Below, in pieces: positions 1 through 64,000 of a stretch of 64,000 nucleotides of DNA. Source of the DNA: Anaeromyxobacter terrae (GTDB taxonomy: Bacteria > Myxococcota > Myxococcia > Myxococcales > Anaeromyxobacteraceae); the NCBI RefSeq assembly GCF_022690685.1, contig NZ_JALCYY010000019.1, positions 1 to 64,000 of the forward strand, read 5' to 3'. Both the position numbers and the translations under genes were made by a program. The notes beneath the pieces are model-generated. The model ran no database searches, was not told the origin of the DNA, and saw only the letters and a program-made list of their open reading frames with translations. The number at the start of each line of letters is the position of its first letter. Position 1 is the stretch's first letter.

Positions 1-1
1 G

Positions 2-127
2 GCGATCGAGAGCTACATCGCCATCACGAACGACCAGCCCAAGCCCTTCGTATGGACCAAGTCCGCCGACGAGATCCTCGCCAGCGTTGCGCGTTTCTGC
101 CGGCGGACTTCTGACTCAGGACACTAG
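2..127 (+). CDS. IS630-family transposase, C-terminal end (cut by window start)
   Basis: The window opens inside an ORF read in frame 2 that ends at the TAG at 125-127. The tail contains PKPFVWTKSADEIL followed by a basic, helical end (RFCRRT). The FVWTKSADEIL block is typical of the extreme C-terminus of IS630/Tc1-mariner-like DDE transposases, just after the catalytic core. The catalytic residues lie outside the window, so activity cannot be judged. It marks the edge of an accessory region that continues to about 11.3 kb. Confidence 0.85.
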   Translation, partial: AIESYIAITNDQPKPFVWTKSADEILASVARFCRRTSDSGH

Positions 128-150
128 GCTAGAACGAACAGCGGGAGAGG

Positions 151-282
151 ATGGACCGATTCATCCAGTTCCTCGAGAGCGAGGGCTACTACAACGTCTT
201 CTTCCCGTCCCTGGCTACGAAGGCCCAACCGCTCGGCCTCGAGTACCGGCTCGAGCCTGTCCGTCACAAAGGGAAGCCCTGA
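151..282 (+). CDS. small hypothetical protein (43 aa)
   Basis: The ATG at 151 follows a purine-rich GGGAGAGG ribosome-binding site and opens a 43-codon frame beginning MDRFIQFLESEGYYNVFFP. The product is acidic to neutral and rich in aromatic residues, with no motif I recognise. It starts 23 bases after the transposase stop and ends five bases before the next broken frame, so the two may once have been one transcription unit. It could also be a fragment. Confidence 0.4.
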   Translation: MDRFIQFLESEGYYNVFFPSLATKAQPLGLEYRLEPVRHKGKP

Positions 283-287
283 AGCGG

Positions 288-565
288 GTGACTGAGATCG
301 AGACGTCGTACGTGGTGAAGGTGACCGCGCCCGCCTACGAGGATGTCCTCGAGCCCGAGCAGCTCGCCGAGTACACCGTTCAGCCATCCGGTTCGGCCGC
401 AACTACTTCTGCCGCTTCTACAACGGTGAGTGGCACATGGGGCCAAGCAGCTTCGGCCGAGAAAGGCGCGAGTTTCACCTCGGTGGGAAGCGTGGCGAGA
501 TGGAACTCAGCGCGTCGGCCGACGAGTTTGTTGCCGAGTCGATGCGAGCCCAGGAATGTGCCTAG
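288..565 (+). pseudogene. hypothetical protein broken by a frame change near 384
   Basis: From the GTG at 288 the frame reads VTEIETSYVVKVTAPAYED and stays protein-like to about residue 32. It then turns into low-complexity Ser/Ala/Thr. From 386, one frame over, the sequence becomes protein-like again (FGRNYFCRFYNGEWHMG) and runs to the TAG at 563-565. A single indel around 384 would restore one protein of about 90 residues. The product is not recognised. It is probably a decayed gene of the accessory island. Confidence 0.4.
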
Positions 566-667
566 GGAGCCTCGTTGTACGGCGCCGTCCGTCCTGGGGG
601 GCCACGTGGTTCGTGCGCGATTCGGCCTGAGCGGTCCTGCTCACCCCTCCGTGCGACTCTGAACGAG

Positions 668-698
668 CGCGGCCTCGGCTTTGTTTGCCGAGGCCGCG
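668..698. terminator. strong hairpin terminator 3' of the parB-like gene
   Basis: A perfect 12-bp inverted repeat (CGCGGCCTCGGC at 668-679, GCCGAGGCCGCG at 687-698) flanks a T-rich 7-base loop. It lies 33 bases beyond the parB stop on the minus strand and also 3' of the short plus-strand frames, so it can serve both directions. Confidence 0.6.
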
Positions 699-730
699 TC
701 GAACCGTCAACCCGTGTGAATGGCTGGGTG

Positions 731-1733
<1,003 letters not shown>

Positions 1734-1741
<8 letters not shown>

Positions 1742-2522
1742 GGATCGCCTCCGTCCGAGCAAGGAACTCGTGCACGAAGACCCGATACGCCTCGGGTCCC
1801 TTCGAGTCTTTGAATCGCGCATCGAACAGAGATGCGGCCTCGGCCATCGAGCGCGCGATCGCGACGGCGCGCGGGATGCGCGTCTCGTACAGGGCGCCGC
1901 GGCACTTGTCCTCCACGAAGGCAAGCGCTTCCTCCGACTCCTTGTCGCTGGTCCAGAACGTTGGCAGGTACCGGATGAGCGGTCGCGCCTGCCCGTCGAA
2001 CACCTCCTCCAGGATCGTGCTGAGCTCCACGATGCAGCTCGCCGCGAATCGCGTGAGTTGGACGGGCGCGATGATGTGCTCGCACGCGACCAGCGTGTTA
2101 GCCATCACCGCCCCGCCACCCGGTCGGCAGTCGCAGAGGATGAACTCGTAGCGGTCCTCCACCTTGTCGAGGGCGCGCCGCAGCTTCACGGGGCCGCTCA
2201 CCATCGTCTCTTTCCCAAGCCGCATCTCCGTGAGCACCGGGTCTGGGTCGGCCGGCACGAGGTCGAGGTACTCGTCGATTTTCACCGGCGCGAACTCGCG
2301 CTCCGGGTGCAGCATCAACTCTCGCGACGTGTAGCTAACGCGCAGCTTGTCGACCCCGAGCACCAGGCTCAGGTCGGCCATCTGCGGATCCAGGTCGACT
2401 ACCAACGTGCGCTTCTTGTGCTCGCGAAGACCCCACGCGAGCGCCGCTGCCGTCGCTGTCTTACCGACGCCGCCCTTCGGCATCACGACCGCTGCCCTCA
2501 CTGCCCTTCGCTGCTCAGCCAT
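1734..2522 (-). CDS. parA: ParA-family partition ATPase
   Basis: A 262-residue ATPase with the deviant Walker A box KGGVGKT at residues 16-22, the A' motif VVDLDPQ and a Walker-B-like ILCDCRPGG stretch. It has no N-terminal DNA-binding domain, as in small (type Ib or chromosomal-type) ParA proteins. I chose the ATG at 2522 because GGAGG sits at 2530-2534, seven bases upstream; an earlier ATG at 2549 in the same frame lacks such a site. It is followed directly by parB. Three CATGTAG/CTACATG heptamers and a promoter-like sequence lie immediately upstream and may mediate autoregulation. Confidence 0.9.
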
Positions 2523-2533
2523 CCCCGCACCTC

Positions 2534-2586
2534 CATGTAGGCTATGCACCTACATGTCAGCGTATAGGACGCTACATGGATGTCAA
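2534..2586 (-). promoter_or_regulatory. putative parAB promoter/operator with three CTACATG heptamers
   Basis: On the minus strand a perfect TTGACA (-35-like, 2586-2581) precedes TATACG (2566-2561); the 14-base spacing is short, but TACGCT at 16 bases is an alternative -10. The heptamer CATGTAG or its complement CTACATG occurs at 2534-2540, 2550-2556 and 2572-2578, the first two forming an inverted repeat. The arrangement suggests an operator overlapping the promoter, as expected for an autoregulated partition operon. Confidence 0.45.
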
Positions 2587-2633
2587 CACGCATCTACGTG
2601 GTTCTCGGGCAGCCGCTGCTGAGCGCTGCTCGT

Positions 2634-2653
2634 CGACGTCACCGGTGACGTCG
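2634..2653. promoter_or_regulatory. 20-bp perfect palindrome, candidate parS-like site or operator
   Basis: CGACGTCACCGGTGACGTCG is fully self-complementary over 20 bases. It lies 112 bases upstream of the parA start and 219 bases upstream of the HEPN gene, in the divergent region between them. ParB binding sites are palindromes of about this size, but the sequence differs from the well-known chromosomal parS, so a dedicated parS or a repressor operator are both possible. Confidence 0.4.
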
Positions 2654-2871
2654 CGCTCGTTGCCACGGTGTCCCGCCGACTGGCTTGGCATCCTAACTGG
2701 CCACGGCTGTGAGAGCGGGGGGCTCAGCCCTGGTCAGAGCCGACGACGAGCAGCGCCACCCCCTCCGCCCGCAGTAGGCTACGCTTGCTGCTCGCGCCAC
2801 GGCAGGGAGCCGCCAGCACGGCGCAGTGGTACGCGGCGCCGGTCCGTCACTCAAACCACCGCGAAAAGAGA

Positions 2872-3843
2872 ATGGCTACACGTCCTCAGCAGCCCAAGGA
2901 TCCGCTTCTCGCAAACGCGATCGAGGCCATCGAGAACGGGATCGAAGATTTCACAGAAGGTCGACCACAGCGCGTGTCTTCGGCGCTTCGGAACCTCTGT
3001 GCCGGCGTGCTGCTTCTGCTGAAGGAGAATCTCCGCCAACTCTCGCCGCCCGGAACCGATGGTGCGCTGATCTTCAAGAAGTTAGTTCCGAAGCCCTTGG
3101 GCGGAGCGGTTGTGTTCGTCGGGAAGGGCAAGTCGACCGTCGACCTGGAAGATATCAGGGAGCGGCTCGAGCCCCTGGGATTCAACGTCGAATGGCAACG
3201 AATCTTCCGGTTGCGAGACCTGCGGAACGATGTGGAGCACCATCGATCCGTGCATCCCCACACAACGATGCAGGAGGCGATCGCGAACACGTTCGTGGTT
3301 GTTGTGAGGATTCTGGAGCAGCTTGGGCTTGAGCCAGCCCACGAGCTCTCTGAGAAAACATGGGCGGAGATGCTGGCCCAAGCCGAGACCTTCAAGGCAC
3401 TGGAAGACGAGTGTCGAAAGTCCATCGACCGCGTGATCGGTGTACCTGACGAGGCACAGGAAACGCTCAGGGTCTGGCGATGCTGTCCGGAATGCAGTTC
3501 GGAGTTGATACAGGCGATCGGAACCGAGTACGCCGACCTAGCCTTTGTCTGCCGAGCCTGCGGCGCTCGGTCGGAGCTCCCAGGCGTCTTGGAGAAGGCC
3601 CTTGAGGGCGAGTATGCGGGCGACGCGTACGAGGCGGCCAAGGATGGCGACGAGCCGCCGCTGGCAGTGTGCCCCAACTGCTGCTCCGAGACCTTTGTGG
3701 TCGCCTCGGACGTCTGCCTGGTGTGCGGCGAGGGACGCAGCTACGAGAACTGCAACTTGTGCGGGAATTCGTTGTCCGTCGAGGAGCAAGACTTCGATGG
3801 ACTGTGTTCCTACTGCCACCATCGGATGACGAAGGACGACTGA
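2872..3843 (+). CDS. HEPN-like protein with C-terminal multi-zinc-ribbon region
   Basis: A 323-residue protein. The ATG at 2872 follows an AAAGAGA site; an upstream GTG/ATG extension is low-complexity. The N-terminal half is all-alpha and ends in RLRDLRNDVEHH, where R118 and H123 form the Rx4H signature of HEPN domains, a fold of many RNases and toxins. The C-terminal part carries six CxxC-type knuckles (C205/208, C227/230, C267/270, C282/285, C294/297, C312/315), enough for two or three zinc ribbons. The metallopeptidase gene follows after 46 bases on the same strand, suggesting one operon. Less GC-rich than flanking chromosome. RNase activity is inferred from the motif only; a regulatory HEPN role is possible. 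Confidence 0.6.
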   Translation: MATRPQQPKDPLLANAIEAIENGIEDFTEGRPQRVSSALRNLCAGVLLLLKENLRQLSPPGTDGALIFKKLVPKPLGGAVVFVGKGKSTVDLEDIRERLEPLGFNVEWQRIFRLRDLRNDVEHHRSVHPHTTMQEAIANTFVVVVRILEQLGLEPAHELSEKTWAEMLAQAETFKALEDECRKSIDRVIGVPDEAQETLRVWRCCPECSSELIQAIGTEYADLAFVCRACGARSELPGVLEKALEGEYAGDAYEAAKDGDEPPLAVCPNCCSETFVVASDVCLVCGEGRSYENCNLCGNSLSVEEQDFDGLCSYCHHRMTKDD

Positions 3844-3889
3844 TGTGCGCGAGGCCCCTGCGACGATTCAGTCGAGGAGTACGCCGCCC

Positions 3890-4549
3890 ATGACTTTCGA
3901 GGCTTCGCTCGCTCTCCTGAGGGAACGCGCCCCTTCCACCGCTCTCAATGGCTGGCGACTCCTTCGCGTAATCAACCGACCGTTCGGTCATCCGGGCGAG
4001 TTCGTACCCAGTCGCGATCCGCGCCAGCTCACGGCGCTCATATACATCCGGACAGGCCGGAGTCCTCGAGACACGCTGTTCACTCTATGTCACGAGCTGG
4101 GTCACTTCTGGTCGCATTCAACCGGGCGACGTGACGCCACGTATATGCGAGCAGTAGTCGAGTTCACGAAGTGGCAGAGTTCGCTCGCGTCAGATATCCG
4201 GAACTCGCCGGAGGTCCTGGCAACTTCACGTGAGTCGGCCACCTACGCACCGGCGTACGACAACGCGCTCAAGAGTGCGTTGTCGCGGCGGCCGAACCCC
4301 CTCTCCGAAGCGGAGAGACACGCGATCGTTTCTGAGGAACTTCGCGCGTGGTGCTTCGGCTATCAAATTGTGGAAGCGCTGAAGGTGCCCACAGGAGAGG
4401 CGTTTGAAGCCGAGGTGAACTCCTCTGTGGCGAATTACTGCGAACGCGCACAAGTCGCGGCCATCGTGTGGGAAGCGAAGGGATGCGCCGAGGACCTGAC
4501 GGTCGCCGACAGGGACTTCATCGCCAGCCTGACGAGGCCGGCCAGTTGA
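3890..4549 (+). CDS. putative zinc metallopeptidase (HExxH, ImmA/IrrE-like)
   Basis: A 219-residue protein with LFTLCHELGHFWSH; H68-E69 and H72 form the HExxH zinc site. A downstream helix SEELRAWCFGYQIVEAL (E149/E150) corresponds in position to the acidic third-ligand helix of ImmA/IrrE (M78) peptidases. Those enzymes cleave repressors or act as antitoxin-like or stress switches. I chose the ATG at 3890 because GAGGAG lies ten bases upstream; a GTG at 3845 would add 15 unconvincing residues. It follows the HEPN gene closely, so the two probably act together. The substrate is unknown. Confidence 0.6.
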   Translation: MTFEASLALLRERAPSTALNGWRLLRVINRPFGHPGEFVPSRDPRQLTALIYIRTGRSPRDTLFTLCHELGHFWSHSTGRRDATYMRAVVEFTKWQSSLASDIRNSPEVLATSRESATYAPAYDNALKSALSRRPNPLSEAERHAIVSEELRAWCFGYQIVEALKVPTGEAFEAEVNSSVANYCERAQVAAIVWEAKGCAEDLTVADRDFIASLTRPAS

Positions 4550-4704
4550 CGGGAGCTTCCATGCGAGTCCAGGGCTGGCCAAGGAGCCTGGATCTGGCGC
4601 CGAGGACGCCGACGCGGCGGGCACGGGCAGATCCAGCTGAAGAGCACGGTCGCCGGTGGTGCCGCTCGCGGCCAGAAGATCCACATCGATCTCGCGCGGC
4701 GGAC

Positions 4705-4875
4705 GATGCCCTGACACTCCGCGACGAACACGAAGTCGATGAACCCAAGGCAGCACGGTTCATGATTCCTTGGGTCGAGCTGGAGGCAGAGGCGGTCCTT
4801 GTCGACCCGCTCGTATGGCGCCCACGGCAGGAAGGCGGGCTTCGCAGCCTGAACTGCGACCACCTCCGCGCGTAG
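4705..4875 (+). pseudogene. fragment of a CoiA-like nuclease gene
   Basis: The frame ending at the TAG 4873-4875 reads HEVDEPKAARFMIPWVELEA and then VDPLVWRPRQEGGLRSLNCD. This matches the middle of the intact CoiA-like protein at 8910-9986 (THAVTKEKAEGLSIPWIELAA, then SPLRWVPHRDGLRPLRCD). Nothing upstream in frame resembles the N-terminal half. It is therefore a remnant of a second, related gene rather than a duplicate at high identity. Confidence 0.6.
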
Positions 4876-5393
4876 GGTTCGAGCACCGCTGGCGCTGGTG
4901 CGTTGCTGTTCCTTCACCATCAGCTCGAAAGCGTAAACAAGCCCGAAGCCCTGCTCCGCGATGGATCAGCGGGCCGTTAACGACGCTCGCTCGCGGGGCT
5001 TGCGCGCGATGACGAGCTTGAGCGGACGAACCCACTTCCCGTTCTTCCAGACACCGCGGTCCGTCCGGCTGTGTCGTCTGGTATTAGTCGAAGAGCTCCC
5101 GGCCACCGAGTCGGCATGAGCTTCCTAGTCCTGGGCGGCCCGCCCGGTGGGCCGATGCCGCCGCTCGACGGCTACCGAATGGCCCGGCACGTGAAGGCCA
5201 ACGCGCAAGGAGTGAAGACCCTTCGTAGAGCGACTCGACAGATTCCCCGCTCTGCTTTTGCACCCGTTCCGGACATCGCCAGCCTCTCGGACTGGCTCTT
5301 CGGGCCGCCCCAAGGGACGACGCGATGACCGCACCGACCGCCACTTCGCGCACATCGATATTCTGGTGTCCGCTCCTCGAGTAACGTGCTCGC
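4876..5393. other. gene-poor stretch with possible decayed coding sequence
   Basis: No convincing gene. On the minus strand near 4975-5075 a short frame reads GVWKNGKWVRPLKLVI, which recalls the EWRDGKWVKRP segment near the C-terminus of the intact CoiA-like protein. On the plus strand at about 5340-5363 the frame reads RHFAHID, identical to that protein's N-terminal RHFAHID. Both matches are too short to prove homology, but they fit debris from CoiA-like genes. Confidence 0.3.
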
Positions 5394-8300
5394 ATGGGCA
5401 CGTTCCGCCGCTCCAGGCTCGCGCCTGGGATCTACGACGAGGTCATTACCGGTGCAGTCGAGGCGCAGCTGCAGCAGCTGGACGGTTCCACCTTCGCGAT
5501 CGAGCGTAAGCATATCGAGAAGTCCGCGGACGTGGCGCCGCCCCTTGCGGCGCTCCTCCGCGACGCGCTCGACCTCACACTGGACGAGCTCGGTGGTGAA
5601 TCCGCGAAAGCGCTCAAGCTGGCCGAGGACGTCCTCGGGACCCTGGCCCGGCATGCGCCCCGCGTCTTCAAGCACGGCGAAGTTCAGCTTCGGCCGGAGC
5701 GGCTCCTTGGGATCGTTCCGAAGCCGGCCGCCCTGCCCTCCTTCCCGCGCGGGTCCCTGCACACTTCGAACCTCATCGTCAACGCCGAGGGCGAGTCGCT
5801 GCTGGACCACCTCCGAAGCGAGTTCGAGAGCGCTGACCGCATCGACCTACTGTGCGCATTTGTGAAGCTGAGCGGGTTCGAGAAGCTCCGCTCGGCTATC
5901 GAGCGCCACTGCATCTCCCGTGGGCGGCCACTTCGCGTTCTCACGACGACGTATATGGGCGCGTCGGATGCTCGGGCCATCGAGCGGTTCGCTGCGCTAC
6001 CGAACTCGGCGATCCGGGTCTCCTACGACGACCAAACCACGCGCCTCCATGCGAAGGCCTGGGTGTTCCACCGGGAGAGCGGCGTCTCGACCGCGTACGT
6101 CGGCAGCTCGAACCTCTCCCACGCCGCGCAGACCGACGGCCTCGAGTGGAACGTCCGCGTCACCGAAGGCGACCAGCCGGTGCTGCTGGCTCAAATGGCG
6201 GAGACCTTCGAGCAGTACTGGGCTGACCAGGCGCTGTTCGAGCCCTTCGAAGCCGGGAAGGAGGCGCACCGGAAACGGCTCGCGCGAAGCCTCGCCGCCG
6301 CCGACCGAGATCCCGGACTCGACGCGCTGATCGAGCTCGAGGCCAAGCCGTTCCAGAAGCCCGTCCTCGAGGAGCTCGCCGCCGCGCGCGCCCTCGGACG
6401 TCGCCGTAACCTCCTGGTGGCCGCCACCGGTACGGGCAAGACCGTGATGGCCGCCCTCGACTACGTGGCGCTGCGCCAAGCGGGCACGGTCGACACGCTC
6501 CTGTTCGTCGCGCACCGCCGCGAGATCCTAGAGCAGGCCCGAGCGCTGTATCGCGCCGCTCTTCAGTCCTCGGAGTTCGGTGAGCTCCTGTACCAGGGGC
6601 AGGAGCCCACCATCGGCCATCACGTCTTCGCGTCCATCGACTCCCTCCGTGACGACCGGCTCGATCCGAAGCGGTTCGACATGATCGTCATCGACGAGGC
6701 GCACCACTCGCCGGCGTTTAAGTGGGAGTCGTTCCTGGCGAAGGTAGGCGACCGCGCCGAGGTCCTCGGCCTCACCGGGACTCCCGAGCGCGCCGACGGC
6801 CTCGACTACGACCATCTCTTCCCGCGGCCCTGGATCGGCAATCTCCGGATCTGGAACGCCATCCCGCAGGCTCTCGTGCCGTTCCGCTACTACATGCTCG
6901 AAGTTGAGGGCGTGGACCTCCGGGACGTGGGCTGGGCCGCTGGACGGTACGCATCCGACGAGCTCGCCGGAAAGCTCATCGGGGCCGCCGAGCTGTTCGT
7001 GCACCGCGCCGTAAAGGCGGTCGCCGAGTACGTCGCTCGCCCGGAGCAGCTTCGGGCGATCGCCTTCTGCGCCAGCATCCGGCACGCCGAGATCGTCGCG
7101 GAACAGTTCGCAAGACGAGGCTTCCGCGCACAGGTGCTCACAGGCGAGACACCGGCGTTGGAACGGCGCCAGGCCAGGAGCGACCTCAACCTCGGCAAGA
7201 TCCAGGTCCTCTGCGTCGTCGACATCTACAACGAGGGGGTCGACGTCCCGAACGTCAACACGCTCTTCTTCTTCCGTCCGACGGAGAGCTCGACGGTGTT
7301 CCTGCAACAGCTCGGCCGCGGGCTCCGCCTCGCGCGCAACAAGGCCGAGCTCGTCGTCTTCGATCTGACCGGTCGCCAGCATGACGGATTCCGCTTCGAT
7401 CAGCGCTTCCGCCGCATGCTCGGGAAGACACCGCGGGAACTTCGCGAGGGTCTTGAGCGCGGGTTTGCAAAGCTCCCGGCGGGCTGTCACCTCCACCTCG
7501 ACGAGATCGCGCGCACGTACGTCCTTGAGCAGCTCGAGCGATCCATTCCGGACACCATCGATGAGCTCCGGGCGCTCCTTCGCGAGCCGGCGCACTCGGG
7601 GCTTTCCCTCGACGATTTCGTTCTCGAGACCGAGGTCGGCCTGGACGTCATATACAGGCAGAAGCGCTCCTGGACCGAGCTGCGCCGTAGCGTCGGGCTG
7701 GAGGACCGCCCGCTCGCGGCAGGTGAAGGTGAGGCGCTCGAGAACATCTGCAAGCTGACCCACGTCGGCGACGGGCTCCGGCTGGAGACGTGGAAGAAGA
7801 TCCTCCGCCTCGAGCGACCGCAGGTTGCGCTCGAGGAGCGCGCGCAGGATATGCTGTTCGCGGTCCTATACGGGCGGGAGCTAGCCGCAAACAGGAACGA
7901 CGCCTGGAACGCGTGGACCCGTCACGAACTCCTCCGCGAAGAAGTCGCGGCGCTAATCCCGGTCCTCGCCCGCGAGAACGCGGTGCTCGCGCCTGATCTC
8001 CGCCTCGAGCCGGCGAACCCGCTCGTCCTGCACGCCCGCTACCTCGGCGTCGAGCTCAGCGCCGCGTTCGAGCGTCGCACCGAGGCCGGCACGTTTCGGG
8101 ACTTCTACACCGGCGTCGAGCCGGTGGCGGACGGCCGTTTCGACATGCTCCTAGTCACTCTCGAGAAGAGCGCCGCGCAGAAGGAGCACCTCCGCTACCG
8201 GGATTTCCCGCTCTCCGACCGGCGTTTCCACTGGCAATCGAAGGCGGGTACGACCCAGGCGTCGAAACAGGGACGCCGCCACCTGAGTCCGCAGAGCGAG

Positions 8301-8486
8301 GGATGCACGCCCTTGCTGTTCGTCCGCGAGCGTGCAGACGCCCGACCCGGCGTGACGATGGCCTTCCGTTATCTCGGCCCGGTCCAGCCGGTACGTGTAG
8401 AGGGTGAGAGGCCGATCACCATCGAGTGGGACCTGGCGAATCCCATGCCGCCGGAGCTCGTCCGGGTGGGACGCATTGCGTCTTGA
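5394..8486 (+). CDS. PLD-nuclease / DEAH helicase / DUF3427 protein
   Basis: A 1030-residue multidomain protein. A phospholipase-D-like nuclease domain comes first, with the HxK motif at HAKAW (H219) and YVGSSNLSHAA after it. A superfamily 2 helicase follows: Walker A ATGTGKT at 344-350, DEAH box at 434-437, motif III LTGTPERADG, and motif VI QQLGRGLRLA near 638. The C-terminal 300 residues match the DUF3427-type end of such proteins. The architecture predicts an ATP-driven DNA translocase with its own nuclease; relatives often lie in mobile or defence islands, which fits this context. It stands alone on its strand, about 0.8 kb after the metallopeptidase gene. No frameshift is visible, so it is probably functional. 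Confidence 0.85.
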   Translation: MGTFRRSRLAPGIYDEVITGAVEAQLQQLDGSTFAIERKHIEKSADVAPPLAALLRDALDLTLDELGGESAKALKLAEDVLGTLARHAPRVFKHGEVQLRPERLLGIVPKPAALPSFPRGSLHTSNLIVNAEGESLLDHLRSEFESADRIDLLCAFVKLSGFEKLRSAIERHCISRGRPLRVLTTTYMGASDARAIERFAALPNSAIRVSYDDQTTRLHAKAWVFHRESGVSTAYVGSSNLSHAAQTDGLEWNVRVTEGDQPVLLAQMAETFEQYWADQALFEPFEAGKEAHRKRLARSLAAADRDPGLDALIELEAKPFQKPVLEELAAARALGRRRNLLVAATGTGKTVMAALDYVALRQAGTVDTLLFVAHRREILEQARALYRAALQSSEFGELLYQGQEPTIGHHVFASIDSLRDDRLDPKRFDMIVIDEAHHSPAFKWESFLAKVGDRAEVLGLTGTPERADGLDYDHLFPRPWIGNLRIWNAIPQALVPFRYYMLEVEGVDLRDVGWAAGRYASDELAGKLIGAAELFVHRAVKAVAEYVARPEQLRAIAFCASIRHAEIVAEQFARRGFRAQVLTGETPALERRQARSDLNLGKIQVLCVVDIYNEGVDVPNVNTLFFFRPTESSTVFLQQLGRGLRLARNKAELVVFDLTGRQHDGFRFDQRFRRMLGKTPRELREGLERGFAKLPAGCHLHLDEIARTYVLEQLERSIPDTIDELRALLREPAHSGLSLDDFVLETEVGLDVIYRQKRSWTELRRSVGLEDRPLAAGEGEALENICKLTHVGDGLRLETWKKILRLERPQVALEERAQDMLFAVLYGRELAANRNDAWNAWTRHELLREEVAALIPVLARENAVLAPDLRLEPANPLVLHARYLGVELSAAFERRTEAGTFRDFYTGVEPVADGRFDMLLVTLEKSAAQKEHLRYRDFPLSDRRFHWQSKAGTTQASKQGRRHLSPQSEGCTPLLFVRERADARPGVTMAFRYLGPVQPVRVEGERPITIEWDLANPMPPELVRVGRIAS

Positions 8487-8538
8487 GCCGGAAACTGTGG
8501 ACCGTCACACCGATCGCCCGGCTCCACAGACCCCTATT

Positions 8539-8796
8539 CTACTGGCAGTAGACCATCTTTCCGCCAATAAGCACGATCCGATGATTACCGGCCTCATACG
8601 TCTCATCACCAGTCTGCCGCACCGGCCCGTGTCTCCGTAGTCTCCGAAGCCGCTCGTCAGTTGTGATTCCGACAGCGAAGGGATCGGCCCCGTGATCGAG
8701 GTATTCCTGTAGTTGGGGCGGCCGGGTACACCCAGCGCAGCGTCAGTCCCCTACTGTATCCTTGCGGCACTGGGGAGGGTGCTCGCCGTGTCCCAT
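8539..8796 (-). pseudogene. short hypothetical gene with an in-frame TGA
   Basis: On the minus strand an ATG at 8796 opens a frame interrupted after 17 codons by TGA (8745-8743) that then stays open for 67 codons to the TAG at 8541-8539. The open part is strikingly protein-like: LQEYLDHGADPFAVGITTDE, then ETYEAGNHRIVLIGGKMVYC at the end. No start codon lies after the TGA in frame. I do not recognise the family. It is either a decayed gene or one started at an unseen site; the rest of 8487-8909 holds nothing else I can support. Confidence 0.4.
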
Positions 8797-8909
8797 GAAG
8801 CGACCGACGCCGGAACTCCCAGCCGCCCGGAACATCTCGTCCTCTGGGCGATGAGTAGCCCCTCGCGCTCCCTTGGCATTCGGTAACATTCGACTTGCGG
8901 AGGCCAGAT

Positions 8910-9986
8910 TTGCTCAGCGTTCCATGGGCGCTCGACGCGAACGGGCAGCTTGTTACCCCTGACGACGTTTCGTCAAGCGAGGGCATTCGGTGCCCGAATT
9001 CAGCCTGTGGCAGTCGCCTGATTCTTCGCGCCGGGGAGAAGCGGGTTCGCCACTTCGCTCATATCGATGAGGGTCGGTGTTCTCAGGAGAGCATTGAGCA
9101 TGCGGCCGCGAAGTACCTCCTGGTGAAGCTCGTTCTGGCATCCCTGTCAGAGCCGGGGAAGCGACCGGTCATCCATCGTCGCTGTCCCGAATGCGGCAAG
9201 GTAGTTCCTCAGCCATTGCCCGATAAAGTCAAGGACGCTCGAGTAGAGGGAACGGTGGATGGCTTTCGCGCGGACGTTCTACTCTTGGACGACGCCCAGC
9301 GACCTCTCTGCGCTCTTGAGGTGCTCCATACGCACGCGGTGACCAAGGAGAAGGCGGAGGGTCTTTCGATTCCTTGGATCGAACTCGCGGCAGCCCAGGT
9401 TCTCGCTTCGCCGCTGCGGTGGGTCCCGCACAGAGATGGCCTTCGACCTCTGCGATGTGACCACGCAGGAACCGACTACCTTCTCAGGAAGGAAGAGGAG
9501 GCAAGGCGCAAGAAGAGGGCTGGGGAAGACGAAGAAAGGCGCAAGCGAGAGGCTGCTGAAGAAGGAGCAAGGCGCAAACGGGAGGCTGCAGAGGAGGAAG
9601 CAAGGCGGGTCGAGACGATCCGTATTCGCGCCGGATGGTGTCCGTTTCCTCTGGCTCCTGGCGAGTATCTCGCGGAAATCACGGGCCCCGCATACCGCTG
9701 GTGGCCGATTTACGCGTGGCGGTCCGAATCGATGCAGCAGGCAATCACGGTGGTGGAGGCGCGCCTCCGGGACAGCCGCGAGTTCTGCCGCTACTTCCAA
9801 CCACGGAGCACCGTCTCGGTATCGATACGAGATTGGAACGGAACCTTAGTAGGGGGGGAATGGCGAGATGGAAAGTGGGTCAAACGCCCCGCGGACGGGG
9901 GCGTTGTGGACCGGGATCTCCGTGCCGTACGGACCGTACGAGTGCGGCTAGTGATGCCGCCCATAGGTCGCAGGCCGAGGATGTAG
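8910..9986 (+). CDS. CoiA-like (competence-type) nuclease family protein with charged coiled coil
   Basis: A 358-residue protein. I chose the TTG at 8910 because GGAGG at 8899-8903 precedes it by six bases. The N-terminal part has a CxxxxC-type zinc knuckle (CPNSAC) followed by RHFAHID, a hallmark of CoiA-like proteins, and a second pair CPEC. A PD-(D/E)xK-like core follows (FRADVLLLD, then LCALEVLHTH), then IPWIEL. Next is a strongly charged coiled coil with near-identical tandem units (RRKREAAEEGA, RRKREAAEEEA). The C-terminal domain (about residues 245-358) is not recognised. Function is probably DNA processing or defence. A related fragment lies at 4705-4875. Confidence 0.65.
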   Translation: MLSVPWALDANGQLVTPDDVSSSEGIRCPNSACGSRLILRAGEKRVRHFAHIDEGRCSQESIEHAAAKYLLVKLVLASLSEPGKRPVIHRRCPECGKVVPQPLPDKVKDARVEGTVDGFRADVLLLDDAQRPLCALEVLHTHAVTKEKAEGLSIPWIELAAAQVLASPLRWVPHRDGLRPLRCDHAGTDYLLRKEEEARRKKRAGEDEERRKREAAEEGARRKREAAEEEARRVETIRIRAGWCPFPLAPGEYLAEITGPAYRWWPIYAWRSESMQQAITVVEARLRDSREFCRYFQPRSTVSVSIRDWNGTLVGGEWRDGKWVKRPADGGVVDRDLRAVRTVRVRLVMPPIGRRPRM

Positions 9987-10821
9987 TGTGATGGGCTTGA
10001 TCCGGTCTTGCAGACGACGAACGGGGGGCGAGTACGGTGTCCCGAACAAGCTGCACCGATGTCCAACTTTGCAGGTACGCTTGATCTGTGAGGCCCATGC
10101 CCAGTCCTCGTTTGGCGAAGCCTACGGGCGTGCGCCCTCTCGAGGGCGTGTGCTTGACCGACGCCTGGAGTCGCCGACCACGGCTACTTCACCATCCGAG
10201 GATTTTGACGGAATCTTGCCGTGAACCGTGTCGATTTCGTGCGAGTCCGGTTGCCTTCTGTGGTCGACATTGCCGCCGTAACTATTGTGAATCCTTCGCA
10301 TCCGTAGTCTTCGCGCACGCCTGCACGCGTGGTCAATGAGGACTACGAATCCGAAGGCCAGGCGGCCATAGGCTTCCTTTTCGCCAAGGACGACATCGCT
10401 ACATCCTGCGCCACCCGTCGTGGGCTGCGTTTGATTTGCTGTGCGTAGCAGGAACCGGCGCTTGACCCGTCATCTCGGTCCTAAACCACGACTGCTGAAG
10501 TGCTCTTGGCGAATGTAACCCGGCGCGCCCGGTCCGGACCGGCAGCTCGAGTAGCCGGTCGCGCTCGCCGCAGACGGCAAGCTGGTGCAGGGGTATCTGG
10601 ACCTCCTCGGGCGCGACGGACGGCTCGTGGTGGTTGACTCTAAGGCAGACGCACCACCGGCGGACACGCGCATGCGACGCATGCGACGGACGGTGCGGGG
10701 TTCCGCCACAGCGAACTCCTCGAGCATCCGCCCGTAGCTCCCCACCTGCCCGCACATTCCCGATCGGCCTCGGACGCCGATGGGACTCACGGCAGTATCA
10801 TCACGCAATGGAGGTCACCGC
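9987..10821. other. gene-poor stretch containing gene debris
   Basis: No intact gene. A small hairpin (CGCCCT 10133-10138, AGGGCG 10143-10148) lies about 150 bases beyond the CoiA-like gene. Around 10385-10465 short frames look protein-like (RYILRHPSWAAFDLLCVAG) but have no start. The only recognisable remnant is the nuclease piece at 10561-10650, listed separately. Confidence 0.4.
10561..10650 (+). pseudogene. remnant of an AddA/UvrD-type PD-(D/E)xK nuclease domain
   Basis: The frame reads DGKLVQGYLDLLGRDGRLVV followed by VDSKAD. This is the signature of the C-terminal nuclease of AddA-like helicase-nucleases (GxxDLx...VVDYKTD), with S in place of the usual Y. A TAG stop sits nine bases upstream in frame, and the frame loses sense soon after, so only about 30 codons survive. 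Confidence 0.55.
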
Positions 10822-11287
10822 GTGCTCAAAGACGCTTCGAACCAGATACGCACCGGCCCGTGGCTCGACCGCCTCTTTCCGATTCACCTCCCCAGCGGAC
10901 GTATGCTGTCCGTGACGCAGTTCTCGGCGCTGCCGTCGACTTTCGGGATCCTGGGAGACGGGCTCTTCCCTGAGGCGAACGCGATGCAGCGCGACAAGGT
11001 CGTCGCGCTCGCACCGCGACGGTACGGCGAGCCAGTCGTTGTGTCTGAGCCCGGCATCGTGCCGCTCTCGGAAGGCTCGCGCCCGGGTCTTCGGCGGGAG
11101 CGCCTACCGTGGATGGCCTGCGTCGCGCGGCTCACATCGGCCCCCTCTGGACGAAGATGTGGTCGCGTCGGAGCTCACGCCGGTGTGTTGGCAAGACGCG
11201 TTCACTGAACCGCTACCGAGCGAGATCCAGCGCGTCGCCGCGTCATTGGACTGGGACGCGCTCGCGCGTGACGTGGATCTCCCGTAA
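10822..11287 (+). pseudogene. hypothetical protein gene with a frameshift near 11146-11151
   Basis: A GTG at 10822 follows GGAGG (10810-10814) by seven bases and opens a protein-like frame (WLDRLFPIHLPSGRMLSVTQ). It stays convincing to about residue 110, then becomes Arg-rich. From the CCCCC run at 11146-11150 the +1 frame continues as LDEDVVASELTPVCWQDAFT and ends DWDALARDVDLP at 11287. One base lost or gained in the C run would give a single protein of about 154 residues. Not recognised. Either a real mutation or a sequencing error. Confidence 0.55.
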
Positions 11288-11634
11288 CGACCATCAACAC
11301 TGGCGCCCGACGCGCAGCCCCCCGCGACGCGCCGGGCTGCCAGTCCCCCCACCCCGGCCCCGCCGCAACCTCACCAGCGCTTCGACCGCCTCCGCGCGAG
11401 CCCACGGCCCACGCTCGCGGTACGCTTCGGCGACTCGCGCCTGGCGCCGAACGAATCTGCCATCCGGTCCTGCGCCGCGGTCGTCTTCCCCTCTGCCCCA
11501 TGGAGCGCAGGTCTCCGAGCGCCTCGTCCTGGTAGAGCGTCGTCGCGTTCCGCGAGCCGCCCTTCCGGATGCTAGCTGTTCCAGGAGGCGATGGCCGCGC
11601 GTGGCCACGACGGGTCGCGAGCGCGGCGCGGAAG
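11288..11634. other. intergenic stretch at the island edge
   Basis: Very GC-rich with long open frames in several phases but no frame with a credible start, ribosome site or motif. Composition changes here from the mixed island to the uniformly GC-rich chromosome, so it may hold the junction. No obvious direct repeats or attachment core were seen by eye. Confidence 0.3.
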
Positions 11635-12144
11635 ATGGCCGACCGGGTCGGGAACGCCGACGCGTTCCACGGGAGCCGCGCCTACCCGGGCAAGTGCGGT
11701 CGCGGCGTCTACGCCAACTGGGACCGGAGCCTCGCGAAGGACCTCGCGCGCCTGCGCGACCGGACGGAGGTTCTCGTGACGCTCATCGAGGCGTTCGAGA
11801 TGAAGAGCGCGAGCATCCCGACCCTCCGGCAGTCGGCGCGACGCACCGGGATGAAGTCGCTCTGGTTCCCCATCGCCGACGTCTCGACGCCGCGCTCTCC
11901 CGAGGACCCGATCCCGCTCGTGGGCGAGGTCCTCGAGCACATTGCGGCAGGCGATACCGTGGTCGTCCACTGCATGGGCGGTCTCGGGCGTGCCGGCACG
12001 ATCGCCGCCTGCGTCCTCACGGCGCGCGACATCGAGCCGGACAGGGCGATCGAGCTCGTCCGGGCCGCCCGCCCGGATGCGCTCGAGACGCCTGCGCAGG
12101 TCGCGTTCGTGGGCCGCTTCCGCGATGCGTGGCTGTCGAGGTGA
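11635..12144 (+). CDS. dual-specificity-type protein phosphatase
   Basis: About 169 residues from the ATG at 11635; an in-frame ATG at 11569 would add 22 Arg-rich residues, and neither start has a good ribosome site. The P-loop VVHCMGGLGRAG (H112, C113, R119) fits the HCx5R signature of the cyclin-dependent-kinase-inhibitor-3/dual-specificity class of cysteine phosphatases. The general-acid region is FPIADVSTP. A second gene at 28494-28937 is clearly related but lacks the P-loop. Substrate unknown. No operon partner is obvious; a YbjN-like gene follows after 71 bases. Confidence 0.8.
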   Translation: MADRVGNADAFHGSRAYPGKCGRGVYANWDRSLAKDLARLRDRTEVLVTLIEAFEMKSASIPTLRQSARRTGMKSLWFPIADVSTPRSPEDPIPLVGEVLEHIAAGDTVVVHCMGGLGRAGTIAACVLTARDIEPDRAIELVRAARPDALETPAQVAFVGRFRDAWLSR

Positions 12145-12215
12145 CCCTCGCTCCGCGCCCGTGGAGATGTCCGTCGCTCGAGGATGATTTCCTGGTCTCG
12201 AGCCCGGGGGAAACC

Positions 12216-12650
12216 ATGGCCAAAAGAGCGACGACGACGCCGGTTGCGAAGCGCCACTTCGACCTGCTCGCGGAGGAGGGCTACCGCCCGAAGACGACCC
12301 GCAGCGAGAACAGCCATTCGATCGTCCGGTTCAAGTCCGAGGGGACCGTATTCCTCCTCTTCGTGGATGAGGACGACGAATCGTTCTTCCACCTCGCGCT
12401 CGCCTACGAGCTCGGGGACGGCGTCGCCGACATGGCAGGGGCGGTGAGCCGCGCGAACGACCTCAACGCGGACTACAAGGCCGTGAAGGTCACGGTCCAC
12501 CCCGCCGAGCGCAGCGTGCGCTTCCACGTGGAGGCGTTCCTCGACGACCTCGCCACCCTGCCCGTCATCCAGCGCTCCATCGGCGCGCTCCGAGACGCAG
12601 CGCGCGCGTTCTTCGAGCCGGCACGCCCCGCGGACCGGCTGGACGCCTGA
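12216..12650 (+). CDS. YbjN/TY-chaperone-like protein
   Basis: A 144-residue protein starting at ATG 12216 (MAKRATTTPVAKRHF). A GGGGG purine run lies a few bases upstream. The pattern of a hydrophobic, alternating beta half (HSIVRFKSEGTVFLLFVDED) and an alpha half with VSRANDLNADYKAVKVTV fits the YbjN-type sensory-transduction fold, related to secretion chaperones. Its exact partner is unknown. It sits directly before the WYL-domain genes, four bases from the next start, suggesting an operon. Confidence 0.55.
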   Translation: MAKRATTTPVAKRHFDLLAEEGYRPKTTRSENSHSIVRFKSEGTVFLLFVDEDDESFFHLALAYELGDGVADMAGAVSRANDLNADYKAVKVTVHPAERSVRFHVEAFLDDLATLPVIQRSIGALRDAARAFFEPARPADRLDA

Positions 12651-12653
12651 CCC

Positions 12654-13163
12654 GTGGCGCGCCTCGATCCGGGCGCGGCGCGATCGCTCCGCTCGCTCGC
12701 TCGCGCGGCGGTGGGCTCGCGGGCTGTGCGCGTCCGCTTCGTGGACACCGAGCGATCGGTGACCGAGCGGACGCTGGACGTCGTCGCCTTCGCGTTCGAG
12801 CCGCCGAGGTGGATCGTGGCGACCTGGTCTCGGGACCGGCAATCGCTGCGCCTGCTCGATCTCGCGCGCATAAGGCGCGTAAAGCCGACGCCTCGACGCG
12901 CGGGCGCCCCGCCCGCCGGCTTCGACGCGCTCGACTTCTCTACGCGACACCTGCTCGACCCGGACCTCGGCCCGCCGCGAGAGCTCGTGCTCCGCATCGA
13001 CGGACGCCTCGCCGGGATCGCGCCGGCGCTGTTGCCGACTGCCCGGGTCGAGCGCGACTCGCTCGGCGGCTGGCGGTGCCGTGTGCGGACCTCGCGCCCG
13101 GCCGTCGTGGCCGCGATCGCCGACTCGCTCCATACGGGCAGTGCGATACACTCGGCGTCGCCC
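12654..13163 (+). CDS. WYL-domain segment lacking an HTH, in frame with the next gene
   Basis: A GTG at 12654 opens a frame that runs without a stop into the next entry. Residues about 20-80 (VRVRFVDTERSVTERTLDVV) look like a WYL domain, and residues 110-160 like the WCX extension that follows it, but there is no N-terminal HTH. Either this is the N-terminal part of a 514-residue protein with two WYL units, or a separate reading unit that merges with the PafB-like gene starting at the ATG 13164. A GATACACT element just before 13164 could be a -10 for that gene, which favours the second view. Confidence 0.5.
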
Positions 13164-14198
13164 ATGCCGACCTCCCGCCCCAAAGCGAAGTCGAGCACCG
13201 AGGCGCGCCTCCTCGGCCTCGCCTCCTGGATCCTGTCGCAGTCCGAGCCCGTCAGCCGCGCGCAGATCTGCGCGGAATTTCCGGCCGACTACGGTGACCC
13301 CAAGTCGGCCAGCGCCGAGAAGAAGCTGTCGCGCGACAAGGACGCGCTGCGCGAGCTCGGGTTCAACCTCGAGACGGAGGAGCTGAGCGTGAAGGAGGGC
13401 CAGGTGGGCTACTCCATCGACGCGCACGCCTCACTGCTGCCGCCCATCGAGCTCACGCAGGAGGAGGCAGCGGCGGTCTGGACGGCGGCAGTCGGCGCGC
13501 TCCGCTTCTCGGACCATCCCCTCCGCGACGAGCTGGAGAGCGCGGTTCGCAAGCTCGTGGTGGGCGCTCGCGGCCTGCCGCCGCGCGCGTCCGCGGCCCA
13601 GGACCTCGTCGTCCAGGGCGAGCCGGTGAAGCAGCAGACCCTCGACAGGCTCGTGGACGCCTGGGAGCGGCGGAAGCGGATCGCCATCTCTTACTGGCGA
13701 CCGTCCACGGGCGAGGTGGTCGAGCGCGAGGTGGACGTTTACGGCTGGGCGCGCCGCCGCGGCGAGTGGATCTTCGTCGGCTGGTGCCACCTGCGGAAGA
13801 GCGTCCGGATCTTCTACCTCTCGCGCGTGCGCGCCCTGAAGCTGAACGTCCGCGACGGCAAGAAGGGCGACTACCAGATCCCGCGCGACTTCGACATTCA
13901 CCGTTGGTCGCGGCAGGAGATCTGGGATTACGACGTGCACCCGCCCGTCGAGGCGACGGTCCGCTTCCGCGGCTCGCTGGCGCGCATCGCGCGGCAGCTG
14001 TTGCCGTCGGCGAAGCTCTCCACCGCCGACGACGGCGCGCGCCTCGCCCGGCTCGAGGTGCGGAACCTCCGCGGCCTTGTCCGGCAGGCCCTGGCGTGGG
14101 GACCCGAGGCCGAGCTCGTCGCGCCGGAGGAGGGGCGGATCATGGCCCGGGAGATCCTCTCCGCAGTGCACGCGAGCGTCACGCGGAGGGCGCCGTGA
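13164..14198 (+). CDS. WYL-domain transcriptional regulator, PafB-like
   Basis: A 344-residue protein if started at the ATG 13164, the usual length for this family. The N-terminal winged HTH includes ASWILSQSEPVSRAQICAEF, where the domain is tied to a following SAEKKLSRDKDALRELGF helix typical of PafB/DeoR-like readers. The WYL domain (about residues 175-245) has RIAISYWRPSTGEVVEREVD and WIFVGWCHLRKSVRIF. A WCX domain closes the protein. Such regulators respond to DNA damage or nucleic-acid ligands. It overlaps the next WYL gene by GTGA, so they form a PafBC-like pair. The upstream frame is open (see the preceding entry). Confidence 0.75.
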   Translation: MPTSRPKAKSSTEARLLGLASWILSQSEPVSRAQICAEFPADYGDPKSASAEKKLSRDKDALRELGFNLETEELSVKEGQVGYSIDAHASLLPPIELTQEEAAAVWTAAVGALRFSDHPLRDELESAVRKLVVGARGLPPRASAAQDLVVQGEPVKQQTLDRLVDAWERRKRIAISYWRPSTGEVVEREVDVYGWARRRGEWIFVGWCHLRKSVRIFYLSRVRALKLNVRDGKKGDYQIPRDFDIHRWSRQEIWDYDVHPPVEATVRFRGSLARIARQLLPSAKLSTADDGARLARLEVRNLRGLVRQALAWGPEAELVAPEEGRIMAREILSAVHASVTRRAP

Positions 14199-15166
14199 CC
14201 CGTCCCTACGATCTGCGCCGCCTCCGGCGGCTCCTCCTCCTGCTCCCCGCGGCAGCGAAGGCTGCGCGGAGCGGCAAGGGGCTGCCGCTCTCGCGGGCGG
14301 TGGAGCTCACCGGCGCGCGGAGCGAGAAGGAGGTCATCGCCGATGTCGAGGCCCTCTCGGACCTATGGGTCGCTCCCGAGGAGGCCGAGGACGTCATCGC
14401 CGTCGACATCGAGGACGGCGAGGTCCACGTCACCTACGCGAGCGGCTTCGGCAGGCCACCGGCCTTCTCGCTCGCCGAGGGCGCGGTCCTGCTCGCGGCG
14501 CTGGCGCCGTTCGAGGAGGACGGCGGGCGGCCCGTGAAGGAGGCCGCGCGCAAGCTCCGCAAGGCGATCCCCGACGTCCTCCGCGCCGAGGCGGACCGGC
14601 TCGTCGCCGGCCTCGACCTGCAGCTCGACACGCCCGGCCCCTGGGCCGGCGCGCTGCGAGAGGCGATCGACAAGCGCGTCGAGACGACGATCGAATACCG
14701 CTCCGTCGGAGACGGCGTGGCGGCGAAGCGCGTCGTGGAGCCGCGGCTCGTCTTCCACCGCGAGGGCCACTGGTACCTCGCCGCCTGGCACGTCGCGAAG
14801 GGCGGAGAGCACCTCTTCCGCCTCGACCGGATCGTCTCGGTCGAGCTCGGCACGCGCGTCTTCGGCGAGCACCAGGGTCCGCCGCTGGCGCGGTACGGGA
14901 AGAGCCTCTACTTCCAGTCGGGCGCCGAGCGCGAGGTCACCGTCCGGTATCGGGACACCGCCGCGCGGCTCGCCAGCGAACGGTATGGGGCGCGCGCGAA
15001 GGCGAACGACGACGGCAGCGTCAGCGTGACGACGAAGGTGACGCCCGGGAACTTCCTGCTCGGCGTGGTGCTCGGGTACGGCGGCGAGGCGACGGTAGAG
15101 GCGCCCGAGGACGTCGTCGCGCAGATGCGGGAGCGCGTGGACGCGCTGCAGCGGCTGTACGCCTGA
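14195..15166 (+). CDS. WYL-domain transcriptional regulator, PafC-like
   Basis: A 323-residue protein starting at GTG 14195, which overlaps the stop of the previous gene (GTGA). The N-terminal third is the HTH region; the WYL domain is at about residues 160-225 (TTIEYRSVGDGVAAKRVVEP, then WYLAAWHVAKGGEHLFRLD), with the WCX domain after it. Paired WYL proteins commonly act as heterodimeric damage-response activators. The last 95 codons plus 30 bases of downstream DNA are duplicated at 22152-22468. Confidence 0.8.
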   Translation: MTRPYDLRRLRRLLLLLPAAAKAARSGKGLPLSRAVELTGARSEKEVIADVEALSDLWVAPEEAEDVIAVDIEDGEVHVTYASGFGRPPAFSLAEGAVLLAALAPFEEDGGRPVKEAARKLRKAIPDVLRAEADRLVAGLDLQLDTPGPWAGALREAIDKRVETTIEYRSVGDGVAAKRVVEPRLVFHREGHWYLAAWHVAKGGEHLFRLDRIVSVELGTRVFGEHQGPPLARYGKSLYFQSGAEREVTVRYRDTAARLASERYGARAKANDDGSVSVTTKVTPGNFLLGVVLGYGGEATVEAPEDVVAQMRERVDALQRLYA

Positions 15167-15196
15167 CGTTCCGGCGCGGTCGAGCTCGAGCGGCTA
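14880..15196. repeat. 317-bp repeat, copy 1 (3' end of the PafC-like gene)
   Basis: This segment matches 22152-22468 without any gap. By my hand alignment 16 positions differ, about 95% identity. It starts inside the WCX domain (before LARYGKSLYFQSG) and ends 30 bases beyond the stop codon. Confidence 0.9.
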
Positions 15197-15353
15197 ATTC
15201 GAGAACGCCGCGCGCGAAGCCCACGATAACGGCCGCCGTGCCGCCGCGCCGCGATGCCGCGGCGCTCGCCCCCTCGGGCCTAGCCCGACCAGGCTGGCCC
15301 CGAGCCGCGGCCCTCGAATTCGAGTCACCGCATCGAGCTTCAGCGAAGCTCGA

Positions 15354-17441
15354 TCACAGCGGCCGCTCCAGGATCGCGCCGCCGTTGCCGACGACCCACA
15401 TCGCGCCCGTCGGCATTCCCCACAGGGCGTTGAGCCAGTAGGACGACGGGTTCGGGCTCGACGTGTAGCGGGCGCCGTCCCAGTGGAGCACCGCGCCGGT
15501 GCCGACCACCCACACATCGTCGGGGCCGCGTCCCCAGACGGCGCGCGGGCCGCGGTCTCCTGGGTACGCGTCCGGGTCGATCACGCCGAGGTCCGCGAGG
15601 AGGGACGCGTCGACGGCAGACCACGCCTGCCCGTCCCACCGGAGCACCTCGTCGCCGGCGATCCAGACGTCGTTCGGTCCGCTTCCCCAGACGGCGAGGA
15701 GATCTCCGGCGCCGGTCGTCGGCACCGTCACCTCGGACCAGCTCGCGCCGTCGTAGTGCAGCACCTTGCCCGCCTCGCCGACCGCCCACACGTCGTCCGC
15801 GCCGGAGCCCCAGATCGCGTGCAGCGAGACGGGCGCCGGGATGGGCACGGTCGACCAGGACGTGCCGTTCCAGTGGACGACGAACGGCGCCGCGGGGCCG
15901 CCGCGATAGCTCGCGTCCGCGACCGCCCAGACGTCGTCCGGAGCGCTACCCCACAGCGCACCGAGGAACGCGTCCATCGTGCGGACCTCCTCCGGCACCG
16001 GGGTCGGCGACCAGGACGATCCGTTCCAGTGGAGCACCACGTTCTCCGCGAAGCTGTACTGGCTCCCGACGGCCCAGACGTCCTGCGCGCCGGTCCCCCA
16101 CACGGCGCGGAGGCCGGCGTTGTAGACCGGCAGCCCGGCGAACACCTCCGACCAGACGCCGCCGTCCCAGTGCAGGAGCTTGTGCGAGGAGCCCACGGCC
16201 CAGAGGTCGTTCGCGCTGCTCCCCCACACGGAGTGCAGATCCGTGAGCGGCCCCGTCGACGCGTTCGTCCACTGCTGCCCGTCCCAGCGGAGCATCGCCC
16301 CGCCGTCTCCGACCGCCCACGCGTCCTGCGGCGACGCCACCCAGACGCCGAAGAGCGTCTTGATGGTCGGGTCTTCGAAGCTCGACCACTCAGCGCCACC
16401 CCAGTGCTCCATGTCGGGGCCGCCGATCATCCAAACGTCGGTCGGCCCGCTGCCGAAGACGCCCTGCGCGGGCGGGCACCATTCGGGCGCGGAGAGCGCG
16501 GTGCCGTCCCAGTGCAGGCGCACGTAGTTGCCGACGAACCAGACGTCGTCCGGGCCGCTCCCCCACACCGCGCGGAGCTCGCTCGTCGTGCCGCTCGCGA
16601 CGCTCGACCAGGCGTTGCCGTCGAAACGGATGATCGTGCCTTCCACGCCGACCGCCCAGACGTCGTCGGCGCTGCGGCCCCAGACGCCGAGAAGATCGGC
16701 GGCGACTGGACCCGCGACCTTCGCGACCGTGGCGCCGTTCCAGTGCAGCAGCGTGCCGCCGAGGCCCACCGTCCATACGTCGTCCGGGCTGCTCCCGAAG
16801 ACGGCCGTGAGGGGCGGCGTCTCTCCCGACGCGTTCGCCCAGACCGCCGTCCACGCGTGCCCGTTCCAGCGGAGCAGCTGACCGCCGCGCGTGGACGCCC
16901 ACGCGTCGTTCCGGCCGCTCGCCCAGACACCGGTCAGCTCTTCCCCGGCGGACGGGCCCGGGATCAGCGACCAGGCCGCGCCGTCCCAGTGCAGCGTCGT
17001 CGCGCGGGCTCCCACCACCCAGACGTCGTCGGCGGCCGTGCCGAAGACGGCCGTGAGATCGCTCCCCGCCGGCAATGGGTTCCGCCAGCACCAGCCGTCG
17101 TTGCAGGTCCGGCTGATGGTGAAGTCGACTCCGCCGACGTCGGCGGTGCTCAGCGTGATCGAGCGGCTGGTCGGGCTGAACGTCGCGCCGGGGCTCATCG
17201 GCGTCACCGTGTACGTGCCGGGCTGCAGCCCGCCGAACGCGAACCGCCCCGTCGCGTCCGTGGTCGCGGCCCGCACGGCCGCGCCCGCCAGCGTCACGGC
17301 GACGTCCGGCGCGCCGGAGATCGTGCCGGAGATGGTGAACGTCCCCGGGCCACCCCCGCCGCTGCTGCCGCCGCCGGAGCAGCCGGCGACGGCGAGCGCG
17401 GTCGCGAGCGCGGCGACCCACCGCTTCGACCGAGGCATCAT
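15354..17441 (-). CDS. secreted beta-propeller lipoprotein with VWGSGPDDVWAVG repeats
   Basis: A 695-residue exported protein; the ATG at 17441 follows GGGAG by seven bases. The signal peptide ends in a lipobox (LAVAGC). A carboxypeptidase-regulatory-like domain follows (FTISGTISGAPDVAVTLAG). The remainder has over ten units of roughly 40-50 residues with the core GVWxSGxxDVWAVG...LHWDGxxW, a repeat common in myxobacterial surface proteins and probably a beta-propeller. Function unknown. It is monocistronic and faces the WYL genes tail to tail. A short gene-free stretch (15167-15353) separates them. Confidence 0.75.
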   Translation of the reverse strand: MMPRSKRWVAALATALAVAGCSGGGSSGGGGPGTFTISGTISGAPDVAVTLAGAAVRAATTDATGRFAFGGLQPGTYTVTPMSPGATFSPTSRSITLSTADVGGVDFTISRTCNDGWCWRNPLPAGSDLTAVFGTAADDVWVVGARATTLHWDGAAWSLIPGPSAGEELTGVWASGRNDAWASTRGGQLLRWNGHAWTAVWANASGETPPLTAVFGSSPDDVWTVGLGGTLLHWNGATVAKVAGPVAADLLGVWGRSADDVWAVGVEGTIIRFDGNAWSSVASGTTSELRAVWGSGPDDVWFVGNYVRLHWDGTALSAPEWCPPAQGVFGSGPTDVWMIGGPDMEHWGGAEWSSFEDPTIKTLFGVWVASPQDAWAVGDGGAMLRWDGQQWTNASTGPLTDLHSVWGSSANDLWAVGSSHKLLHWDGGVWSEVFAGLPVYNAGLRAVWGTGAQDVWAVGSQYSFAENVVLHWNGSSWSPTPVPEEVRTMDAFLGALWGSAPDDVWAVADASYRGGPAAPFVVHWNGTSWSTVPIPAPVSLHAIWGSGADDVWAVGEAGKVLHYDGASWSEVTVPTTGAGDLLAVWGSGPNDVWIAGDEVLRWDGQAWSAVDASLLADLGVIDPDAYPGDRGPRAVWGRGPDDVWVVGTGAVLHWDGARYTSSPNPSSYWLNALWGMPTGAMWVVGNGGAILERPL

Positions 17442-17763
17442 GGTGTTCTCCCGGGCAGGGTCGCTCGCCGCGACCGTTCGGTGCGAGCATGCTTCACGGC
17501 GCCGCCGCGCGCGGCCGGCGCATCATTCCACGAACTTTCCGTCAACGTACACGATCCGTGCCGCCACTGCGCTTACCTGGCGGCGACGGCCGACCGGCGC
17601 CGACAAGCGGCCCTAACCCGAGCGAAGCGCCGATGTGGGTCCCGCGGCGTCGGCGGCGCAGGCCGCTGCGCGCACGTTCCGGACAGGCACCCCCTGATGC
17701 TAGGCGGCACGCTGGCGCCCGCCGGCGAGCGCGCCGACCCCTCCGCGCGTCACCGCTTCCGCG

Positions 17764-17994
17764 TCACGGCGACCGGCGGTCAAGAGGCTCAGCGAGATGC
17801 CGCTCCAGCTCGTCCTCCTCCGCCGCGTTTCCCGCCTCGCGATGAGCGCGCGCGAGGAGCTGCAGGATCGCGCGATCCTCGGGGCGCAGCGCGGCGGCGC
17901 GCTCGAGCTTGGGGACGGCCCGCGCGGCATCGACGGCTTGTACTCGTCGCCCCAGACATGGGTCGCACGTACAGTGTAGCTCGATCGCGTCCAT
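17764..17994 (-). CDS. small TPR-like protein or fragment
   Basis: The minus-strand frame from the ATG at 17994 gives 76 residues whose second half, LERAAALRPEDRAILQLLARAH, looks like the end of a tetratricopeptide repeat followed by EEDELERHLAE. No ribosome site is apparent and a single TPR end does not make a domain, so it is probably the tail of a lost gene. The rest of 17442-18085 shows nothing else I can support. Confidence 0.35.
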   Translation of the reverse strand: MDAIELHCTCDPCLGRRVQAVDAARAVPKLERAAALRPEDRAILQLLARAHREAGNAAEEDELERHLAEPLDRRSP

Positions 17995-18085
17995 GGCGGT
18001 GCGGTGCTCACCATGAGACGCTGCGGGCGGCGACGTACAGGCGCGCCGTGGGTGGCCCAACCCCGTCATGCAGCGAGGTGCCCAC

Positions 18086-20098
18086 ATGCTCACGCGGCTC
18101 GAGAGACGAGTCCTGAAGCTCCTCGCCATCGGCGTCGGGCTGATCCTCGCGCAAACGGCTTGTTCCGCCGGCCCGGCGCCCGCCCCGCCCCCGGAGGCCG
18201 GCCCGGCTCACGCGTGGCGGACGCCGCTCGGCGGACGCGAGGGAGAGGTGAAGGTCGACGTCGTCGGCGACCTGGTCGTGGTGCGCCAGCACGGCGGCGA
18301 CACGGCGACCTTCGATCTCGCCACCGGAAAGCGGCTCGCCGTCCTCGTCGGGTCGCCGCACGGGGCCTCCGACAGCGCGCGCTTCGTCATCGACCCCTAC
18401 GGCGAAACGGCCGTGCTCCGCAACGCGCTCGTCGGGGTGAAGGGGACCTCGGTGGCCGCCGTCGACCTGCGGAGCGGGAAGCCGCTCTGGCGCACGCCGT
18501 TGCCCGCGATCCAGAAGGATGGGGCCGGGCACCACGTCCAGCTCGTCGAGGCCGGCGCCGTCGATGTCGTGGGCTTCCGAGGATCGATCCTCGCGCTCGA
18601 TCCCGCGACCGGCGAGGAGCGCTGGCGCAAGAGCATCCCGGTACGCTCGCGCGCCGAGTTCGGCGAAGAGGAGTTCCGGCTCGAGGGCTGTGGCGACCTC
18701 GTGCTCGTGTGGACGGTGGGCCGTCTCGCGGCGCTCGACCCGTCGAGCGGGTCGAGACGCTGGGCCGTTCCGGTCGAAGGATCATCGGCCCCGCTCGTCT
18801 CGTGCGGAGGATCGCGAGTGGCCCTCGCTCCTCGCGAGCCGCCTCCCGCCGAAGGCTCGCGGTCGCCCTCCCGAGCGACGCCCAGGCCGAGCCTCCGCCT
18901 CCTCGATGCGGCGACGGGCGTCCAGGTCTCCAGGATCTTCCTCCCCGAGGGCGCGAGCGCGCGCCATCTCGCCGGCGGTCGCGACTCGGTGGTCCTGGCG
19001 CTCGACGCGCCTCAGGCGACCTCCGGAGGCTTCACCGTCCACATGGAGGTGCCCTCCGGCAGGATCCTCTGGCGGCTCGAGCTTGGCCGCGTGCTCCGAC
19101 TCCTCGCCGACGATGCCTCCGTCCACGTGCTGACGGAGCACGACGGCAGGCTCTTGACGTTCGATCGGCGGACGCACGAGCTGCGCTGGTGCCTGTCGGC
19201 GGTGGGACGGGCCTCCAGCGACGACGCCTGGCACGGCCGGGAATGGCAGGGCCGCGTCTACTCGATGTCCTGGTTCGCGATGGGAAAGACGCGCGATTCC
19301 CGTCCGCGCGTGATCCTGCCGCTCGGGGACGAGCTCGCCGCGTTCGATCCGGCGCCGGCGGGCGCTTGCACGTTGGTACCGAGCGATCCGTACGTGTTCG
19401 TGGAGACGATCCAGGACAGAAGGCCCGGCGTGAACGGAGTGACGTGTCGCACGCTCGCCTTGAGCCGGGTGGCTGGCGCACCCGGCTTCATGGAGGCGCT
19501 CGAGGAGAAGGTCCTCTGGCGCCGAGAGCTCCCCCACCGCCTCCAGGAGCCGTACCCGTGCGAGGGGTCGGGCTCGCCAGGGAGCCGGATCTCGAGCGGC
19601 GCAGCTCACGGCTTCTCCGACGTCATCGAGCTCGACCGGTACATCCTCGTCGCGCACCGACGTGGAGTCCTCGCCCTCGAACGCGCGTCGGGCAGGCTCG
19701 TGCTCGACCTCGATGCGCCATGGGCGGAGGACGGCTTCGCGTTCGTCGACGATGGGGCCTTCTCCCTGTCCGGCGACCCGCCCTGCTCAGGTCCCGGCGG
19801 CGGGCGCGTACTCTTCGCTCGATGCGCGGACCGGGTCCTCTACTTCAACGGGACCACGGCCGCGATCATCGCCGGAAGTCCCCCTGCCGTTGAAGCGCGC
19901 GCCACCTTCTCCCCGCGGCCGATACCGTGGCCCCCGAAGGTCGAGCCCGAGGCGTCTCGGATCGACGAGGCGCTGGAGCGCGGGCTCGCGCGGCTCGAGG
20001 CATCCGGTGTCCCGGTGCCGTCGCACGACTTCATCGATGACGCCGTCATCTTCCTCGGCGACCGAGAGCTCTTCCTGCGGAGCGTGTGGAGCAGATGA
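18086..20098 (+). CDS. PQQ-type beta-propeller lipoprotein
   Basis: A 670-residue protein from the ATG at 18086, preceded by GCGAGGTG; an ATG at 18068 is an alternative. The signal peptide carries a lipobox (ILAQTAC). Repeats of the type VAAVDLRSGKPLWRTPLP, ILALDPATGEERWRKSIP and LAALDPSSGSRRWAVPV are PQQ-like propeller blades, as in BamB-like or dehydrogenase-like folds; no catalytic residues are recognised. Near the stop the +1 frame carries on sensibly (HAMCCLVRLHALDDAGDVL) to 20192, so the C-terminus may be shortened by a late frameshift. Probably periplasmic or surface-exposed. Confidence 0.65.
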   Translation: MLTRLERRVLKLLAIGVGLILAQTACSAGPAPAPPPEAGPAHAWRTPLGGREGEVKVDVVGDLVVVRQHGGDTATFDLATGKRLAVLVGSPHGASDSARFVIDPYGETAVLRNALVGVKGTSVAAVDLRSGKPLWRTPLPAIQKDGAGHHVQLVEAGAVDVVGFRGSILALDPATGEERWRKSIPVRSRAEFGEEEFRLEGCGDLVLVWTVGRLAALDPSSGSRRWAVPVEGSSAPLVSCGGSRVALAPREPPPAEGSRSPSRATPRPSLRLLDAATGVQVSRIFLPEGASARHLAGGRDSVVLALDAPQATSGGFTVHMEVPSGRILWRLELGRVLRLLADDASVHVLTEHDGRLLTFDRRTHELRWCLSAVGRASSDDAWHGREWQGRVYSMSWFAMGKTRDSRPRVILPLGDELAAFDPAPAGACTLVPSDPYVFVETIQDRRPGVNGVTCRTLALSRVAGAPGFMEALEEKVLWRRELPHRLQEPYPCEGSGSPGSRISSGAAHGFSDVIELDRYILVAHRRGVLALERASGRLVLDLDAPWAEDGFAFVDDGAFSLSGDPPCSGPGGGRVLFARCADRVLYFNGTTAAIIAGSPPAVEARATFSPRPIPWPPKVEPEASRIDEALERGLARLEASGVPVPSHDFIDDAVIFLGDRELFLRSVWSR

Positions 20099-20319
20099 CG
20101 CCCGGGTCGGCGTCCAGCACGCCATGTGCTGTCTGGTCCGACTCCACGCGCTCGACGACGCCGGCGACGTGCTCTCGCGGATGGGGACCTGAAAGGCGTC
20201 TTCTTCATGCCGTCGCAGATCCGGAAGCGCGCAGACGGACAGGGAAACGTGGCGGGACGCGGCCAGCGACGCTCCAAGTCCCGTTGCGTGCGTGCGCGCG
20301 GCGTGCTGTGAAGGAGCGC

Positions 20320-21779
20320 ATGCCCGCCGCGCGATCCATCCTTCCGTCGCTGCTCCTCTGCGCCCTCGCCGCCTGCTCCGGCGGAGACGAGGCCGCTCCC
20401 GTCGATCCGGGCGGCGATCCGGGGGGCGGTCCCGGAGGCGGCCCTCCCGCGAGCGGCTGGAGCACGCAGGTCGGGCTCGGCGCGCCGCGCGACGTCCGCG
20501 ACGCGGACATCTACGGGGTGGACGTGGACCTGAACGAGGGGGGCACCGCGCTCGCCGCCTGGGAGGAGGACGGCTGGTTCGCGAGCGACGTCGCGGTCGG
20601 GAGCGCCTGGGTCGCCTGGCGCCGCGCGGGGGCGTGGGAGCCGCCGGTGAAGGTGAGCGACGGGCCCGGGCGTGCGGTCGCGCCGCGCGTGGCGCTGAAC
20701 GACGCGGGCGCCGCGGTGGTCGCGTTCGAGGTGATCGCGCACGACCTCGAAGGCGGCGGAATCGCGAGCGGCACGGTGTGGGCGCGGCGGTGGACGAACG
20801 GCGCCTGGACCGCGGCGGTGCGGCTGTCGGACGCGCCGGGCGCGCCGCACGAGCTGTACGCGTCGCGGCCGCGCGTCGGCATCGACGGCGCGGGACGGGC
20901 GCTCGTCGCCTGGGAGCAGCGGAACGTCTCGTCCTCGCCTGCGAACGCGGTCTGGGCGAGCCGCTTCGACGGATCGGCCTCGAGCGCGCCCTTCCTCGTG
21001 AGCGACGGCACGATCTACGCCGCGTCGGCCGACGTGGCGGTGGCCGCGAACGGCGCGGCCGCGGTGGTCTGGGTGCAGCACACGAATCCGTACGACCCGA
21101 ACCAGTCCGGCGGGGGTCCGCCGAACCCGAACGTCTGGGCGCGCCGGTTCGACGGGAGCGCCTGGTCCGCCCCGCAGCGAATCGGCGCCGACCTGCTGGA
21201 CTACGAGGGCTGCGAGCGTCCGGCCATCGTGATGGACGGGGTCGGTCGTGCGTTCGCCATCTGGCAGGAGCACCGGCTCGACGAGAACCGTATCGCCGCG
21301 GCGCGCCTCGACCCCGCGCGCGGGTGGTCGGCGCGCGCGGTGCTGGACGCGTCCACTTCGAGCGTGGACCACCGCTCGTTCCCGTCGGTCGCCGTGGCGG
21401 CGCGGGCGGCGCGTTCGCGGTGTGGCAGGCCGACGCGCAGGACGGGGCGATCGTGAACGGCGCGGCGGCGCGGTACGACGCGACGAGCGGCTGGGGCGCG
21501 GCGGAGCGCTTCGAGACGGCCGCGGACGTCTCCGCGGCCTGCGCCGCGATGGACGGCGCGGGGAACGGCTGGGCGATCTTCACGGCGGGCGGGATGCGTG
21601 CGCGGCGGAACGATCCCGCACTCGGCTGGCAGGATGCGACGGCGATCGGGTCCGGCGAGGGCACCGACGCCGACGCGAACGGCGCCGGCGCGGTGGTCGC
21701 CGTGGGGCACGGCGTGTACTACGAGTCGAGCGTGCCGGCGTTCGTCGACGCGGCGCGGGCGAGCGCGTTCACGCCCTGA
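20320..21779 (+). pseudogene. secreted lipoprotein (BNR/propeller-like), frameshifted near 21400
   Basis: The ATG at 20320 follows AAGGAG and starts a lipoprotein signal (LLLCALAACSGG). The body has repeats such as WVAWRRAGAWEPPVKVSDG and VWARRFDGSAWSAPQRIG, typical of BNR-like propellers. At about 21395-21410, in a run of GC triplets, the frame collapses into Ala/Arg. The frame one base over continues the pattern (GGAFAVWQADAQDGAIVNGA) to the stop at 21779. Repairing one indel gives about 485 residues. Disabled gene, phase-variable site or sequencing error cannot be separated here. Confidence 0.65.
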
Positions 21780-21794
21780 CGACGGATGAACAAA

Positions 21795-21808
21795 GGGCGC
21801 GAGCGCCC
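21795..21808. terminator. short bidirectional hairpin
   Basis: GGGCGC-GA-GCGCCC is a perfect six-bp stem lying between two convergent reading units (stops at 21779 and 21810). The loop of two bases is tight, so the real stem may be one pair shorter. No T run follows. Confidence 0.4.
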
Positions 21809-21809
21809 G

Positions 21810-22151
21810 TCACGGTGCGGTCAGCGTCGAGGGCACGGGGACGACCATGACCGCGTCGCCGCCGGCGATGAACAGCGTGGCCGCGTCCGCTCGAGGTGCA
21901 TGCGGCCGGTCCGACCGTCGACCATCAGCCGCTCGCCGTTTCCGCTCGCGGCGAGCCATGGCCCCTCGTAGAAGTGCAGGCCCGTGTTCGTGAACGTCCC
22001 GCGCGCCGGGTCGAAGAACCCGAGGTCGTCGATGCCCGTCGCGCCGAACGGCAGCCAGACGCGGCCGTCGTTCGTCAACGCGACGCGGAGCTCCACGGGC
22101 GAGGCCGCGTGAGTCAGCGAGATGTAAGTCTTCGGATGAAAGCTCGTCCCT
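21810..22151 (-). pseudogene. 3' remnant of a lipoprotein/propeller-type gene
   Basis: The minus-strand frame reads SFHPKTYISLTHAASPVELR, then WLPFGATGIDDLGFFDPARG and LHFYEGPWLAASGNGERLMV, clearly a coding sequence with regular beta pattern. Near 21895 it needs a one-base frame change to continue as LFIAGGDAVMVVPVPSTLTA to the stop at 21812-21810. Its upstream part is missing: it is replaced exactly at 22152 by the copied 3' end of the PafC-like gene. So the gene is both truncated and frameshifted. Confidence 0.6.
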
Positions 22152-22438
22152 CGCCGCTGGCGCGGTACGGGAAGACCCTCTACTTCCAGTCGGGCGCCGA
22201 GCGCGAGGTCACCGTCCGGTACCGGGACACCGCCGCGCGGCTCGCCCGCGAGCGGCACGAGGCGCGCGCGAAGGCGAGCGACGACGGCAGCGTCAGCGTC
22301 ACGACGAAGGTGACGCCCGGGAACTTCCTGCTCGGCGTGGTGCTCGGATATGGCGGCGAGGCGACCGTAGAGGCGCCGGAGGACGTCGTCGCGCAGCTGC
22401 GGGAGCGCGTGGAGGCGCTGCACCGGCTGTACGCCTGA
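22152..22438 (+). pseudogene. truncated copy of the PafC-like WYL gene (last 95 codons)
   Basis: Reads LARYGKTLYFQSGAEREVTV to VEALHRLYA and stop, matching the C-terminus of the gene at 14195-15166 with a handful of substitutions, several of them synonymous. There is no HTH, no WYL core and no plausible start. The near-absence of frame-breaking changes points to recent copying or continued selection. Confidence 0.8.
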
Positions 22439-22468
22439 CGTTCCGGCGCGGTCGAGCTCGAGCGGCTA
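22152..22468. repeat. 317-bp repeat, copy 2
   Basis: Gapless match to 14880-15196 in the same orientation, 7272 bases away; about 95% identical. The left end abuts the truncated minus-strand gene at 21810-22151; the right end stops just at the 3' end of the ADP-ribosylglycohydrolase gene. No terminal inverted repeats or target duplication seen by eye. Confidence 0.9.
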
Positions 22469-23527
22469 GTTGGGCGGGTAGCGGTCGAGGTCGTCGACGC
22501 AGTCGCCCTGCCCTTCGGGGCCGAAGTGTTTCCAGAGATCGTCGGCCACCGTCGTGATGACGGCGCGGAGCTCGAGATCCTCGAGCCATTCTGCCGGGAT
22601 CCCGCGCTCGCCGACGAGGAGACCGAGCAGGCTGCCAGCGATCGACCCTGTGCTGTCGCTGTCGCCGCCATGGTTCACCGCGAGCAGCACCCCGTGCGCG
22701 AAGTCCTTCGCGACGAGCGCGCCGTAGAGCCCGATCGCGAGCGCCTCCTCGGCGACCCACCCCGCGCCGAGTGACTCGACCGCCTCCGGCGATGGGTCGG
22801 CCTCCGTCGCGAGCTCGAGCGCGGCTTCCACCGCCGCGGTGGTCTCCTCGTGACCCCGCTTCTTCGCAAGAGGGCCCAGGGCGCCGTAGCACGCGTCGCG
22901 AAGCTCGGCGCCGTGGCTCACCTCGCTCACGACGAGCGCGAGGTACCCCGCCGCGAGGTGGCCGGAGGGATGCCCGTGCGTCAGGGCCGCGACCTCGGAC
23001 CCAGTCCGGAATGGATCATGGAGCCGAGAGAGGCCGACGGGCGCCACTCGCATCACCCCGCCGCAGCCCTTGCTGTCGTTGACCGGCTGCTCGGGCGTAC
23101 CGCTGCCGCCGCTCCGGAGGGCCGACAGGCAGGTGTTTCCGGGCGCGCGGAGGGAGTTGAGCTCGGGGACGCCGACGAGCCATCCGGGGTCGCCGAAGGT
23201 GCGTGCCCGCTCGCCCTGCGTCGAGAGCCAGCGCAGGTACGCGCCGCGCGCAACGTCGGAGATGGACACGATGCCGCGCCCTTCGAAGCGATGCAGGGCG
23301 CGGATGAGCGCCTCCGCGGTGAAGAGCGTCATCTGCGTGTCGTCCGTGATCGCGCCGCGCCGGCCGTACGCAGGCTCCAGTCCCGTAACGCCCGCACGAC
23401 CGAATCGCTCCCGGATCTCCGCGAGCTTCATGAACTCGACCGGCGCCCCGAGCGCGTCGCCGACGGCGCCGCCGAGCAGGCACCCACGGAAGGCGGCGCG
23501 CGTCCTCGTTCCTCTCGTGTCGTGCAC
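22466..23527 (-). CDS. ADP-ribosylglycohydrolase (DraG-like)
   Basis: A 353-residue enzyme with the family blocks GCLLGGAVGDALGAPVEF, ITDDTQMTLFTAEALI and NHGGDSDSTGSIAGSLLG. The acidic residues in the last two bind the two metal ions that hydrolyse ADP-ribosyl-protein bonds. The GTG at 23527 follows a strong GGAGGGAGGGG. Just upstream, from an ATG at 23621 in another frame, the sequence is also protein-like (ESYLAAKKRRQERLDALRTG), so an original longer N-terminus may have been lost through a frameshift. The catalytic domain is complete. Confidence 0.85.
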   Translation of the reverse strand: MHDTRGTRTRAAFRGCLLGGAVGDALGAPVEFMKLAEIRERFGRAGVTGLEPAYGRRGAITDDTQMTLFTAEALIRALHRFEGRGIVSISDVARGAYLRWLSTQGERARTFGDPGWLVGVPELNSLRAPGNTCLSALRSGGSGTPEQPVNDSKGCGGVMRVAPVGLSRLHDPFRTGSEVAALTHGHPSGHLAAGYLALVVSEVSHGAELRDACYGALGPLAKKRGHEETTAAVEAALELATEADPSPEAVESLGAGWVAEEALAIGLYGALVAKDFAHGVLLAVNHGGDSDSTGSIAGSLLGLLVGERGIPAEWLEDLELRAVITTVADDLWKHFGPEGQGDCVDDLDRYPPN

Positions 23528-23779
23528 GCACCCCTCCCTCCAGCCCCGTGCGCAACGCGTCGAGGCGCTCCTGGCGCCGCTTCTTCGCGGCGAGGTACGA
23601 CTCCCGGCTCGGTCCGCCCATGCGGTCTGGTTCTACGCCGGGCACGGACACGCGGCTCGCGTATCGACGGTTCGCGGCGTTGCCGCTGACGGCGATTCAC
23701 GAGCGGTCGTTGGGCCGGAAGGCGGGCGATCCGGGCCGCGCGTGGAGCGCCCGGACCGCCTCGCGGAGCTGCGCGCCGA

Positions 23780-24970
23780 TTACGGACCGATCACGCTGAC
23801 GATCGCCTGCAGCTGCTCGTCCGTCAGGCCGAACGCCATGTTGCGGTCCTTGATCAGCTGGACCGTGATGCCCTTGCCCTTCAGGTTGCTCGTCTCGAGC
23901 GGCCCGTGGCAGCTCGCGCAGGACTGGCCGTACAGCGCGGCGCCGTCGATCGGGGGCGTGTACGTGCACGCCTGCTGGACGATGGGTGTGCCGCCGGTGC
24001 AGCCGTCCGGCGACGAGGTGAGCACGGTGCGCGTCTGCGTGCCGTCCGGCTGGCAGGCGCTCCAGTCCGAGTAGGTGAAGGAGGTGCACTCGACGGCGGG
24101 CGGCGTGTACGTGCAGGCCTGCGAGAGCACCGGGCTACCGCCGGTGCAGCCCTCGGGCGAGGACGTCAGCACCGTGCGCGTCTGCGTCCCGTCGGACTGG
24201 CAGGCGCTCCAGTCCGAGTAGGTGAAGCTCGTGCAGGTCGCCGGGGGAGTGTAGGTGCACGGCTGCGAGAGTTCCGGGCTACCGCCGGTGCAGCCCTCGG
24301 GCGAGGACGTCAGCACGGTGCGCGTCTGCGTCCCGTCGGGCTGGCACGCGTCCCAGTCCGAGTAGGTGAAGCTCGAGCACGTCACCGGGGGCTGGCCGTA
24401 CGTGCACGACTGCGTGAGGACGGGCGTACCCGTACAGCCATCGGGGCTGGAGGAGATCACGGTCCGCGTCTGCGTCCCGTCCGGCTGGCAGGCGCTCCAG
24501 TCCGAGTAGGCATACGTGCACGCCGTCGGAGGAGTCACCGCCGCCGGAAGGTTTTCCGCGTGGAACACTCCGGAGGCGAGGTCCGTGAGTGGTGCCGAGA
24601 AGATCACCCCGCCCGTCTCGCGGTTGGTGATCGTCACGTTCCCCTCGCGGTCGCGGGTGATCTTGACGACGCCGAGCAGCGGCACGACGCCGGTGCTCCC
24701 CTCGATCGCCACGGGCCTCGGGACCCGGAAGTTCTCGAACAGCGGGGCCAGCGCCGGGACCGTGCGCAGCTCGTTCAGGACGTCCATGAACGTCTTCACC
24801 GCCCGCTCGGGCGCGACCCCGGGTGACAGCTCCCTCGCGGCCGCGCGGACGGCCGCGGTGGCCTGCGCGTCGGCGGCGGGCGGGGAGCTGCCGTCACCGC
24901 ATCCACTGGTCGTCAACCCGGCGACGAGCGCGCCGACGGCGAGCGAGTTGAGAATCCGGTTCATCTGCAT
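23780..24970 (-). CDS. lipoprotein with four thrombospondin-type repeats and a C-terminal c-haem motif
   Basis: A 396-residue exported protein; the ATG at 24970 follows GGAG by five bases. The signal peptide has a lipobox (GLTTSGC). After about 130 residues come four near-identical units of about 48 residues (YSDWSACQPDGTQTRTV..SSPDGCTG..), a TSP1-like Cys/Trp pattern also found in other bacterial surface proteins. The C-terminal 60 residues hold LYGQSCASCHG (CxxCH), KGKGITVQLIKDR and a helix ending in ISVIGP-like residues, a mini cytochrome c with no clear distal Met in its usual spacing. Combination of adhesion-like repeats with a haem domain is unusual. Role possibly surface electron transfer (inference). 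Confidence 0.7.
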   Translation of the reverse strand: MQMNRILNSLAVGALVAGLTTSGCGDGSSPPAADAQATAAVRAAARELSPGVAPERAVKTFMDVLNELRTVPALAPLFENFRVPRPVAIEGSTGVVPLLGVVKITRDREGNVTITNRETGGVIFSAPLTDLASGVFHAENLPAAVTPPTACTYAYSDWSACQPDGTQTRTVISSSPDGCTGTPVLTQSCTYGQPPVTCSSFTYSDWDACQPDGTQTRTVLTSSPEGCTGGSPELSQPCTYTPPATCTSFTYSDWSACQSDGTQTRTVLTSSPEGCTGGSPVLSQACTYTPPAVECTSFTYSDWSACQPDGTQTRTVLTSSPDGCTGGTPIVQQACTYTPPIDGAALYGQSCASCHGPLETSNLKGKGITVQLIKDRNMAFGLTDEQLQAIVSVIGP

Positions 24971-25423
24971 TGCGTCTCCGATCTTGGCGGCGCGACCTCC
25001 GCTGCGGAGCCCGCGCCGCGCCGTGAAAGGGGGCGCCGCGCGCGCCGCGTCCGGATGAGAACGCGGCGGGCGCGGCGTGGGGACGTGTGCTGAGGCCTCG
25101 CCTCCTGACCACATCGCGCCGGGGCGGATCCCCGGGGGCGTGCGATCGGACGGGTCACGTCAGCACCAGGCGTGCCCGCGGCGAGTGAACCGATTATCGG
25201 GCGCTTGCGAGCCCGGTGCGCCCGCGTGGGCTGCCTGATTTTCGATGTGCGATATCGCGAATTCGAGGCTCGCGTGACCCAGCCGTGGTGCAGGCCCGCG
25301 CGGTGCTGACGGCGATCATGATTCGCGAACAGGACGCCGAGTACGGGGAGGGGCTCCGCCGACGCCAGCCAGGCCTCGGCGGGCGGGGGGCGCAATTCGC
25401 GCCACCCTCCGTCTCGTTCATGT
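24971..25423. other. intergenic stretch
   Basis: Leader region of the gene at 23780-24970 and 3' region of the helicase gene. It includes a less GC-rich patch near 25230-25280 (GATTTTCGATGTGCGATATCGCGAATTCG) with overlapping small palindromes, perhaps a promoter or binding site. No gene supported. Confidence 0.3.
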
Positions 25424-27034
25424 TCACCCCAGCCCCGGCCAGCGCCCTTGCCCGTGATGAGGCGCCACGATCCGCGCCGCCACCAGCGCGCGCGTCAGCG
25501 CGATGTGCATGCGCGTCCCGAACTGCTTCAGGCCAGGGTCCACGTCCGCGACCACGATGGCCGGACGCTCGAGTCCCTTCCAGCGCAGGAAGGTGTCCGC
25601 GACGAGGCCGCTCTCCATCTCCGGATGGTCCGCGTGCACGAACGCGTGGCGCCCGATGCGCTCGCGCGAGTGGATGGCGTCGGGCGCCGTCTGGCCGCGC
25701 AGGGACACGACCCCGATGTCGGCGAGCGTCAGCCCCTGCGAGAGAAGACGGTCGATCTCCTCCCCCACCCGGTCGGCCGTCTTCGCGGCGTCGGCGCACT
25801 CCACGAGCGCGAGCGTGCGGTCATGCACGGCGGCCGCGATCGCCTTCTCGTCCCCGCTCTCCCCGGCGTAGCGCGCGGCGAGCGCGCCCACGCCCGCCGG
25901 GCAGCGCTGACCCCGCGTCAGCCGGAACGTCGTCGCGAACAGGTCGGGGACCGGCGCACGGTCGGGCCAGAACCCCTGGCCTGGATCGTGGAAGGCCCAT
26001 AGCCGCGCGCCCTCGGCGAGGCCGCGGACGAGGTACCAGGCCTCGAAGGTGAGGTCCTGCCCCTCGTCCACGACGACGGCGTCCCAGCGCGGCTCGCAGA
26101 GGTCCGCCGCGCGCTCGTACGTCGTCTGCCAGTACTCGTTCGCCGTGAGGTCCCCCTGCCGGTTCGGGCCGTCCGCCGCGTCGGCGATGGACTTGGCAAG
26201 CCCGCTCACCGTCTGGACCTCGACGCCGCTGCCGGCGAGCCGCACCTCGAGCCACTTCCGCAGCGGCTGCGTGAAGCAAAGGAGCAGCACGCGCTTCCCC
26301 TCCGATGCGTGACGCCGCGCCGCCTCGGCCGCGAGGAGCGTCTTGCCGGAGCCGGCGCCGCCACGGACGAGGACGCGGTCGTTCTCGAGGAGGCCCTCGA
26401 GCGCGGCCAGCTGGACGTCGTCGAGCGCGAACTGCCGCTCGCCCAGCGAGCGGAGCCGGGTGCCGAGCGAGAGCGCCGGGACCCACGTCTCGCCCCACAG
26501 CTGATGGAGCCGGTCGATCCAGCCATTGGTGCCCGGCTTCGGCGCCGGCAGGGCGCGATCGATGACGCCGGGGAGCGCCTCCCCGAGCCAGCGCAGCTGC
26601 ATCCGCCCGAGGACGACGCCGCGCAGCACGTCCTCCTGCGGCTGCTCGTCGAAGTCGGTATCCGGCAGGGCCAGGGCCGCGCCGAACGCCGGGGGAAAGC
26701 ACCTCCAGTCCTCGAGGCGCCGCTCGAGCTTGTGAGCGAACCCGTGCGCCTGGTCGAGGGGAGCCGTGTCGAACGGGATCCCGTTCGTGAACCAGCGCCC
26801 GTCGCGCTGCTCGATGTGGCCGCCCTTCACCTCCAGGACGAGCAGGCCACGCTGCGGGTGAGCGAGGACGAAGTCGCCCTCTCCCAGGTAGTTCCGGCCG
26901 TCGCGGATGCGGATCGAGTGCCAGGCGGTCCAGCCGGCGGGGAGCCCGTTCTTCAATGCCTTCCAGACGGTTCGCTCTGCTTCGGACTTCGCGGGACGGG
27001 GCGCTTCGGCGGGATTGAGGCGCGGAGGCGGCAC
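25424..27034 (-). CDS. NERD-domain superfamily 1 helicase
   Basis: A 536-residue protein if the GTG at 27034 is used; the frame is open further upstream, so the start is uncertain. The N-terminal NERD nuclease-related domain has GEGDFVLAHPQRGLLVLEVK. The helicase core has Walker A GGAGSGKT, a Walker B DAVVVDEGQDL (the DEGQD variant of UvrD-like enzymes), TFRLTRGQRCPAGV, and a C-terminal MHIALTRAL motif VI. Predicted role is DNA or RNA processing, repair or defence. A short decayed copy of its central part lies at 40411-40519. Confidence 0.8.
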   Translation of the reverse strand: MPPPRLNPAEAPRPAKSEAERTVWKALKNGLPAGWTAWHSIRIRDGRNYLGEGDFVLAHPQRGLLVLEVKGGHIEQRDGRWFTNGIPFDTAPLDQAHGFAHKLERRLEDWRCFPPAFGAALALPDTDFDEQPQEDVLRGVVLGRMQLRWLGEALPGVIDRALPAPKPGTNGWIDRLHQLWGETWVPALSLGTRLRSLGERQFALDDVQLAALEGLLENDRVLVRGGAGSGKTLLAAEAARRHASEGKRVLLLCFTQPLRKWLEVRLAGSGVEVQTVSGLAKSIADAADGPNRQGDLTANEYWQTTYERAADLCEPRWDAVVVDEGQDLTFEAWYLVRGLAEGARLWAFHDPGQGFWPDRAPVPDLFATTFRLTRGQRCPAGVGALAARYAGESGDEKAIAAAVHDRTLALVECADAAKTADRVGEEIDRLLSQGLTLADIGVVSLRGQTAPDAIHSRERIGRHAFVHADHPEMESGLVADTFLRWKGLERPAIVVADVDPGLKQFGTRMHIALTRALVAARIVAPHHGQGRWPGLG

Positions 27035-27563
27035 GGGGACAGGGTGCCCAGAAGACAGAAACGAGTCAAACGGCCTCGGCAGAGCGCGCCCACGAGCAGT
27101 CCATCCCTCGCCGAAGGGACACGCCCGCCAGTCACGCCGGGTGATGACCTCCCTATTGGGCATAATTGAACCACACGTTGACATGTTGCGATCAATCCAG
27201 TACAAATGTTCTTCCGATGTTCGGCCCGATTCCATCAAGACGAGGCGAGGGCGGCGGCCCGATGACCCTCGGCCAGCTCCCGGCACCCCGGGGATGTGGC
27301 AATGCCGCCTGCGATGGAGGCCCCTTGACCCACGAGAGAACGACGTAGCCGGAATCCTGGCGTGATCGTTGCGGCGTCCCGCGGGCGCAGCGATGCCACG
27401 CCAGCCGTGCGGGTCGCCCGGGCCGCCGCAACGGCTCCGGCCCCGCCATGTCCGTGCGTCGCGTAGGGTGTTCCTGCCGAAGCCACGTCCTTCCCAAGAC
27501 CATCGAACCCGCTGCTCGCCAGCGGGATGGGACCCGTGCGTCCCGAGAAGGGAGATTGCGCAA
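27035..27563. other. intergenic region with a plus-strand promoter
   Basis: Contains an AT-richer island at about 27150-27225 with good promoter elements (listed next). From 27230 to 27560 there is no convincing protein frame in either strand. It may be a leader or hold a small RNA. Confidence 0.35.
27178..27206 (+). promoter_or_regulatory. sigma-70-type promoter
   Basis: TTGACA at 27178-27183, a 17-base spacer, then TACAAA at 27201-27206 in the least GC-rich patch of the region. It points toward the small cluster beginning at 27564, leaving a leader of about 350 bases. Confidence 0.45.
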
Positions 27564-27761
27564 ATGACCTGCTATCCGCTCGGCGTCGCCTCGCACCTCG
27601 CCATCGCCTGCGACTGCATTCGCCGCGGCGACCTCGATGGCGCCCAGGCCGCACTCGCGCGCGCGACCGTGCTCGTTCGCGACGAGCGCCGCGCGCACCC
27701 GCATCCCGCCACGCACACGCGGCCGGAGCCTCTCGCGGCAGCCCCGGCGCCGCGACCCTGA
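27564..27761 (+). CDS. small hypothetical protein (65 aa)
   Basis: The ATG at 27564 follows GAAGGGAG by about nine bases. The product begins MTCYPLGVASHLAIACDCIR and forms a helical hairpin-like N-terminus (LAIACDCIRRGDLDGAQAAL resembles half a TPR), then a Pro/His-rich tail. Possibly a small TPR-like adaptor; it precedes the TPR-like gene at 27833 by 71 bases. Confidence 0.5.
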   Translation: MTCYPLGVASHLAIACDCIRRGDLDGAQAALARATVLVRDERRAHPHPATHTRPEPLAAAPAPRP

Positions 27762-27832
27762 ACCGAACCCCGGCCCGGGATGACCCCGGTCCGGAACCCA
27801 CCCGGCGCCGGAGCGGCGCAGGAGGAGACGAG

Positions 27833-28444
27833 ATGGCACCGAAGAAGACGACAGACCGCCTGCTGGGAGAGATGCGTCGCGCCTACGACCTCGTGGAACA
27901 GCGGCGGGCAGACGAGGCGGTGAGCGTGTACCGCGAGATCGTCGCGGAGGCCCGCAAGGTGGGGCTCGACTCCGCCCACCTCCACTGGGCGTTCGCCGTG
28001 GCCTGCGACTACTCGGGAGAAATGGAGATGGCCTTCGAGCAGATCAGCATCGCCATCGGGAAGGACCCGCTGGCGCCTCCGTTCCGCCACTCGTTCGAGG
28101 TGATCACCGGCCGCATCCAGGCCGCGCTCGCGGATCCGGAGCGCGCCTCGGACGATCCGTCCACGCCTCGCCTCTACGCGCTGCTGCAGCGCGGTGGGAC
28201 CGTGGACGTGCCGTCGCACCTCGCGATGGCGCGCTACCACCTCGCGACCGGGAAGCCGGCCGAGGCGCGCGCGCTCGTGGACGCGGTCACGCTGCTCCAC
28301 CCCGCCTCGCGCGAGGCGTGGGAGGCGAAGGCGTCCGTCGCCAAGGCGACCGGCGACTCGGCCGCCACCGAGGAGGCTCGCCTCGAGGCGGCGGCGCTCC
28401 AGGAGGAGCCCGCGTTCGCGATCCCCGGTCCGGCGTCGGCCTGA
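27833..28444 (+). CDS. TPR-like cytosolic protein
   Basis: A 203-residue protein; ATG 27833 follows GGAGGAG. Helix-rich with tetratricopeptide-like pairs, for example AYDLVEQRRADEAVSVYREI and LAMARYHLATGKPAEARALV. No signal peptide or catalytic motif. TPR proteins are scaffolds; its partners may be the products of the following genes (phosphatase-like and HD hydrolase), which lie on the same strand with gaps under 80 bases. Confidence 0.6.
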   Translation: MAPKKTTDRLLGEMRRAYDLVEQRRADEAVSVYREIVAEARKVGLDSAHLHWAFAVACDYSGEMEMAFEQISIAIGKDPLAPPFRHSFEVITGRIQAALADPERASDDPSTPRLYALLQRGGTVDVPSHLAMARYHLATGKPAEARALVDAVTLLHPASREAWEAKASVAKATGDSAATEEARLEAAALQEEPAFAIPGPASA

Positions 28445-28493
28445 GCCATGCGACGGACCGGGCATCGCCTCACTCTCGGCGAAAGGAGACCTC

Positions 28494-28937
28494 ATGGACT
28501 CGTATGCGCTTCGCGTGGACTACCCCCCTCCCTCCGCGCTCGACCTCCCGGGCCGGCTCGGGCTCACGCGCGCGCCCGGCCGCTGGTCGGCGGGACTCAC
28601 CCTGGACTCCGACCTTCGGCTGCGCGCGGACGTGGAGGCGATCGCGCGCGTGCACGGCACGAAGGTGCTCGTGACCCTGCTCGAGCGCTTCGAGATCGCG
28701 GAGCTCGGCGATCTCGACGGCGAGGCGCGCCGGGCGCGGCTCAGGTGGATCCACTATCCCATCGCGGACATGTGGGCGCCCACGGATCTCGCCGGGACCA
28801 TCGCCGCGGCCTGCCTCGTCGCGCGCGGCACGCCTCCCTCAGATGCCATGACGATCGTGCGCGCTGCCCGCGGGCGCGCGATCGAGACCGCCGCGCAGGA
28901 GCGCTTCGTCCGCGAGTTCGGAGGTAACCAGGGATGA
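28494..28937 (+). CDS. phosphatase homologue lacking the catalytic P-loop
   Basis: A 147-residue protein; ATG 28494 follows AAAGGAG. It aligns with the phosphatase at 11635-12144: VLVTLLERFEIAEL with VLVTLIEAFEMKSA, HYPIADMWAPTD with FPIADVSTPRSP, and GTIAAACLVARG with GTIAACVLTARD. Between WAPTD and LAGTIAA, however, about 30 residues including HCMGGLGR are absent, with the reading frame kept. The protein therefore cannot use the cysteine mechanism and is probably a pseudophosphatase or binding protein, or a defunct enzyme. Confidence 0.65.
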   Translation: MDSYALRVDYPPPSALDLPGRLGLTRAPGRWSAGLTLDSDLRLRADVEAIARVHGTKVLVTLLERFEIAELGDLDGEARRARLRWIHYPIADMWAPTDLAGTIAAACLVARGTPPSDAMTIVRAARGRAIETAAQERFVREFGGNQG

Positions 28938-29012
28938 GCCTGTGGATGCGAGCCCGCGCCTGACCTCGTTCACCTCGACTTCAGGTTCACCCACGCACAG
29001 GAGAAGATCTCC

Positions 29013-29444
29013 ATGCACACCCCCACCATCGCCGATGCCGTCGCGCTCGCGGCCGAGAAGCACCGGGATGCCACCGACAAGGGCGGCGCGCCGTACATCC
29101 TCCACCCGCTGCGGGTCATGCTGGCGATGACCACCGACGAGGCGCGCCGCGTCGCCGTGCTCCACGACGTCATCGAGGACGCGGGCGTCACGCCGGACGA
29201 GCTGCAACGGCGCGGCTACCCGGACCGCGAGGTGGCCGCGCTCGTCGCGCTCACGAAGCGGACCGGAGAGGACTACGCGACCTTCATCGAGCGCGTTCGC
29301 CCCGACCCGCTCGCCGCGACGGTGAAGCGGGCGGATCTCCTCGACAACATGGACGTCCGAAGGCTCTCGGCCTTCGGAGCCGCGGACGCGGAGCGCATGG
29401 CGCGCTACCTGGCCGCGTGGAGGCGGCTTTCCGGCGGGGAGTAG
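29013..29444 (+). CDS. small HD-domain alarmone-hydrolase-like protein
   Basis: A 143-residue protein starting at ATG 29013, with AGGAGAAG upstream. Motifs of the SpoT/MESH1-type HD domain are present: AEKHRDATDKGGAPYILHP, LRVMLAM, VAVLHDVIEDAGV and, later, VKRADLLDNM. Such small enzymes hydrolyse (p)ppGpp to GDP/GTP plus pyrophosphate. There is no synthetase domain. It ends the cluster that begins at 27564. Confidence 0.75.
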   Translation: MHTPTIADAVALAAEKHRDATDKGGAPYILHPLRVMLAMTTDEARRVAVLHDVIEDAGVTPDELQRRGYPDREVAALVALTKRTGEDYATFIERVRPDPLAATVKRADLLDNMDVRRLSAFGAADAERMARYLAAWRRLSGGE

Positions 29445-29457
29445 GCCGCGTCGGTGA

Positions 29458-29493
29458 CGCGCGAGTAGGTCCGCGGGAGAGGTCGCTCGCGCG
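29458..29493. terminator. hairpin between convergent genes
   Basis: CGCGCGAG at 29458-29465 pairs with CTCGCGCG at 29486-29493 around a 20-base loop, between the stops at 29444 and 29495. The long loop makes it only a moderate candidate. Confidence 0.35.
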
Positions 29494-29494
29494 C

Positions 29495-29998
29495 TCACCT
29501 TGCGGCACTTCGGATCGCGAGCGGCCTCGGCGGCGCGCGCAGCGGCTCGCCGTCCGTGAGCAAGGAGGCCTCGACGACGTAGTCGCCCGGCGCGACGGCT
29601 TCTCCGGCGTTCGTGCGCTGGTCCCAGCTCGCGTCGACCTCCAGCCGCTCGCCAGGCCGGAGCGCACGCAGCTGCACGATGGCGGGAATGATCTCGCCTT
29701 CGAGGCGGTGCCAGACGACAGTCCCGTCGCCTCGCCCGACGACGACGTCGAGCGTGGGGGCGCGACCTCGCAGGTAGAGATCGATCGCGTGCTGCGTGAC
29801 GTTCTCGGCGCGGAGGCGGAGCCGCACCGGCTCGCCGGCGGGGACCCGCGGCTCGAGCAGGAGCTCGACGTGGATCGAGTCTTGCGCAGCGAGGGTCACG
29901 CTCGAGCCTCCGGGAGGATGCTGACCGGTGCGCCCCGGGCCGTCGGCGCGGCAGGCCGCCGCCGCGAGCGCCATCGCGGCCACGAGGACGAAGCGCAC
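29495..29998 (-). CDS. BsuPI-type proteinase-inhibitor-like lipoprotein
   Basis: A 167-residue exported protein from the GTG at 29998, with no strong ribosome site. A signal peptide ends ALAAAAC. The mature part has the immunoglobulin-like beta pattern of BsuPI (IHVELLLEPRVPAGEPVRLR, then VVWHRLEGEIIPAIVQLRAL and WDQRTNAGEAVAPGDYVVEA), a family of putative protease inhibitors first known from Bacillus. It lies 65 bases after the serine protease gene on the same strand, so an enzyme-inhibitor operon is plausible. Confidence 0.7.
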   Translation of the reverse strand: MRFVLVAAMALAAAACRADGPGRTGQHPPGGSSVTLAAQDSIHVELLLEPRVPAGEPVRLRLRAENVTQHAIDLYLRGRAPTLDVVVGRGDGTVVWHRLEGEIIPAIVQLRALRPGERLEVDASWDQRTNAGEAVAPGDYVVEASLLTDGEPLRAPPRPLAIRSAAR

Positions 29999-30063
29999 GA
30001 GGGCCGGTCGGCCAGTGGATGCGCCGGGGCGAACGGGCAACCCGCCCCGGCGCGGCAGGCGCT

Positions 30064-31122
30064 TCACTGCGTCGTCACGAGCGCGCCGAGCTCGTCCTCC
30101 ACCTGCTTCAGCGGGCTGAACACGAACCGGGTGCCCGTACCGTTGCCGCCCCAGAGGATCCCCACCAGCCGCGCGGTGCTCGCGCCCGTGAGCTGGAACA
30201 CGCCGGACCCGCTGTCGCCGCCCTGGACGACGACGGCGCCGTTCGGGTTCTGCACGAGGGTCTGGCAGAGCAGCGTGATGTTGGATCCGGAGACGTTCGT
30301 GTCGGCGCACGTGGCCGTCACGTTGCCCTGCGTCCAGCCCGTGGTGCGGCCGACCTTGTTGACCGTGGTGCCGACCGCGAAGCTCGACGTGGCGTTGTCC
30401 TGCGAGGTGATGCTGAACGACCCCGTCACCGTGAGGCTGCCGTTGTTCGGGCCCGACGTCCGCGCGATCGCGCCGCGAGACGACGCCACGGCCGTGCTGT
30501 AGAGCGCGCGAGAGCTGTCGCTGTAGCGGCACTTGCGCCCGCGCGGGCATGGGGCGCCGCGGAAGTAGGTCGGATCCTCGACCTCTGTGGCGATGACGGT
30601 CGAGTCGACGGTGCTCGTCGGCTGGTAGTACCGGGTGCCCTCGACGGCGCCCTGCTTGCCCGTGCAGTGGGAGGCGGTGACGAACGAGCGATCCCCGCCG
30701 TGGTCGGCGTTGAAGCCGAGAGAGCAGAGATAGCCGCCGAAGTGGATCTGGACACCGTTGATGGTCGGGCGCCACTTATCGCGGAGCGTGACGAGCTGGT
30801 AGATGGGCTCCGTCTCCTCGATCGTGAACGCCGTGTCGGGGATGCCGAGGCGCGCGAGCGCGGCGCGCGCGGCCGGTTCCGCCCGCGCGTGCTCGATCCC
30901 GAACACGAGCCGGCCGCCGGCCTCGTCGATGTAGGCGAGGACGGTGTCGGGGAGCGCGAGGACTTCCGGCGAGGCCCTCGCGAACCAGCGAGCGAGCTGG
31001 TCCTGGCCCTGGGCCGCCACCGCCTGGGCGTCGCCGCTCGTGGCCTGTTCGTCCGGTCCGCCCCCGCAGGACACGGCGAGGGCGATGAGGAGGATGCCGA
31101 TTGCTTCATGCTTCAGGCGCAT
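30064..31122 (-). CDS. secreted trypsin-like serine protease
   Basis: A 352-residue protein; the ATG at 31122 follows GAGG by six bases. A signal peptide with a lipobox-like end (ALAVSC) and a pro-region of about 100 residues precede the S1 domain. The active-site histidine is in SFVTASHCTG (H152), the likely aspartate in YSDSSRALY (D202) and the serine in GGDSGSGVF (S304). The layout resembles streptogrisin/alpha-lytic-type proteases with a cleaved pro-region. The BsuPI-like gene is directly downstream. Confidence 0.85.
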   Translation of the reverse strand: MRLKHEAIGILLIALAVSCGGGPDEQATSGDAQAVAAQGQDQLARWFARASPEVLALPDTVLAYIDEAGGRLVFGIEHARAEPAARAALARLGIPDTAFTIEETEPIYQLVTLRDKWRPTINGVQIHFGGYLCSLGFNADHGGDRSFVTASHCTGKQGAVEGTRYYQPTSTVDSTVIATEVEDPTYFRGAPCPRGRKCRYSDSSRALYSTAVASSRGAIARTSGPNNGSLTVTGSFSITSQDNATSSFAVGTTVNKVGRTTGWTQGNVTATCADTNVSGSNITLLCQTLVQNPNGAVVVQGGDSGSGVFQLTGASTARLVGILWGGNGTGTRFVFSPLKQVEDELGALVTTQ

Positions 31123-31467
31123 GTGTGACCTCACATTCGCTGTGATCCGCTGTTCGACGCACATCGGCGGCCGAAGAGACCCGACCGGTTCGGCCGCAAT
31201 TCTCGATCGCACGCGGGTCGCCACGAACCGGCGAAAGAGCGAAAGAGAGGGCGACCACGAAGGGCGTGGCAATCAGTCCGCCAGTCGCTGGAGCGGGCGC
31301 GCTCTCGTGCGGCTCCCGCCATATAGAGCCGGATCGGGGCAGCTCCGGCGAGCGGAGGCCGCGGCGCGGGGGAGCGCGTCGACCGTCGCGCCTGCGCGAG
31401 CGCCAGCTCTGGGATCGAGCTACTCCCAGGGCTCGACGCGCGATTCCTCGCGGCGACGCGCCTCGCG
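31123..31467. other. intergenic stretch
   Basis: Leader of the protease gene and 3' end of nrfA. No gene and no hairpin I can support. Several GC-rich runs give open frames without starts. Confidence 0.3.
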
Positions 31468-33156
31468 CTACCTCGTCGGAGCCGAGGTCGGGACGACGGC
31501 GGGCGGCGTCGTGGGACCGAGGGCCGTGGTGGTGCCGCGGAGCTGCGTCGCCTTCACCTCCGCCTGACGCGAGAGGTCGATGGATTCGCCGAGGATGCGG
31601 CCGAGCTCCTGAGGCGCGTGGAAGCCCATCGAGTTCTCGGCGGCCACGAAGTCGAGGCGCCACTGCGCGGCGCGCTGCAGCCGCTCGAGCTCCTGCAGCG
31701 CGGGCGTCTTCGCGACGACGTCGCGCCAGGCGGCGAGCAGGTTCGCCTTCACCTCGGCGTCCATCTTCTTGTCCTGCTCCTCCTTCGCGAGCTTCTGGAA
31801 GCTCTCCTGCTTCTCCAGGCTCTCCTTCGCCTTCGCGACCGCCGCGGCACGGTTCTTGTCGTCGTACGGCTTCCGCGCGGCGACGATGGCGTCGATCATC
31901 GCGACCGCCGCCTTCCCGGCGCGGGTGAGCAGCGCGAAGTGGCGGTCCTGGATGGCCGTGACGCGGGCCTTCAGCTCGTCGTCGTTGTACGGGTGGCAGT
32001 TCGCGCAAGCGCGGTTCGGCTGCAGGAGCGGACTGCGAACCCAGTGGTCGGAGTACTTGAGCGCGCCCTCGCGCTTGTACGGCATGTGGCAGTCGGCGCA
32101 CGTGACGCCGCTCCGGGCGTGGATCCCCTGGCTCCACACCTCGAACTCGGGGTGCTGCGCCTTGAGGACCTCGAACCCGGTCTCGGCGTGCGTCCAGTCC
32201 TTGAACCGCTGCCCCTTCACCTGCAGGTTGTCGTACAGGTGCTCGGCCTGCTCCATCTTGAGCCCCTCGGCCCAGGGGAACAGCAGCGTCATTCCCTTGC
32301 CGCAGAAGTACTCGACGTGGCACTGCCCGCACACGAACGCCCGCTTCTCCTGGCGCGTCGAGTCGAGGTTCGGATCGTACGGCTTCGACTTGTCGCCCTT
32401 CCGCCACCGGTCGATGGACGGCAGCTGCGACACGTCCGCGCCGGACGCGGCGAGCTTCTGGATGCCGGCGATGAAGCCTGGGCGCGTGACGCGCAGCTCC
32501 ATCGACGACGGATCGTGGCAGTCGACGCACGACACCGGGTGCACTTTCCCGCCGCCGAGATCCTGGAGCGCCTTGTGCGCGTCCCAGTAGCCCAGCTCGG
32601 CGACCTTCGCGAGCCCGGCCTGGATCTGCTCGGCCTCGTTCGCCTGGGGCGCGGCCTCCTTCCCGTACTTCCGGTAGAGCGGCATGATCGACGCGTGGCA
32701 GTGGAGACAGTTGCCGGACTGCTTCGCCTCGGCACGCACGTTGCGCTTCGTGTCCTCCTGGTCTTTGAGCGCCCACGCGTGGCCCCGGCGGTCGCGGTAG
32801 TCGACGGAGAAGAGGTAGCCGGCGAAGACGCGCGTCAGCCACGGGTCGCGCTTCGCCTTCTGCGGCGGCATCTCCCCCTCGGTCGTGCCGACAGCGCCGC
32901 CGTACTTCGTGCTCGTCCGCTCGGCCGTGCGCTTGTAGTCGTCGAACTCGCGGGGCCAGTTCTTGCCCCACTTCTCGGGGTCGGTGTCGTTCTCGGTGAC
33001 CTCGGCGACCTTCACGAACGAGTACTTCGCCTCGGACTTCCGCTCGCTGATGTTGACGAGCAACGCTGCGACCGCCACCGCCACGAGCGCGAAGACGCCG
33101 GTCACGAGCGCGATGAGGAGCCCGCGGTTCTTCGTGAGCTGTTTTTCGGGCGACAT
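31468..33156 (-). CDS. nrfA: cytochrome c nitrite reductase, catalytic subunit NrfA
   Basis: A 562-residue periplasmic pentahaem enzyme that reduces nitrite to ammonium with six electrons. ATG 33156 follows AAGGAG; an N-terminal membrane anchor or signal spans residues 12-34. Five haem motifs: C150-H154, C210-H214, C276-H280, C353-H357 and C384-H388. Active-site residues Y283 (CHVEY) and H323 (DWTHA) are conserved. The first motif, which in E. coli is CxxCK, is CLHCH here, as in a minority of NrfA proteins. An extra cysteine follows the tyrosine (YFCGKG). nrfH lies 45 bases upstream. Confidence 0.95.
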   Translation of the reverse strand: MSPEKQLTKNRGLLIALVTGVFALVAVAVAALLVNISERKSEAKYSFVKVAEVTENDTDPEKWGKNWPREFDDYKRTAERTSTKYGGAVGTTEGEMPPQKAKRDPWLTRVFAGYLFSVDYRDRRGHAWALKDQEDTKRNVRAEAKQSGNCLHCHASIMPLYRKYGKEAAPQANEAEQIQAGLAKVAELGYWDAHKALQDLGGGKVHPVSCVDCHDPSSMELRVTRPGFIAGIQKLAASGADVSQLPSIDRWRKGDKSKPYDPNLDSTRQEKRAFVCGQCHVEYFCGKGMTLLFPWAEGLKMEQAEHLYDNLQVKGQRFKDWTHAETGFEVLKAQHPEFEVWSQGIHARSGVTCADCHMPYKREGALKYSDHWVRSPLLQPNRACANCHPYNDDELKARVTAIQDRHFALLTRAGKAAVAMIDAIVAARKPYDDKNRAAAVAKAKESLEKQESFQKLAKEEQDKKMDAEVKANLLAAWRDVVAKTPALQELERLQRAAQWRLDFVAAENSMGFHAPQELGRILGESIDLSRQAEVKATQLRGTTTALGPTTPPAVVPTSAPTR

Positions 33157-33201
33157 GGAGGAGCTCCTTCTCTGCTTGCGTGCGATCGAGTGCGCGGTGG
33201 A

Positions 33202-33657
33202 TCAGCGGAGGTGGCCGACGGAGCGGTGGCAGCGGACGCACGAGGTGTCGCGCCCATGCGCGATGTCCTCGACGAGAGTGGCGTGACAGCGGCGGCAGTT
33301 GTCCTCGACGATCCTGGCGCTCTCGGGTCGCGCCTTGAGCGTGTCGGGATATCCGCCCAGCGTGAAGGCCAACGAATGGTGATAGCCGTTGATCGCCTTC
33401 ACGAGGTACTTCGAGATGGGGAACGCCGGCGTGTGGCAGTCGTTGCACGTCGCGGCGCGGTGGTGCGGCGCCGCCTGCCATCCGGCGTAGTAGCTCACCA
33501 TCACGTGGCAGTTGGCGCACGTCGCGGGGTCGTTGCCGAGGTACGACGATCCCTTCGCGTATTCGAACGCATACGCGGTCAGCCCGATCACGAGGCCGGC
33601 GGCGGCCGCCAGGACGATCGGGATCGGGAGAGCGGAGCTGCCGCGGCTCTTCGCCAT
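33202..33657 (-). CDS. nrfH: cytochrome c nitrite reductase, small membrane subunit NrfH
   Basis: A 151-residue tetrahaem quinol dehydrogenase of the NapC/NirT family. One N-terminal membrane helix (PIPIVLAAAAGLVIGLTAYA) anchors it. Haem motifs at C47-H51, C71-H75, C121-H125 and C140-H144; the first is CANCHVM, with M53 as the unusual distal ligand known from NrfH. ATG 33657 follows GAGGAG. It passes electrons from menaquinol to NrfA, encoded directly downstream. Confidence 0.93.
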   Translation of the reverse strand: MAKSRGSSALPIPIVLAAAAGLVIGLTAYAFEYAKGSSYLGNDPATCANCHVMVSYYAGWQAAPHHRAATCNDCHTPAFPISKYLVKAINGYHHSLAFTLGGYPDTLKARPESARIVEDNCRRCHATLVEDIAHGRDTSCVRCHRSVGHLR

Positions 33658-34009
33658 GGACTCCTCGAATGTTGCCGCGCCTTCCGGAGGTACGTGCCGT
33701 CTTCGCGACGCTATCGCGGACGCACGCGCCCACTCGGCTCCTGAAGGGGGATGCGCCCTCGTGCGCAGTCCTGCCTGTGGAGCGCCCGTTCGCTCGTCAG
33801 GGACCGGCCTCGAGCTGCCGGTACGAACGTTCACGCCGTGAGCGTGCCGTGGCCTCCTCTTGCGACGGCACGCACGTTGCTCATGGACCCCTCGTCCGCT
33901 GCGCCCTCGGAGCCGATACCGCCGGTCAGCTTCACTGATCGAAAAGGTGCAAGACGGGCCGTCCACCTCTCCCTCTATCGAGCGGGCGCCGCCGGACATT
34001 CTTCCTTGT
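33658..34009. other. nrfHA leader region
   Basis: Upstream DNA of nrfH and 3' end of the lectin gene. I looked for an FNR-type TTGAT-N4-ATCAA box and for NsrR-like dyads and found none that is convincing. A slightly AT-richer patch (CTGATCGAAAAGG, about 33937-33949) is the best candidate promoter area. Confidence 0.3.
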
Positions 34010-36118
34010 TCATGCACGGACGCCGCGTGCGACGGTCACGTCGCGAACTTTCATACGATAACCGCGCCCGTCGCCACCCCTTCGTCGACGGAGCTCGAGC
34101 ACAGCCAGCAGGATCCACGCAAGCGATGGCTCCCCACCCATGCCGCAGCCGCAGCCCTCGCTCGGATGCGATGCTTCGCCGGCCGGCGAGCTCACGTCCG
34201 CGCACGCCGGCCACTCGGGAAGGCTGCAATCGGCGGCGCAGCTCCTGGTCTGGGTTCCGCCTGGCGCGCTGGCGCAGGCTCTCGACTCGGTCGTGGCCTG
34301 TACGCAGGCGAACCCATCGTCGGAGATGCCGTCCGCGTCGTCGTCCCTCCCGTTGCACAGCTCCACGCCGGCGCCGAGGGCCGCTTCCAGGATCTCCTGG
34401 GCCGTGCGCGCATGGTCGTGGACGACGACGGCATCGATGGCGCCTACCATGCCCGCGCCGATCACCAGGTCGGAGTCGTTCACGCCGGCGCCGAGCGGAA
34501 CGCCCAGCGGGCGCGCCACGTCGAGCGCGCCGTCGATATAGAGCCGGGCGGTCATCACCATGGCGTCGTGAACGGCGGCGACGTGGTGCCAGCGCCCGTC
34601 ATCTATCCGACGCGTCCCCACGGACTCCGCCAGGCCGCCGCCGGGCTTCGTGAACGAGTAGGCGAGGACGCCGGGGTTTGGTGCGGTCCGCGAGGTGACG
34701 TACAGGCCGTAGTTGCGAAGCGTCGAGGCTCCCTTCTCGACGATCGTCGCGTCAGCGGCGGGCGTCACCTCGACACGCACGAACGCCTCGATCGTGAGCG
34801 AGCCGGCGCGATCGAGGGTCGCCGCGTGCGGAACCCGGACCTGCGCGCCAGTGCCCGCGGGCAAGCGCACCGCGGCGGGTCCGGTGGCGGCGTCTTCGAC
34901 GGTGAGCGCGGCGCCGTTCTCGAGGATGGCGTCGTTGCCGTAGAACGAGGCGTCGAGCGTGACCGTGCCCCGGCGCTCGTTCATCGGCAGGTCGAGGACC
35001 TGGTAGCGCCCCTCGTCGCCGGGCAGCGAGAAGCGGACGCGTCTCCGGACGAGGTCGCGGGCGAAGGTGCCGGCCGCGCTGTCCCAGTGCGTGTAGTAGA
35101 GGTAAGGCGAGCGGCCGGTCCGCTCGAAGCTGCGGCTCGGATCCCCTGGCTGGAGCAGCGACGGATACCCGCGCATGACGATCGCGCCTGGCGTCCACCA
35201 GAGGTCGGTCGGCATGATGACCTCGCGGCGTGGCCAGCTCGTCAGCGACTCGGACGCGGTGAAGTGGAAACCGGTCGGCCCGCCGTCGGTGCCGACGAGC
35301 AGGTACTTGCGGAGATAGCCGTTGTAGCTGAGGCTCGACGACATCTTGCCGATCTGGCCCTGCTGCAGGACCGGGCAGATGCCACGGTCGAGGACGATCG
35401 AGAACTCGCTGCCGTTCCAGCCGCGCCACGAGGCCGGGTCCGCGAGATCACCCGTCCGCATCAGGCACACGCCCCAGTCCGTCTGCGCCTTCTTCGCCTC
35501 GACGTGCATGAGCGCGTAGTAGTACCCGTCCGAAGACAGGATGTTCGACGGCTCGAAGAAGCCGAACGGCCCCGTCGTATTGCCTGGGTCGTAGTCGTAG
35601 GGGGACGACGCGATGACGTTCGCCGGCGGCAGGAGCGGGTCGACGTGGCGGAACGTCGTCCCGCCGTCCCGGGAGACGATCAGCGTCACCGCGTTCCACC
35701 AGCAATTGAAGAGGTCGCTCGAGTTGCAGTTGGCGTGCTCCCACCCGTGATACTCGTCGTGTACGAGCCCGTAGACGGTGTTGCCGTCGAGCGTGTACGT
35801 CGAGAAGAGCCACTCCGCGTCGTCGTAGCGACGGGGGTCGGGGTCGTGGTGAGAGGATAGCGCCGGCGCGGAGCAGTCGCGGATGACCTCCTTCAGGTTG
35901 TCGCCGGTCGATTGAAACAGCTCGAAGTGCCCTGCCATGAGATGGACCCGGCCGCTCGCGTCCACGAACGCGCGCGCGGGGTGATCGGGGATGTCCTCCA
36001 TCCCGCACCGCTGTCCGTCGTTCCAGGCCATGACGATCTCTTCGGGCCCCAGCTCGACCGTCACCTGCGCGATCGCGGGCAGCGGCGCGAGGAGAACGAA
36101 GAAGAGTGCGGCGCGCAT
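34010..36118 (-). CDS. secreted LamG-domain protein with MopE-like motif and MYXO-CTERM-like anchor
   Basis: A 702-residue protein starting at ATG 36118 with a cleavable signal (LLAPLPAIAQ). The first two thirds resemble glycosidase-like beta-propeller or sialidase-fold proteins (PLLPPANVIASSPYDYDPG, YYYALMHVEAKKAQTDW). A LamG/concanavalin-like domain follows (LTIEAFVRVEV, RWHHVAAVHD, LYIDGALD). Next is a MopE-like Asp-rich motif (CNGRDDDADGISDDGF). The end has GCGCGMGGEPSLAWILLAVL followed by RRRR, the MYXO-CTERM sorting pattern. About 20 extra residues follow the Arg cluster, which is atypical and may result from a lost stop. Likely cell-surface anchored. Confidence 0.7.
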   Translation of the reverse strand: MRAALFFVLLAPLPAIAQVTVELGPEEIVMAWNDGQRCGMEDIPDHPARAFVDASGRVHLMAGHFELFQSTGDNLKEVIRDCSAPALSSHHDPDPRRYDDAEWLFSTYTLDGNTVYGLVHDEYHGWEHANCNSSDLFNCWWNAVTLIVSRDGGTTFRHVDPLLPPANVIASSPYDYDPGNTTGPFGFFEPSNILSSDGYYYALMHVEAKKAQTDWGVCLMRTGDLADPASWRGWNGSEFSIVLDRGICPVLQQGQIGKMSSSLSYNGYLRKYLLVGTDGGPTGFHFTASESLTSWPRREVIMPTDLWWTPGAIVMRGYPSLLQPGDPSRSFERTGRSPYLYYTHWDSAAGTFARDLVRRRVRFSLPGDEGRYQVLDLPMNERRGTVTLDASFYGNDAILENGAALTVEDAATGPAAVRLPAGTGAQVRVPHAATLDRAGSLTIEAFVRVEVTPAADATIVEKGASTLRNYGLYVTSRTAPNPGVLAYSFTKPGGGLAESVGTRRIDDGRWHHVAAVHDAMVMTARLYIDGALDVARPLGVPLGAGVNDSDLVIGAGMVGAIDAVVVHDHARTAQEILEAALGAGVELCNGRDDDADGISDDGFACVQATTESRACASAPGGTQTRSCAADCSLPEWPACADVSSPAGEASHPSEGCGCGMGGEPSLAWILLAVLELRRRRGGDGRGYRMKVRDVTVARGVRA

Positions 36119-36523
36119 GTGAGCAGGATACGCTCCGTGAAGGAGCCGGTCTCGAACCCGCACCGGCAACCGGCGTTCACATCTGACGCACGCGATCGAG
36201 CGACCATGGCGTTCCGTCACGATGGCCCGGCCACGATCGTGTCACCCGAAGGCACCGTAGGCCCGTCCGGCGTCACCCGGAGCGGTCGAGTGACCCTCGC
36301 GGCCGGACCCTCGCGCGCCCATGCAGGAACGCCATTCTCAATGGCCACAGCAGCGGCCTTCCCGCTTCGACCCCGAGTGAGGGCTGCGCCGTGCCGCACG
36401 TCGCGATGGTGCACGAGCGACGGGCACCCATTCTCCCCTCTCCCCGCCCGTACTTGGAGTGAGAGCATTGCACTCCAAGCGAAGGCGCCTCGCGTCCTCG
36501 TATCCGGCGCCGAGGAGGACGAG
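36119..36523. other. divergent intergenic region
   Basis: Separates the lectin gene (minus) from the 5'-nucleotidase gene (plus). Apart from the inverted repeat at 36453-36479 no gene is supported, although a plus-strand frame is open through it. Confidence 0.3.
36453..36479 (+). promoter_or_regulatory. 27-bp inverted repeat upstream of the 5'-nucleotidase gene
   Basis: CTTGGAGTG at 36453-36461 and CACTCCAAG at 36471-36479 are exact complements with a nine-base spacer, ending 44 bases before the start codon. The position suits a repressor operator or an RNA hairpin in the leader. Confidence 0.45.
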
Positions 36524-38119
36524 ATGAAACGGCTGCTCCGCAGGACGGTCCTGGCACTCACCGCGATCGCGCTGCTCGTCGGACCCGTGCTGGCGAGCGA
36601 CACCACCGTCACGATCCTGAGCGTCGACGACACGCACGCGAACCTGCACGCCGGTGGCCCCAAGGACGCGAACCTCGACGGCACGCTGGGCGGTATCGCG
36701 AAGGCCGTGACCGTCGTCGCGCAGGAGCGCGCCGCAAATCCGGGAGCGCTCTTTCTTCACGCGGGTGACTCGTTCTTCGGCGACGCCTACTTCGGCGCGA
36801 CGCTCGGCGCGATCGAGCTGCAGCTCCTGAAGGCCGCCGGGGTCGACGCGATGGCGCTCGGCAATCACGAGTTCTGGATCGGGGTCGACGGGCTCCTCTT
36901 CGGCTACGCGACGGCGTTTCCCGGGGGCGTGGGCGGGTTCCCGCTCCTGTGCGCCAACCTCGCGCGGCCGGTGCCGTTCGTCTCGGCGCACACGATGCTC
37001 CAGGCCGGCGACGTGAACGTCGGCGTGTTCGGCCTCATGACGCCTCACGACGCGATCACCAACGAGCAGACGGACTTCATCGTCACTGGTGGGGAGCTGT
37101 CGGAGCTCAGCGAGATCGCGGCGGGCGAGGTGAGCCAGCTTCGAAGCGAGGGAGCGAAGGTGGTGATCCTGCTGTCGCACCTCGGCATCGAGCTCGACCG
37201 GTTCATCGCCGACAACGTGACCGGAATCGACGCGATCATGGGCGGCCACGATCACTACGTGCTCGCCGAGACCTGGAACGGGGTCCCCATCGTCCATGCC
37301 GGCGCGTACTACCGCCACGTCGGCAAGGTGACCCTCTCGGTCGGCGACACCGAGACGACCGCGCTCTCCCGCGAGGTCATCGCGGTCGACGACTCGATCC
37401 CGGCCGCTCCGTCCCTCGCGGCAGCGGTGAGAGGATGGCAGGCGTGGATCCAGCAGACCTACGGGAACGCGCTCGGACCGGACTTCTTCTGGGACCCTAT
37501 CGCCTACGCGACGGAGGACGTGACGAACGAGATCAACTTCCGGAGCACTCGCCGGGACACCGGGACGGGGAATCTCGTGACCGACGCGATGCGCTGGCGG
37601 ACGGGGACGGACCTCGCCTTCACGGTGAACGGGCAGACGCCGCAGGGGCTCTTCGCCGGCCCCATTGTCGCGGACGACCTGTATCGCGTCGTCGCGCTCG
37701 GGATCGATCCCTCCAAGCCGATCCTCGGCTGGCCTCTGGTGAAGTTCTCGCTGACCGGGGAGCAGGTCCTCGCGGCGCTCGAGGCGACGATCCACGTGTC
37801 GCTGAGCGACGACGACTTCATCGCGCAGGTCTCGGGCATGAAGTACACCTACGACTCGAGTCGCGACGCGGGTGAGAGGGTCCTGTCTGCCCGGATCGGC
37901 CACGAGGGGCTCGATCCGAGCGCGGAGTACTCCGTCACCACGAACGCGCTGTTGTTCCGGTCGCTCGGGGAGATGTTCGGGATCGAGCCGAAGGACCCCG
38001 AGTTCCTGAACGACTACGAATACTGGGTGCTCCGCGACTACGTCACGATGCTCGGGAACGTCGAATACAAGGGCGAGAGCCGCGTGAAGGACATCGCGCC
38101 GGGGTACGCTCGGCACTGA
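36524..38119 (+). CDS. secreted 5'-nucleotidase / 2',3'-cyclic-phosphodiesterase family protein
   Basis: A 531-residue protein; ATG 36524 follows GAGGAGGAC. The signal peptide ends VGPVLAS. The metallophosphatase domain has VDDTHANLHAG, LFLHAGDSFFGD, MALGNHEFW, LLSHLGIELDR and GGHDHY, the five blocks that bind two metals. The C-terminal substrate domain (about residues 310-520) has RDTGTGNLVTDAMRW and FTVNGQTPQGLF. It hydrolyses extracellular nucleotides for phosphate and nucleoside uptake. The first block has VDDTH where many relatives have TNDxH or TxDxH, still compatible with metal binding. Confidence 0.85.
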   Translation: MKRLLRRTVLALTAIALLVGPVLASDTTVTILSVDDTHANLHAGGPKDANLDGTLGGIAKAVTVVAQERAANPGALFLHAGDSFFGDAYFGATLGAIELQLLKAAGVDAMALGNHEFWIGVDGLLFGYATAFPGGVGGFPLLCANLARPVPFVSAHTMLQAGDVNVGVFGLMTPHDAITNEQTDFIVTGGELSELSEIAAGEVSQLRSEGAKVVILLSHLGIELDRFIADNVTGIDAIMGGHDHYVLAETWNGVPIVHAGAYYRHVGKVTLSVGDTETTALSREVIAVDDSIPAAPSLAAAVRGWQAWIQQTYGNALGPDFFWDPIAYATEDVTNEINFRSTRRDTGTGNLVTDAMRWRTGTDLAFTVNGQTPQGLFAGPIVADDLYRVVALGIDPSKPILGWPLVKFSLTGEQVLAALEATIHVSLSDDDFIAQVSGMKYTYDSSRDAGERVLSARIGHEGLDPSAEYSVTTNALLFRSLGEMFGIEPKDPEFLNDYEYWVLRDYVTMLGNVEYKGESRVKDIAPGYARH

Positions 38120-38319
38120 GCGGGGCAGTCAGCACCTGACGCGCTTGTTCCGCCCCAGCTGAACACCGACACGATCGGCTCCTGGCCGAGGAGGCGATCC
38201 TCCGCGCAACGCCGTGGGGCGAGGGCGAGCGCCTCCAACACTCCAAGCCCCCGCCAAGGTCTACCTCGGACGTCGCGCCGGCCAGGTCGTCAGCGGTCGA
38301 CGGCTAAGACGTCTGCGGT

Positions 38320-38853
38320 TCACCAGAACCGATACCGAAGCGCGAGATCGATGGCCGGCAGCACCGAAGGCGTCTCGAGGTCGAGACCGCACCCTCCGAA
38401 CCACTCACCCGGCTGCGACTCGCACGGTGCCTTCTCCTCGCGGGTGAGGAACTGGATTCCGCCGCCGAGCTGCAGCTCGACCGAGCTCCACTTCCACTCA
38501 TAACCTGCCGTTAGTGCGAAATAGTCCATTTTATCTGCACCGCCGCCCTTGGAGGTCTCGCTGTACAGGAGATACGCCGCCTCCAGGTACGGCGTCGAGC
38601 GTCGCCCCTCGCGCAGCTCGAGTAACACCTCGGGAGCAACGAGGGTTTGAGCCTCCCCGTCGATGGTCGTGTAGATTCCGAACAACCCGAACGCCAGGCC
38701 CGACCCAATGCGAACGAGAAGCTCTGGCGCGGTGAGGATCGGAGGGATGACTCCGCACTTCACGCCGATGCTGGGGGAGCGATCCGGGTTCACATCCCGC
38801 GCGACCGCGGGCGCCGCGGCCAATGCGAAAAGGGCTAGGGCGAGCGATCTCAC
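38320..38853 (-). CDS. small outer-membrane beta-barrel-like protein
   Basis: A 177-residue protein from ATG 38853 with a signal peptide (LFALAAAPAVA). The mature part alternates polar and apolar residues in strands (YLEAAYLLYSET, YFALTAGYEWKW, VELQLGGGIQFL) and ends LALRYRFW; a C-terminal aromatic residue is the usual assembly signal of outer-membrane barrels. No enzymatic motif. Alone on its strand. Confidence 0.6.
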   Translation of the reverse strand: MRSLALALFALAAAPAVARDVNPDRSPSIGVKCGVIPPILTAPELLVRIGSGLAFGLFGIYTTIDGEAQTLVAPEVLLELREGRRSTPYLEAAYLLYSETSKGGGADKMDYFALTAGYEWKWSSVELQLGGGIQFLTREEKAPCESQPGEWFGGCGLDLETPSVLPAIDLALRYRFW

Positions 38854-38954
38854 GTCTCAAGCGTACATGTCTCGCAGTGTGTTCCGTGTCGTCATCGTCG
38901 GTCTTGGATGGGCCGTTCTGCGAGCGATGTGCAGCGACCCACGGCGGACGGACG

Positions 38955-39200
38955 TTCGAATATGAGCGCATCCCATCCGGACGAATTTGCGCGTTCCTGA
39001 GGCTGTATTCCGAAGGCCTGGAACAGCAATGGGACCGCTCCATCGATCCTCACTGCAATGCGAGGGTCACTGCCATGGCGGCGACCGCGGACCGCATCTA
39101 CGTGGTCGGCTGGTTCACGGGAGAAGCTGACCTCGGCATTGGCGATCCGGTCGGCTCCTCGGCACGTCGCGACAGCTTCCTGCTGAGCATCGCGCGTTGA
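38955..39200 (+). pseudogene. fragment of an SBBP-type beta-propeller protein
   Basis: The frame ending at 39200 reads RVTAMAATADRIYVVGWFTG and EADLGIGDPVGSSARRDSFL, the seven-bladed SBBP-type repeat of myxobacterial surface proteins. There is neither signal peptide nor a complete second blade, and the upstream frame loses sense before about 38955. It looks like the 3' end of a deleted gene. The rest of 38854-39380 holds only the hairpin at 39323-39351. Confidence 0.45.
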
Positions 39201-39322
39201 GAGCGCGAACCCGGCGGCAGAGGGACCTCACGATCGAGCCGCGCCAGGTCCGGTCGCACCGCCAGGATCGCCTCAGCGTCGGTTCGGTACCGGCTTCGCC
39301 TCCCGAACCCTCACCAACGCGA

Positions 39323-39351
39323 GCGGGGAGCCCCTACTCCGGGCTCCCCGC
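39323..39351. terminator. strong hairpin 3' of the WXXGXW-repeat gene
   Basis: An 11-bp perfect stem (GCGGGGAGCCC at 39323-39333, GGGCTCCCCGC at 39341-39351) with a seven-base loop, 30 bases beyond the stop of the minus-strand gene. Confidence 0.6.
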
Positions 39352-39380
39352 CGCGTGAAGGCTCTGTCTCGAGCGAGGCG

Positions 39381-40199
39381 TCAGCGATCGTGACCGCGAC
39401 CCCGCCCCTCGTCCCCGTGCCGCTGGCCGTTGTCGTGCGGTCCAGGGTCGTTCCCGCGACGGTCGTTCCCGCGACCGTCGTTGCCGCGACGGTCGTCTCC
39501 GCGACGGTCGTCCCGCGGCGGCGGACCCGACCAACGCCGATGGTCAGGCCCCTGCGGATACGGCTCGGCCCGCGGGGGACCCCGGCCTGGGCCCTCGTAC
39601 GGCTCGAACCGCGTCCGCGTCACTTCCTCACGCGGCCGGTACCGATAGTGCTCGGAGCGGATCTCGCGCTGCATCTCGGGCGCGCGAGGATAGCGGTCAC
39701 CCGCGTAGCCCCGCTGGTAGACGGGCAGCGGCGCGGGGCGCGGGGCGCCATGGCGGTCCCATCGATCCCATCCGCGGCGACGCCCTTCCCAGTCGCGGCC
39801 CCAGTGCTGTCCCCAGCGCGGCGGCGCGTCGGCGCGCCATCCGCGGAAGTACGGCGGAGGCTGCCGGTAGTAGCGCACCGGGACGCGCAGCACGTAGAGC
39901 GGGACGTGCTCGGGCTGCACCACGTACCACGGCCCGTCGTACCAGCTGCTCACGTACCAGTCGTCGCCCTGGAGCACCCAGTAGGCGCCGTCGTAGAAGA
40001 AGTAGTTCGAGCTCGCTCGAGGGGCGTAATAGACGGGATACCCCGGCACCGCGACGAGCTCCGGATAGGCCGGTACGTTGATGCCGATCTGGATGCTGGG
40101 CATCGCGATGCCGACGCCCACGGAGACCTGAGCCTGGGCCGAAGGGGCCGAGGTCAGCGACCCGAGCAGCAGCGACGATGCGACGAGCAGGTAGCGCAT
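39381..40199 (-). CDS. exported protein with BcpO-like WXXGXW region and Asp/Arg-rich tail
   Basis: A 272-residue protein; ATG 40199 follows AGGAGG. Signal peptide (LTSAPSAQAQ). The central part is rich in Tyr, Trp and Pro (GAYWVLQGDDWYVSSWYDGP, YFRGWRADAPPRWGQHWGRD), the pattern of BcpO-related WXXGXW-repeat proteins. The last 40 residues are an Asp/Arg/Gly-rich repetitive tail made of DDRRGNDRRGND-like units, coded by tandem CGACGG-type repeats (39420-39520) that could slip. Probably an envelope structural protein; function unknown. Confidence 0.65.
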   Translation of the reverse strand: MRYLLVASSLLLGSLTSAPSAQAQVSVGVGIAMPSIQIGINVPAYPELVAVPGYPVYYAPRASSNYFFYDGAYWVLQGDDWYVSSWYDGPWYVVQPEHVPLYVLRVPVRYYRQPPPYFRGWRADAPPRWGQHWGRDWEGRRRGWDRWDRHGAPRPAPLPVYQRGYAGDRYPRAPEMQREIRSEHYRYRPREEVTRTRFEPYEGPGRGPPRAEPYPQGPDHRRWSGPPPRDDRRGDDRRGNDGRGNDRRGNDPGPHDNGQRHGDEGRGRGHDR

Positions 40200-40611
40200 T
40201 CTGTCCTCCTGAAATTCCGACGAGCTGCCACCGCGGCGTATTCTCGTCCAGAGGCTCAGCAGCTTTCGGGCCACCGGGCCCACCCGAGCAAGAACGCACA
40301 CTTGGAGGACGGGGCGCGCTGCGCGCGTGCCTCGCGGCAACAGGTCCCTCGTGTGGAGTCGCCGCGTCTCGGTAGGGGTCGTAGGCGCGCGTCGCCCACC
40401 CGACCCTACCGGCGCTGACCGCGAGCGCGGCGATCCCCGCCGGGCAGCGCAGACCGCGCGTCAGGCGACAGGTCGTCATAAAGAGGTCCGCGACCGGGGC
40501 ACGACGCCACGAATGAAGCTACTTCCCCGGCGACGGGTGCAGCGCGAACGGCGACCTCACGGTCGAACACCGTGAGCGACTGAACCCGTCACTCTCGCCC
40601 AGAGCGTCGAC
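40200..40611. other. intergenic region carrying a displaced helicase fragment
   Basis: Upstream region of the WXXGXW gene. Apart from the fragment at 40411-40519 I see no gene. Confidence 0.3.
40411..40519 (-). pseudogene. short fragment of a NERD-helicase gene
   Basis: The minus-strand frame reads RAPVADLFMTTCRLTRGLRC then PAGIAALA. The intact NERD-helicase at 25424-27034 has RAPVPDLFATTFRLTRGQRC then PAGVGALA at the same place. The DNA is similar over about 100 bases (near 25870-25965) and not beyond. A stop lies just upstream in frame, so it is a non-coding relic. Confidence 0.7.
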
Positions 40612-41250
40612 TCACCGTCCAGCATCACCCTGGCTCGAGTCGCGATCGCTCTCGTCCTCGAGCGCATCGGTCGCGACGGAGCGCGGCAAGGTAGCGACGT
40701 AGGTCGTCCCGGCGCGCGTCCGGATGCGCGCGAGGTGCCCGCGGTGCTGCAGCACGATCTTGCGCGCGACCACGATCCTCAGCGTGCCGACCGTGTCGTC
40801 GGCGCCGTCGGGCCGCACGCCATCCTCGAAGAACGTCACGAACCGATCGCCTCGCTCGAGCGGGCGTGGAAACTGGACGCGCAGCACCGCGACGCCGTCG
40901 TGCTCCCGCCAGCGCAGCGACACGCGCTCTCCCGCGCTCGTCCGCTTCAGCGCATCCTCGAGCAGGATCGTCACGGCGTAGGTGACCCGGCGCGCGTCCC
41001 ACTCCCCGGCCCCTTCGAGCTCGGGGTCCGGAGCGTAATCGACGACGCGGTCGGCGAACCTCGCCGTGACGTCATCCACCGCGGCGCGGCACAGCTCCGC
41101 GAGCGACGTCGGCTGGAGCTCGAGCGGGAACTCCTCGTCGTGCCTCGGGCCCCGACCCGCAGGCCGCTCCGCGGCCGGGGCCGCGCGACCGACGAGCATC
41201 TCCGTCCCGTGTTCCGTCTGGCTGGTCTCGATCGACAAATCGTGCTCCAC
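40612..41250 (-). CDS. degenerate histidine-kinase-type ATPase domain protein
   Basis: About 212 residues from a GTG at 41250; the start is uncertain because no good ribosome site is seen. The layout of a GHKL fold is visible: an acidic sheet followed by YAVTILLEDALKRTSAGERV (position of the N box) and GTLRIVVARKIVLQHRGHLA (position of the G2 box), ending TTYVATLPR. The N-box asparagine and the DxGxG motif are missing, so nucleotide binding is doubtful. No kinase dimerisation domain or receiver is nearby. Confidence 0.5.
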   Translation of the reverse strand: MEHDLSIETSQTEHGTEMLVGRAAPAAERPAGRGPRHDEEFPLELQPTSLAELCRAAVDDVTARFADRVVDYAPDPELEGAGEWDARRVTYAVTILLEDALKRTSAGERVSLRWREHDGVAVLRVQFPRPLERGDRFVTFFEDGVRPDGADDTVGTLRIVVARKIVLQHRGHLARIRTRAGTTYVATLPRSVATDALEDESDRDSSQGDAGR

Positions 41251-41677
41251 CCTGGAAGTTGTCCCGGAACGCCCGGGCTCTGTATGGAAATGCCGGATGA
41301 CGTGCGGAAATTCCGGCCGCCCATTTGTCGAATCGCCGGCGGAGCGCTCGTCTGGCCGCACGCCGCCACAGATCCCATGGCGACGGCCGAGGCCTGCGGT
41401 TCGAGCCCTCAGAGCCCTACGACCGGCTGGACATCCCTCGTCGCGGTGCTCGCGCACGAGCGGGCCTGGGCGCGCCGCGGCCGAGAAGCAGGTCGAGCGC
41501 GAGGATGGCGATGTTTGCAGGACAGGGAGCCGACAGCATCGGCCCGTCTCGTCTCGTACCCGACCTCGTCGTCGGGTGGTCGGCGTGCGCGGCGTGTCCC
41601 TCGCCCCGCTGCGCGTCCTGTAACGCCCCGCCCCCGGGACACACTGCTCAGCCGAACCCGAACCGGAGGTCGGCACC
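41251..41677. other. divergent intergenic region
   Basis: Separates the GHKL-like gene from the lactonase-like gene. Nothing beyond open but unconvincing frames; the ribosome site GGAGG of the next gene is at its right end. Confidence 0.3.
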
Positions 41678-42814
41678 ATGCAGCCACGCAGCTCCCTCTT
41701 CGCAGCTCTCGTCGTCTCCACCCTCATCGCGTCTGGCGGCGAGGCGGAAGCCGCCGGAGCTGCCCGCTCCACGACCGGGAACGCGCCCGGCGCTGCATCC
41801 GCCGACGGGGCCGGCATGGTCTACGCGCTCTCGAACGATCCGGCCGGCAATGCGGTGGTGGCGTTCGCGCGCGCGCCCGACGGCACGCTTTCCCCCGCCG
41901 GCTCGTTCTCGACCGGCGGGACCGGCACCGGCGCCGGGCTCGGCTCGCAGGGCGCGCTCACCTTCTCGCGCGACGGCCGCTGGGCCCTCGCGGTCAACGC
42001 CGGCAGCGACGACGTCTCGATCTTCGCGGTGTCTGACAGCGGTTCGCTCCGGCTCGTGGACCGCGCCCCGTCGGGTGGCGACATGCCCATCAGCGTCACC
42101 GTGATGAACGGGCTCGTCTTCGTGGTGAACGCAGGCGTGCCGAACAGCGTGACGGGGCTCCGGATCGGCCAGGACGGCGACCTCCAGCCCATCCCGAGCT
42201 CCACCCGGCCGCTCAGCGCAGCCGACACCGCTCCCGCCGAGATCGCGTTCGATCCGGGGGGCGACTTTCTCGTCGTGACCGAGAAGAACACGAACCGGCT
42301 CAGCGTCTACGCTGTCGACGAGGGCGGCAGCCCCGATGGCCCTCGGGTGGTCGAGTCGAGCGGTCAGACGCCCTTCGGCTTCGCGTTCACGCGGAGGGGC
42401 CTGCTCGTCGTGTCCGAGGCGGGTGGGAGCACCGTCTCGTCCTACCGGCTGGGCGACGACGTCCTCGACGTGGTCACTCCCTCCGCTCCCAACTTCCAGG
42501 TCGCCGCCTGCTGGATCGCGATCACCAACGACGGCCGCTTTGCGTACTCGGCCAACACGGGCGCCGACGACATCTCCGCCTTCGCCATCGCTTCCGACGG
42601 CACGCTCGCGCTCCTCGACGCAAGCGGCGTGACGGCCTCGGCCGGCGACGCCCCGGCCGACCTGGCCTTCAGCCGCGGGAGCCAGTACCTCTACGTGCGC
42701 AACGGGCGCGACGGCTCCATCTCGGGTTACGAGGTCCAGAGCGACGGCGCGCTCGAGCAGGTCGAGCTCGTGACGGGGCTCCCCGCCGGCTCGGCCGGGC
42801 TCGCCGCCCGGTAG
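41678..42814 (+). CDS. exported lactonase-type seven-bladed beta-propeller protein
   Basis: A 378-residue protein; ATG 41678 follows CGGAGG. Signal peptide (VSTLIASGGEAEAAG). Repeats such as GALTFSRDGRWALAVNAGSD, AEIAFDPGGDFLVVTEKNTN and WIAITNDGRFAYSANTGADD are blades of the YVTN/lactonase-like propeller. Related enzymes open 6-phosphogluconolactone, but many family members, especially exported ones, have no known activity. The EamA transporter follows after 36 bases. Confidence 0.8.
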   Translation: MQPRSSLFAALVVSTLIASGGEAEAAGAARSTTGNAPGAASADGAGMVYALSNDPAGNAVVAFARAPDGTLSPAGSFSTGGTGTGAGLGSQGALTFSRDGRWALAVNAGSDDVSIFAVSDSGSLRLVDRAPSGGDMPISVTVMNGLVFVVNAGVPNSVTGLRIGQDGDLQPIPSSTRPLSAADTAPAEIAFDPGGDFLVVTEKNTNRLSVYAVDEGGSPDGPRVVESSGQTPFGFAFTRRGLLVVSEAGGSTVSSYRLGDDVLDVVTPSAPNFQVAACWIAITNDGRFAYSANTGADDISAFAIASDGTLALLDASGVTASAGDAPADLAFSRGSQYLYVRNGRDGSISGYEVQSDGALEQVELVTGLPAGSAGLAAR

Positions 42815-42850
42815 CGCATCACCCACTCCGACGCCTTCGATACGAAGCGC

Positions 42851-43714
42851 ATGGCTCGCCCTCACCTGCTGCTCGCTCTGCTCGTCCTGACCTGGGCGAT
42901 CAGCTGGCCCGTGATCAAGGTCGGCGTCACGACCGTGCCGCCGATCTGGTACGGGGTCCTGCGCTACGTGCTGGCTTCCTCCTGCTTGTTCGGCCTCGTC
43001 GCGCTCCGCCGCGAGCTCGCCGTTCCACCGCGGTCGGATTGGCCGCTCATCGCGGTCTCCGCCGTGTTTCAGATGGGCGCGTACTCGGCGCTGACCGGGC
43101 TCGCCTTGACGGTATTGCCCCCAGGTCGCGCGTCGGTCCTGGCGTTCTCGACGCCGATCTGGGTCCTGCCGCTCTCCGCGTGGTGGCTTCACGAGCGGCC
43201 CGCGCGCTCGGGGCTGTTCGGCGTGTGCCTCGGGCTGCTGGGGGTCGTCGCGATCGCGGCCCCCTCGCTGCATTCCACCGGGAGCCGCCAGCTCCTGGCC
43301 TACGGCCTGCTCATGGCTGCGGCCGCCGCCTGGGCGATCTCGATCGTCTTCGTCCGCCGGCACCGCTTCACGGCGACCGCGCTCGCGCTCGCTCCATGGC
43401 AGGCGCTCGCCGCCTCCATCCTGCTCCTCCCCATGGCGGCGCTGTTCGAGGGCGCGCTGCCGCCGATCGGCTGGGGCGGCGCGGCGTCGCTCGCCTATGT
43501 CGGGCCGGTCGCGACCGCCTTCGGTTACTGGGCGGTCGTGGAGGTGGGTCGTCACCTTCGGGCGAGCACGATGTCGACGGCGCTCCTGGCGGCTCCGAGC
43601 CTCGGCATCCTGCTCTCCGCCGTGACTCTCGGGGAGGCCATCGGCCCATCGCTCATCGCGGGCGTCGTGCTGATCGGCGCCGGCATCCGGCTGGCGACGA
43701 CCGCCGCCGCGTGA
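42851..43714 (+). CDS. EamA-family (DMT) inner-membrane transporter
   Basis: A 287-residue protein with ten predicted membrane helices in two EamA repeats, for example PHLLLALLVLTWAISWPVIK at the start and TALLAAPSLGILLSAVTLGE at the end of the second. Members export metabolites or amino acids. Substrate unknown. Starts 36 bases after the lactonase-like gene and could be co-transcribed. Confidence 0.85.
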   Translation: MARPHLLLALLVLTWAISWPVIKVGVTTVPPIWYGVLRYVLASSCLFGLVALRRELAVPPRSDWPLIAVSAVFQMGAYSALTGLALTVLPPGRASVLAFSTPIWVLPLSAWWLHERPARSGLFGVCLGLLGVVAIAAPSLHSTGSRQLLAYGLLMAAAAAWAISIVFVRRHRFTATALALAPWQALAASILLLPMAALFEGALPPIGWGGAASLAYVGPVATAFGYWAVVEVGRHLRASTMSTALLAAPSLGILLSAVTLGEAIGPSLIAGVVLIGAGIRLATTAAA

Positions 43715-43802
43715 GCCGGGTCCCCCGCGCTCGGCGCCACCCCTGCGCGCCCCGGGGCTTGCGAGCGGCCCGCGGCTCTGAGAGAACGGCGCGGGACACG
43801 CC

Positions 43803-45167
43803 ATGGACACCATCAAGAAGCCGCGCCGCCGGGCCCGATTCCTGCGCGTCTCCTGGCGCGACCTGCTCGTCACGGTGTTGCCGGCCGCGCTCTTGCTCGC
43901 GGCGGCGACCTGGGCGGTGCTGCACTTCGTCCGCCCGGCGGCGCCCTCGACGATCACCATCTCGACCGGCCCCGACGGCAGCAGCTTCCAGCGCGCGGCG
44001 GAGCGGTACGCGCAGGCGTTCGCCAGGAACGGCGTCACCCTGAAGGTCAGGCCGTCGAACGGCTCGCTCGAGAACCTCAGGCGGCTCGCCGACCCGAAGA
44101 GCGACGTCGACGTGGGCTTCGTCCAGGTGGGCGTGAACCTGCCCGACCCGGCGCCGGAAGAAGAGCGGCGGGAGCTCGTCTCCCTCGGCACCATCTCGCG
44201 TCAGCCGCTCTACATCCTCGTGCACGGCTCGGCGCCGCCCGACCGGCTCTCGGCGCTCGCGGGGAAGCGGCTCGTCATCGGGCCGGAGGGCAGCGGCACC
44301 CGGGTGCTGGCGCTCCGGCTGCTCAAGGCCAACGGCGTCGAGCCCGGCGGCGCCACCACGCTGCTCGATCTCGACGACGATCTCGTCGGGGACGCGCTCG
44401 AGCAGGGCTACGTCGACGCCGCTTTCCTCATGGGCGACTCGGCGTCGCCGCGGGTGATCCGCAGCATCATCGAGCGCCCGGGCGTGCACGTGCTGCAGCT
44501 CTCGCAGGTAGAGGCCTACCTGAGGAAGTTCCAGGACCTCGATCGCCTCGTCATCCCGATGGGCGCCTACGATCTCGCCAAGAACCAGCCCGCCACCGAC
44601 CTCGAGCTGGTCGCCTCGTCGGTGGAGCTGGTGGCGCGCGCCGACCTGCACCCGGCCATCTCGGACCTGCTCCTCGAGACCATGCGCGAGGTGCACAGCC
44701 GTCCGTACCTGCTGCAGAGAGCCGGCGAGTTCCCGGCGCCGCGCGAGCACGAGCTGCCGCTCAGCGCCGATGCCCGGCGCTACTACCAGTCCGGCAAGCG
44801 CTGGCTGTACAGCATGCTGCCGTTCTGGGCGGCGAGCCTCGCCGATCGGTTCCTCGTGGTGCTGGTGCCGCTGGTGCTCCTCCTCATCCCGGTGTTCCGG
44901 CTCGTACCCCAGGTCTACACCTGGCGCGTGCGGCTCCGTGTGTACCGGATCTACGGCGCGCTGCTGGAGCTCGAGCGCGACGTGCTGGGCCACGCCGCCG
45001 AGCACCAGGCCGGGCTGCTCGATCGGCTCGACGCCATCGAGCGGCAGGCCGACACGCTCAAGCTCCCGGTCGCCTTCGCCGACCAGTTCTACGTGCTGCG
45101 GGAGCACATCGGCTTCGTCCGGCGGCGGCTCACCTCGCTCGCGGGCGAGCAGCGTCGAGCGCCCTGA
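43803..45167 (+). CDS. TAXI-family TRAP-type solute-binding protein, membrane-tethered at both ends
   Basis: A 454-residue protein. An N-terminal helix (VTVLPAALLLAAATWAVLHF) is followed by the TAXI binding domain (TITISTGPDGSSFQRAAERY, then GKRLVIGPEGSGTRVLALRL). Near residue 350 a second hydrophobic segment (RFLVVLVPLVLLLIPVFRLV) precedes a coiled C-terminal tail. Ordinary TAXI proteins are soluble and sit beside TRAP permease genes; none is adjacent here. It may serve as a sensor or tethered binder. Confidence 0.75.
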   Translation: MDTIKKPRRRARFLRVSWRDLLVTVLPAALLLAAATWAVLHFVRPAAPSTITISTGPDGSSFQRAAERYAQAFARNGVTLKVRPSNGSLENLRRLADPKSDVDVGFVQVGVNLPDPAPEEERRELVSLGTISRQPLYILVHGSAPPDRLSALAGKRLVIGPEGSGTRVLALRLLKANGVEPGGATTLLDLDDDLVGDALEQGYVDAAFLMGDSASPRVIRSIIERPGVHVLQLSQVEAYLRKFQDLDRLVIPMGAYDLAKNQPATDLELVASSVELVARADLHPAISDLLLETMREVHSRPYLLQRAGEFPAPREHELPLSADARRYYQSGKRWLYSMLPFWAASLADRFLVVLVPLVLLLIPVFRLVPQVYTWRVRLRVYRIYGALLELERDVLGHAAEHQAGLLDRLDAIERQADTLKLPVAFADQFYVLREHIGFVRRRLTSLAGEQRRAP

Positions 45168-45259
45168 GGAACGCCCGGCGCGCGGTCGGAGGAGTCCTCC
45201 GGCCACGCGCACCCGCGGCCCGAGAGCGGCCTCTCCGGTCCGGCGTTATCGTCTTCGCG

Positions 45260-46495
45260 ATGCCGCCGCGCGAACGATCCCCGAGGGCACCGCGCAGCCC
45301 GATCCTCGACCTGCGCGGCGCGAGTCGTCTCGTGATCGAGGCGACGAGTCGCATCGCCGACGTCGTCGAGGCCATGCACCACGGAATCGGCGCCGGCCCG
45401 GCCGTCCTCGGCCGCCCGCTCGAGCGCCCCGTCCGGCTCCTCACCCGCCCGGTCTACGGGAGTGTGCGCGGGGTGACGCGGCTCGTCGGCGACGGGATCG
45501 ACGCGGCCCTCGCCCGGCTCGAGCCCCTCGCCGCGCCGCTGCTCGGCGAGCGCCCGCCGGGGCCGGGGCGTGAAGCGCTGGTGGCCGCGCTGAACGGCGT
45601 CCTCGGCGACTACCTGGCGGCGAGCGGGAACCCGCTCGCGATCGAGATGCGCTTTCGCAGCGACGGTCGCCCTCTGGAGCTCGACCCCGAGGCGCTGCGG
45701 CTCGCGTTCCCGCGCGCGACCGGCAAGCTCCTCGTCCTCGTGCACGGCTCCTGCGTGAACGATCGCCAGTGGACGCGGCAAGGGCACGACCACGGCGCGG
45801 CGCTCGCTCGCGATCTCGGGTTCACGCCGATCTACCTCCACTACAACTCCGGCCTGCACGCCTCGGTGAATGGGCGCGCGTTCGCGGGGCTGCTCGAGCA
45901 GCTCGTCGCGGCGTGGCCCACTCCGATCGACGACCTCGTCCTCCTGGCGCACAGCATGGGCGGGCTCGTGGCGCGCAGCGCGTGCCACTTCGGCGAGACG
46001 GAGGGCCACGCGTGGCGGCGAAAGCTGCGCGCGCTCGTCTGCCTCGGCACGCCCCACCACGGCGCACCGCTCGAGCGTGGCGGCCACTGGATCGACCTGC
46101 TGCTCGGCGTCAGCCGGTACAGCGCGCCGCTCGCGCGCCTCGGCAAGCTCCGGAGCGCCGGCGTCACGGACATGCGGCACGGCAACGTCCTCGATGAGCA
46201 CTGGGAAGGTCACGACCGCTTCGCGCACCGTCGCGACGACCGCGTCCCGCTCGCGCTGCCGCAGGGCGTGCGGTGCTACGCGATCGCGGGGACGACGGCC
46301 GTGCAGGGTGCCGCGGGGAAGCGCCGGACCGACGGCCTCGTCCCCGTGGAGAGCGCGCTCGGCGTGCACGCGAGGCCGGAGCTGACGCTCGGGTTCCCCG
46401 AGGCGCACCTCTGGATCGCCCACGGGACGGGCCACCTCCAGCTCCTGAGCCGACCCAAGGTGTACGCGAAGCTCCGCTCCTGGCTCTCGTCCTGA
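45260..46495 (+). CDS. alpha/beta-hydrolase, lipase/PGAP1-like
   Basis: A 411-residue protein from ATG 45260. The helical N-terminal 130 residues precede the hydrolase core: LLVLVHGSCVNDRQW (oxyanion strand), LLAHSMGGLVAR (nucleophile serine in HSMGG) and CLGTPHHGAPLERGG. The C-terminal GTGHLQLLS supplies the likely histidine. No signal peptide, so cytosolic or membrane-associated. Probable esterase; natural substrate unknown. Confidence 0.75.
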   Translation: MPPRERSPRAPRSPILDLRGASRLVIEATSRIADVVEAMHHGIGAGPAVLGRPLERPVRLLTRPVYGSVRGVTRLVGDGIDAALARLEPLAAPLLGERPPGPGREALVAALNGVLGDYLAASGNPLAIEMRFRSDGRPLELDPEALRLAFPRATGKLLVLVHGSCVNDRQWTRQGHDHGAALARDLGFTPIYLHYNSGLHASVNGRAFAGLLEQLVAAWPTPIDDLVLLAHSMGGLVARSACHFGETEGHAWRRKLRALVCLGTPHHGAPLERGGHWIDLLLGVSRYSAPLARLGKLRSAGVTDMRHGNVLDEHWEGHDRFAHRRDDRVPLALPQGVRCYAIAGTTAVQGAAGKRRTDGLVPVESALGVHARPELTLGFPEAHLWIAHGTGHLQLLSRPKVYAKLRSWLSS

Positions 46496-46501
46496 CGGCG
46501 G

Positions 46502-46532
46502 CGCCATGGGCGGTGACCCTGCGCCCGTGGCG
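46502..46532. terminator. hairpin between convergent genes
   Basis: CGCCATGGGCG at 46502-46512 pairs with CGCCCGTGGCG at 46522-46532 (one mismatch) around a nine-base loop, between stops at 46495 and 46541. Confidence 0.5.
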
Positions 46533-46540
46533 AAAGCTCC

Positions 46541-47254
46541 TCAGGCGCGCCCGTAGACCGGCACGACCGCGCCGCTCACGTCCCGTGCCGCGTCCGAGAG
46601 CAGGAACTCGATGACCGCGGCGACCGACTCCGGCTCGACCCAGCGCGACGCGTCGGCGTCCGGCATCGCGCCGCGGTTCGCGGCCGTGTCGATCGTGCTC
46701 GGGAGGACGGCGTTCACCCGAACGCCGGCGTCCAGGACCTCCGCGGCGATCACGCGCGCGAGCGCGACGACGGCGCTCTTCGCGACGGTGTAGGCGGCGG
46801 CGCCGGCGCCCGACCACGGCCGCTCGACGTTGCGGGACCCGACGACGACCACGCTGCCCGCGCGCTGCGCGACCAGCCTCGGCAGCAACGCGCGAAGGGC
46901 CCGCTGGGCCGACTCGAGGTTCTCGTCCAGCATGCTTCGCCAGGTTCCCTCGTCGGCTTCCTCGTGGAAGCGCCGGCCACCGCGCCATCCGCCCGCGACC
47001 AGCGCCGCGCCGGAGATCGGGCCGAGGCGCGCGCTCACCGCGCCGAGGGCCGCGTCCCAGGCCGCGGTCGAGTCCTCCTGGAGCGAGAAGCCGGCGAAAT
47101 TCGCCCCGAGCTCCTGCTCGAGCTTGCCGAGGCGCTCCGCGTGACGGGCGAGCCCGACGCCGGCCACCCGGTACCCGCGCTCCACGAGGTAGCGACAGAG
47201 CGCGGTCCCGAGCGCTCCGACCGCTCCGCTGATCACGATCACGCCCGCCATCAT
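46541..47254 (-). CDS. short-chain dehydrogenase/reductase
   Basis: A 237-residue enzyme beginning at ATG 47254 or the adjacent ATG 47251. The Rossmann motif is ISGAVGALGTALC (GxxxGxG), the active-site motif AYTVAK (YxxxK), and a serine is in VVVGSRN. The C-terminal end VSGAVVPVYG is typical. The start codons overlap the stop of the VOC gene upstream (ATGATGG), so the two are translationally coupled. Substrate unknown. Confidence 0.85.
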   Translation of the reverse strand: MMAGVIVISGAVGALGTALCRYLVERGYRVAGVGLARHAERLGKLEQELGANFAGFSLQEDSTAAWDAALGAVSARLGPISGAALVAGGWRGGRRFHEEADEGTWRSMLDENLESAQRALRALLPRLVAQRAGSVVVVGSRNVERPWSGAGAAAYTVAKSAVVALARVIAAEVLDAGVRVNAVLPSTIDTAANRGAMPDADASRWVEPESVAAVIEFLLSDAARDVSGAVVPVYGRA

Positions 47255-47655
47255 CGAGCCGGCTCGAAGAGCTCGATGGGATTCCCATCTGCGTCCTCGA
47301 TCTGGATTTGTCGACCGCCAGGGCCTGTTTCCATCTCATTGCGAAAGCGAACCCCTGCCTTCTTCAGTTCGGTGATGAAACCCGGAAGATCCGCGACCTT
47401 CAGCACCACCCTGTTCCAGCCGCCAGGTTCCTGCTGCTGCCCATTCGGCATCGGCCGCGAGCCTGACGCGCCTGGACCGCTGAGCAGAACGTGCGCGTCA
47501 CCAAGAGAGACGTTCGCAAACGCGGGGAGCTGCTGGTGTTCCAGCTTGAACCCGAGATGTTGCGTATAGAACGCTACAGAGCGAGCGACGTCTTTCACCT
47601 GATAGCGAACGCCGTGAATGCTCTTGACGAATGACTTCGTGGCGGCCTGGACCAC
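47251..47655 (-). CDS. VOC-family (glyoxalase/dioxygenase-like) protein
   Basis: A 134-residue protein from the GTG at 47655, six bases after GGGAG. The family pattern is clear: IHGVRYQVKDVARSVAFYTQ, HLGFKLEH, and at the end IQIEDADGNPIELFEPA. The first histidine and the last glutamate are probable metal ligands. Forms an overlapping pair with the SDR gene. Confidence 0.8.
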   Translation of the reverse strand: MVQAATKSFVKSIHGVRYQVKDVARSVAFYTQHLGFKLEHQQLPAFANVSLGDAHVLLSGPGASGSRPMPNGQQQEPGGWNRVVLKVADLPGFITELKKAGVRFRNEMETGPGGRQIQIEDADGNPIELFEPAR

Positions 47656-47815
47656 GTGCGTCTCCCTTCCTGGTCCGTCTCTCTGATCACTGTGCTCGGC
47701 TCCCGCAATACTGAGGAGTCTGATGAGACACGCACCTGCTACGGGCAACAGCCGACCGCCACCCAGCGAGGTCGCCACCGAGGCGTCCGCCAGCCAGAAC
47801 GGGTAGGAGAAACGC

Positions 47816-48361
47816 ATGCCCAGCAAGACCAAGCCCAGGGCGGCCAAGCGCCCGTCCCCCGTCGTCAAGGGGAAGCCCACCGCGTCCAAACCCAGGGGAG
47901 TGGCCGGCAAAGGCAAGCGATCCAGCGCACCCAAGAGCAAGGGTCCCTTGGTGGCCGCGAAACCGGCCCTCCTCGCTGGCGGCAACCCTCAGATCGCGAA
48001 GGCCGACGGCGACGCCCCCGTGCAGGCCTACATCGCGGCCATGCCGGGCTGGAAACGCGACGTTGGGCGCCGCCTCGACGCGCTCATCGCGCGCACTGTC
48101 CCGGGCGTGCGCAAGGCGGTCAAATGGAACTCGCCCTTCTACGGAGTCGAGGGCCAGGGCTGGTTCCTCAACTTCCATACCTTCACGAACTACATCAAGG
48201 TGGCGTTCTTCCGCGGCGCGTCGCTGCATCCTGTCCCCCCCGGCGAGTCCAAGCACAAAGACGTGCGCTACCTCGACATCCACGAGGACGACCCGCTCGA
48301 CGAGGCGCAGATGGCGACGTGGATCCGGCAGGCGGCCGCCCTGCCCGGCTGGGTCCCGTAG
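47816..48361 (+). CDS. DUF1801-domain protein with Lys-rich N-terminus
   Basis: A 181-residue protein; ATG 47816 follows GTAGGAGAAA. The first 50 residues are a Lys/Pro/Ala-rich basic tail (KTKPRAAKRPSPVVKGKPTA) resembling histone H1-like or DNA-binding tails. The DUF1801/YdhG-like domain follows (VQAYIAAMPGWKRDVGRRLD, VKWNSPFYGVEG, WFLNFHTFTNYIKVAFFRG). The tail suggests nucleic-acid association, by inference. Confidence 0.8.
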   Translation: MPSKTKPRAAKRPSPVVKGKPTASKPRGVAGKGKRSSAPKSKGPLVAAKPALLAGGNPQIAKADGDAPVQAYIAAMPGWKRDVGRRLDALIARTVPGVRKAVKWNSPFYGVEGQGWFLNFHTFTNYIKVAFFRGASLHPVPPGESKHKDVRYLDIHEDDPLDEAQMATWIRQAAALPGWVP

Positions 48362-48470
48362 CGCCGGCAGGGATCCTCGCAAGCAGTCCGTCAACGCACC
48401 GCGGGCCGCCACACGGCTAGGGTAGGCAGAGGGACAATGCCTGTTGAAATCGCGGGGGGCACCGGGCCCT

Positions 48471-49112
48471 TCACGCCGCGCGCTTCACCGTACGTCCTCC
48501 CTGCATGAGCAAGTACACGGCCCCGTCTTCGCCCGGCTCGCCAAACTCTGGGTGCCACCCGGAGTCGAGGGCGCGAATCGTCGGACGGCCGACATGAGCC
48601 AACACGAGCCGCTTCACCTTCAGCTTTCGCGCCGTCCTGCACACCGATAGCGCGCTCGCGTGGCCGCCGACTCCTCTGGCGAACAGGATCGGCCTCGAGA
48701 ACGCAGCTGCCTCGGCAAACATCAGCTCGGCGCCCGCGGCCCAGCGCGGAAAGCGAAGGAACTCCGGTGCCCAGACGACCTGCCCCTGGGGCACACGGAT
48801 CACGTAGCCGAACGCCGGGTGCGAGGTGTGGACGACCTTCCGCGGCTCGATCGTCAAGTCGTCGGCGCTGAACTCGTCCACCTTGGGTGTCAGCCCGGAC
48901 GGCCGCGCGAGACGCCGGAGCCGCGCCATCAGCTCGGCCTGCTCGTCGGTGACGAGCCAGGCGTCGAGGCCCTGCAATGGACCGGCCCCACCGTCAATCG
49001 CCACCCGCCGCCCCGCGTACTCCAACAGCAAACCCGCTGGAGCATAGCGAGGTGAGCGCATGGCGCCGACTCCGAGTAGCGTACAGCGAAGGGTGCGCCC
49101 GGGCCGTGCCAT
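48471..49112 (-). CDS. metallo-beta-lactamase-fold protein
   Basis: About 213 residues from ATG 49112, with GAGG nine bases upstream; a GTG at 49121 is in frame. The sequence has the four-layer MBL pattern (LLLEYAGRRVAIDGGAG, TSHPAFGYVIRVPQGQVVWA, VKRLVLAHVGRP). The canonical HxHxDH motif is absent: the position after the first sheet reads DAWLVTDEQAE. So it is a divergent member with altered or no metal site, in a lineage often annotated as MBL-fold hydrolase. Function uncertain. Confidence 0.6.
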   Translation of the reverse strand: MARPGRTLRCTLLGVGAMRSPRYAPAGLLLEYAGRRVAIDGGAGPLQGLDAWLVTDEQAELMARLRRLARPSGLTPKVDEFSADDLTIEPRKVVHTSHPAFGYVIRVPQGQVVWAPEFLRFPRWAAGAELMFAEAAAFSRPILFARGVGGHASALSVCRTARKLKVKRLVLAHVGRPTIRALDSGWHPEFGEPGEDGAVYLLMQGGRTVKRAA

Positions 49113-49136
49113 CGCGCTCACACCTCGTGCGGATTC

Positions 49137-49206
49137 CTAACCGACAGCGCCGCGCCGATCCGCAGCGTCCTGCCGCCGCAGCGCAATGCCGAAGTGATTC
49201 TCGGCG
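49137..49206 (+). pseudogene. 70-bp fragment of a type II NADH-dehydrogenase gene
   Basis: Reads SAAPIRSVLPPQRNAEVILG; the intact enzyme at 54426-55784 has IAAPIRNVLRRQRNAEVILG (DNA 54597-54666). The two DNA segments align without gaps, with 12 differences by my count. No neighbouring part of the gene is present. It lies between a divergent gene pair, in a region that otherwise holds only the leader of the gene at 49386. Confidence 0.6.
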
Positions 49207-49385
49207 TCGGCGGCGGCGCCGATGGTCCTGCGGGCGGGGACTGCTCTGAGGGATCACCACCGGGTTCTCCTCTCCTGGTGAGCCTCTCTGCCTCGTTGAC
49301 CGTGCGCCAAGCCGGCCTGACGCTCGCTCTCAGATCGCGCGGCGCTCGCTGCGCGCCCGGCATCGTGCAGAGGAAGGGGGCTCCG

Positions 49386-50594
49386 ATGATGGGGAGACGG
49401 GCAAGGTCCCTCGCTCTGGCGAGCCTCGTCATGATTGCGCCGACCTCTGGTCAGGCTCAGCAGGAGGCGGTGCCGCCCGCTGGCGCGCGGGGCGAGGATC
49501 TGTACCTCGCGGGGCCCAGCGTCGACGTCACGGAGGACGTGGCGGGCGATCTCGTCGCGGCCGGGGGAGACGTGCGCGTCGGCGCCTCCGTGGCCGCGCT
49601 GGCCATCGTCGCGGGCGGCAACGTCGCGATCGACGGGCCGGTCGGAGGCGACGTGCTCGCGGTCGGCGGGGACGTCGTGCTCCGCGGCCGCTCGCGCGAC
49701 GACGCGCGGCTCGCGGGCGGGAACGTCCGGATCGCCGGCGCCGTGGACGGCGACGCGATCGCCGCAGGCGGCACGGTCCGGGTAGAGCGCGGAGCCGTGG
49801 TCGGCGAGCGCGCCTGGCTCGCTGGAGGCGAGATCGTCGTCGCCGGGAAGGTCGGGCGCGAGCTTCGCGCGGTGGGCGAGCGCGTCTCCATCGAGGGCAC
49901 GGTGGGAGGCAACGTCGAGGTCGCGGCGGAGGCGCTCGAGATCGGGCCCACCGCCCGGATCGAGGGGAACGTCGTCCATCGCGGGCCCAGGGAGCCACGG
50001 ATCGACCCCGGCGCGCGCATCGGCGGACGGATCGAGCACCGGCCTGCCGAGGCGCCAGCCGGGCGCCGGTTCGGGGTGCTCGGCCTGGCGTTGCTCGTGG
50101 CGGCGCTCTTCGCAACGGGCGTGGTGATGATCCTCCTCTTCCCGCGCTTCACCCCTGCCGCGGCGCACACCCTCGAGGCCGATCCCTGGCGCTCGCTCGG
50201 CCTCGGCGCCGTCGCGCTCCTCGGCGCGCCGGCCCTGGTGGTGGCGCTCTTCGCCACCGTGATCGGGATCCCGCTCGGCCTCGTGCTGCTCGCTGGCTAT
50301 CCCGTCGCGCTTCTCTCGGGGTATCTCGTCGCGGCGCTGTTCCTCGGAACGCTCGGTGTCCGGCGCCTCGGTCGCCCCGCGCCATCGCGGGGAGAGCTCT
50401 TGCTGGGACTCCTGGGAGCGCTGGTCGTCCTCCGCGTCCTGAGGCTCGTCCCGTTCCTCGGCGCCCTCGTCTCGCTCGCCGCTCTCTGCTCTGGAATGGG
50501 CGCCCTCGTCCTGCGCCTCTACCGCGACCATCGCGGCAGGGGACGGGCGGAGCCGCTCGCCGCGGAGGCGTCTGCGGCGCAGCGGCCCACCTGA
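49386..50594 (+). CDS. exported bactofilin-like polymer-forming domain with membrane domain
   Basis: A 402-residue protein; ATG 49386 follows GAGGAAGGGGG. A signal peptide (LVMIAPTSGQAQ) is followed by about 170 residues of right-handed beta-helix repeats with the bactofilin rhythm (VAAGGDVRVGASVAALAIVA, GGNVAIDGPVGGDVLAVGGD). Four membrane helices then form the C-terminal half (VLGLALLVAALFATGVVMIL to RLVPFLGALVSLAALCSG). Probably assembles in the periplasm as an envelope scaffold. Function unknown. Confidence 0.75.
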   Translation: MMGRRARSLALASLVMIAPTSGQAQQEAVPPAGARGEDLYLAGPSVDVTEDVAGDLVAAGGDVRVGASVAALAIVAGGNVAIDGPVGGDVLAVGGDVVLRGRSRDDARLAGGNVRIAGAVDGDAIAAGGTVRVERGAVVGERAWLAGGEIVVAGKVGRELRAVGERVSIEGTVGGNVEVAAEALEIGPTARIEGNVVHRGPREPRIDPGARIGGRIEHRPAEAPAGRRFGVLGLALLVAALFATGVVMILLFPRFTPAAAHTLEADPWRSLGLGAVALLGAPALVVALFATVIGIPLGLVLLAGYPVALLSGYLVAALFLGTLGVRRLGRPAPSRGELLLGLLGALVVLRVLRLVPFLGALVSLAALCSGMGALVLRLYRDHRGRGRAEPLAAEASAAQRPT

Positions 50595-50602
50595 TCAGGC
50601 GC

Positions 50603-50617
50603 GGCGACGAGGTCGCC
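50603..50617. terminator. short hairpin between convergent genes
   Basis: GGCGAC-GAG-GTCGCC, a perfect six-bp stem with three-base loop between stops at 50594 and 50627. Confidence 0.35.
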
Positions 50618-50626
50618 AGGCCAGAC

Positions 50627-51295
50627 CTAGTGCTGCCGCGCGGCTCCCGACCTGCTCCCGCTGCGCGCCTCGTCTCCGCGCCGGAGCGCCGCCTTGGCGT
50701 CGGTGCCGGACATGGTACGCGCGTAGAGCGGGCTGCCCGGCTCCTGGAGGCGACCGCCGTCGCGGAGCGAGCCCGTGTCGACCGGAGCGAACCCGATCTC
50801 CTCGACGAGGTTCGCGACCGCCCGCTTCGCGTCCGGATCGTCCCCGGCGATGAGCAGCGCGACCCGCTCCTCGAGCGGAAGGTCGCGCTTGCCGCGCGTC
50901 GCGAGGTCGTTCGCGTACAGGTGATTGAACGCCTTGACGAGCCGCGCGCCAGGGATGACCCGCGCGACCTCCTCGCTCGACGTCGAGTCCCCCAGGTCGT
51001 AGAGCTTGAAGTCGGGGCGATACGGGTTCATCGCGTCGACGACGATCTTGCCCCGCAGCCGCTCGGAGGGGAGCTCCCGCCGGTTGCGCCAGGGGATGGC
51101 GAGGAGAACGACCTCGCCGAACTCCGCCGCCGCCTCGACCGTCGTGGCCCTCGCCCGTGGTCCGAGCGTTGCGATCTGATCGCGCAGCGAATCGGGGCCG
51201 CTCGCGTGACTGAGCGCCACCTCGTGGCCCGCCTCCGTGAACAGCCTCGCCGCCGTCCCGCCGATGTTCCCCGACCCGATGATTCCGATCCGCAT
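50627..51295 (-). CDS. NADPH-dependent F420-reductase-like oxidoreductase
   Basis: A 222-residue protein; ATG 51295 follows GGAGG. N-terminal Rossmann motif MRIGIIGSGNIGGTAARLF, then VVLLAIPWRN, IVVDAMNPYRPDF and LVKAFNHLYANDLA, blocks shared with the F420H2:NADP oxidoreductase family and pyrroline-carboxylate-reductase-like proteins. Whether F420 or another cofactor is used cannot be read from the sequence. Monocistronic. Confidence 0.8.
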   Translation of the reverse strand: MRIGIIGSGNIGGTAARLFTEAGHEVALSHASGPDSLRDQIATLGPRARATTVEAAAEFGEVVLLAIPWRNRRELPSERLRGKIVVDAMNPYRPDFKLYDLGDSTSSEEVARVIPGARLVKAFNHLYANDLATRGKRDLPLEERVALLIAGDDPDAKRAVANLVEEIGFAPVDTGSLRDGGRLQEPGSPLYARTMSGTDAKAALRRGDEARSGSRSGAARQH

Positions 51296-51461
51296 GGCAC
51301 GCCTCCGGAGCGGAGAGATGCGAAGCGCGCGCCTTGCCCGCAACAACTTGCCCACGCTCTCGCGGCCCTTCCCTCCCCGGCCGCAGCGAACTGCGCCTCA
51401 TTGGCCGAACAAGACTGCAGCGAGGGGAACTGCCCGCTATGCTTCCAGGCGGGTGGCGGTC

Positions 51462-52190
51462 ATGACCAAGCACCCTGTCGTGTTCTTCGCGTTGCTCGCG
51501 TTGCTCCCTGGCCTCGCCAGGGCCATCGATGACTCCGAGCCGGCAGCACGCTCGGGTCCGTTCATCACAGTCGTTCCCGAGGGGGCGCAGGCTGGTGGGT
51601 CCGCCCTGCAGACGGAGCAGGAGGCGCCCTCCCCTCCGACTGCACCGCCGGAAGCGGCCCCTCCGCCCGCTCCGTCGAAGATCCCACCTCCGCCCTCGTC
51701 GGTTCCGGAAGGTCAATGGGTGTACACGGCGCAGTACGGCTGGATCTGGATGCCGTACGCGGACACCTATACGTACGTGCCGCCGTCCGGTTACGGTGCG
51801 CCGTACATGTACGTTTACTATCCGTTCTATGGCTGGTCATGGGTCGTCGCGCCGTGGGTCTGGGGCTTCGGACCGTGGCCGTACTTCGGGTTCTACGGCG
51901 CGGCGCGCTTCGGCTGGTACGGGCATGGCTGGTGGCGGTACCCGGGGCGGTGGCATTACTCTCCGGTGCCACATCGCGGCGTCTGGCCTTCCCACGGTGG
52001 CCGTCCCGGTCCGCATTACGGTGCTCGTCCTGGCCCGCACTACGGTGCTCGTCCCGGCCCGTACGCCGGTGCTCGCCCGGCCCCGCGTCCGTCCGGCGGC
52101 GTCCCCTCGCGCGGTATCGCGCCCGCCGCGCCGCACAGCGGGGGCGGCGCCGCCCATGCCCCTCACGCCGCCCCGCCACGTCGCCGTTAG
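51462..52190 (+). CDS. exported Pro/Tyr/Trp-rich protein with PHYGARPG repeats
   Basis: A 242-residue protein from ATG 51462 with a signal peptide (LLALLPGLARA). A Pro-rich linker leads to an aromatic block (WVYTAQYGWIWMPYADTYTY, then YPFYGWSWVVAPWVWGFGPW). After that come tandem units of PHYGARPG/PYAGARPA and a basic, Gly/His-rich end. This composition is common in exported envelope proteins of Myxococcota; function unknown. The tandem DNA repeat (about 52005-52080) could vary in number. Confidence 0.65.
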   Translation: MTKHPVVFFALLALLPGLARAIDDSEPAARSGPFITVVPEGAQAGGSALQTEQEAPSPPTAPPEAAPPPAPSKIPPPPSSVPEGQWVYTAQYGWIWMPYADTYTYVPPSGYGAPYMYVYYPFYGWSWVVAPWVWGFGPWPYFGFYGAARFGWYGHGWWRYPGRWHYSPVPHRGVWPSHGGRPGPHYGARPGPHYGARPGPYAGARPAPRPSGGVPSRGIAPAAPHSGGGAAHAPHAAPPRRR

Positions 52191-52196
52191 TGACGA

Positions 52197-52670
52197 CTAC
52201 CCCTGCTGGTAAGCCCGCTCCAACCCGGCGATGTCGAGCTTCGTCATCTGGAGCATCGCCTTCATCACGCTGCTCCTCTTCGCGGGGTTCGGGTCCGACA
52301 TGAGCCGCCCCAGCGCCGTCGGGACGATCTGCCAGGACACGCCGAACCTGTCGTTGAGCCAGCCGCATTGGTTCGTCGCGCCGCCGGCGGAGAGCTTCTC
52401 CCACAGCTCGTCCACCTCCGCCTGGGTCTCGCAGTTCACGACGAACGAGATGGCCGGGGTGAACTTGAACAGCGGCTCGCCGTTCAACGCGATGAACTCT
52501 TGCCCCGCGAGCTCGAACGTCGCGGTCATCACCGTGCCCTTCGGCCCGGGGCCTTCCTCTCCGTAGCGCGCCACGCTTCCGAGCTTCGAGTCCTTGAAGA
52601 CGGACGTGTAGAACTTCGCGGCCTCCTCGGCCTTTCCGTCGAACCACAGGAACGGGGTGATTCCCTTCAT
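52197..52670 (-). CDS. PhnB-like VOC-family protein
   Basis: A 157-residue protein; ATG 52670 follows AAGGA. Motifs: ITPFLWFDGKAEEAAKFYTS, VMTATFELAGQEFIALNGEP, and NQCGWLNDRFGVSWQIVPTA, which is the conserved C-terminal half of PhnB/3-demethylubiquinone-methyltransferase-like proteins. Lies 13 bases after the next VOC gene on the same strand and in the operon of the ECF sigma factor. Confidence 0.85.
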   Translation of the reverse strand: MKGITPFLWFDGKAEEAAKFYTSVFKDSKLGSVARYGEEGPGPKGTVMTATFELAGQEFIALNGEPLFKFTPAISFVVNCETQAEVDELWEKLSAGGATNQCGWLNDRFGVSWQIVPTALGRLMSDPNPAKRSSVMKAMLQMTKLDIAGLERAYQQG

Positions 52671-52683
52671 CGCGTCCGTCCTT

Positions 52684-53100
52684 TCAGCGCTCGAGCGCCT
52701 TGGGGTCCATCCAGAGCACTTCCCAGTGATGGCCGTCGAGGTCGTAGAAGCTCGAGCTGTACATGAAGCCGCGATCCTGCGGCTCCATCGCGTGCTTGCC
52801 TCCCGCCGCGATCGCCTTCTTCACGAGCTCGTCGACCTCGGCGCGGCTCTCGCAGGTGAGCGCGCAGGCCACCTCGTTCTGCAGGAGCGTGTCGCAGATC
52901 CCCTTCTTCGTGAACGTCCTGAAGAACGGCTCGACGAGGAGCATCACGTACGCGTCCTCGCCGACGAGCATGCAGGTGGCCTTCTCGTCCGTGAACCTCA
53001 GGTCGAACTCGAAGCCGAGCTTCGTGAAGAACTGCTTCGAGCGGTCCAGGTCGCGGACGGCCATGTTGACGAAGAGCTTGCGGGGACGCCTCGTTGCCAT
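52684..53100 (-). CDS. glyoxalase/VOC-family protein
   Basis: A 138-residue protein; ATG 53100 follows CTGGAGG. It reads KLFVNMAVRDLDRSKQFFTK, LGFEFDLRFTDEKATCMLVG and ends YDLDGHHWEVLWMDP, typical of lactoylglutathione-lyase-like members. Adjacent to the PhnB-like gene and downstream of the sigma factor; probably part of its regulon. Confidence 0.85.
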   Translation of the reverse strand: MATRRPRKLFVNMAVRDLDRSKQFFTKLGFEFDLRFTDEKATCMLVGEDAYVMLLVEPFFRTFTKKGICDTLLQNEVACALTCESRAEVDELVKKAIAAGGKHAMEPQDRGFMYSSSFYDLDGHHWEVLWMDPKALER

Positions 53101-53246
53101 GTCTGCCTCCAGGGGGTTCGTCCGGAGTCGCGCCCTCGCTGGGAGCTCGACCCGTGTCGTCTGGTCCCTGGACTCGGCGAACGCACCGGACTCATCGGTG
53201 CACCCCGAACGGCACGCCACGGCACGCTTAGGGAGGCGATCAGTGG

Positions 53247-54197
53247 CTACGGAGGGAGCGTCAGCGGCAGCCCGAACCTCGGGAAGAGCGTCTCGGTGTC
53301 GAGGAACGAGGTCCAGCTGGAGATGCGAGCTCCCACGAGCTCGAGCACGATGAGCCCCCACGCCTCGTGGCCCCCCTGCGGCGCGGGACGGTACTGCGCG
53401 AAGGCTGGCGAGCCGGACGCGGCCGTCGGGACGAGCCGCGATCCGCGGCAGCCACAGCCTCGTCCCAGGAGCCACGCGCCGATCGCCTCATGGCCGCGGA
53501 GCCATAGCGTGTAGGGCGGCATGGACAGCGTCGCGTCCTCGTGCAGGAGCGCCGTCAGCGCGTTCACGTCGTAGCGCTCGAACGCCGCCACGTAGCGATC
53601 GAGCAGCGCGGACTGCTCGGCGGACAGCGTGCTGCGCGCCTCGCCGAGGTCGCGCGTCGCGAGCGTGGCGCGCGCCCGCTGCAGCGCGCTGTTCACCGCG
53701 GGGACCGACGTGTCGAGGCTCTCCGCGACCTCAGCGGCGGACCAGCCGAGCACGTCGGTGAGCAAGAGCGCGGCGCGCTGCCTCGGAGGAAGGTGCTGGA
53801 GCGCCGCCACGAACGCGAGGCGGATGCTCTGCCGGAGCACCGCCCGCTCCGCGGGGTCGACGTCCGCCGGCACGGCGTGCGCGTCCGGGACCGGCTCGAG
53901 CCAGTGCGTGCGGGGACGGGCCTCCAGCGGGTCATCCACCGACCCGACGGGACCCTCCTCCACCGGGCGCTCTCGCCGCGAGCGATCGGCCAGCGCGTCG
54001 AGGCAGACGTTCGTCGCGATGCGATGGAGCCATGTGCGCAGCGACGAGCGGCCGTCGAACCGGTCGAGGCCTCTCCAGGCCCGGAGCATCGTCTCCTGGA
54101 CCGCGTCGTCGGCGTCCACCGCCGAGCCGAGCATCCGGTAGCAGTGCCCGGTGACCGCCGCGCGGTGTTCCTCGAGCTGGGTGAGGCTCTCCGGCAT
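53247..54197 (-). CDS. ECF sigma factor with SnoaL-like C-terminal domain
   Basis: A 316-residue protein from ATG 54197. Region 2 includes [20 protein letters not shown] and [14 protein letters not shown]; region 4 includes [20 protein letters not shown] and [16 protein letters not shown]. The last 110 residues form a SnoaL-like fold ([40 protein letters not shown]) that in related sigma factors controls activity without an anti-sigma protein. This resembles the SigJ-type groups. No anti-sigma gene is next to it. The two VOC genes downstream are likely targets. Confidence 0.88.
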
Positions 54198-54425
54198 CGC
54201 TCCGACATAACGAGGGGAGCGCGAGCACGCTCGCCCGCGCGAAGCACGCGTCAACGGCGGCAGCGCCCCGCACACTTCATCTAGGTCGTGGCGCCGCGTG
54301 ACCTGGAGTGAGGAATGAACCCTGGCCGCCCCGGCGGCGCCTCGCATCGTCCCGCCTCACCTGCGGCGTCGCTCCATCGCCTGCGCAGGGCCTCGTCATC
54401 CGCTATGCATCCGCCGGAGGACGGC

Positions 54426-55784
54426 ATGGCGAGCGAAGGAGAGCGGCGGCGGGTCGTCATCGTCGGCGCGGGGTTCGCGGGCCTTGCGGCCGCCCGCGCG
54501 CTGCGCAAGGCGCCGGTCGCGGTGACGGTGGTGGATCGCCGCAACCACCACCTGTTCCAGCCGCTCCTGTACCAGGTCGCGACCGCCGCCCTGAACCCGG
54601 CCGACATCGCCGCGCCGATCCGCAACGTGCTGCGACGGCAGCGCAACGCCGAGGTGATCCTCGGCGAGGTGGCCGCGATCGACCTTCCGGCGCGGATCGT
54701 CCGGCTCGCGGACGGCGACCCGTTGCCGTTCGACTTCCTCGTCCTCGCCACCGGCGCGACGCACTCGTACTTCGGGCACGACGCGTGGGCGCCGCTCGCG
54801 CCTGGCCTCAAGAGCGTCGAGGACGCGCTGGAGATCCGGCGGCGGCTCCTGACCGCGTTCGAGCGGGCGGAGCGAGAGCGCGAGCCGGAGCAGCAGCGGG
54901 CGCTCCTCACGTTCGTGGTGGTCGGCGGCGGCCCCACGGGCGTCGAGCTCGCCGGCGCGATCTCCGAGATCGCGCGGCGCACGCTCACCCGCGACTTCCG
55001 CCACATCCGGCCCGAGAGCGCGCGGGTGTTCCTCGTCGAGGCCGCCCCCCGCGTGCTCCCCGTGTACGTGGAGTCCCTGTCCGCCGCCGCGCGGAGGCAG
55101 CTCGAGCAGCTCGGCGTCGAGGTGCGGACCGGGACGCCCGTGACCGCCATCGACGCGGAGGGTGTCACCCTGGGTGACGGCAGCAGGATCGCGTCGCGCA
55201 CGGTGCTCTGGGGCGCCGGCGTCGCGGCGAGCCCGCTCGCGCGGACCCTGGGCGCGCCGCTCGACAGGGCCGGGCGCGTGCGCGTCGCGGCCGACCTCTC
55301 CGTCCCCGGTCATCCCGAGGCGTTCGTCGTGGGCGACCTCGCCGCCGTGCTCCGCGAGGACGGTCGCCCGGTTCCCGGCCTCGCCCCCGCGGCGTTGCAG
55401 GAGGGCCGCCACGCGGCCCGCAACATCCGGCGCGCGCTCGCGGGCGAGCCGCCGCTCCCCTTCCACTACCTGGACAAGGGCGAGCTCGCGACCATCGGCC
55501 GAGCCGCCGCGGTCGCCGACGTCCGCGGGCTCCGGTTCTCGGGTCTCCTCGCCTGGCTCACCTGGCTGTTCGTCCACATCTTCTTCCTCATCGGCTTCCG
55601 CAACCGGGTGGCGGTGATCCTGCAGTGGGCGTGGTCGTATCTCACGTTCACGCGGGGCGCGCGCCTCATCACCGACACCGCGGAGCAGTGGCGCTTCATC
55701 GCCCACGCGGGCGGGGTGCCGCCGCCGGATGCGGAACGGAACGCGCCGCCGGCGGGGAGCTCCACCGCACCTCGACCCGGATGA
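54426..55784 (+). CDS. type II NADH:quinone oxidoreductase (NDH-2-like)
   Basis: A 452-residue flavoprotein; the ATG at 54426 follows GGAGG, better than ATG 54405. FAD motif VVIVGAGFAGLAAARAL; NADH motif FVVVGGGPTGVELAGAISE; FAD-binding AFVVGDLAAV; and near the C-terminus AWLTWLFVHIFFLIGFRNRV, the amphipathic membrane anchor of NDH-2. It passes electrons from NADH to quinone without pumping protons. Neighbouring genes are unrelated. A 70-bp fragment of it is found at 49137-49206. Confidence 0.9.
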   Translation: MASEGERRRVVIVGAGFAGLAAARALRKAPVAVTVVDRRNHHLFQPLLYQVATAALNPADIAAPIRNVLRRQRNAEVILGEVAAIDLPARIVRLADGDPLPFDFLVLATGATHSYFGHDAWAPLAPGLKSVEDALEIRRRLLTAFERAEREREPEQQRALLTFVVVGGGPTGVELAGAISEIARRTLTRDFRHIRPESARVFLVEAAPRVLPVYVESLSAAARRQLEQLGVEVRTGTPVTAIDAEGVTLGDGSRIASRTVLWGAGVAASPLARTLGAPLDRAGRVRVAADLSVPGHPEAFVVGDLAAVLREDGRPVPGLAPAALQEGRHAARNIRRALAGEPPLPFHYLDKGELATIGRAAAVADVRGLRFSGLLAWLTWLFVHIFFLIGFRNRVAVILQWAWSYLTFTRGARLITDTAEQWRFIAHAGGVPPPDAERNAPPAGSSTAPRPG

Positions 55785-55799
55785 AAGGCGCGCCGCGCG

Positions 55800-56000
55800 C
55801 TACCGGCGCGACCCCGAGGCCTCGATCGCGACGAAGTCGAGCCGCCGCGCCTCGAGCCGCCCCGCAGCGCGCGCCCGGCTCTCGGAGCAGAAGCTCGCGA
55901 ACCGCTGGCCGTCGACCGTGACGACGTAGCGGTTCTTCTCGATCTGCTCGATGCCGACGACGTGCTCTCGGACGGCGAAGCTGGCACGCGGCGGGTTCAT
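55800..56000 (-). CDS. small hypothetical protein (66 aa)
   Basis: The ATG at 56000 starts a frame of 66 residues with a balanced composition and beta pattern (VVGIEQIEKNRYVVTVDGQR, FASFCSESRARAAGRLEARR). The ribosome site is weak. It converges on the NADH dehydrogenase gene with 15 bases between. Not recognised; the codon pattern makes it likely to be real. Confidence 0.55.
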   Translation of the reverse strand: MNPPRASFAVREHVVGIEQIEKNRYVVTVDGQRFASFCSESRARAAGRLEARRLDFVAIEASGSRR

Positions 56001-56151
56001 GTCTCGATTCTAACCGGATCGAGACCAAGAAGCCCGACGTATCAACGTACGGGCTCCGGAGGGCGCGCAGCGCCCGCCCGAACGCGAAGCCGAGCGGCTC
56101 GGCCCCGGTCGTCGAAGCTCATGCGATCGCGAGCCCTCCCGCGGGAGCGGC

Positions 56152-56358
56152 TCACGTGAACGCGCGCGCGAGGCTCTCCGCGTGCTCGAGGACGCCGCGC
56201 AGCTCGGCGCTGGGCTCGCGCGAGCGATCACCGCGCCGGACGACGCGATGGACGCGGCTCACCGCCTGGGCGAACTCGAGGTTCACGAGGCCGCGCTCGA
56301 CGAGGACCCCATCGAGCTTGCGGATGCGTCCCTTGAACTCACGAAACGTATCGTTCAT
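56152..56358 (-). CDS. small hypothetical protein (68 aa)
   Basis: ATG 56358 follows GAGGAG by six bases. The helical product reads MNDTFREFKGRIRKLDGVLV and GLVNLEFAQAVSRVHRVVRR, with a hydrophobic helix flanked by basic residues. No known motif. Good start signals support it. Confidence 0.6.
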   Translation of the reverse strand: MNDTFREFKGRIRKLDGVLVERGLVNLEFAQAVSRVHRVVRRGDRSREPSAELRGVLEHAESLARAFT

Positions 56359-56403
56359 GACGCGCTCCTCGTGCGGGTTGGACCTGCTTCTCATGGTCTT
56401 TAA

Positions 56404-56426
56404 CGGGCCACGGTCGCCGCGGCCCG
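56404..56426. terminator. hairpin downstream of the histidine phosphatase gene
   Basis: CGGGCCACGG and CCGCGGCCCG pair (one mismatch) with a three-base loop, followed on the plus strand by CGTTT. It lies between the phosphatase stop (56501) and the start region of the small gene at 56358, so it can end the phosphatase transcript. Confidence 0.4.
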
Positions 56427-56500
56427 CGTTTCTGCGTGAGATTGCGCGTCGGCATTGCTTCGTGACCCACGTCAATCCTTCGGGGCCATTTCGCTGTCGC

Positions 56501-57121
56501 TCAGCGCGGCGGCGCCGCCGGGGCGTTCCACATCCGGATGACACGCGCCGCGCGCTCGTGTCCAAGGATCCCGAGAGTCGCGGGATCGAGACCCAGCAGT
56601 CGCCCCTCGGAGACCGAGAGGCCGAGCCATCGCGCGGCGAGCACGCGGAGGAGGTGGCCGTGCGAGAACAGGAGCACGTCGCCCGTGGCCGACCTGGCCC
56701 GAGCGATGACGCGGTCCGCGCGCGCCGCGACCTCGTCGGCGGCCTCGCCCCCGGGCACCGCGCCGGTCCAGATCGTCCAGCCTGGATCCGACCGCTCGAT
56801 CTCGCGCAACGTCATCCCTTCGTACCCGCCGTAATCCCACTCCGCGAGATCGGGGTCCGCCTGCGCCACGTCTCCGAATCCCGCGAGCCGGCACGTGTCG
56901 CGCGCACGGCGCAGCGGGCTCGTCAGCACGAGGGCGAACGCGTGCCCGGCGAGGCTCGGCCCGAGGGCGGACGCCTGCCGCTCGCCCTCCGGCGTGAGCG
57001 GCAGGTCCGTGCGCCCGGTGTGCCGCCCCGCGAGGCTCCACTCCGTCTCGCCGTGGCGCACGATCCAGAGCCGCGGCCGCGCCGCCTCCACTCGCGTCCC
57101 CTCCCCGACCTCCTCGTCCAC
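56501..57121 (-). CDS. histidine phosphatase (phosphoglycerate-mutase-like)
   Basis: A 206-residue enzyme from ATG 57121. The catalytic histidine is in LWIVRHGETEWSLAGRHTGR; the second in LLFSHGHLLRVLAARWLGL. The acid region is DLAEWDYGGYEGMTL. Members act on small phosphomonoesters or phosphoproteins; no partner gene helps to choose. Monocistronic. Confidence 0.88.
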   Translation of the reverse strand: MDEEVGEGTRVEAARPRLWIVRHGETEWSLAGRHTGRTDLPLTPEGERQASALGPSLAGHAFALVLTSPLRRARDTCRLAGFGDVAQADPDLAEWDYGGYEGMTLREIERSDPGWTIWTGAVPGGEAADEVAARADRVIARARSATGDVLLFSHGHLLRVLAARWLGLSVSEGRLLGLDPATLGILGHERAARVIRMWNAPAAPPR

Positions 57122-57377
57122 GGCGACCTCCTACCGAGCCGAACCGCGATGAAGGAGTTAATCGAGTCGCGGGCTGGCGGCGGGGGTCGTTCTCGACGCG
57201 AGCGGGGCCGGCGACGGGTACGCGGCGCGCGGTCAGCCCTCGGAGCCGAAGCGTCTTCGAAGGCGGTGGCCCCTTCGTGCTCCTCCGCGCGGGCGGGCCG
57301 CGAAGGGCGCGGCGCGGGCCAGGTCGCCCTCCCATGGAAACGTCGGGGTCACCTCGTCGGCCCTGGGGAGGCTGAGG

Positions 57378-57710
57378 ATGGACGTCCAGTCGATGATCGC
57401 GCAGGCGCGGGACGCAATCTCGGTGAAGCGCGTGTACGGGGATCCCATCCAGCAGGGGGACGTCACGGTCATCCCGGCCGCGCGCATCGGCGGCGGCGCG
57501 GGCGGAGGCGGCGGCGTCGGGCCGAAGGGGGAAGGCTCGGGTGAGGGGAGCGGCTTCGCGCTGAGCGCCCGGCCCGCAGGCGTCTACGTGCTGAAGGGCG
57601 GCGACGCGATCTGGCGGCCCGCCGTGGACGTGAACCGGATCGTGCTCGGGATGCAGATCGTGATGGGGATCGGGCTCCTCGTGCTGATGCGCTGGCTTCG
57701 GGAGCGGTGA
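57378..57710 (+). CDS. GerW/YtfJ-family sporulation-type protein
   Basis: A 110-residue protein from ATG 57378. It shows the family pattern AISVKRVYGDPIQQGDVTVI, a Gly-rich loop (GGGAGGGGGVGPKGEGSGEG), AGVYVLKGGDAIWRPAVDVN and a C-terminal membrane helix (IVLGMQIVMGIGLLVLMRWL). The family is best known from Bacillus spores but occurs in non-sporulating bacteria and actinobacteria. Its role here is unknown. Confidence 0.8.
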   Translation: MDVQSMIAQARDAISVKRVYGDPIQQGDVTVIPAARIGGGAGGGGGVGPKGEGSGEGSGFALSARPAGVYVLKGGDAIWRPAVDVNRIVLGMQIVMGIGLLVLMRWLRER

Positions 57711-57719
57711 CCTGGCGCC

Positions 57720-57748
57720 CGGCCGCCCGCGACCGGGGTGGGCGGCCG
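57720..57748. terminator. hairpin terminator of the GerW-like gene
   Basis: A perfect nine-bp stem (CGGCCGCCC at 57720-57728, GGGCGGCCG at 57740-57748) with an 11-base loop, starting ten bases after the stop codon. Confidence 0.5.
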
Positions 57749-57870
57749 CGCTGGCATGGCATCGCCGCGACGGGCGCGTGACGATTTCGTGACGCCCGAT
57801 CCCGCCACTTCGAGGGCTGGCGCCCCCGGACCGACACGGATTAGAAACCGCGCTCACGTCGGGAGGTCGC

Positions 57871-58065
57871 ATGCTGCGGGAATCCGTCTTCGTCTGCTCG
57901 TATGGCTCCGGAGGCGCCGAGCACGTCGCTCACGTCGTCGCCTGGGACGATCGCGAGGCGGCGGAGCTGTTCGCGCACGAGCTCGAGCCGGACGTCGGGG
58001 ACGTGCGCGTGTCCGACATCCGCGTGGAGCCCGTGGACGGAGTCGCCGCAGCGACAGGCGACTGA
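57871..58065 (+). CDS. small hypothetical protein (64 aa)
   Basis: ATG 57871 follows GGGAGG. Product: ESVFVCSYGSGGAEHVAHVV then AAELFAHELEPDVGDVRVSD, a compact alpha/beta-looking small protein. Not recognised. Convergent with the polyphosphate kinase gene, 31 bases apart. Confidence 0.6.
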   Translation: MLRESVFVCSYGSGGAEHVAHVVAWDDREAAELFAHELEPDVGDVRVSDIRVEPVDGVAAATGD

Positions 58066-58096
58066 TCCGGCGCTGCGCCCGCCGCGACGGCCGCCG

Positions 58097-60349
58097 TCAG
58101 CGGTCGCGACCGTCTGGCGGGACGGGGGCCGATGGGGAGGCGAGCAGCAGCGCCTGCGCGTCCACGCGCGGCTCGCCGTCGGCCGGTCGGATCCGCTCGT
58201 ACTCGCCGTTTGGCCGCATGCGGCGCGCACGGCAGTTGTCCGCGAGGTAGACGGCCAGCACGCCGTCGCGCAGGTGGCGCACGAGCGCGGGATCCGTGAC
58301 GGGGAACAGCACCTCGACCCGGCGCGACAGGTTGCGGCGCATGAGGTCGGCGCTGCCGAGGTACACCTCCTCCTGGCCCGCGTTGCGGAACCAGAAGATC
58401 CGGCTGTGCTCGAGGAACCTCCCCACCACGCTCGTGACGCGCACGTTCTCGGTGAAGCCCGGCACGCCCGGGCGCAGGCAGCAGATCCCGCGCACGAGGA
58501 GGTCCACCTTGACGCCCGCCTGCGCCGCGCGGACGAGCGGCTCCACCATCTGCTCGTCGGCGAGCGCGTTCACCTTGAACACGAGGTGGCCGCCGCGACC
58601 TGCGCGCGCGTGCTCGGTCTCGCGGTCGATGAGCTCGACGAGCCGCTCGCGCAGGTTCACCGGCGCGACGAGCAGGCGCCGGAACACCTTCGGGTGCGCG
58701 TAGCCCGTGAGGTAGTTGAAGAGCTGCGTGGCGTCCTCGCCGATCTCGGCGTCCGCCGTGAAGAGCCCGAGGTCCGTGTACGCCGCGGCGGTGACCGGGT
58801 TGTAGTTCCCGGTGGACAGGTGGACGTAGCGCGCGAGCCGGTCGCCCTCGCGCCGCACGACGAGCGCGATCTTCGAGTGCGTCTTCAGGCCGAGCAGCCC
58901 GTAGATCACGTGGATGCCGTCCGCCTCGAGCGCCCTCGCCCACCCGATGTTGCTCTCCTCGTCGAAGCGCGCCTTCAGCTCCACGAGCACCGCCACCTGC
59001 TTGTGGTTCTGGTTCGCCTCGAGCAGCGCCTCCACGACCGGCGAGTTCCGCCCGACGCGGTAGAGCGTCATCTTGATGGCGAGCACGTCGGGATCCCGCG
59101 CGGCGGCCCTCAGGAACTCGACGACGGGCCCGAACGACTCGAACGGATGGTGGATGAGCACGTCCCGTCGCCGGATCGCGGCGAACACGTCCTCGTCGCC
59201 CCGCGCGAACGCGGCGGGGACGGCGGGGAACAGCGGCGGGAACTTGAGGTCGCTGCGCTCCACGGACGCCAGGGTGGACAGCCCGGAGAGCCCCAGCGGC
59301 CCCTCGACCGCGTGGACGTTGCGCGGGTCGAGCTCGAGGTTCTGGACGAGGAGGTCGCGGATGGCGTCCGGCATGCCGGGCGTCACGACGAGCCGCACCA
59401 CCGATCCGAAGCGGCGCTCACGCACCCCGTGCTCGACCGAGGCGAGCAGGTCGGCGGCCTCCAGCTCCTGCAGCTCCATCTCCGCGTCGCGCGTGACGCG
59501 GAACGGGTGCACGCCCTTGACGCGCACCCCGGGGAACAGACGGTCCACGTGCGCGGCGACGAGCTGCTCGAGCCAGACGAACGCGTGGTGCCGGCGCGCC
59601 GTCCCCGACGCGTCGAAGCCGCCGCTGGAGCGCCCGATCGGCACCAGCCGCGGGAGCGTGTCGGGGACCTTGATGCGCGCGAACCGGTCGACGCCCTCGT
59701 CCTCCACCAGCACGGCGAGGTTCAAGCTCAGGTTCGAGATATGGGGGAACGGGCGGCCGGGGTCGAACGCGAGCGGCGTCAGGACCGGCATCACCATCTC
59801 GTCGAAGTAGGTGCGTGCCCACGCCGCCTGCCGGGGGTCGAGCTGGGGATGATCGAGCACGTGGATGCCGGCCGCGTCGAGCGCCGGCAGGAGCTCGTCC
59901 TCCCACGCCGCGTTGAGCGCGCGGGAGAGCCTGAGCGTCTCGCGGCGGATCTCGGCGAGCTGCTGCAAGGGGGTCAGCCCGTCGGATGACGGCTCGGTCA
60001 CCCCGGCGGCCACCTGCTGCTCGAGACCCGCGACGCGGATCATGAAGAGCTCGTCGAGGTTCGACGACACGATCGAGAGGAAGCGCACCCGCTCGAGCAG
60101 CGGGTTCGCGGGGTCGAGGACCTCCTCGAAGACGCGCCACTGGAACCCCACGAGCGAGAGCTCGCGGTTCACGAGCAGGCGAGGGTCGAGCCTCGCGGTG
60201 TCCGCCGCGAGGTCGCGCGCGACGGCCGCTGCCGCGTCGGCGGCTACACCGGCGACTGCACCGGGCGCCGCGCCGGCCGGCGCGCCGTCGGCGCCCGTGC
60301 GCGGATTGAGAGTTTCCGTGGGCACGGCGGGCTGCGCCGGGCTCTCCAT
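58097..60349 (-). CDS. ppk1: polyphosphate kinase 1
   Basis: A 750-residue enzyme; ATG 60349 follows GAGGAGG. After an Ala/Pro-rich tail of about 45 residues the N domain begins (LLVNRELSLVGFQWRVFEEV). Then come DVLIHHPFESFGPVVEFLRA, IKMTLYRVGRNSPVVEALLE, YGLLGLKTHSKIALVVRREG (with the phosphorylated histidine of the KTHSK motif) and RYVHLSTGNYNP. Near the C-terminus IFWFRNAGQEEVYLGSADLM completes the PLD-like fold. It forms polyphosphate from ATP reversibly. No exopolyphosphatase gene is adjacent. Confidence 0.95.
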   Translation of the reverse strand: MESPAQPAVPTETLNPRTGADGAPAGAAPGAVAGVAADAAAAVARDLAADTARLDPRLLVNRELSLVGFQWRVFEEVLDPANPLLERVRFLSIVSSNLDELFMIRVAGLEQQVAAGVTEPSSDGLTPLQQLAEIRRETLRLSRALNAAWEDELLPALDAAGIHVLDHPQLDPRQAAWARTYFDEMVMPVLTPLAFDPGRPFPHISNLSLNLAVLVEDEGVDRFARIKVPDTLPRLVPIGRSSGGFDASGTARRHHAFVWLEQLVAAHVDRLFPGVRVKGVHPFRVTRDAEMELQELEAADLLASVEHGVRERRFGSVVRLVVTPGMPDAIRDLLVQNLELDPRNVHAVEGPLGLSGLSTLASVERSDLKFPPLFPAVPAAFARGDEDVFAAIRRRDVLIHHPFESFGPVVEFLRAAARDPDVLAIKMTLYRVGRNSPVVEALLEANQNHKQVAVLVELKARFDEESNIGWARALEADGIHVIYGLLGLKTHSKIALVVRREGDRLARYVHLSTGNYNPVTAAAYTDLGLFTADAEIGEDATQLFNYLTGYAHPKVFRRLLVAPVNLRERLVELIDRETEHARAGRGGHLVFKVNALADEQMVEPLVRAAQAGVKVDLLVRGICCLRPGVPGFTENVRVTSVVGRFLEHSRIFWFRNAGQEEVYLGSADLMRRNLSRRVEVLFPVTDPALVRHLRDGVLAVYLADNCRARRMRPNGEYERIRPADGEPRVDAQALLLASPSAPVPPDGRDR

Positions 60350-60520
60350 CCGACCTCCTCGATGACGATGCGCCTCGACGACCGAGCGTAGCGCTGCCGC
60401 AGGTGGGGTGCACGCGAGGGCTCGTGACGAACGCATGACGGCGCCCGCGCGGGTACGGGTGCCACGGCGCGAGCCAGAGCCCAGCCGCTCGCCGCCCCGG
60501 ACGGTCCGATGGGCGGTCGG

Positions 60521-61066
60521 CTAGTTCTGCTGATGCACGCGCGTGAGGCGCGTGACCGAGTACGTCTCGAAGCCCTTCCCGGGCGCCGCCTGCGAGAAGG
60601 TCTCGATCACCTCGTCCTGCGAGACGCGCTCGTACACCTCGCGCGCCCGCCATCCGGCCCCGATGTTCTCGATGCGCACCGTCACGAACGTGAACGTCTT
60701 CCCATCGGGGCTCGTCCCGTCGAGCACGTACTCGTTGACGAAGCCCTCGACGTGAAACTGCCGGAGCACGATCTTCTTTGCGGCCTTGTCGTAGCTGAAC
60801 ACGCCCATGTCCTGATGGACCTCGGGCTTCGCGTCGCGCGTCTTCGGGTCCCACACCGAGCGGTTGCGCCCGACGAGATACCTTCCGCGCAGCTCGAGGC
60901 GGTACTCCCGGACCGAGACCCCCTTCCCCGGCTCGCCGCTCGACTGACCCTTCCAGCGTCCCTCCAGGAACAGGATGGGGACGAGCGGATCGGCTGCCGG
61001 TGCTGGAGGCGCGTCCGCTGGCGCCGCGAGCGCCACCGTGAACAGGAGCAGCGTCGTGGGGACCAT
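60521..61066 (-). CDS. exported beta-barrel (nitrobindin/DUF1579-like) protein
   Basis: A 181-residue protein from ATG 61066 with a signal peptide (LLFTVALAAPADA). The mature part reads ILFLEGRWKGQSSGEPGKGV, GRYLVGRNRSVWDPKTR and GVFSYDKAAKKIVLRQFHVE, the small lipocalin-like barrel seen in DUF1579/THAP4-type proteins. Haem binding cannot be judged. Monocistronic. Confidence 0.55.
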   Translation of the reverse strand: MVPTTLLLFTVALAAPADAPPAPAADPLVPILFLEGRWKGQSSGEPGKGVSVREYRLELRGRYLVGRNRSVWDPKTRDAKPEVHQDMGVFSYDKAAKKIVLRQFHVEGFVNEYVLDGTSPDGKTFTFVTVRIENIGAGWRAREVYERVSQDEVIETFSQAAPGKGFETYSVTRLTRVHQQN

Positions 61067-61198
61067 GGGGGCGAGCGTAAGCCGGCGACGAGCGTCCCGA
61101 CAAGTCGTCGCGTCCGGCGACACGTTCCCGGAACTCCTGATGGGCCGCGCGTGTGCAACGACCGCTCGCACCGGCCGCGCTGGGCCCCAGCGCCGGCT

Positions 61199-62470
61199 TC
61201 ACTCCCGCGGATCCCACTTCGCCTGATCGAAGTCCGGGTCGGGCGGCTCGCCCTGAGGCCGCTCGCCCTCCGGCACGTGCTGCAGGTTGACGCGCACGCG
61301 CGTCCAGGTCGTGTACCGCCCGCGCATCGCGTCCACGAGCACGTCCTCGGGCGCGAGCCGCGCGGCGGCCTCGGGGTGGCGCACCTTCCAGCGCTCGAGC
61401 CCGGCGAGCGCGTCCTCCTTCCTCGCCGCGCGCGCCACGATGACGAGCGGGTGGCTCGGGCGGCGCGGCGCGCCCTTGCGCCGGGAAGGCGCGACGCGCG
61501 CGGGCTCGTCTTCTCCCTTCGCGTAGTGCGGCGGCCACGGCGCGTCGCCCAGGCCCGCCGCGCGCTGGCGCGCCGCGAGCTCGAGCAGCGGCTCGAGGGA
61601 CCCCGCCGCGTCGTCGATGCCCGCCCCCACGTCCCCGAGCCGCCCGAAGCGCGCCGGGACCGTGCGCAGCGTGAAGTCGGCGGGATCGCAGGCCGGCAGC
61701 TCGGCCCAGGTGATGGGCGCCGAGACCCGCGCGTCGGGCGTGGGCCGCACCGAGTACGCGGAGGCGACGGTGCGATCCTTCGCGTTCTGGTTGTAGTCGA
61801 TGAAGACGCCGTGCCGCTCCTCCTTCCACCACTTGCTCGTCGCGAGCTCCGGCGCGCGCCGCTCCACCTCGCGCGCCAGCGCGAGCGCCGCCTGGCGCAC
61901 CTCGGTGAAGGTCCAGCGCGGCTCGAGGCGCGCGTACACGTGGATGCCGCGCGAGCCGCTCGTCTTCGGCCAGCCCACGAGGCCGTGCTCGCGCAGCACC
62001 TCGTCCACGAGCTGCGCCACGCGCCGGAGCTGCTCCCACTCGACCCCCGGCATCGGGTCGAGGTCCACGCGCAGCTCGTCGGGGTGCTCGAGATCCCCGG
62101 CGCGCACCGGGTGCGGGTTCAGGTCGATGCAGCCCAGGTTCACCACCCAGGCGAGCTGCGCCGCGTCCCGGACCACGATCTCCTCGGCGCTCCGGCCCGA
62201 GGGGAACCTGAGCTCGACGACGTCGATCCACGGCGGGCGCGAGGCCGGCGCGCGCTTCTGGAAGAAGAACTCCCCCTCGGCCCCGTCGACGAAGCGCTTC
62301 AGCGCCATCGGCCGGTCGCGCACGCCGCGCAGCGCGCCGTCGGCGACGCTCAGGTAGTACTGCACGAGGTCGAGCTTGGTGATGCCCGCCTCGCGGAAAT
62401 AGAGCTTGTCCGGGTTGGAGATGGCGACCTCCCGTCCGGCGAGCTGAAAGTGTTCTTTGCGCGGTGCCAT
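61199..62470 (-). CDS. ligD: LigD-type DNA polymerase/primase domain protein (end joining)
   Basis: About 423 residues from ATG 62470; a GTG at 62515 is an alternative start. It is an archaeo-eukaryotic primase-type polymerase: REVAISNPDKLYFREAGITK, LRVDLDPMPGVEW (the catalytic DxD), SGSRGIHVYARLEP and FIDYNQNAKDRTVASAYSVR. It fills gaps and adds nucleotides during non-homologous end joining. The ligase is a separate, divergent gene 68 bases away. There is no 3'-phosphoesterase domain and no Ku gene in the window. A C-terminal extension of about 120 residues (after position 300) is basic and not recognised. The symbol denotes the polymerase part only. Confidence 0.88.
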   Translation of the reverse strand: MAPRKEHFQLAGREVAISNPDKLYFREAGITKLDLVQYYLSVADGALRGVRDRPMALKRFVDGAEGEFFFQKRAPASRPPWIDVVELRFPSGRSAEEIVVRDAAQLAWVVNLGCIDLNPHPVRAGDLEHPDELRVDLDPMPGVEWEQLRRVAQLVDEVLREHGLVGWPKTSGSRGIHVYARLEPRWTFTEVRQAALALAREVERRAPELATSKWWKEERHGVFIDYNQNAKDRTVASAYSVRPTPDARVSAPITWAELPACDPADFTLRTVPARFGRLGDVGAGIDDAAGSLEPLLELAARQRAAGLGDAPWPPHYAKGEDEPARVAPSRRKGAPRRPSHPLVIVARAARKEDALAGLERWKVRHPEAAARLAPEDVLVDAMRGRYTTWTRVRVNLQHVPEGERPQGEPPDPDFDQAKWDPRE

Positions 62471-62538
62471 GGCCTCTGGCGGGTGTTCTTGCTCGAGAGC
62501 CTCGCGCTTCGCCACGCCGACGGCGTTATCTCCTAGGG

Positions 62539-63645
62539 ATGGCCTACCCGATCGCGCCCCCCGTCGAGCCGATGCTGGCGAAGCTCGCGGACGACGTGCC
62601 CGAGGGCGATGGCTGGCTGTTCGAGCCGAAGTGGGACGGCTTCCGCGCGCTGGTGTTCCGCGACGGGCCCGAGCTGTACCTCCAGTCGCGCGAGCTCCGG
62701 CCCCTGAACCGGTACTTCCCCGAGCTCGAGGAACCGCTCCTCGCGAGCCTCCCCGAGCGGTGCGTGGTTGACGGCGAGATCGTCATCGCCGGCCGGGCCG
62801 GGCTCGACTTCGAGGCGCTCCTCCTCCGCATCCACCCCGCGGCGTCGCGGGTGAAGCTGCTCGCGCAGGAGAGCCCGGCGAGCATCGTGCTGTTCGACCT
62901 GCTCGCCCTCGGCGACCGCGACCTGCGCGCGTCGCCGCTCGCGGAGCGGCGCGCGCTGCTCGAGCAGAGCCTGGCCGGCGCGGCGCCGCAGGTGCACGTG
63001 ACGCCCGCCACGACCGAGCGCGCCGCGGCGAAGGACTGGTTCTCGCGCTTCGAGGGCGCCGGGCTCGACGGCGTCGTCGCGAAGCGGCTCGACTCGACGT
63101 ACCAGGCCGGCGTCCGCGCCATGGTGAAGGTGAAGCACGCGCGCACCGCCGACTGCGCCGTCGCCGGCTTCCGCTGGCACAAGAACGGGCCCGGCACGAT
63201 GGTGGGGTCGCTGCTGCTCGGGCTCTACGACGACGCCGGCAAGCTGCACCACGTCGGCATCTGCAGCGCCTTCACCACCGCGCGGCGGAAGGAGCTCGTG
63301 AAGGAGCTCGCGCCCCTGCGCGAGGACGCGATGGAAGGCCATCCGTGGCGCGACTGGGCGGAGTGGGCCGACGCCGACGGCGGGGCCGTGCCGGCGCAGC
63401 GCATGCCCGGCGCGAGCAGCCGCTGGAACCGCGGCAAGGATCTCTCCTGGGAGCCGCTGCGGGTGGAGCGCGTCTGCGAGGTCGCCTACGACCACCTGCA
63501 GGGCGATCGCTTCCGGCACGCCACCCACTTCCTGCGCTGGCGTCCGGACAGGTCGCCGCCCGAGTGCCGCTACGACCAGCTCGAGGTGACGCCGGCGTTC
63601 GAGCTCGGGCGCATCTTCGGGGTGCGGTCGCAGCCGTCGCGCTAG
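62539..63645 (+). CDS. ATP-dependent DNA ligase (LigD/LigC type)
   Basis: A 368-residue ligase from ATG 62539. The adenylation motif is WLFEPKWDGFRALVF with K31 as the nucleotide-binding lysine. Other motifs: VVDGEIVIAG, IVLFDLLALG, LDGVVAKRLDSTYQAG and RAMVKVKHART, then the OB-fold (LLLGLYDDAGKLHHVGICSA). Divergent from the LigD-type polymerase gene with a short shared leader, so the two are likely expressed together for end joining. Confidence 0.9.
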   Translation: MAYPIAPPVEPMLAKLADDVPEGDGWLFEPKWDGFRALVFRDGPELYLQSRELRPLNRYFPELEEPLLASLPERCVVDGEIVIAGRAGLDFEALLLRIHPAASRVKLLAQESPASIVLFDLLALGDRDLRASPLAERRALLEQSLAGAAPQVHVTPATTERAAAKDWFSRFEGAGLDGVVAKRLDSTYQAGVRAMVKVKHARTADCAVAGFRWHKNGPGTMVGSLLLGLYDDAGKLHHVGICSAFTTARRKELVKELAPLREDAMEGHPWRDWAEWADADGGAVPAQRMPGASSRWNRGKDLSWEPLRVERVCEVAYDHLQGDRFRHATHFLRWRPDRSPPECRYDQLEVTPAFELGRIFGVRSQPSR

Positions 63646-63655
63646 ATCCCGAGGC

Positions 63656-64000
63656 ATGAGATGGGCCTCGGCAGTCTCGCGGCAGCCGCTCGCCGACGAC
63701 GCGTTCGGTGAGGCGGCGGAGGCGCTCGAGCATCAGCTCGACGGAAGCACGCCCGACCTCCTGCTCGCGTTCACCTCCCCCGAACACGCGAGCGAGGCCG
63801 AGCACCTCGTCGACCTGGCGGCCCGGCGCTTCCCGCGCGCGCTCCTCGTCGGCTGCACCGCGGGAGGGGTCATCGGAGACGCCCATGAGGTCGAGGACGG
63901 GCCGGCGCTCTCCCTCACCGCGGCGGAGCTCCCGGGCGTCACCCTCTCGGCCTTCCGGGTCGAGCCGGGTCCCCTGCCCGCCGATCCGCCTGACTGGCGC
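63656..64000 (+). CDS. FIST-domain signal-transduction protein (partial, runs off the window)
   Basis: ATG 63656 lies 11 bases after the ligase stop and 115 codons are visible. The sequence WASAVSRQPLADDAFGEAAE, PDLLLAFTSPEHASEAEHLV and PRALLVGCTAGGVIGDAHEV fits the N-terminal FIST (F-box and intracellular signal transduction) domain, a sensory fold thought to bind small ligands such as amino acids. The C-terminal FIST_C half should follow beyond the window. It may be co-transcribed with the ligase gene. Confidence 0.85.
   Translation, partial: MRWASAVSRQPLADDAFGEAAEALEHQLDGSTPDLLLAFTSPEHASEAEHLVDLAARRFPRALLVGCTAGGVIGDAHEVEDGPALSLTAAELPGVTLSAFRVEPGPLPADPPDWR

Follow-up and report, generated by a model that had tools for sequence, protein, structure and literature searches.

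Chromosomal ParABS systems of Myxococcota consist of a ParA ATPase, a ParB CTPase with a helix-turn-helix (HTH) and repeated 16-bp palindromes near parAB and the origin. The chromosomal parS of M. xanthus is TGTTCCACGTGGAACG (PMC3899335). Secondary replicons and plasmids of Burkholderiales carry Bsr-type parS sites, replicon-specific 16-bp perfect palindromes that have diversified together with their ParB proteins. These sites are defined by a central CG, a six-base core of two C, two G, one A and one T, and a T-rich 5' end (PMC5450999). In the ParB/Noc family, residue 173 reads position 1 of the half-site and residue 201 reads position 6; Noc is a ParB-fold protein with an altered 16-bp target, NBS (PMC7383237). 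Our literature search found no paper on partition of Anaeromyxobacter elements.

The window analysed here, a 64,000-nucleotide stretch of Anaeromyxobacter terrae DNA, is the start of contig C54 of its genome and carries a parAB operon and a 20-bp palindrome (Table 1). We read this palindrome, with a probability of roughly 80%, as a parS (centromere) site of an element-borne ParABS, with ParB336 as its putative reader. The mechanism of ParABS itself is well known; what would be new is the sequence version of the proposed, replicon-specific parS. As in the chromosomal systems of Myxococcota, we found a ParA-type Walker ATPase gene in operon with parB, a ParB with a CTP-binding N domain (GERRxxA box) and an HTH, as judged from sequence and predicted fold, and a repeated, presumably cis-acting palindrome with a 16-bp core near parAB and at an origin-like module. 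The locus differs from them in that ParB336 is 27% identical to the host ParB, the half-site is ACGTCACC and not TGTTCCAC, and the carrier is an integrative element.

Table 1. Features of the parAB region, of the origin-like module and of related elements (window positions unless a contig or locus is named)
Feature	Location or copies	Strand	Basis or remark
parB, 336 aa (ParB336)	731..1741	minus	ParB_N CTPase domain with GERRWRAAQ box, HTH region, C-terminal domain; proposed palindrome binder
parA, 262 aa, Walker-type ATPase	1734..2522	minus	Pfam AAA_31, 4.5e-26; overlaps parB start, operon parAB
CATGTAG/CTACATG repeats	2534, 2550, 2572; variant CTACGTG 2594 (region 2534..2600)	none	seen in sequence
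Candidate parS, parA-side copy, 20-bp perfect palindrome CGACGTCACCGGTGACGTCG	2634..2653	none	recurring core and flank comparison
16-bp core ACGTCACCGGTGACGT	2636..2651	none	invariant in nine of nine copies, three genomes
PDC-S64 (HEPN-like gene)	2872-3843	rightward	PADLOC
M78-type peptidase	3890-4549		PADLOC
Type IV methyl-directed restriction enzyme	5394-8486		PADLOC
G002 palindrome TTGAACCACGTGGTTCAA	two copies		perfect
G017 palindrome TTGGACCACGTGGTCCAA	two copies		perfect
G009 palindrome TTGGTCCGCGCGGACCAA	two copies		perfect
G018 palindrome TTGGTCCGTGCGGACCAA	three copies		near-perfect, first 18 bp past parB stop
Inverted repeat of 27-28 nt, 8-nt loop (CCGACCCC...GGGGTCGG)	L009 10484-10545; L159 12414-12477		with 12-bp iterons
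101-104-bp tandem array	L009 7804-8667 (C35:107803-108666); L159 11513-11883		8.5 copies; 3.6 copies
Defence-cargo hotspot	L009 11000-12881; L159 13073-17169; L200 596-3744		PADLOC
Orphan group B palindromes	G007:C1:4949291-4949663 (L198 19291-19663); L200 367; L201		genomes without ParB336

ParB336 matched Pfam PF02195 (2.4e-22) and TIGR00180 (5e-31, over the cut-off), and phmmer aligned it with Caulobacter ParB 6t1f at 3.9e-24; the HTH_ParB profile (PF17762) gave no match for this protein. Its predicted fold matched Noc/ParB structures, the helices between residues 142 and 260 being predicted at high confidence, and GERRWRA was kept in all eight aligned ParB proteins. The ParB-family protein KorB of RK2 was likewise matched in both sequence and structure. 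It differs in its low identity (20% in the structural match) and in being a transcriptional repressor, a role that is only possible for ParB336. Upstream of parA, TTGACA (2586-2581) and TATACG (2566-2561) lie on the minus strand, interleaved among the CATGTAG/CTACATG repeats, and the same TTGACA-14-TATACG arrangement is present in A. oryzisoli SG63. A sigma-70 scan upstream of parA returned no standard promoter and no match with standard spacing. We regard 2534-2600, which is separate from the palindrome, as likely to be the promoter/operator region of parA, with the repeats likely forming a separate operator that overlaps the probable parA promoter.

The original prediction had described an exact 20-base palindrome just upstream of parA and unlike the standard chromosomal parS, and it was right on all three points. 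The palindrome is upstream of both neighbouring genes, 111 bp from the start codon of parA (minus strand, 2522) and 218 bp from the ATG (2872) of the rightward HEPN-like gene. It is the longest exact palindrome in the window, and its sequence has no second match there when up to three mismatches are allowed. It departs from the 16-bp consensus TGTTYCACGTGRAACA by more than three mismatches, so that a standard parS is absent from this place; the sole match to the standard consensus in the window was a chance-level site with two mismatches at 24552. An Rfam search of positions 1-12000 found no match. Second-order Markov simulation of such GC-rich sequence gave, per window, about 0.46 palindromes of at least 20 bp and 0.29 of exactly 20 bp. 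The length alone is therefore weak evidence, and a single palindrome could be due to chance.

We searched for the same sequence elsewhere in the genome and found that it was not randomly scattered. The core 18-mer recurred only at C35:110768-110797, within one element, as two overlapping tandem copies with a 12-bp period; a match with two mismatches was present at C52:80900. Among 99 relatives, the exact 18-mer was confined to the genome itself, A. oryzisoli SG63 (three copies within 180 bp) and A. soli SG29 (two copies). Searches with the 16-bp core gave three, two and four copies in the three Anaeromyxobacter genomes, with about 0.008 expected per genome. An order-wide search returned four lone copies in the other 139 genomes, while a reversed-pattern control returned none. 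All nine copies are intergenic and sit on the same integrative-element backbone, where they either precede parA or accompany an origin-like module made up of a 27-bp inverted repeat and iterons. The core is constant across them and the flanks have diverged, except between the SG29 and own copies, whose loci are nearly identical. The fourth SG63 copy, found by its 16-mer core, is TACGTCACCGGTGACGTA; it occupies the position corresponding to the window copy, 147 bp upstream of SG63 parA, and carries a symmetric change of its outer pair. Of the 77 genome stretches listed, those outside Anaeromyxobacter had the 18-mer as a single copy, mostly inside long open frames, and held no ParA/ParB relatives of the window kind. 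On a Gemmatimonadetes contig (L036 6819-6860) the 18-mer lies in the middle of a perfect 42-bp palindrome (CAGACTCGGGGG...CCCCCGAGTCTG).

In SG29 both places lie on one contig and within one element, separated by 4.6 kb. Its order is ParB567, Rep-like protein, inverted repeat and iterons, palindrome, AbiTii gene, ParB336-ParA, palindrome and HEPN-like gene. As this contig holds the equivalents of the C35 end and the C54 start, it is very likely that the own-genome sites are parts of a single element. C35 encodes, no more than 26 kb from the origin module, a tyrosine integrase, a TraG/TraD-like coupling protein, a DnaG-like primase, a transglycosylase and SSB, suggesting that the palindrome-bearing element is likely integrative and probably conjugative, with excision being putative. 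The iterons accompanying the inverted repeat differ in sequence in each group, and the origin-like module may serve as an oriV, as an oriT or in another way. The 478-aa Rep-like protein gave no Pfam or NCBIfam match, and its name is a guess from its position beside the iterons. In different elements, a 101-104-bp tandem array separates ParB567, the second ParB (567 aa) of this element, from the origin/Rep region and is a candidate centromere for that protein.

Relatives of ParB336 with 30-37% identity were found in elements of four further genomes (G002, G017, G009 and G018), each with its own repeated palindromes. These 18-bp sequences (TTGAACCACGTGGTTCAA, TTGGACCACGTGGTCCAA, TTGGTCCGYGCGGACCAA) take the same places as the window's, being located at parB or in the corresponding origin module. 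A degenerate pattern derived from the palindromes of these distant elements occurred in 7 of 142 genomes, six of these belonging to the family, and its control in none. With the window's core in group A and the others in groups B and C, identity in the ParB336 HTH region mirrored the palindrome groups across seven elements (A-A 87-99%, B-B 72%, C-C 78%, B-C 64-71%, A-B/C 31-39%). ParB567 is 61-79% identical among four elements, and its HTH in the own element is 89% identical to that of G002, which has a different palindrome, versus 75% to that of SG63, which has the same one. The palindrome groups track ParB336, not the better conserved ParB567 and not the Rep-like protein. Across 24 family genomes, seven had both palindrome and ParB336, one ParB only, two the palindrome only and 14 neither (Fisher p = 0.0007), a test that is partly circular since the group B/C motif was discovered near parB. 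For the Rep-like protein in the same genomes, p was 0.42. Two genomes, G007 (three sites) and G001 (two sites), carry palindromes without a ParB336-type protein, so the association is not exclusive; G022 has the ParB336 type and no recognised site in a genome that is 79% complete and split into about 560 contigs. A phylum search found the ParB336 family in the window's own family only, and in a search for plasmids carrying a related ParB every match was weak, at less than 60% identity and with less than 80% of the query covered. The suggestion that the island ParB has a dedicated parS is thus supported by the location of repeated, element-confined copies, by a core kept within diverged flanks, by the symmetric substitution and by co-divergence with ParB336 in seven elements.

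We then compared half-sites. That of the host chromosome is TGTTCCAC, and the host has, beside its own parB, five standard-type sites (TGTTCCACGTGGAACG and close variants) within 3 kb (L010), as in M. xanthus. Group B has TGAACCAC or TGGACCAC, group C TGGTCCGC or TGGTCCGT, and group A ACGTCACC. Two of eight positions separate the group B half-site TGAACCAC from the chromosomal one, and by their sequence groups B and C are plainly parS-like. The window half-site shares little with standard parS; group A has the most diverged half-site and likewise the most diverged ParB. Like Bsr parS, the window site, ACGTCACC followed by GGTGACGT, is a 16-bp palindrome with a central CG and a core, ACCGGT, of two C, two G, one A and one T. 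It differs in its 5' end (ACGT, not T-rich) and in belonging to another bacterial order, and its binding is a proposal. With NBS it shares C at half-site position 6. In an alignment read by eye, group A ParB has Leu at 173, with a site lacking G1, and Arg at 201, with a site that has C6, as in Noc/NBS. The residue-201/C6 correspondence is only suggestive, because Arg at 201 also occurs in groups B and C, whose sites lack C6. Unlike Noc, a nucleoid occlusion protein that has no ParA partner, ParB336 is encoded in operon with parA.

If the palindrome is the parS of ParB336, a ParB336 dimer would dock on the core ACGTCACCGGTGACGT with one HTH per half-site ACGTCACC, be loaded as a CTP clamp and spread onto the adjacent DNA. 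ParA may then move the complex, allowing a putatively excised, replicating element to reach both daughter cells. The second cluster of sites is at the origin-like module, and the parA-side copy may also let ParB336 dampen parAB transcription. At the clusters in the origin module, a different DNA-binding protein could be the reader.

This last point leads to the alternative that survives best, though we consider it improbable: the palindrome would be part of a replication or transfer origin and would bind the element's replication initiator or a relaxosome protein, not ParB. Most copies, in all groups, do sit in the module with the inverted repeat and the 12-bp iterons, and in G007 this module persists without parAB. 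However, the SG63 copy upstream of parA lies about 10 kb from the module, the G009 and G018 sites directly follow parB, G017 has sites and no Rep-like protein, and, as described above, palindrome presence does not track that protein. Less probable still is a mere operator for a parAB repressor with no centromere role. It would fit the position of the parA-side copy, 48 bp beyond the TTGACA box, and the repressor function of KorB, but of the nine group A copies only three are at the parA promoter, and in groups B and C the sites follow parB or belong to the origin module. Slightly weaker still is the possibility that ParB567 binds the palindrome. This protein is encoded near site clusters in the own element, SG29, SG63, G002 and G017; near the G009 and G018 sites none was found. 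The mismatch between its HTH similarity and the identity of the palindromes disfavours it as the binder, and it has a candidate target of its own in the tandem array. We reject the operator of a divergent HEPN-like operon, the other explanation in the original prediction, since SG63 keeps four copies, one of them upstream of parA, and its fetched stretches contain no homologue of HEPN or AbiTii, and since groups B and C have other neighbours, even though the palindrome does lie between parA and the HEPN-like gene and the origin-side copy precedes the defence gene AbiTii by about 200 bp. Chance, for which the simulated frequency and the lone 18-mers in open frames elsewhere could be cited, is refuted by the recurrence of nine intergenic copies in one element family.

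The parS reading makes these elements a natural series of ParB proteins with presumed cognate sites of 16-18 bp, made up of three specificity groups from a single bacterial family and the chromosomal pair of the host. Such a series can directly test how ParB target specificity changes on replicons that have to avoid cross-talk with the host. The main irregularity is G007, where an integrase that overlaps a tRNA-Gly gene is found near the three sites and ParAB is absent; these orphan sites may reflect decay or the use of a ParB supplied in trans. Orphan group B palindromes, as clusters or single sites, were also seen in other genomes without ParB336 (Table 1). A possible model for G007 and G001 is SGI1, whose parS-like sites hijack the ParABS of IncC (PMC10954446); IncC is the ParB donor for SGI1, whereas no donor was identified for these two genomes. 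We consider it rather unlikely that two ParB-centromere pairs (ParB336 with the palindromes, ParB567 with the array) coexist in one element, that the parS/origin module is passed on as a unit beside exchangeable defence cargo and that G007 and G001 keep the sites only and borrow another element's ParB in the manner of SGI1.

The palindromes also mark the origin/partition module of an Anaeromyxobacter integrative-element family with changing anti-phage cargo. The stretch from parB to the origin/parS module, or beside this module, is a hotspot of defence genes, which PADLOC identified as AbiTii here, Gabija GajA/GajB in G002 and a Pycsar cyclase with a TIR effector in G001. In the window itself, defence genes (2872-8486) adjoin parAB.

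Follow-up and report, generated by a model that had tools for sequence, protein, structure and literature searches.

The protease gene of the window (the whole 64,000-nucleotide stretch of DNA analysed here) is directly followed by a gene for a BsuPI-domain protein, and the same arrangement recurs in most of the best-scoring relatives of this protease in Gemmatimonadota. What is new in the present analysis is that a BsuPI gene is found repeatedly beside a gene for a chymotrypsin-fold protease: the literature searched held no report tying BsuPI to a chymotrypsin-fold protease and none of a protease-BsuPI pairing. We give roughly even chances to the reading that the BsuPI partner is a cognate, reversible inhibitor or regulator of the protease in the cell envelope, and place it first, ahead of a role of the partner as helper or adaptor. 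It is debated whether the proteins of the BsuPI family truly inhibit proteases, and a conserved pair matches a definite enzyme with a definite partner.

The minus strand carries both genes, at the coordinates given in the earlier note, and the 65-base gap was confirmed from the sequence: exactly 65 bases separate the stop codon of the protease gene from the GTG start of the BsuPI gene downstream of it (Table 1). The term "one operon" was drawn from this spacing, and the two genes may be co-transcribed. NrfA/NrfH-type genes (Pfam Cytochrom_C552, Cytochrom_NNT) lie approximately 350 bases upstream of the pair, and the gene downstream of it, HD-domain-like with a score slightly below its Pfam cut-off, runs in the opposite direction; the two genes seem to form a unit of their own. 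A scan of positions 29400-31600 reported neither a terminator-like nor a sigma-70-like site, and did not pick up the hairpin in the gap.

Table 1. Positions of the protease-BsuPI gene pair and its features in the window.
Feature	Position	Strand	Remarks
Protease gene	31122-30064	minus	ATG 31122, stop 30066-30064, 352 aa
Protease signal peptide to presumed lipobox C19	31066..31122	minus	ends ...IALAVSC, read by eye
Prodomain-like region, approximately residues 40-112	30787..31005	minus	limits approximate; alpha/beta elements before the barrel in the L056 model
Catalytic His152 codon	30667..30669	minus	lines up with the His-Cys of the S1 active site
Presumed catalytic Asp202 codon	30517..30519	minus	from order and invariance, not aligned directly to a solved structure
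Catalytic Ser304 codon, GDSGS	30211..30213	minus	aligned to S1 structures
Hairpin between protease and BsuPI genes	30021..30053	minus	14-pair stem, 5-base loop, no T-run
BsuPI-domain lipoprotein gene	29998-29495	minus	GTG 29998, stop 29497-29495, 167 aa
Presumed lipid-attachment cysteine C16, BsuPI protein	29951..29953	minus	signal ...MALAAAAC, by eye
Wedge-equivalent segment E102-Q109 (EIIPAIVQ)	29672..29695	minus	profile alignment with 3isy, column counts
Segment with the pair	29466..31521		flanks match sister genomes to 29465 and from 31522

The protease comprises a lipoprotein signal, an N-terminal prodomain-like region and an alpha-lytic/Nal1-like catalytic domain. An alpha/beta region at residues 40-112 or so lies ahead of the catalytic barrel in a structural model of a relative and is a putative prodomain. 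In an alignment of 32 protease rows (the window protease with 26 Gemmatimonadota and 5 other Myxococcota loci, the latter from a set of 21), H152, D202 and S304 were invariant (32/32), in the order H-D-S and with GDSG, so the intact catalytic triad that the earlier note had described stands. A lipobox-like cysteine was visible in the window protease and in at least 11 homologues; in the others the stretch shown stops short of the N-terminus. The protease had been called secreted, which is borne out in so far as it has an export signal, but because the protein itself reads by eye as a lipoprotein, it is better described as exported and membrane-anchored.

The assignment to S1 needs a similar refinement, since triad and fold match S1 whereas the Pfam match is to Nal1_C (34.6 bits, cut-off 26.1) and not to Trypsin; the Pfam Trypsin and Trypsin_2 models gave no match to the window protease at E ≤ 1. 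Among the 32 protease rows, Nal1_C was matched by 20, Trypsin_2 by 4 and Trypsin by 2 at E ≤ 0.01. Searched against the PDB, the 32-row profile found the alpha-lytic/streptogrisin proteases (best E 8.9e-10) and Nal1 (6.3e-8). The fold was taken from a model of a relative, L056, 64-66% identical to the window protease; this model has a two-barrel fold, and Foldseek returned Nal1 (7y77, 8hau) first, then the S1 group. Profile and modeled fold together place the protease with the alpha-lytic/streptogrisin group, which we take to be MEROPS S1 subfamily S1E, and with plant NARROW LEAF 1. It shares with the alpha-lytic/streptogrisin group the H-D-S order, GDSG, an N-terminal alpha/beta region before the barrel, and the fold, but differs in being lipid-anchored (by eye), in matching Nal1_C above cut-off and in being paired with BsuPI. 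Nal1, the best PDB sequence match of the window protein as well as the top Foldseek match of the L056 model, is in contrast a plant protein, and its sequence match covers only some 85 C-terminal residues.

Two variations were seen at the C-terminus within this protease family. The protease at L068 (1393-3156) has a 208-residue C-terminal CarboxypepD_reg-like extension and still keeps a separate BsuPI partner. In addition, the proteases of L060 (=L091), L070 (=L088), L080 and L082 end in a short tail of the pattern Cys...Gly...Cys-Lys/Arg/His, and L067 is alike by eye; among 1672 frames, which were not deduplicated, the pattern picked out 4 distinct tails, each of them in the window's protease family, and it is possibly a sorting or anchoring tail.

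The description of the second gene product as a BsuPI-like lipoprotein held: it has a lipoprotein-type signal and matches Pfam PF12690 with 30.3 bits (cut-off 22.9), as do all 18 aligned partners at E ≤ 0.01 (18/18). Modeled with AlphaFold (mean pLDDT 87.7), the window protein had IPI of B. subtilis (3ISY) as its top Foldseek match in the PDB (E 4.6e-7, TM 0.77 by target length), and the partner profile matched 3isy with E 2.5e-5. By eye, the N-termini of 13 of the 18 partners are of Sec or lipoprotein type, two (L056, L063) show no export signal and three are ambiguous. The protein thus shares with the IPI/BsuPI family (PF12690, formerly MEROPS I22) its Pfam match and its fold by Foldseek, and also the export signal, which is found in many members family-wide according to the part of PMC3901451 consulted. 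Unlike the IPI genes, which the same source describes as not lying near subtilisin genes, the window BsuPI gene adjoins a gene for a chymotrypsin-fold protease.

In the IPI study, wedge residues 62-68 were docked into the active-site cleft of subtilisin (PMC3901451). The profile alignment with 3isy sets residues ~102-108 of the window partner against them; the FTQ of the IPI wedge is replaced in the window's subfamily by a sequence with a consensus ending in A-I-L-Q. Ala106 of the window partner falls at the P1 place proposed for IPI, where the 18 partners have Ala (11), Met (3), Ser (2), Gly (1) or Gln (1). Proteases of alpha-lytic type have a small S1 pocket, and a P1 Ala would suit it. Elsewhere in Myxococcota, open frames of 315-343 aa that each encode two BsuPI domains occur in L025, L026, L031, L034 and overlapping loci (in the window's order in G078, G126, G082 and G080); the flanks examined around them held no protease of the window's family.

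The structure of IPI and its inhibition of subtilisins have been reported (PMC3901451), yet in the text consulted the authors leave undecided whether IPI is truly an inhibitor, and the BsuPI family was taken out of MEROPS because this status was doubtful. The targets considered there were subtilisins, the family was recorded in Gemmatimonas aurantiaca, and completely sequenced genomes were described as having no IPI gene near a subtilisin gene. The link between BsuPI and protease inhibition made by the earlier note therefore holds for subtilisin-type (S8) targets only, and is disputed even there (PMC3901451).

To what extent the pairing recurs was followed from both genes. Protease matches were present in at least 139 of 395 Gemmatimonadota genomes, with no more than five candidates scored in each genome. 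The partner scan covered the best 30 Gemmatimonadota protease loci, 21 of which score at least 325 bits, and in 17 of these 21 (one cut by a contig end) a BsuPI partner adjoins the protease gene downstream on the same strand; three (L059, L066, L078) have no partner and one (L062) has a remnant. Among the next nine of the best 30 loci the partner was found once (L085, with a broken protease frame). No partner was thus detected near 11 of the best 30 Gemmatimonadota protease loci, with 1.2-1.5 kb of downstream sequence each, and none of 21 other Myxococcota protease loci (L004-L024) had BsuPI in its 1.5-kb flanks (0/21). A wider BsuPI profile, which contains one row (L046) in the wrong frame, still found no BsuPI near 32 unpaired loci, in agreement with the narrower profile.

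From the partner side, a protease was present within 1.5 kb at 24 of the best 30 partner loci, just upstream on the same strand at 23 and on the opposite strand at one (L109). Sixteen of these 30 loci had built the BsuPI profile, and all 16 are paired; the other 14 comprise eight paired and five unpaired loci and one at a contig edge. Among the eight, L105 is the broken copy L085 that was counted from the protease side too. Co-occurrence elsewhere, whose absence the earlier note had named as counting against its proposal, is therefore seen across Gemmatimonadota loci, and the conserved adjacency and gene order expected of a protease/inhibitor operon are present in the best-scoring loci. Furthermore, in 23 neighbourhoods of 6-18 kb, several of them cut by contig ends, the protease (in 23) and the partner (in 22) were the only genes widely conserved; two more large clusters came from frames on the strand opposite the protease gene, and after them ranked a cluster in 7 loci at scattered places. 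At G323:C12, approximately 65506-66914 and 74730-76137, two low-scoring BsuPI genes lie directly behind proteases (at least two, by eye), and the pairing may reach beyond what the profile shows.

The history of the pairing was considered on a tree of 55 proteases, from which fragments and broken copies (L019, L024, L062, L085, L105, L106), duplicates (L057, L058, L088-L103) and loci without a protease were left out. Nineteen of the 25 paired rows fall inside one 28-row group and six outside it (L104, L108, L109, L112, L113, L114). Confinement of the pairing to one protease clade is ruled out by these six rows in other branches. The paired label needs 9 changes on the tree, at least 5 of them on starred (well-supported) branches, versus 18.5 in shuffles; the pairing is clustered on the protease tree, yet, given the changes on well-supported branches, it was gained or lost more than once. 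Several gains or losses fit an inhibitor and a helper alike and so leave the odds between the two unchanged. A mirror-tree correlation of r 0.44 was obtained for 18 pairs, with none of 5000 permutations as high (0/5000), and was set aside as evidence because shared descent alone could produce such an r.

The window's own pair appears to be foreign to its genus. In eight other Anaeromyxobacter genomes (one 66% complete), neither the protease nor the BsuPI gene was matched. Among 195 Myxococcota genomes, at least 17 had a protease match (up to ten candidates scored per genome) and 21 a BsuPI domain, the window's own genome included in both counts. The closest relatives of the window protease are two loci from Gemmatimonadota MAGs, L055 (65% identical) and L056 (64-66%), and both have a BsuPI partner directly behind the protease. 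In the tree the window falls in the starred 28-row group, whose other 27 rows are all Gemmatimonadota loci; no smaller starred group contains it, and the root is a midpoint root only. The left and right flanks of the pair sit at different loci in the sister genomes, and the 2 kb between them gave only short, weak matches there (E 4e-6 or worse). Since the genes have no match elsewhere in the genus and the protease groups with Gemmatimonadota, the simplest account of these sequence comparisons is that the pair was probably acquired from Gemmatimonadota as a unit.

Around the L055 pair, two Y2_Tnp transposase pieces (3172-3951 and 5891-6274; Pfam E 1.5e-14 and 2.3e-5) lie on both sides, and they could have helped it move. 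A mobile element of this kind may have spread some copies, and the window genome taken alone represents a single insertion in which adjacency could be accidental; the two neighbours might then be functionally unrelated, brought together by chance or hitchhiking. We consider this very improbable, as 18 pairs stay together amid unrelated neighbourhoods at a mean identity of 52% for the protease and 40% for the partner. Moreover, protease and partner share 17 genomes versus 1.1 expected (21 and 21 genomes among 395), a figure that is partly circular because 16 of the genomes contributed sequences to the BsuPI profile, which was thus trained in part on paired members.

The hairpin in the gap (Table 1) was compared across pairs. 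Stems of at least 11 pairs within 95 bases past the protease stop were found for 16 of 25 pairs, versus 3 in 300 windows of coding sequence and 8 in 300 single-base shuffles; among dinucleotide shuffles the window gap alone did not stand out (z -1.8; 10 of 200 were as stable). In L074 and L076 the hairpin lies within the coding frame of the partner. As a diagnostic signature of the pair the hairpin was rejected, since 7 of 11 Gemmatimonadota proteases that lack a partner are likewise followed by stems of at least 11 pairs. Because such stems occur behind unpaired proteases too, we assign it to the protease gene, as a putative terminator or an element for mRNA stability. If terminating, it might lower expression of the partner, and this counts against an inhibitor, which would be expected at a dose equal to or higher than that of the enzyme.

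Given the nearly constant adjacency of the best-scoring partners and the lack of any other widely kept gene, and since most partners look exported and the family is reported to bind proteases, the partner would most simply bind its neighbour protease. In the mechanism we propose, the partner would, on export, reach the side of the envelope where the lipid-anchored protease sits and would bind the mature enzyme there, with the BsuPI wedge (window residues ~102-109) entering or adjoining the active-site cleft. The prodomain may act as a first, cis-acting brake, and after its removal the partner would restrain the enzyme in a reversible manner. Transfer as a unit, physical binding, inhibition, wedge contact and the prodomain as brake are the parts of this scheme that we infer. 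A linked protease-partner fold, obtained by reading L056 through its stop, reached pTM 0.67 with a weaker partner domain; its input was an alignment of four read-through fusions and 26 proteases, and it gave no usable interface information on contact between protease and partner. Operons of the staphopain/staphostatin type, in which a small gene for an inhibitor comes behind that for the protease, have the same layout and would work alike. They differ in protease class and in inhibitor fold, and the inhibitor there is cytoplasmic.

Inhibition has evidence against it in addition to the hairpin and the unpaired protease loci. The partners of L056 and L063 are without an export signal, and the known BsuPI target is an S8 subtilisin. 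Self-protection, which the earlier note had suggested, is weakened in its obligate form by the unpaired loci (11 of 30 in Gemmatimonadota, 21 of 21 in other Myxococcota), at which the protease does without an adjacent inhibitor.

The second choice, for which we see a smaller though real chance, is that the BsuPI protein is a detached accessory domain that binds the exported protease and helps it as an Ig-like chaperone, a folding factor, or a substrate or surface adaptor. In many exported proteases of bacteria, Ig-like or related domains form the C-terminal part of the chain, and the L068 protease itself has its CarboxypepD_reg-like beta domain in the same chain. In L056, L073, L075 and L106 the partner frame comes right after the protease stop and in the same frame, as if a fused domain easily forms or splits, but about one third of cases would be in frame by chance. 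The broken copy L085/L105 has weak pieces of protease and partner in one frame; no intact fusion was found among the loci scanned from the protease and partner sides, and protease loci exist without a partner nearby, both of which speak against a helper. The folds nearest to IPI serve in protein-protein contacts (PMC3901451, in the text consulted), as would suit one.

The two proteins might also never touch and be co-expressed for one task, for example with the protease attacking external proteins and the BsuPI lipoprotein guarding the cell against proteases of foreign origin. Other Myxococcota BsuPI loci (L029-L054) have no window-type protease in their flanks, and relatives of the partner in G481, G468, G507, G286 and G323 (L110, L111, L115-L117) have no protease within 1.5 kb, as a partner acting independently would allow. 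However, the best-scoring partners nearly always adjoin the window-type protease, and the surroundings of the pair show no further widely kept gene that would belong to a common pathway; we therefore hold such a division of labor to be unlikely.

If the partner is indeed an inhibitor of its neighbour, the target range of BsuPI extends to chymotrypsin-fold enzymes. More speculatively, and with considerable doubt, BsuPI domains could be general, retargetable Ig-like protease wedges, here re-tuned from subtilisin-type to chymotrypsin-type targets, with protease and inhibitor moving between phyla as a two-gene envelope cassette in the manner of an enzyme and its immunity protein. Many natural versions of the pair exist, so that matched and mismatched pairs allow direct tests of whether the partner binds and inhibits the protease and of what the wedge does.

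Other parts of the window were also inspected. Positions 731-9986 have a lower GC (0.63-0.67) and hold ParB- and ParA-like genes (Pfam ParB_N, AAA_31) and a CoiA-like frame; the region is probably a mobile or defence island. A PLD-helicase-DUF3427 protein at 5394-8486 matches a PADLOC type IV restriction enzyme model (E 4.7e-182), and 2785-3843 matches the PADLOC candidate model PDC-S64 (E 3.4e-33). On the minus strand, 25424-27286 encodes a NERD-nuclease and helicase protein related to PADLOC NERD-helicase components. Also on the minus strand, 23780-25114 encodes an exported protein with four repeats of the CTSFTYSDWSACQPDGTQTRTVLTSSP kind and a C-terminal CASCH haem motif; its Cytochrome_CBB3 match is below cut-off, and we read it as a repeat-bearing c-type cytochrome.
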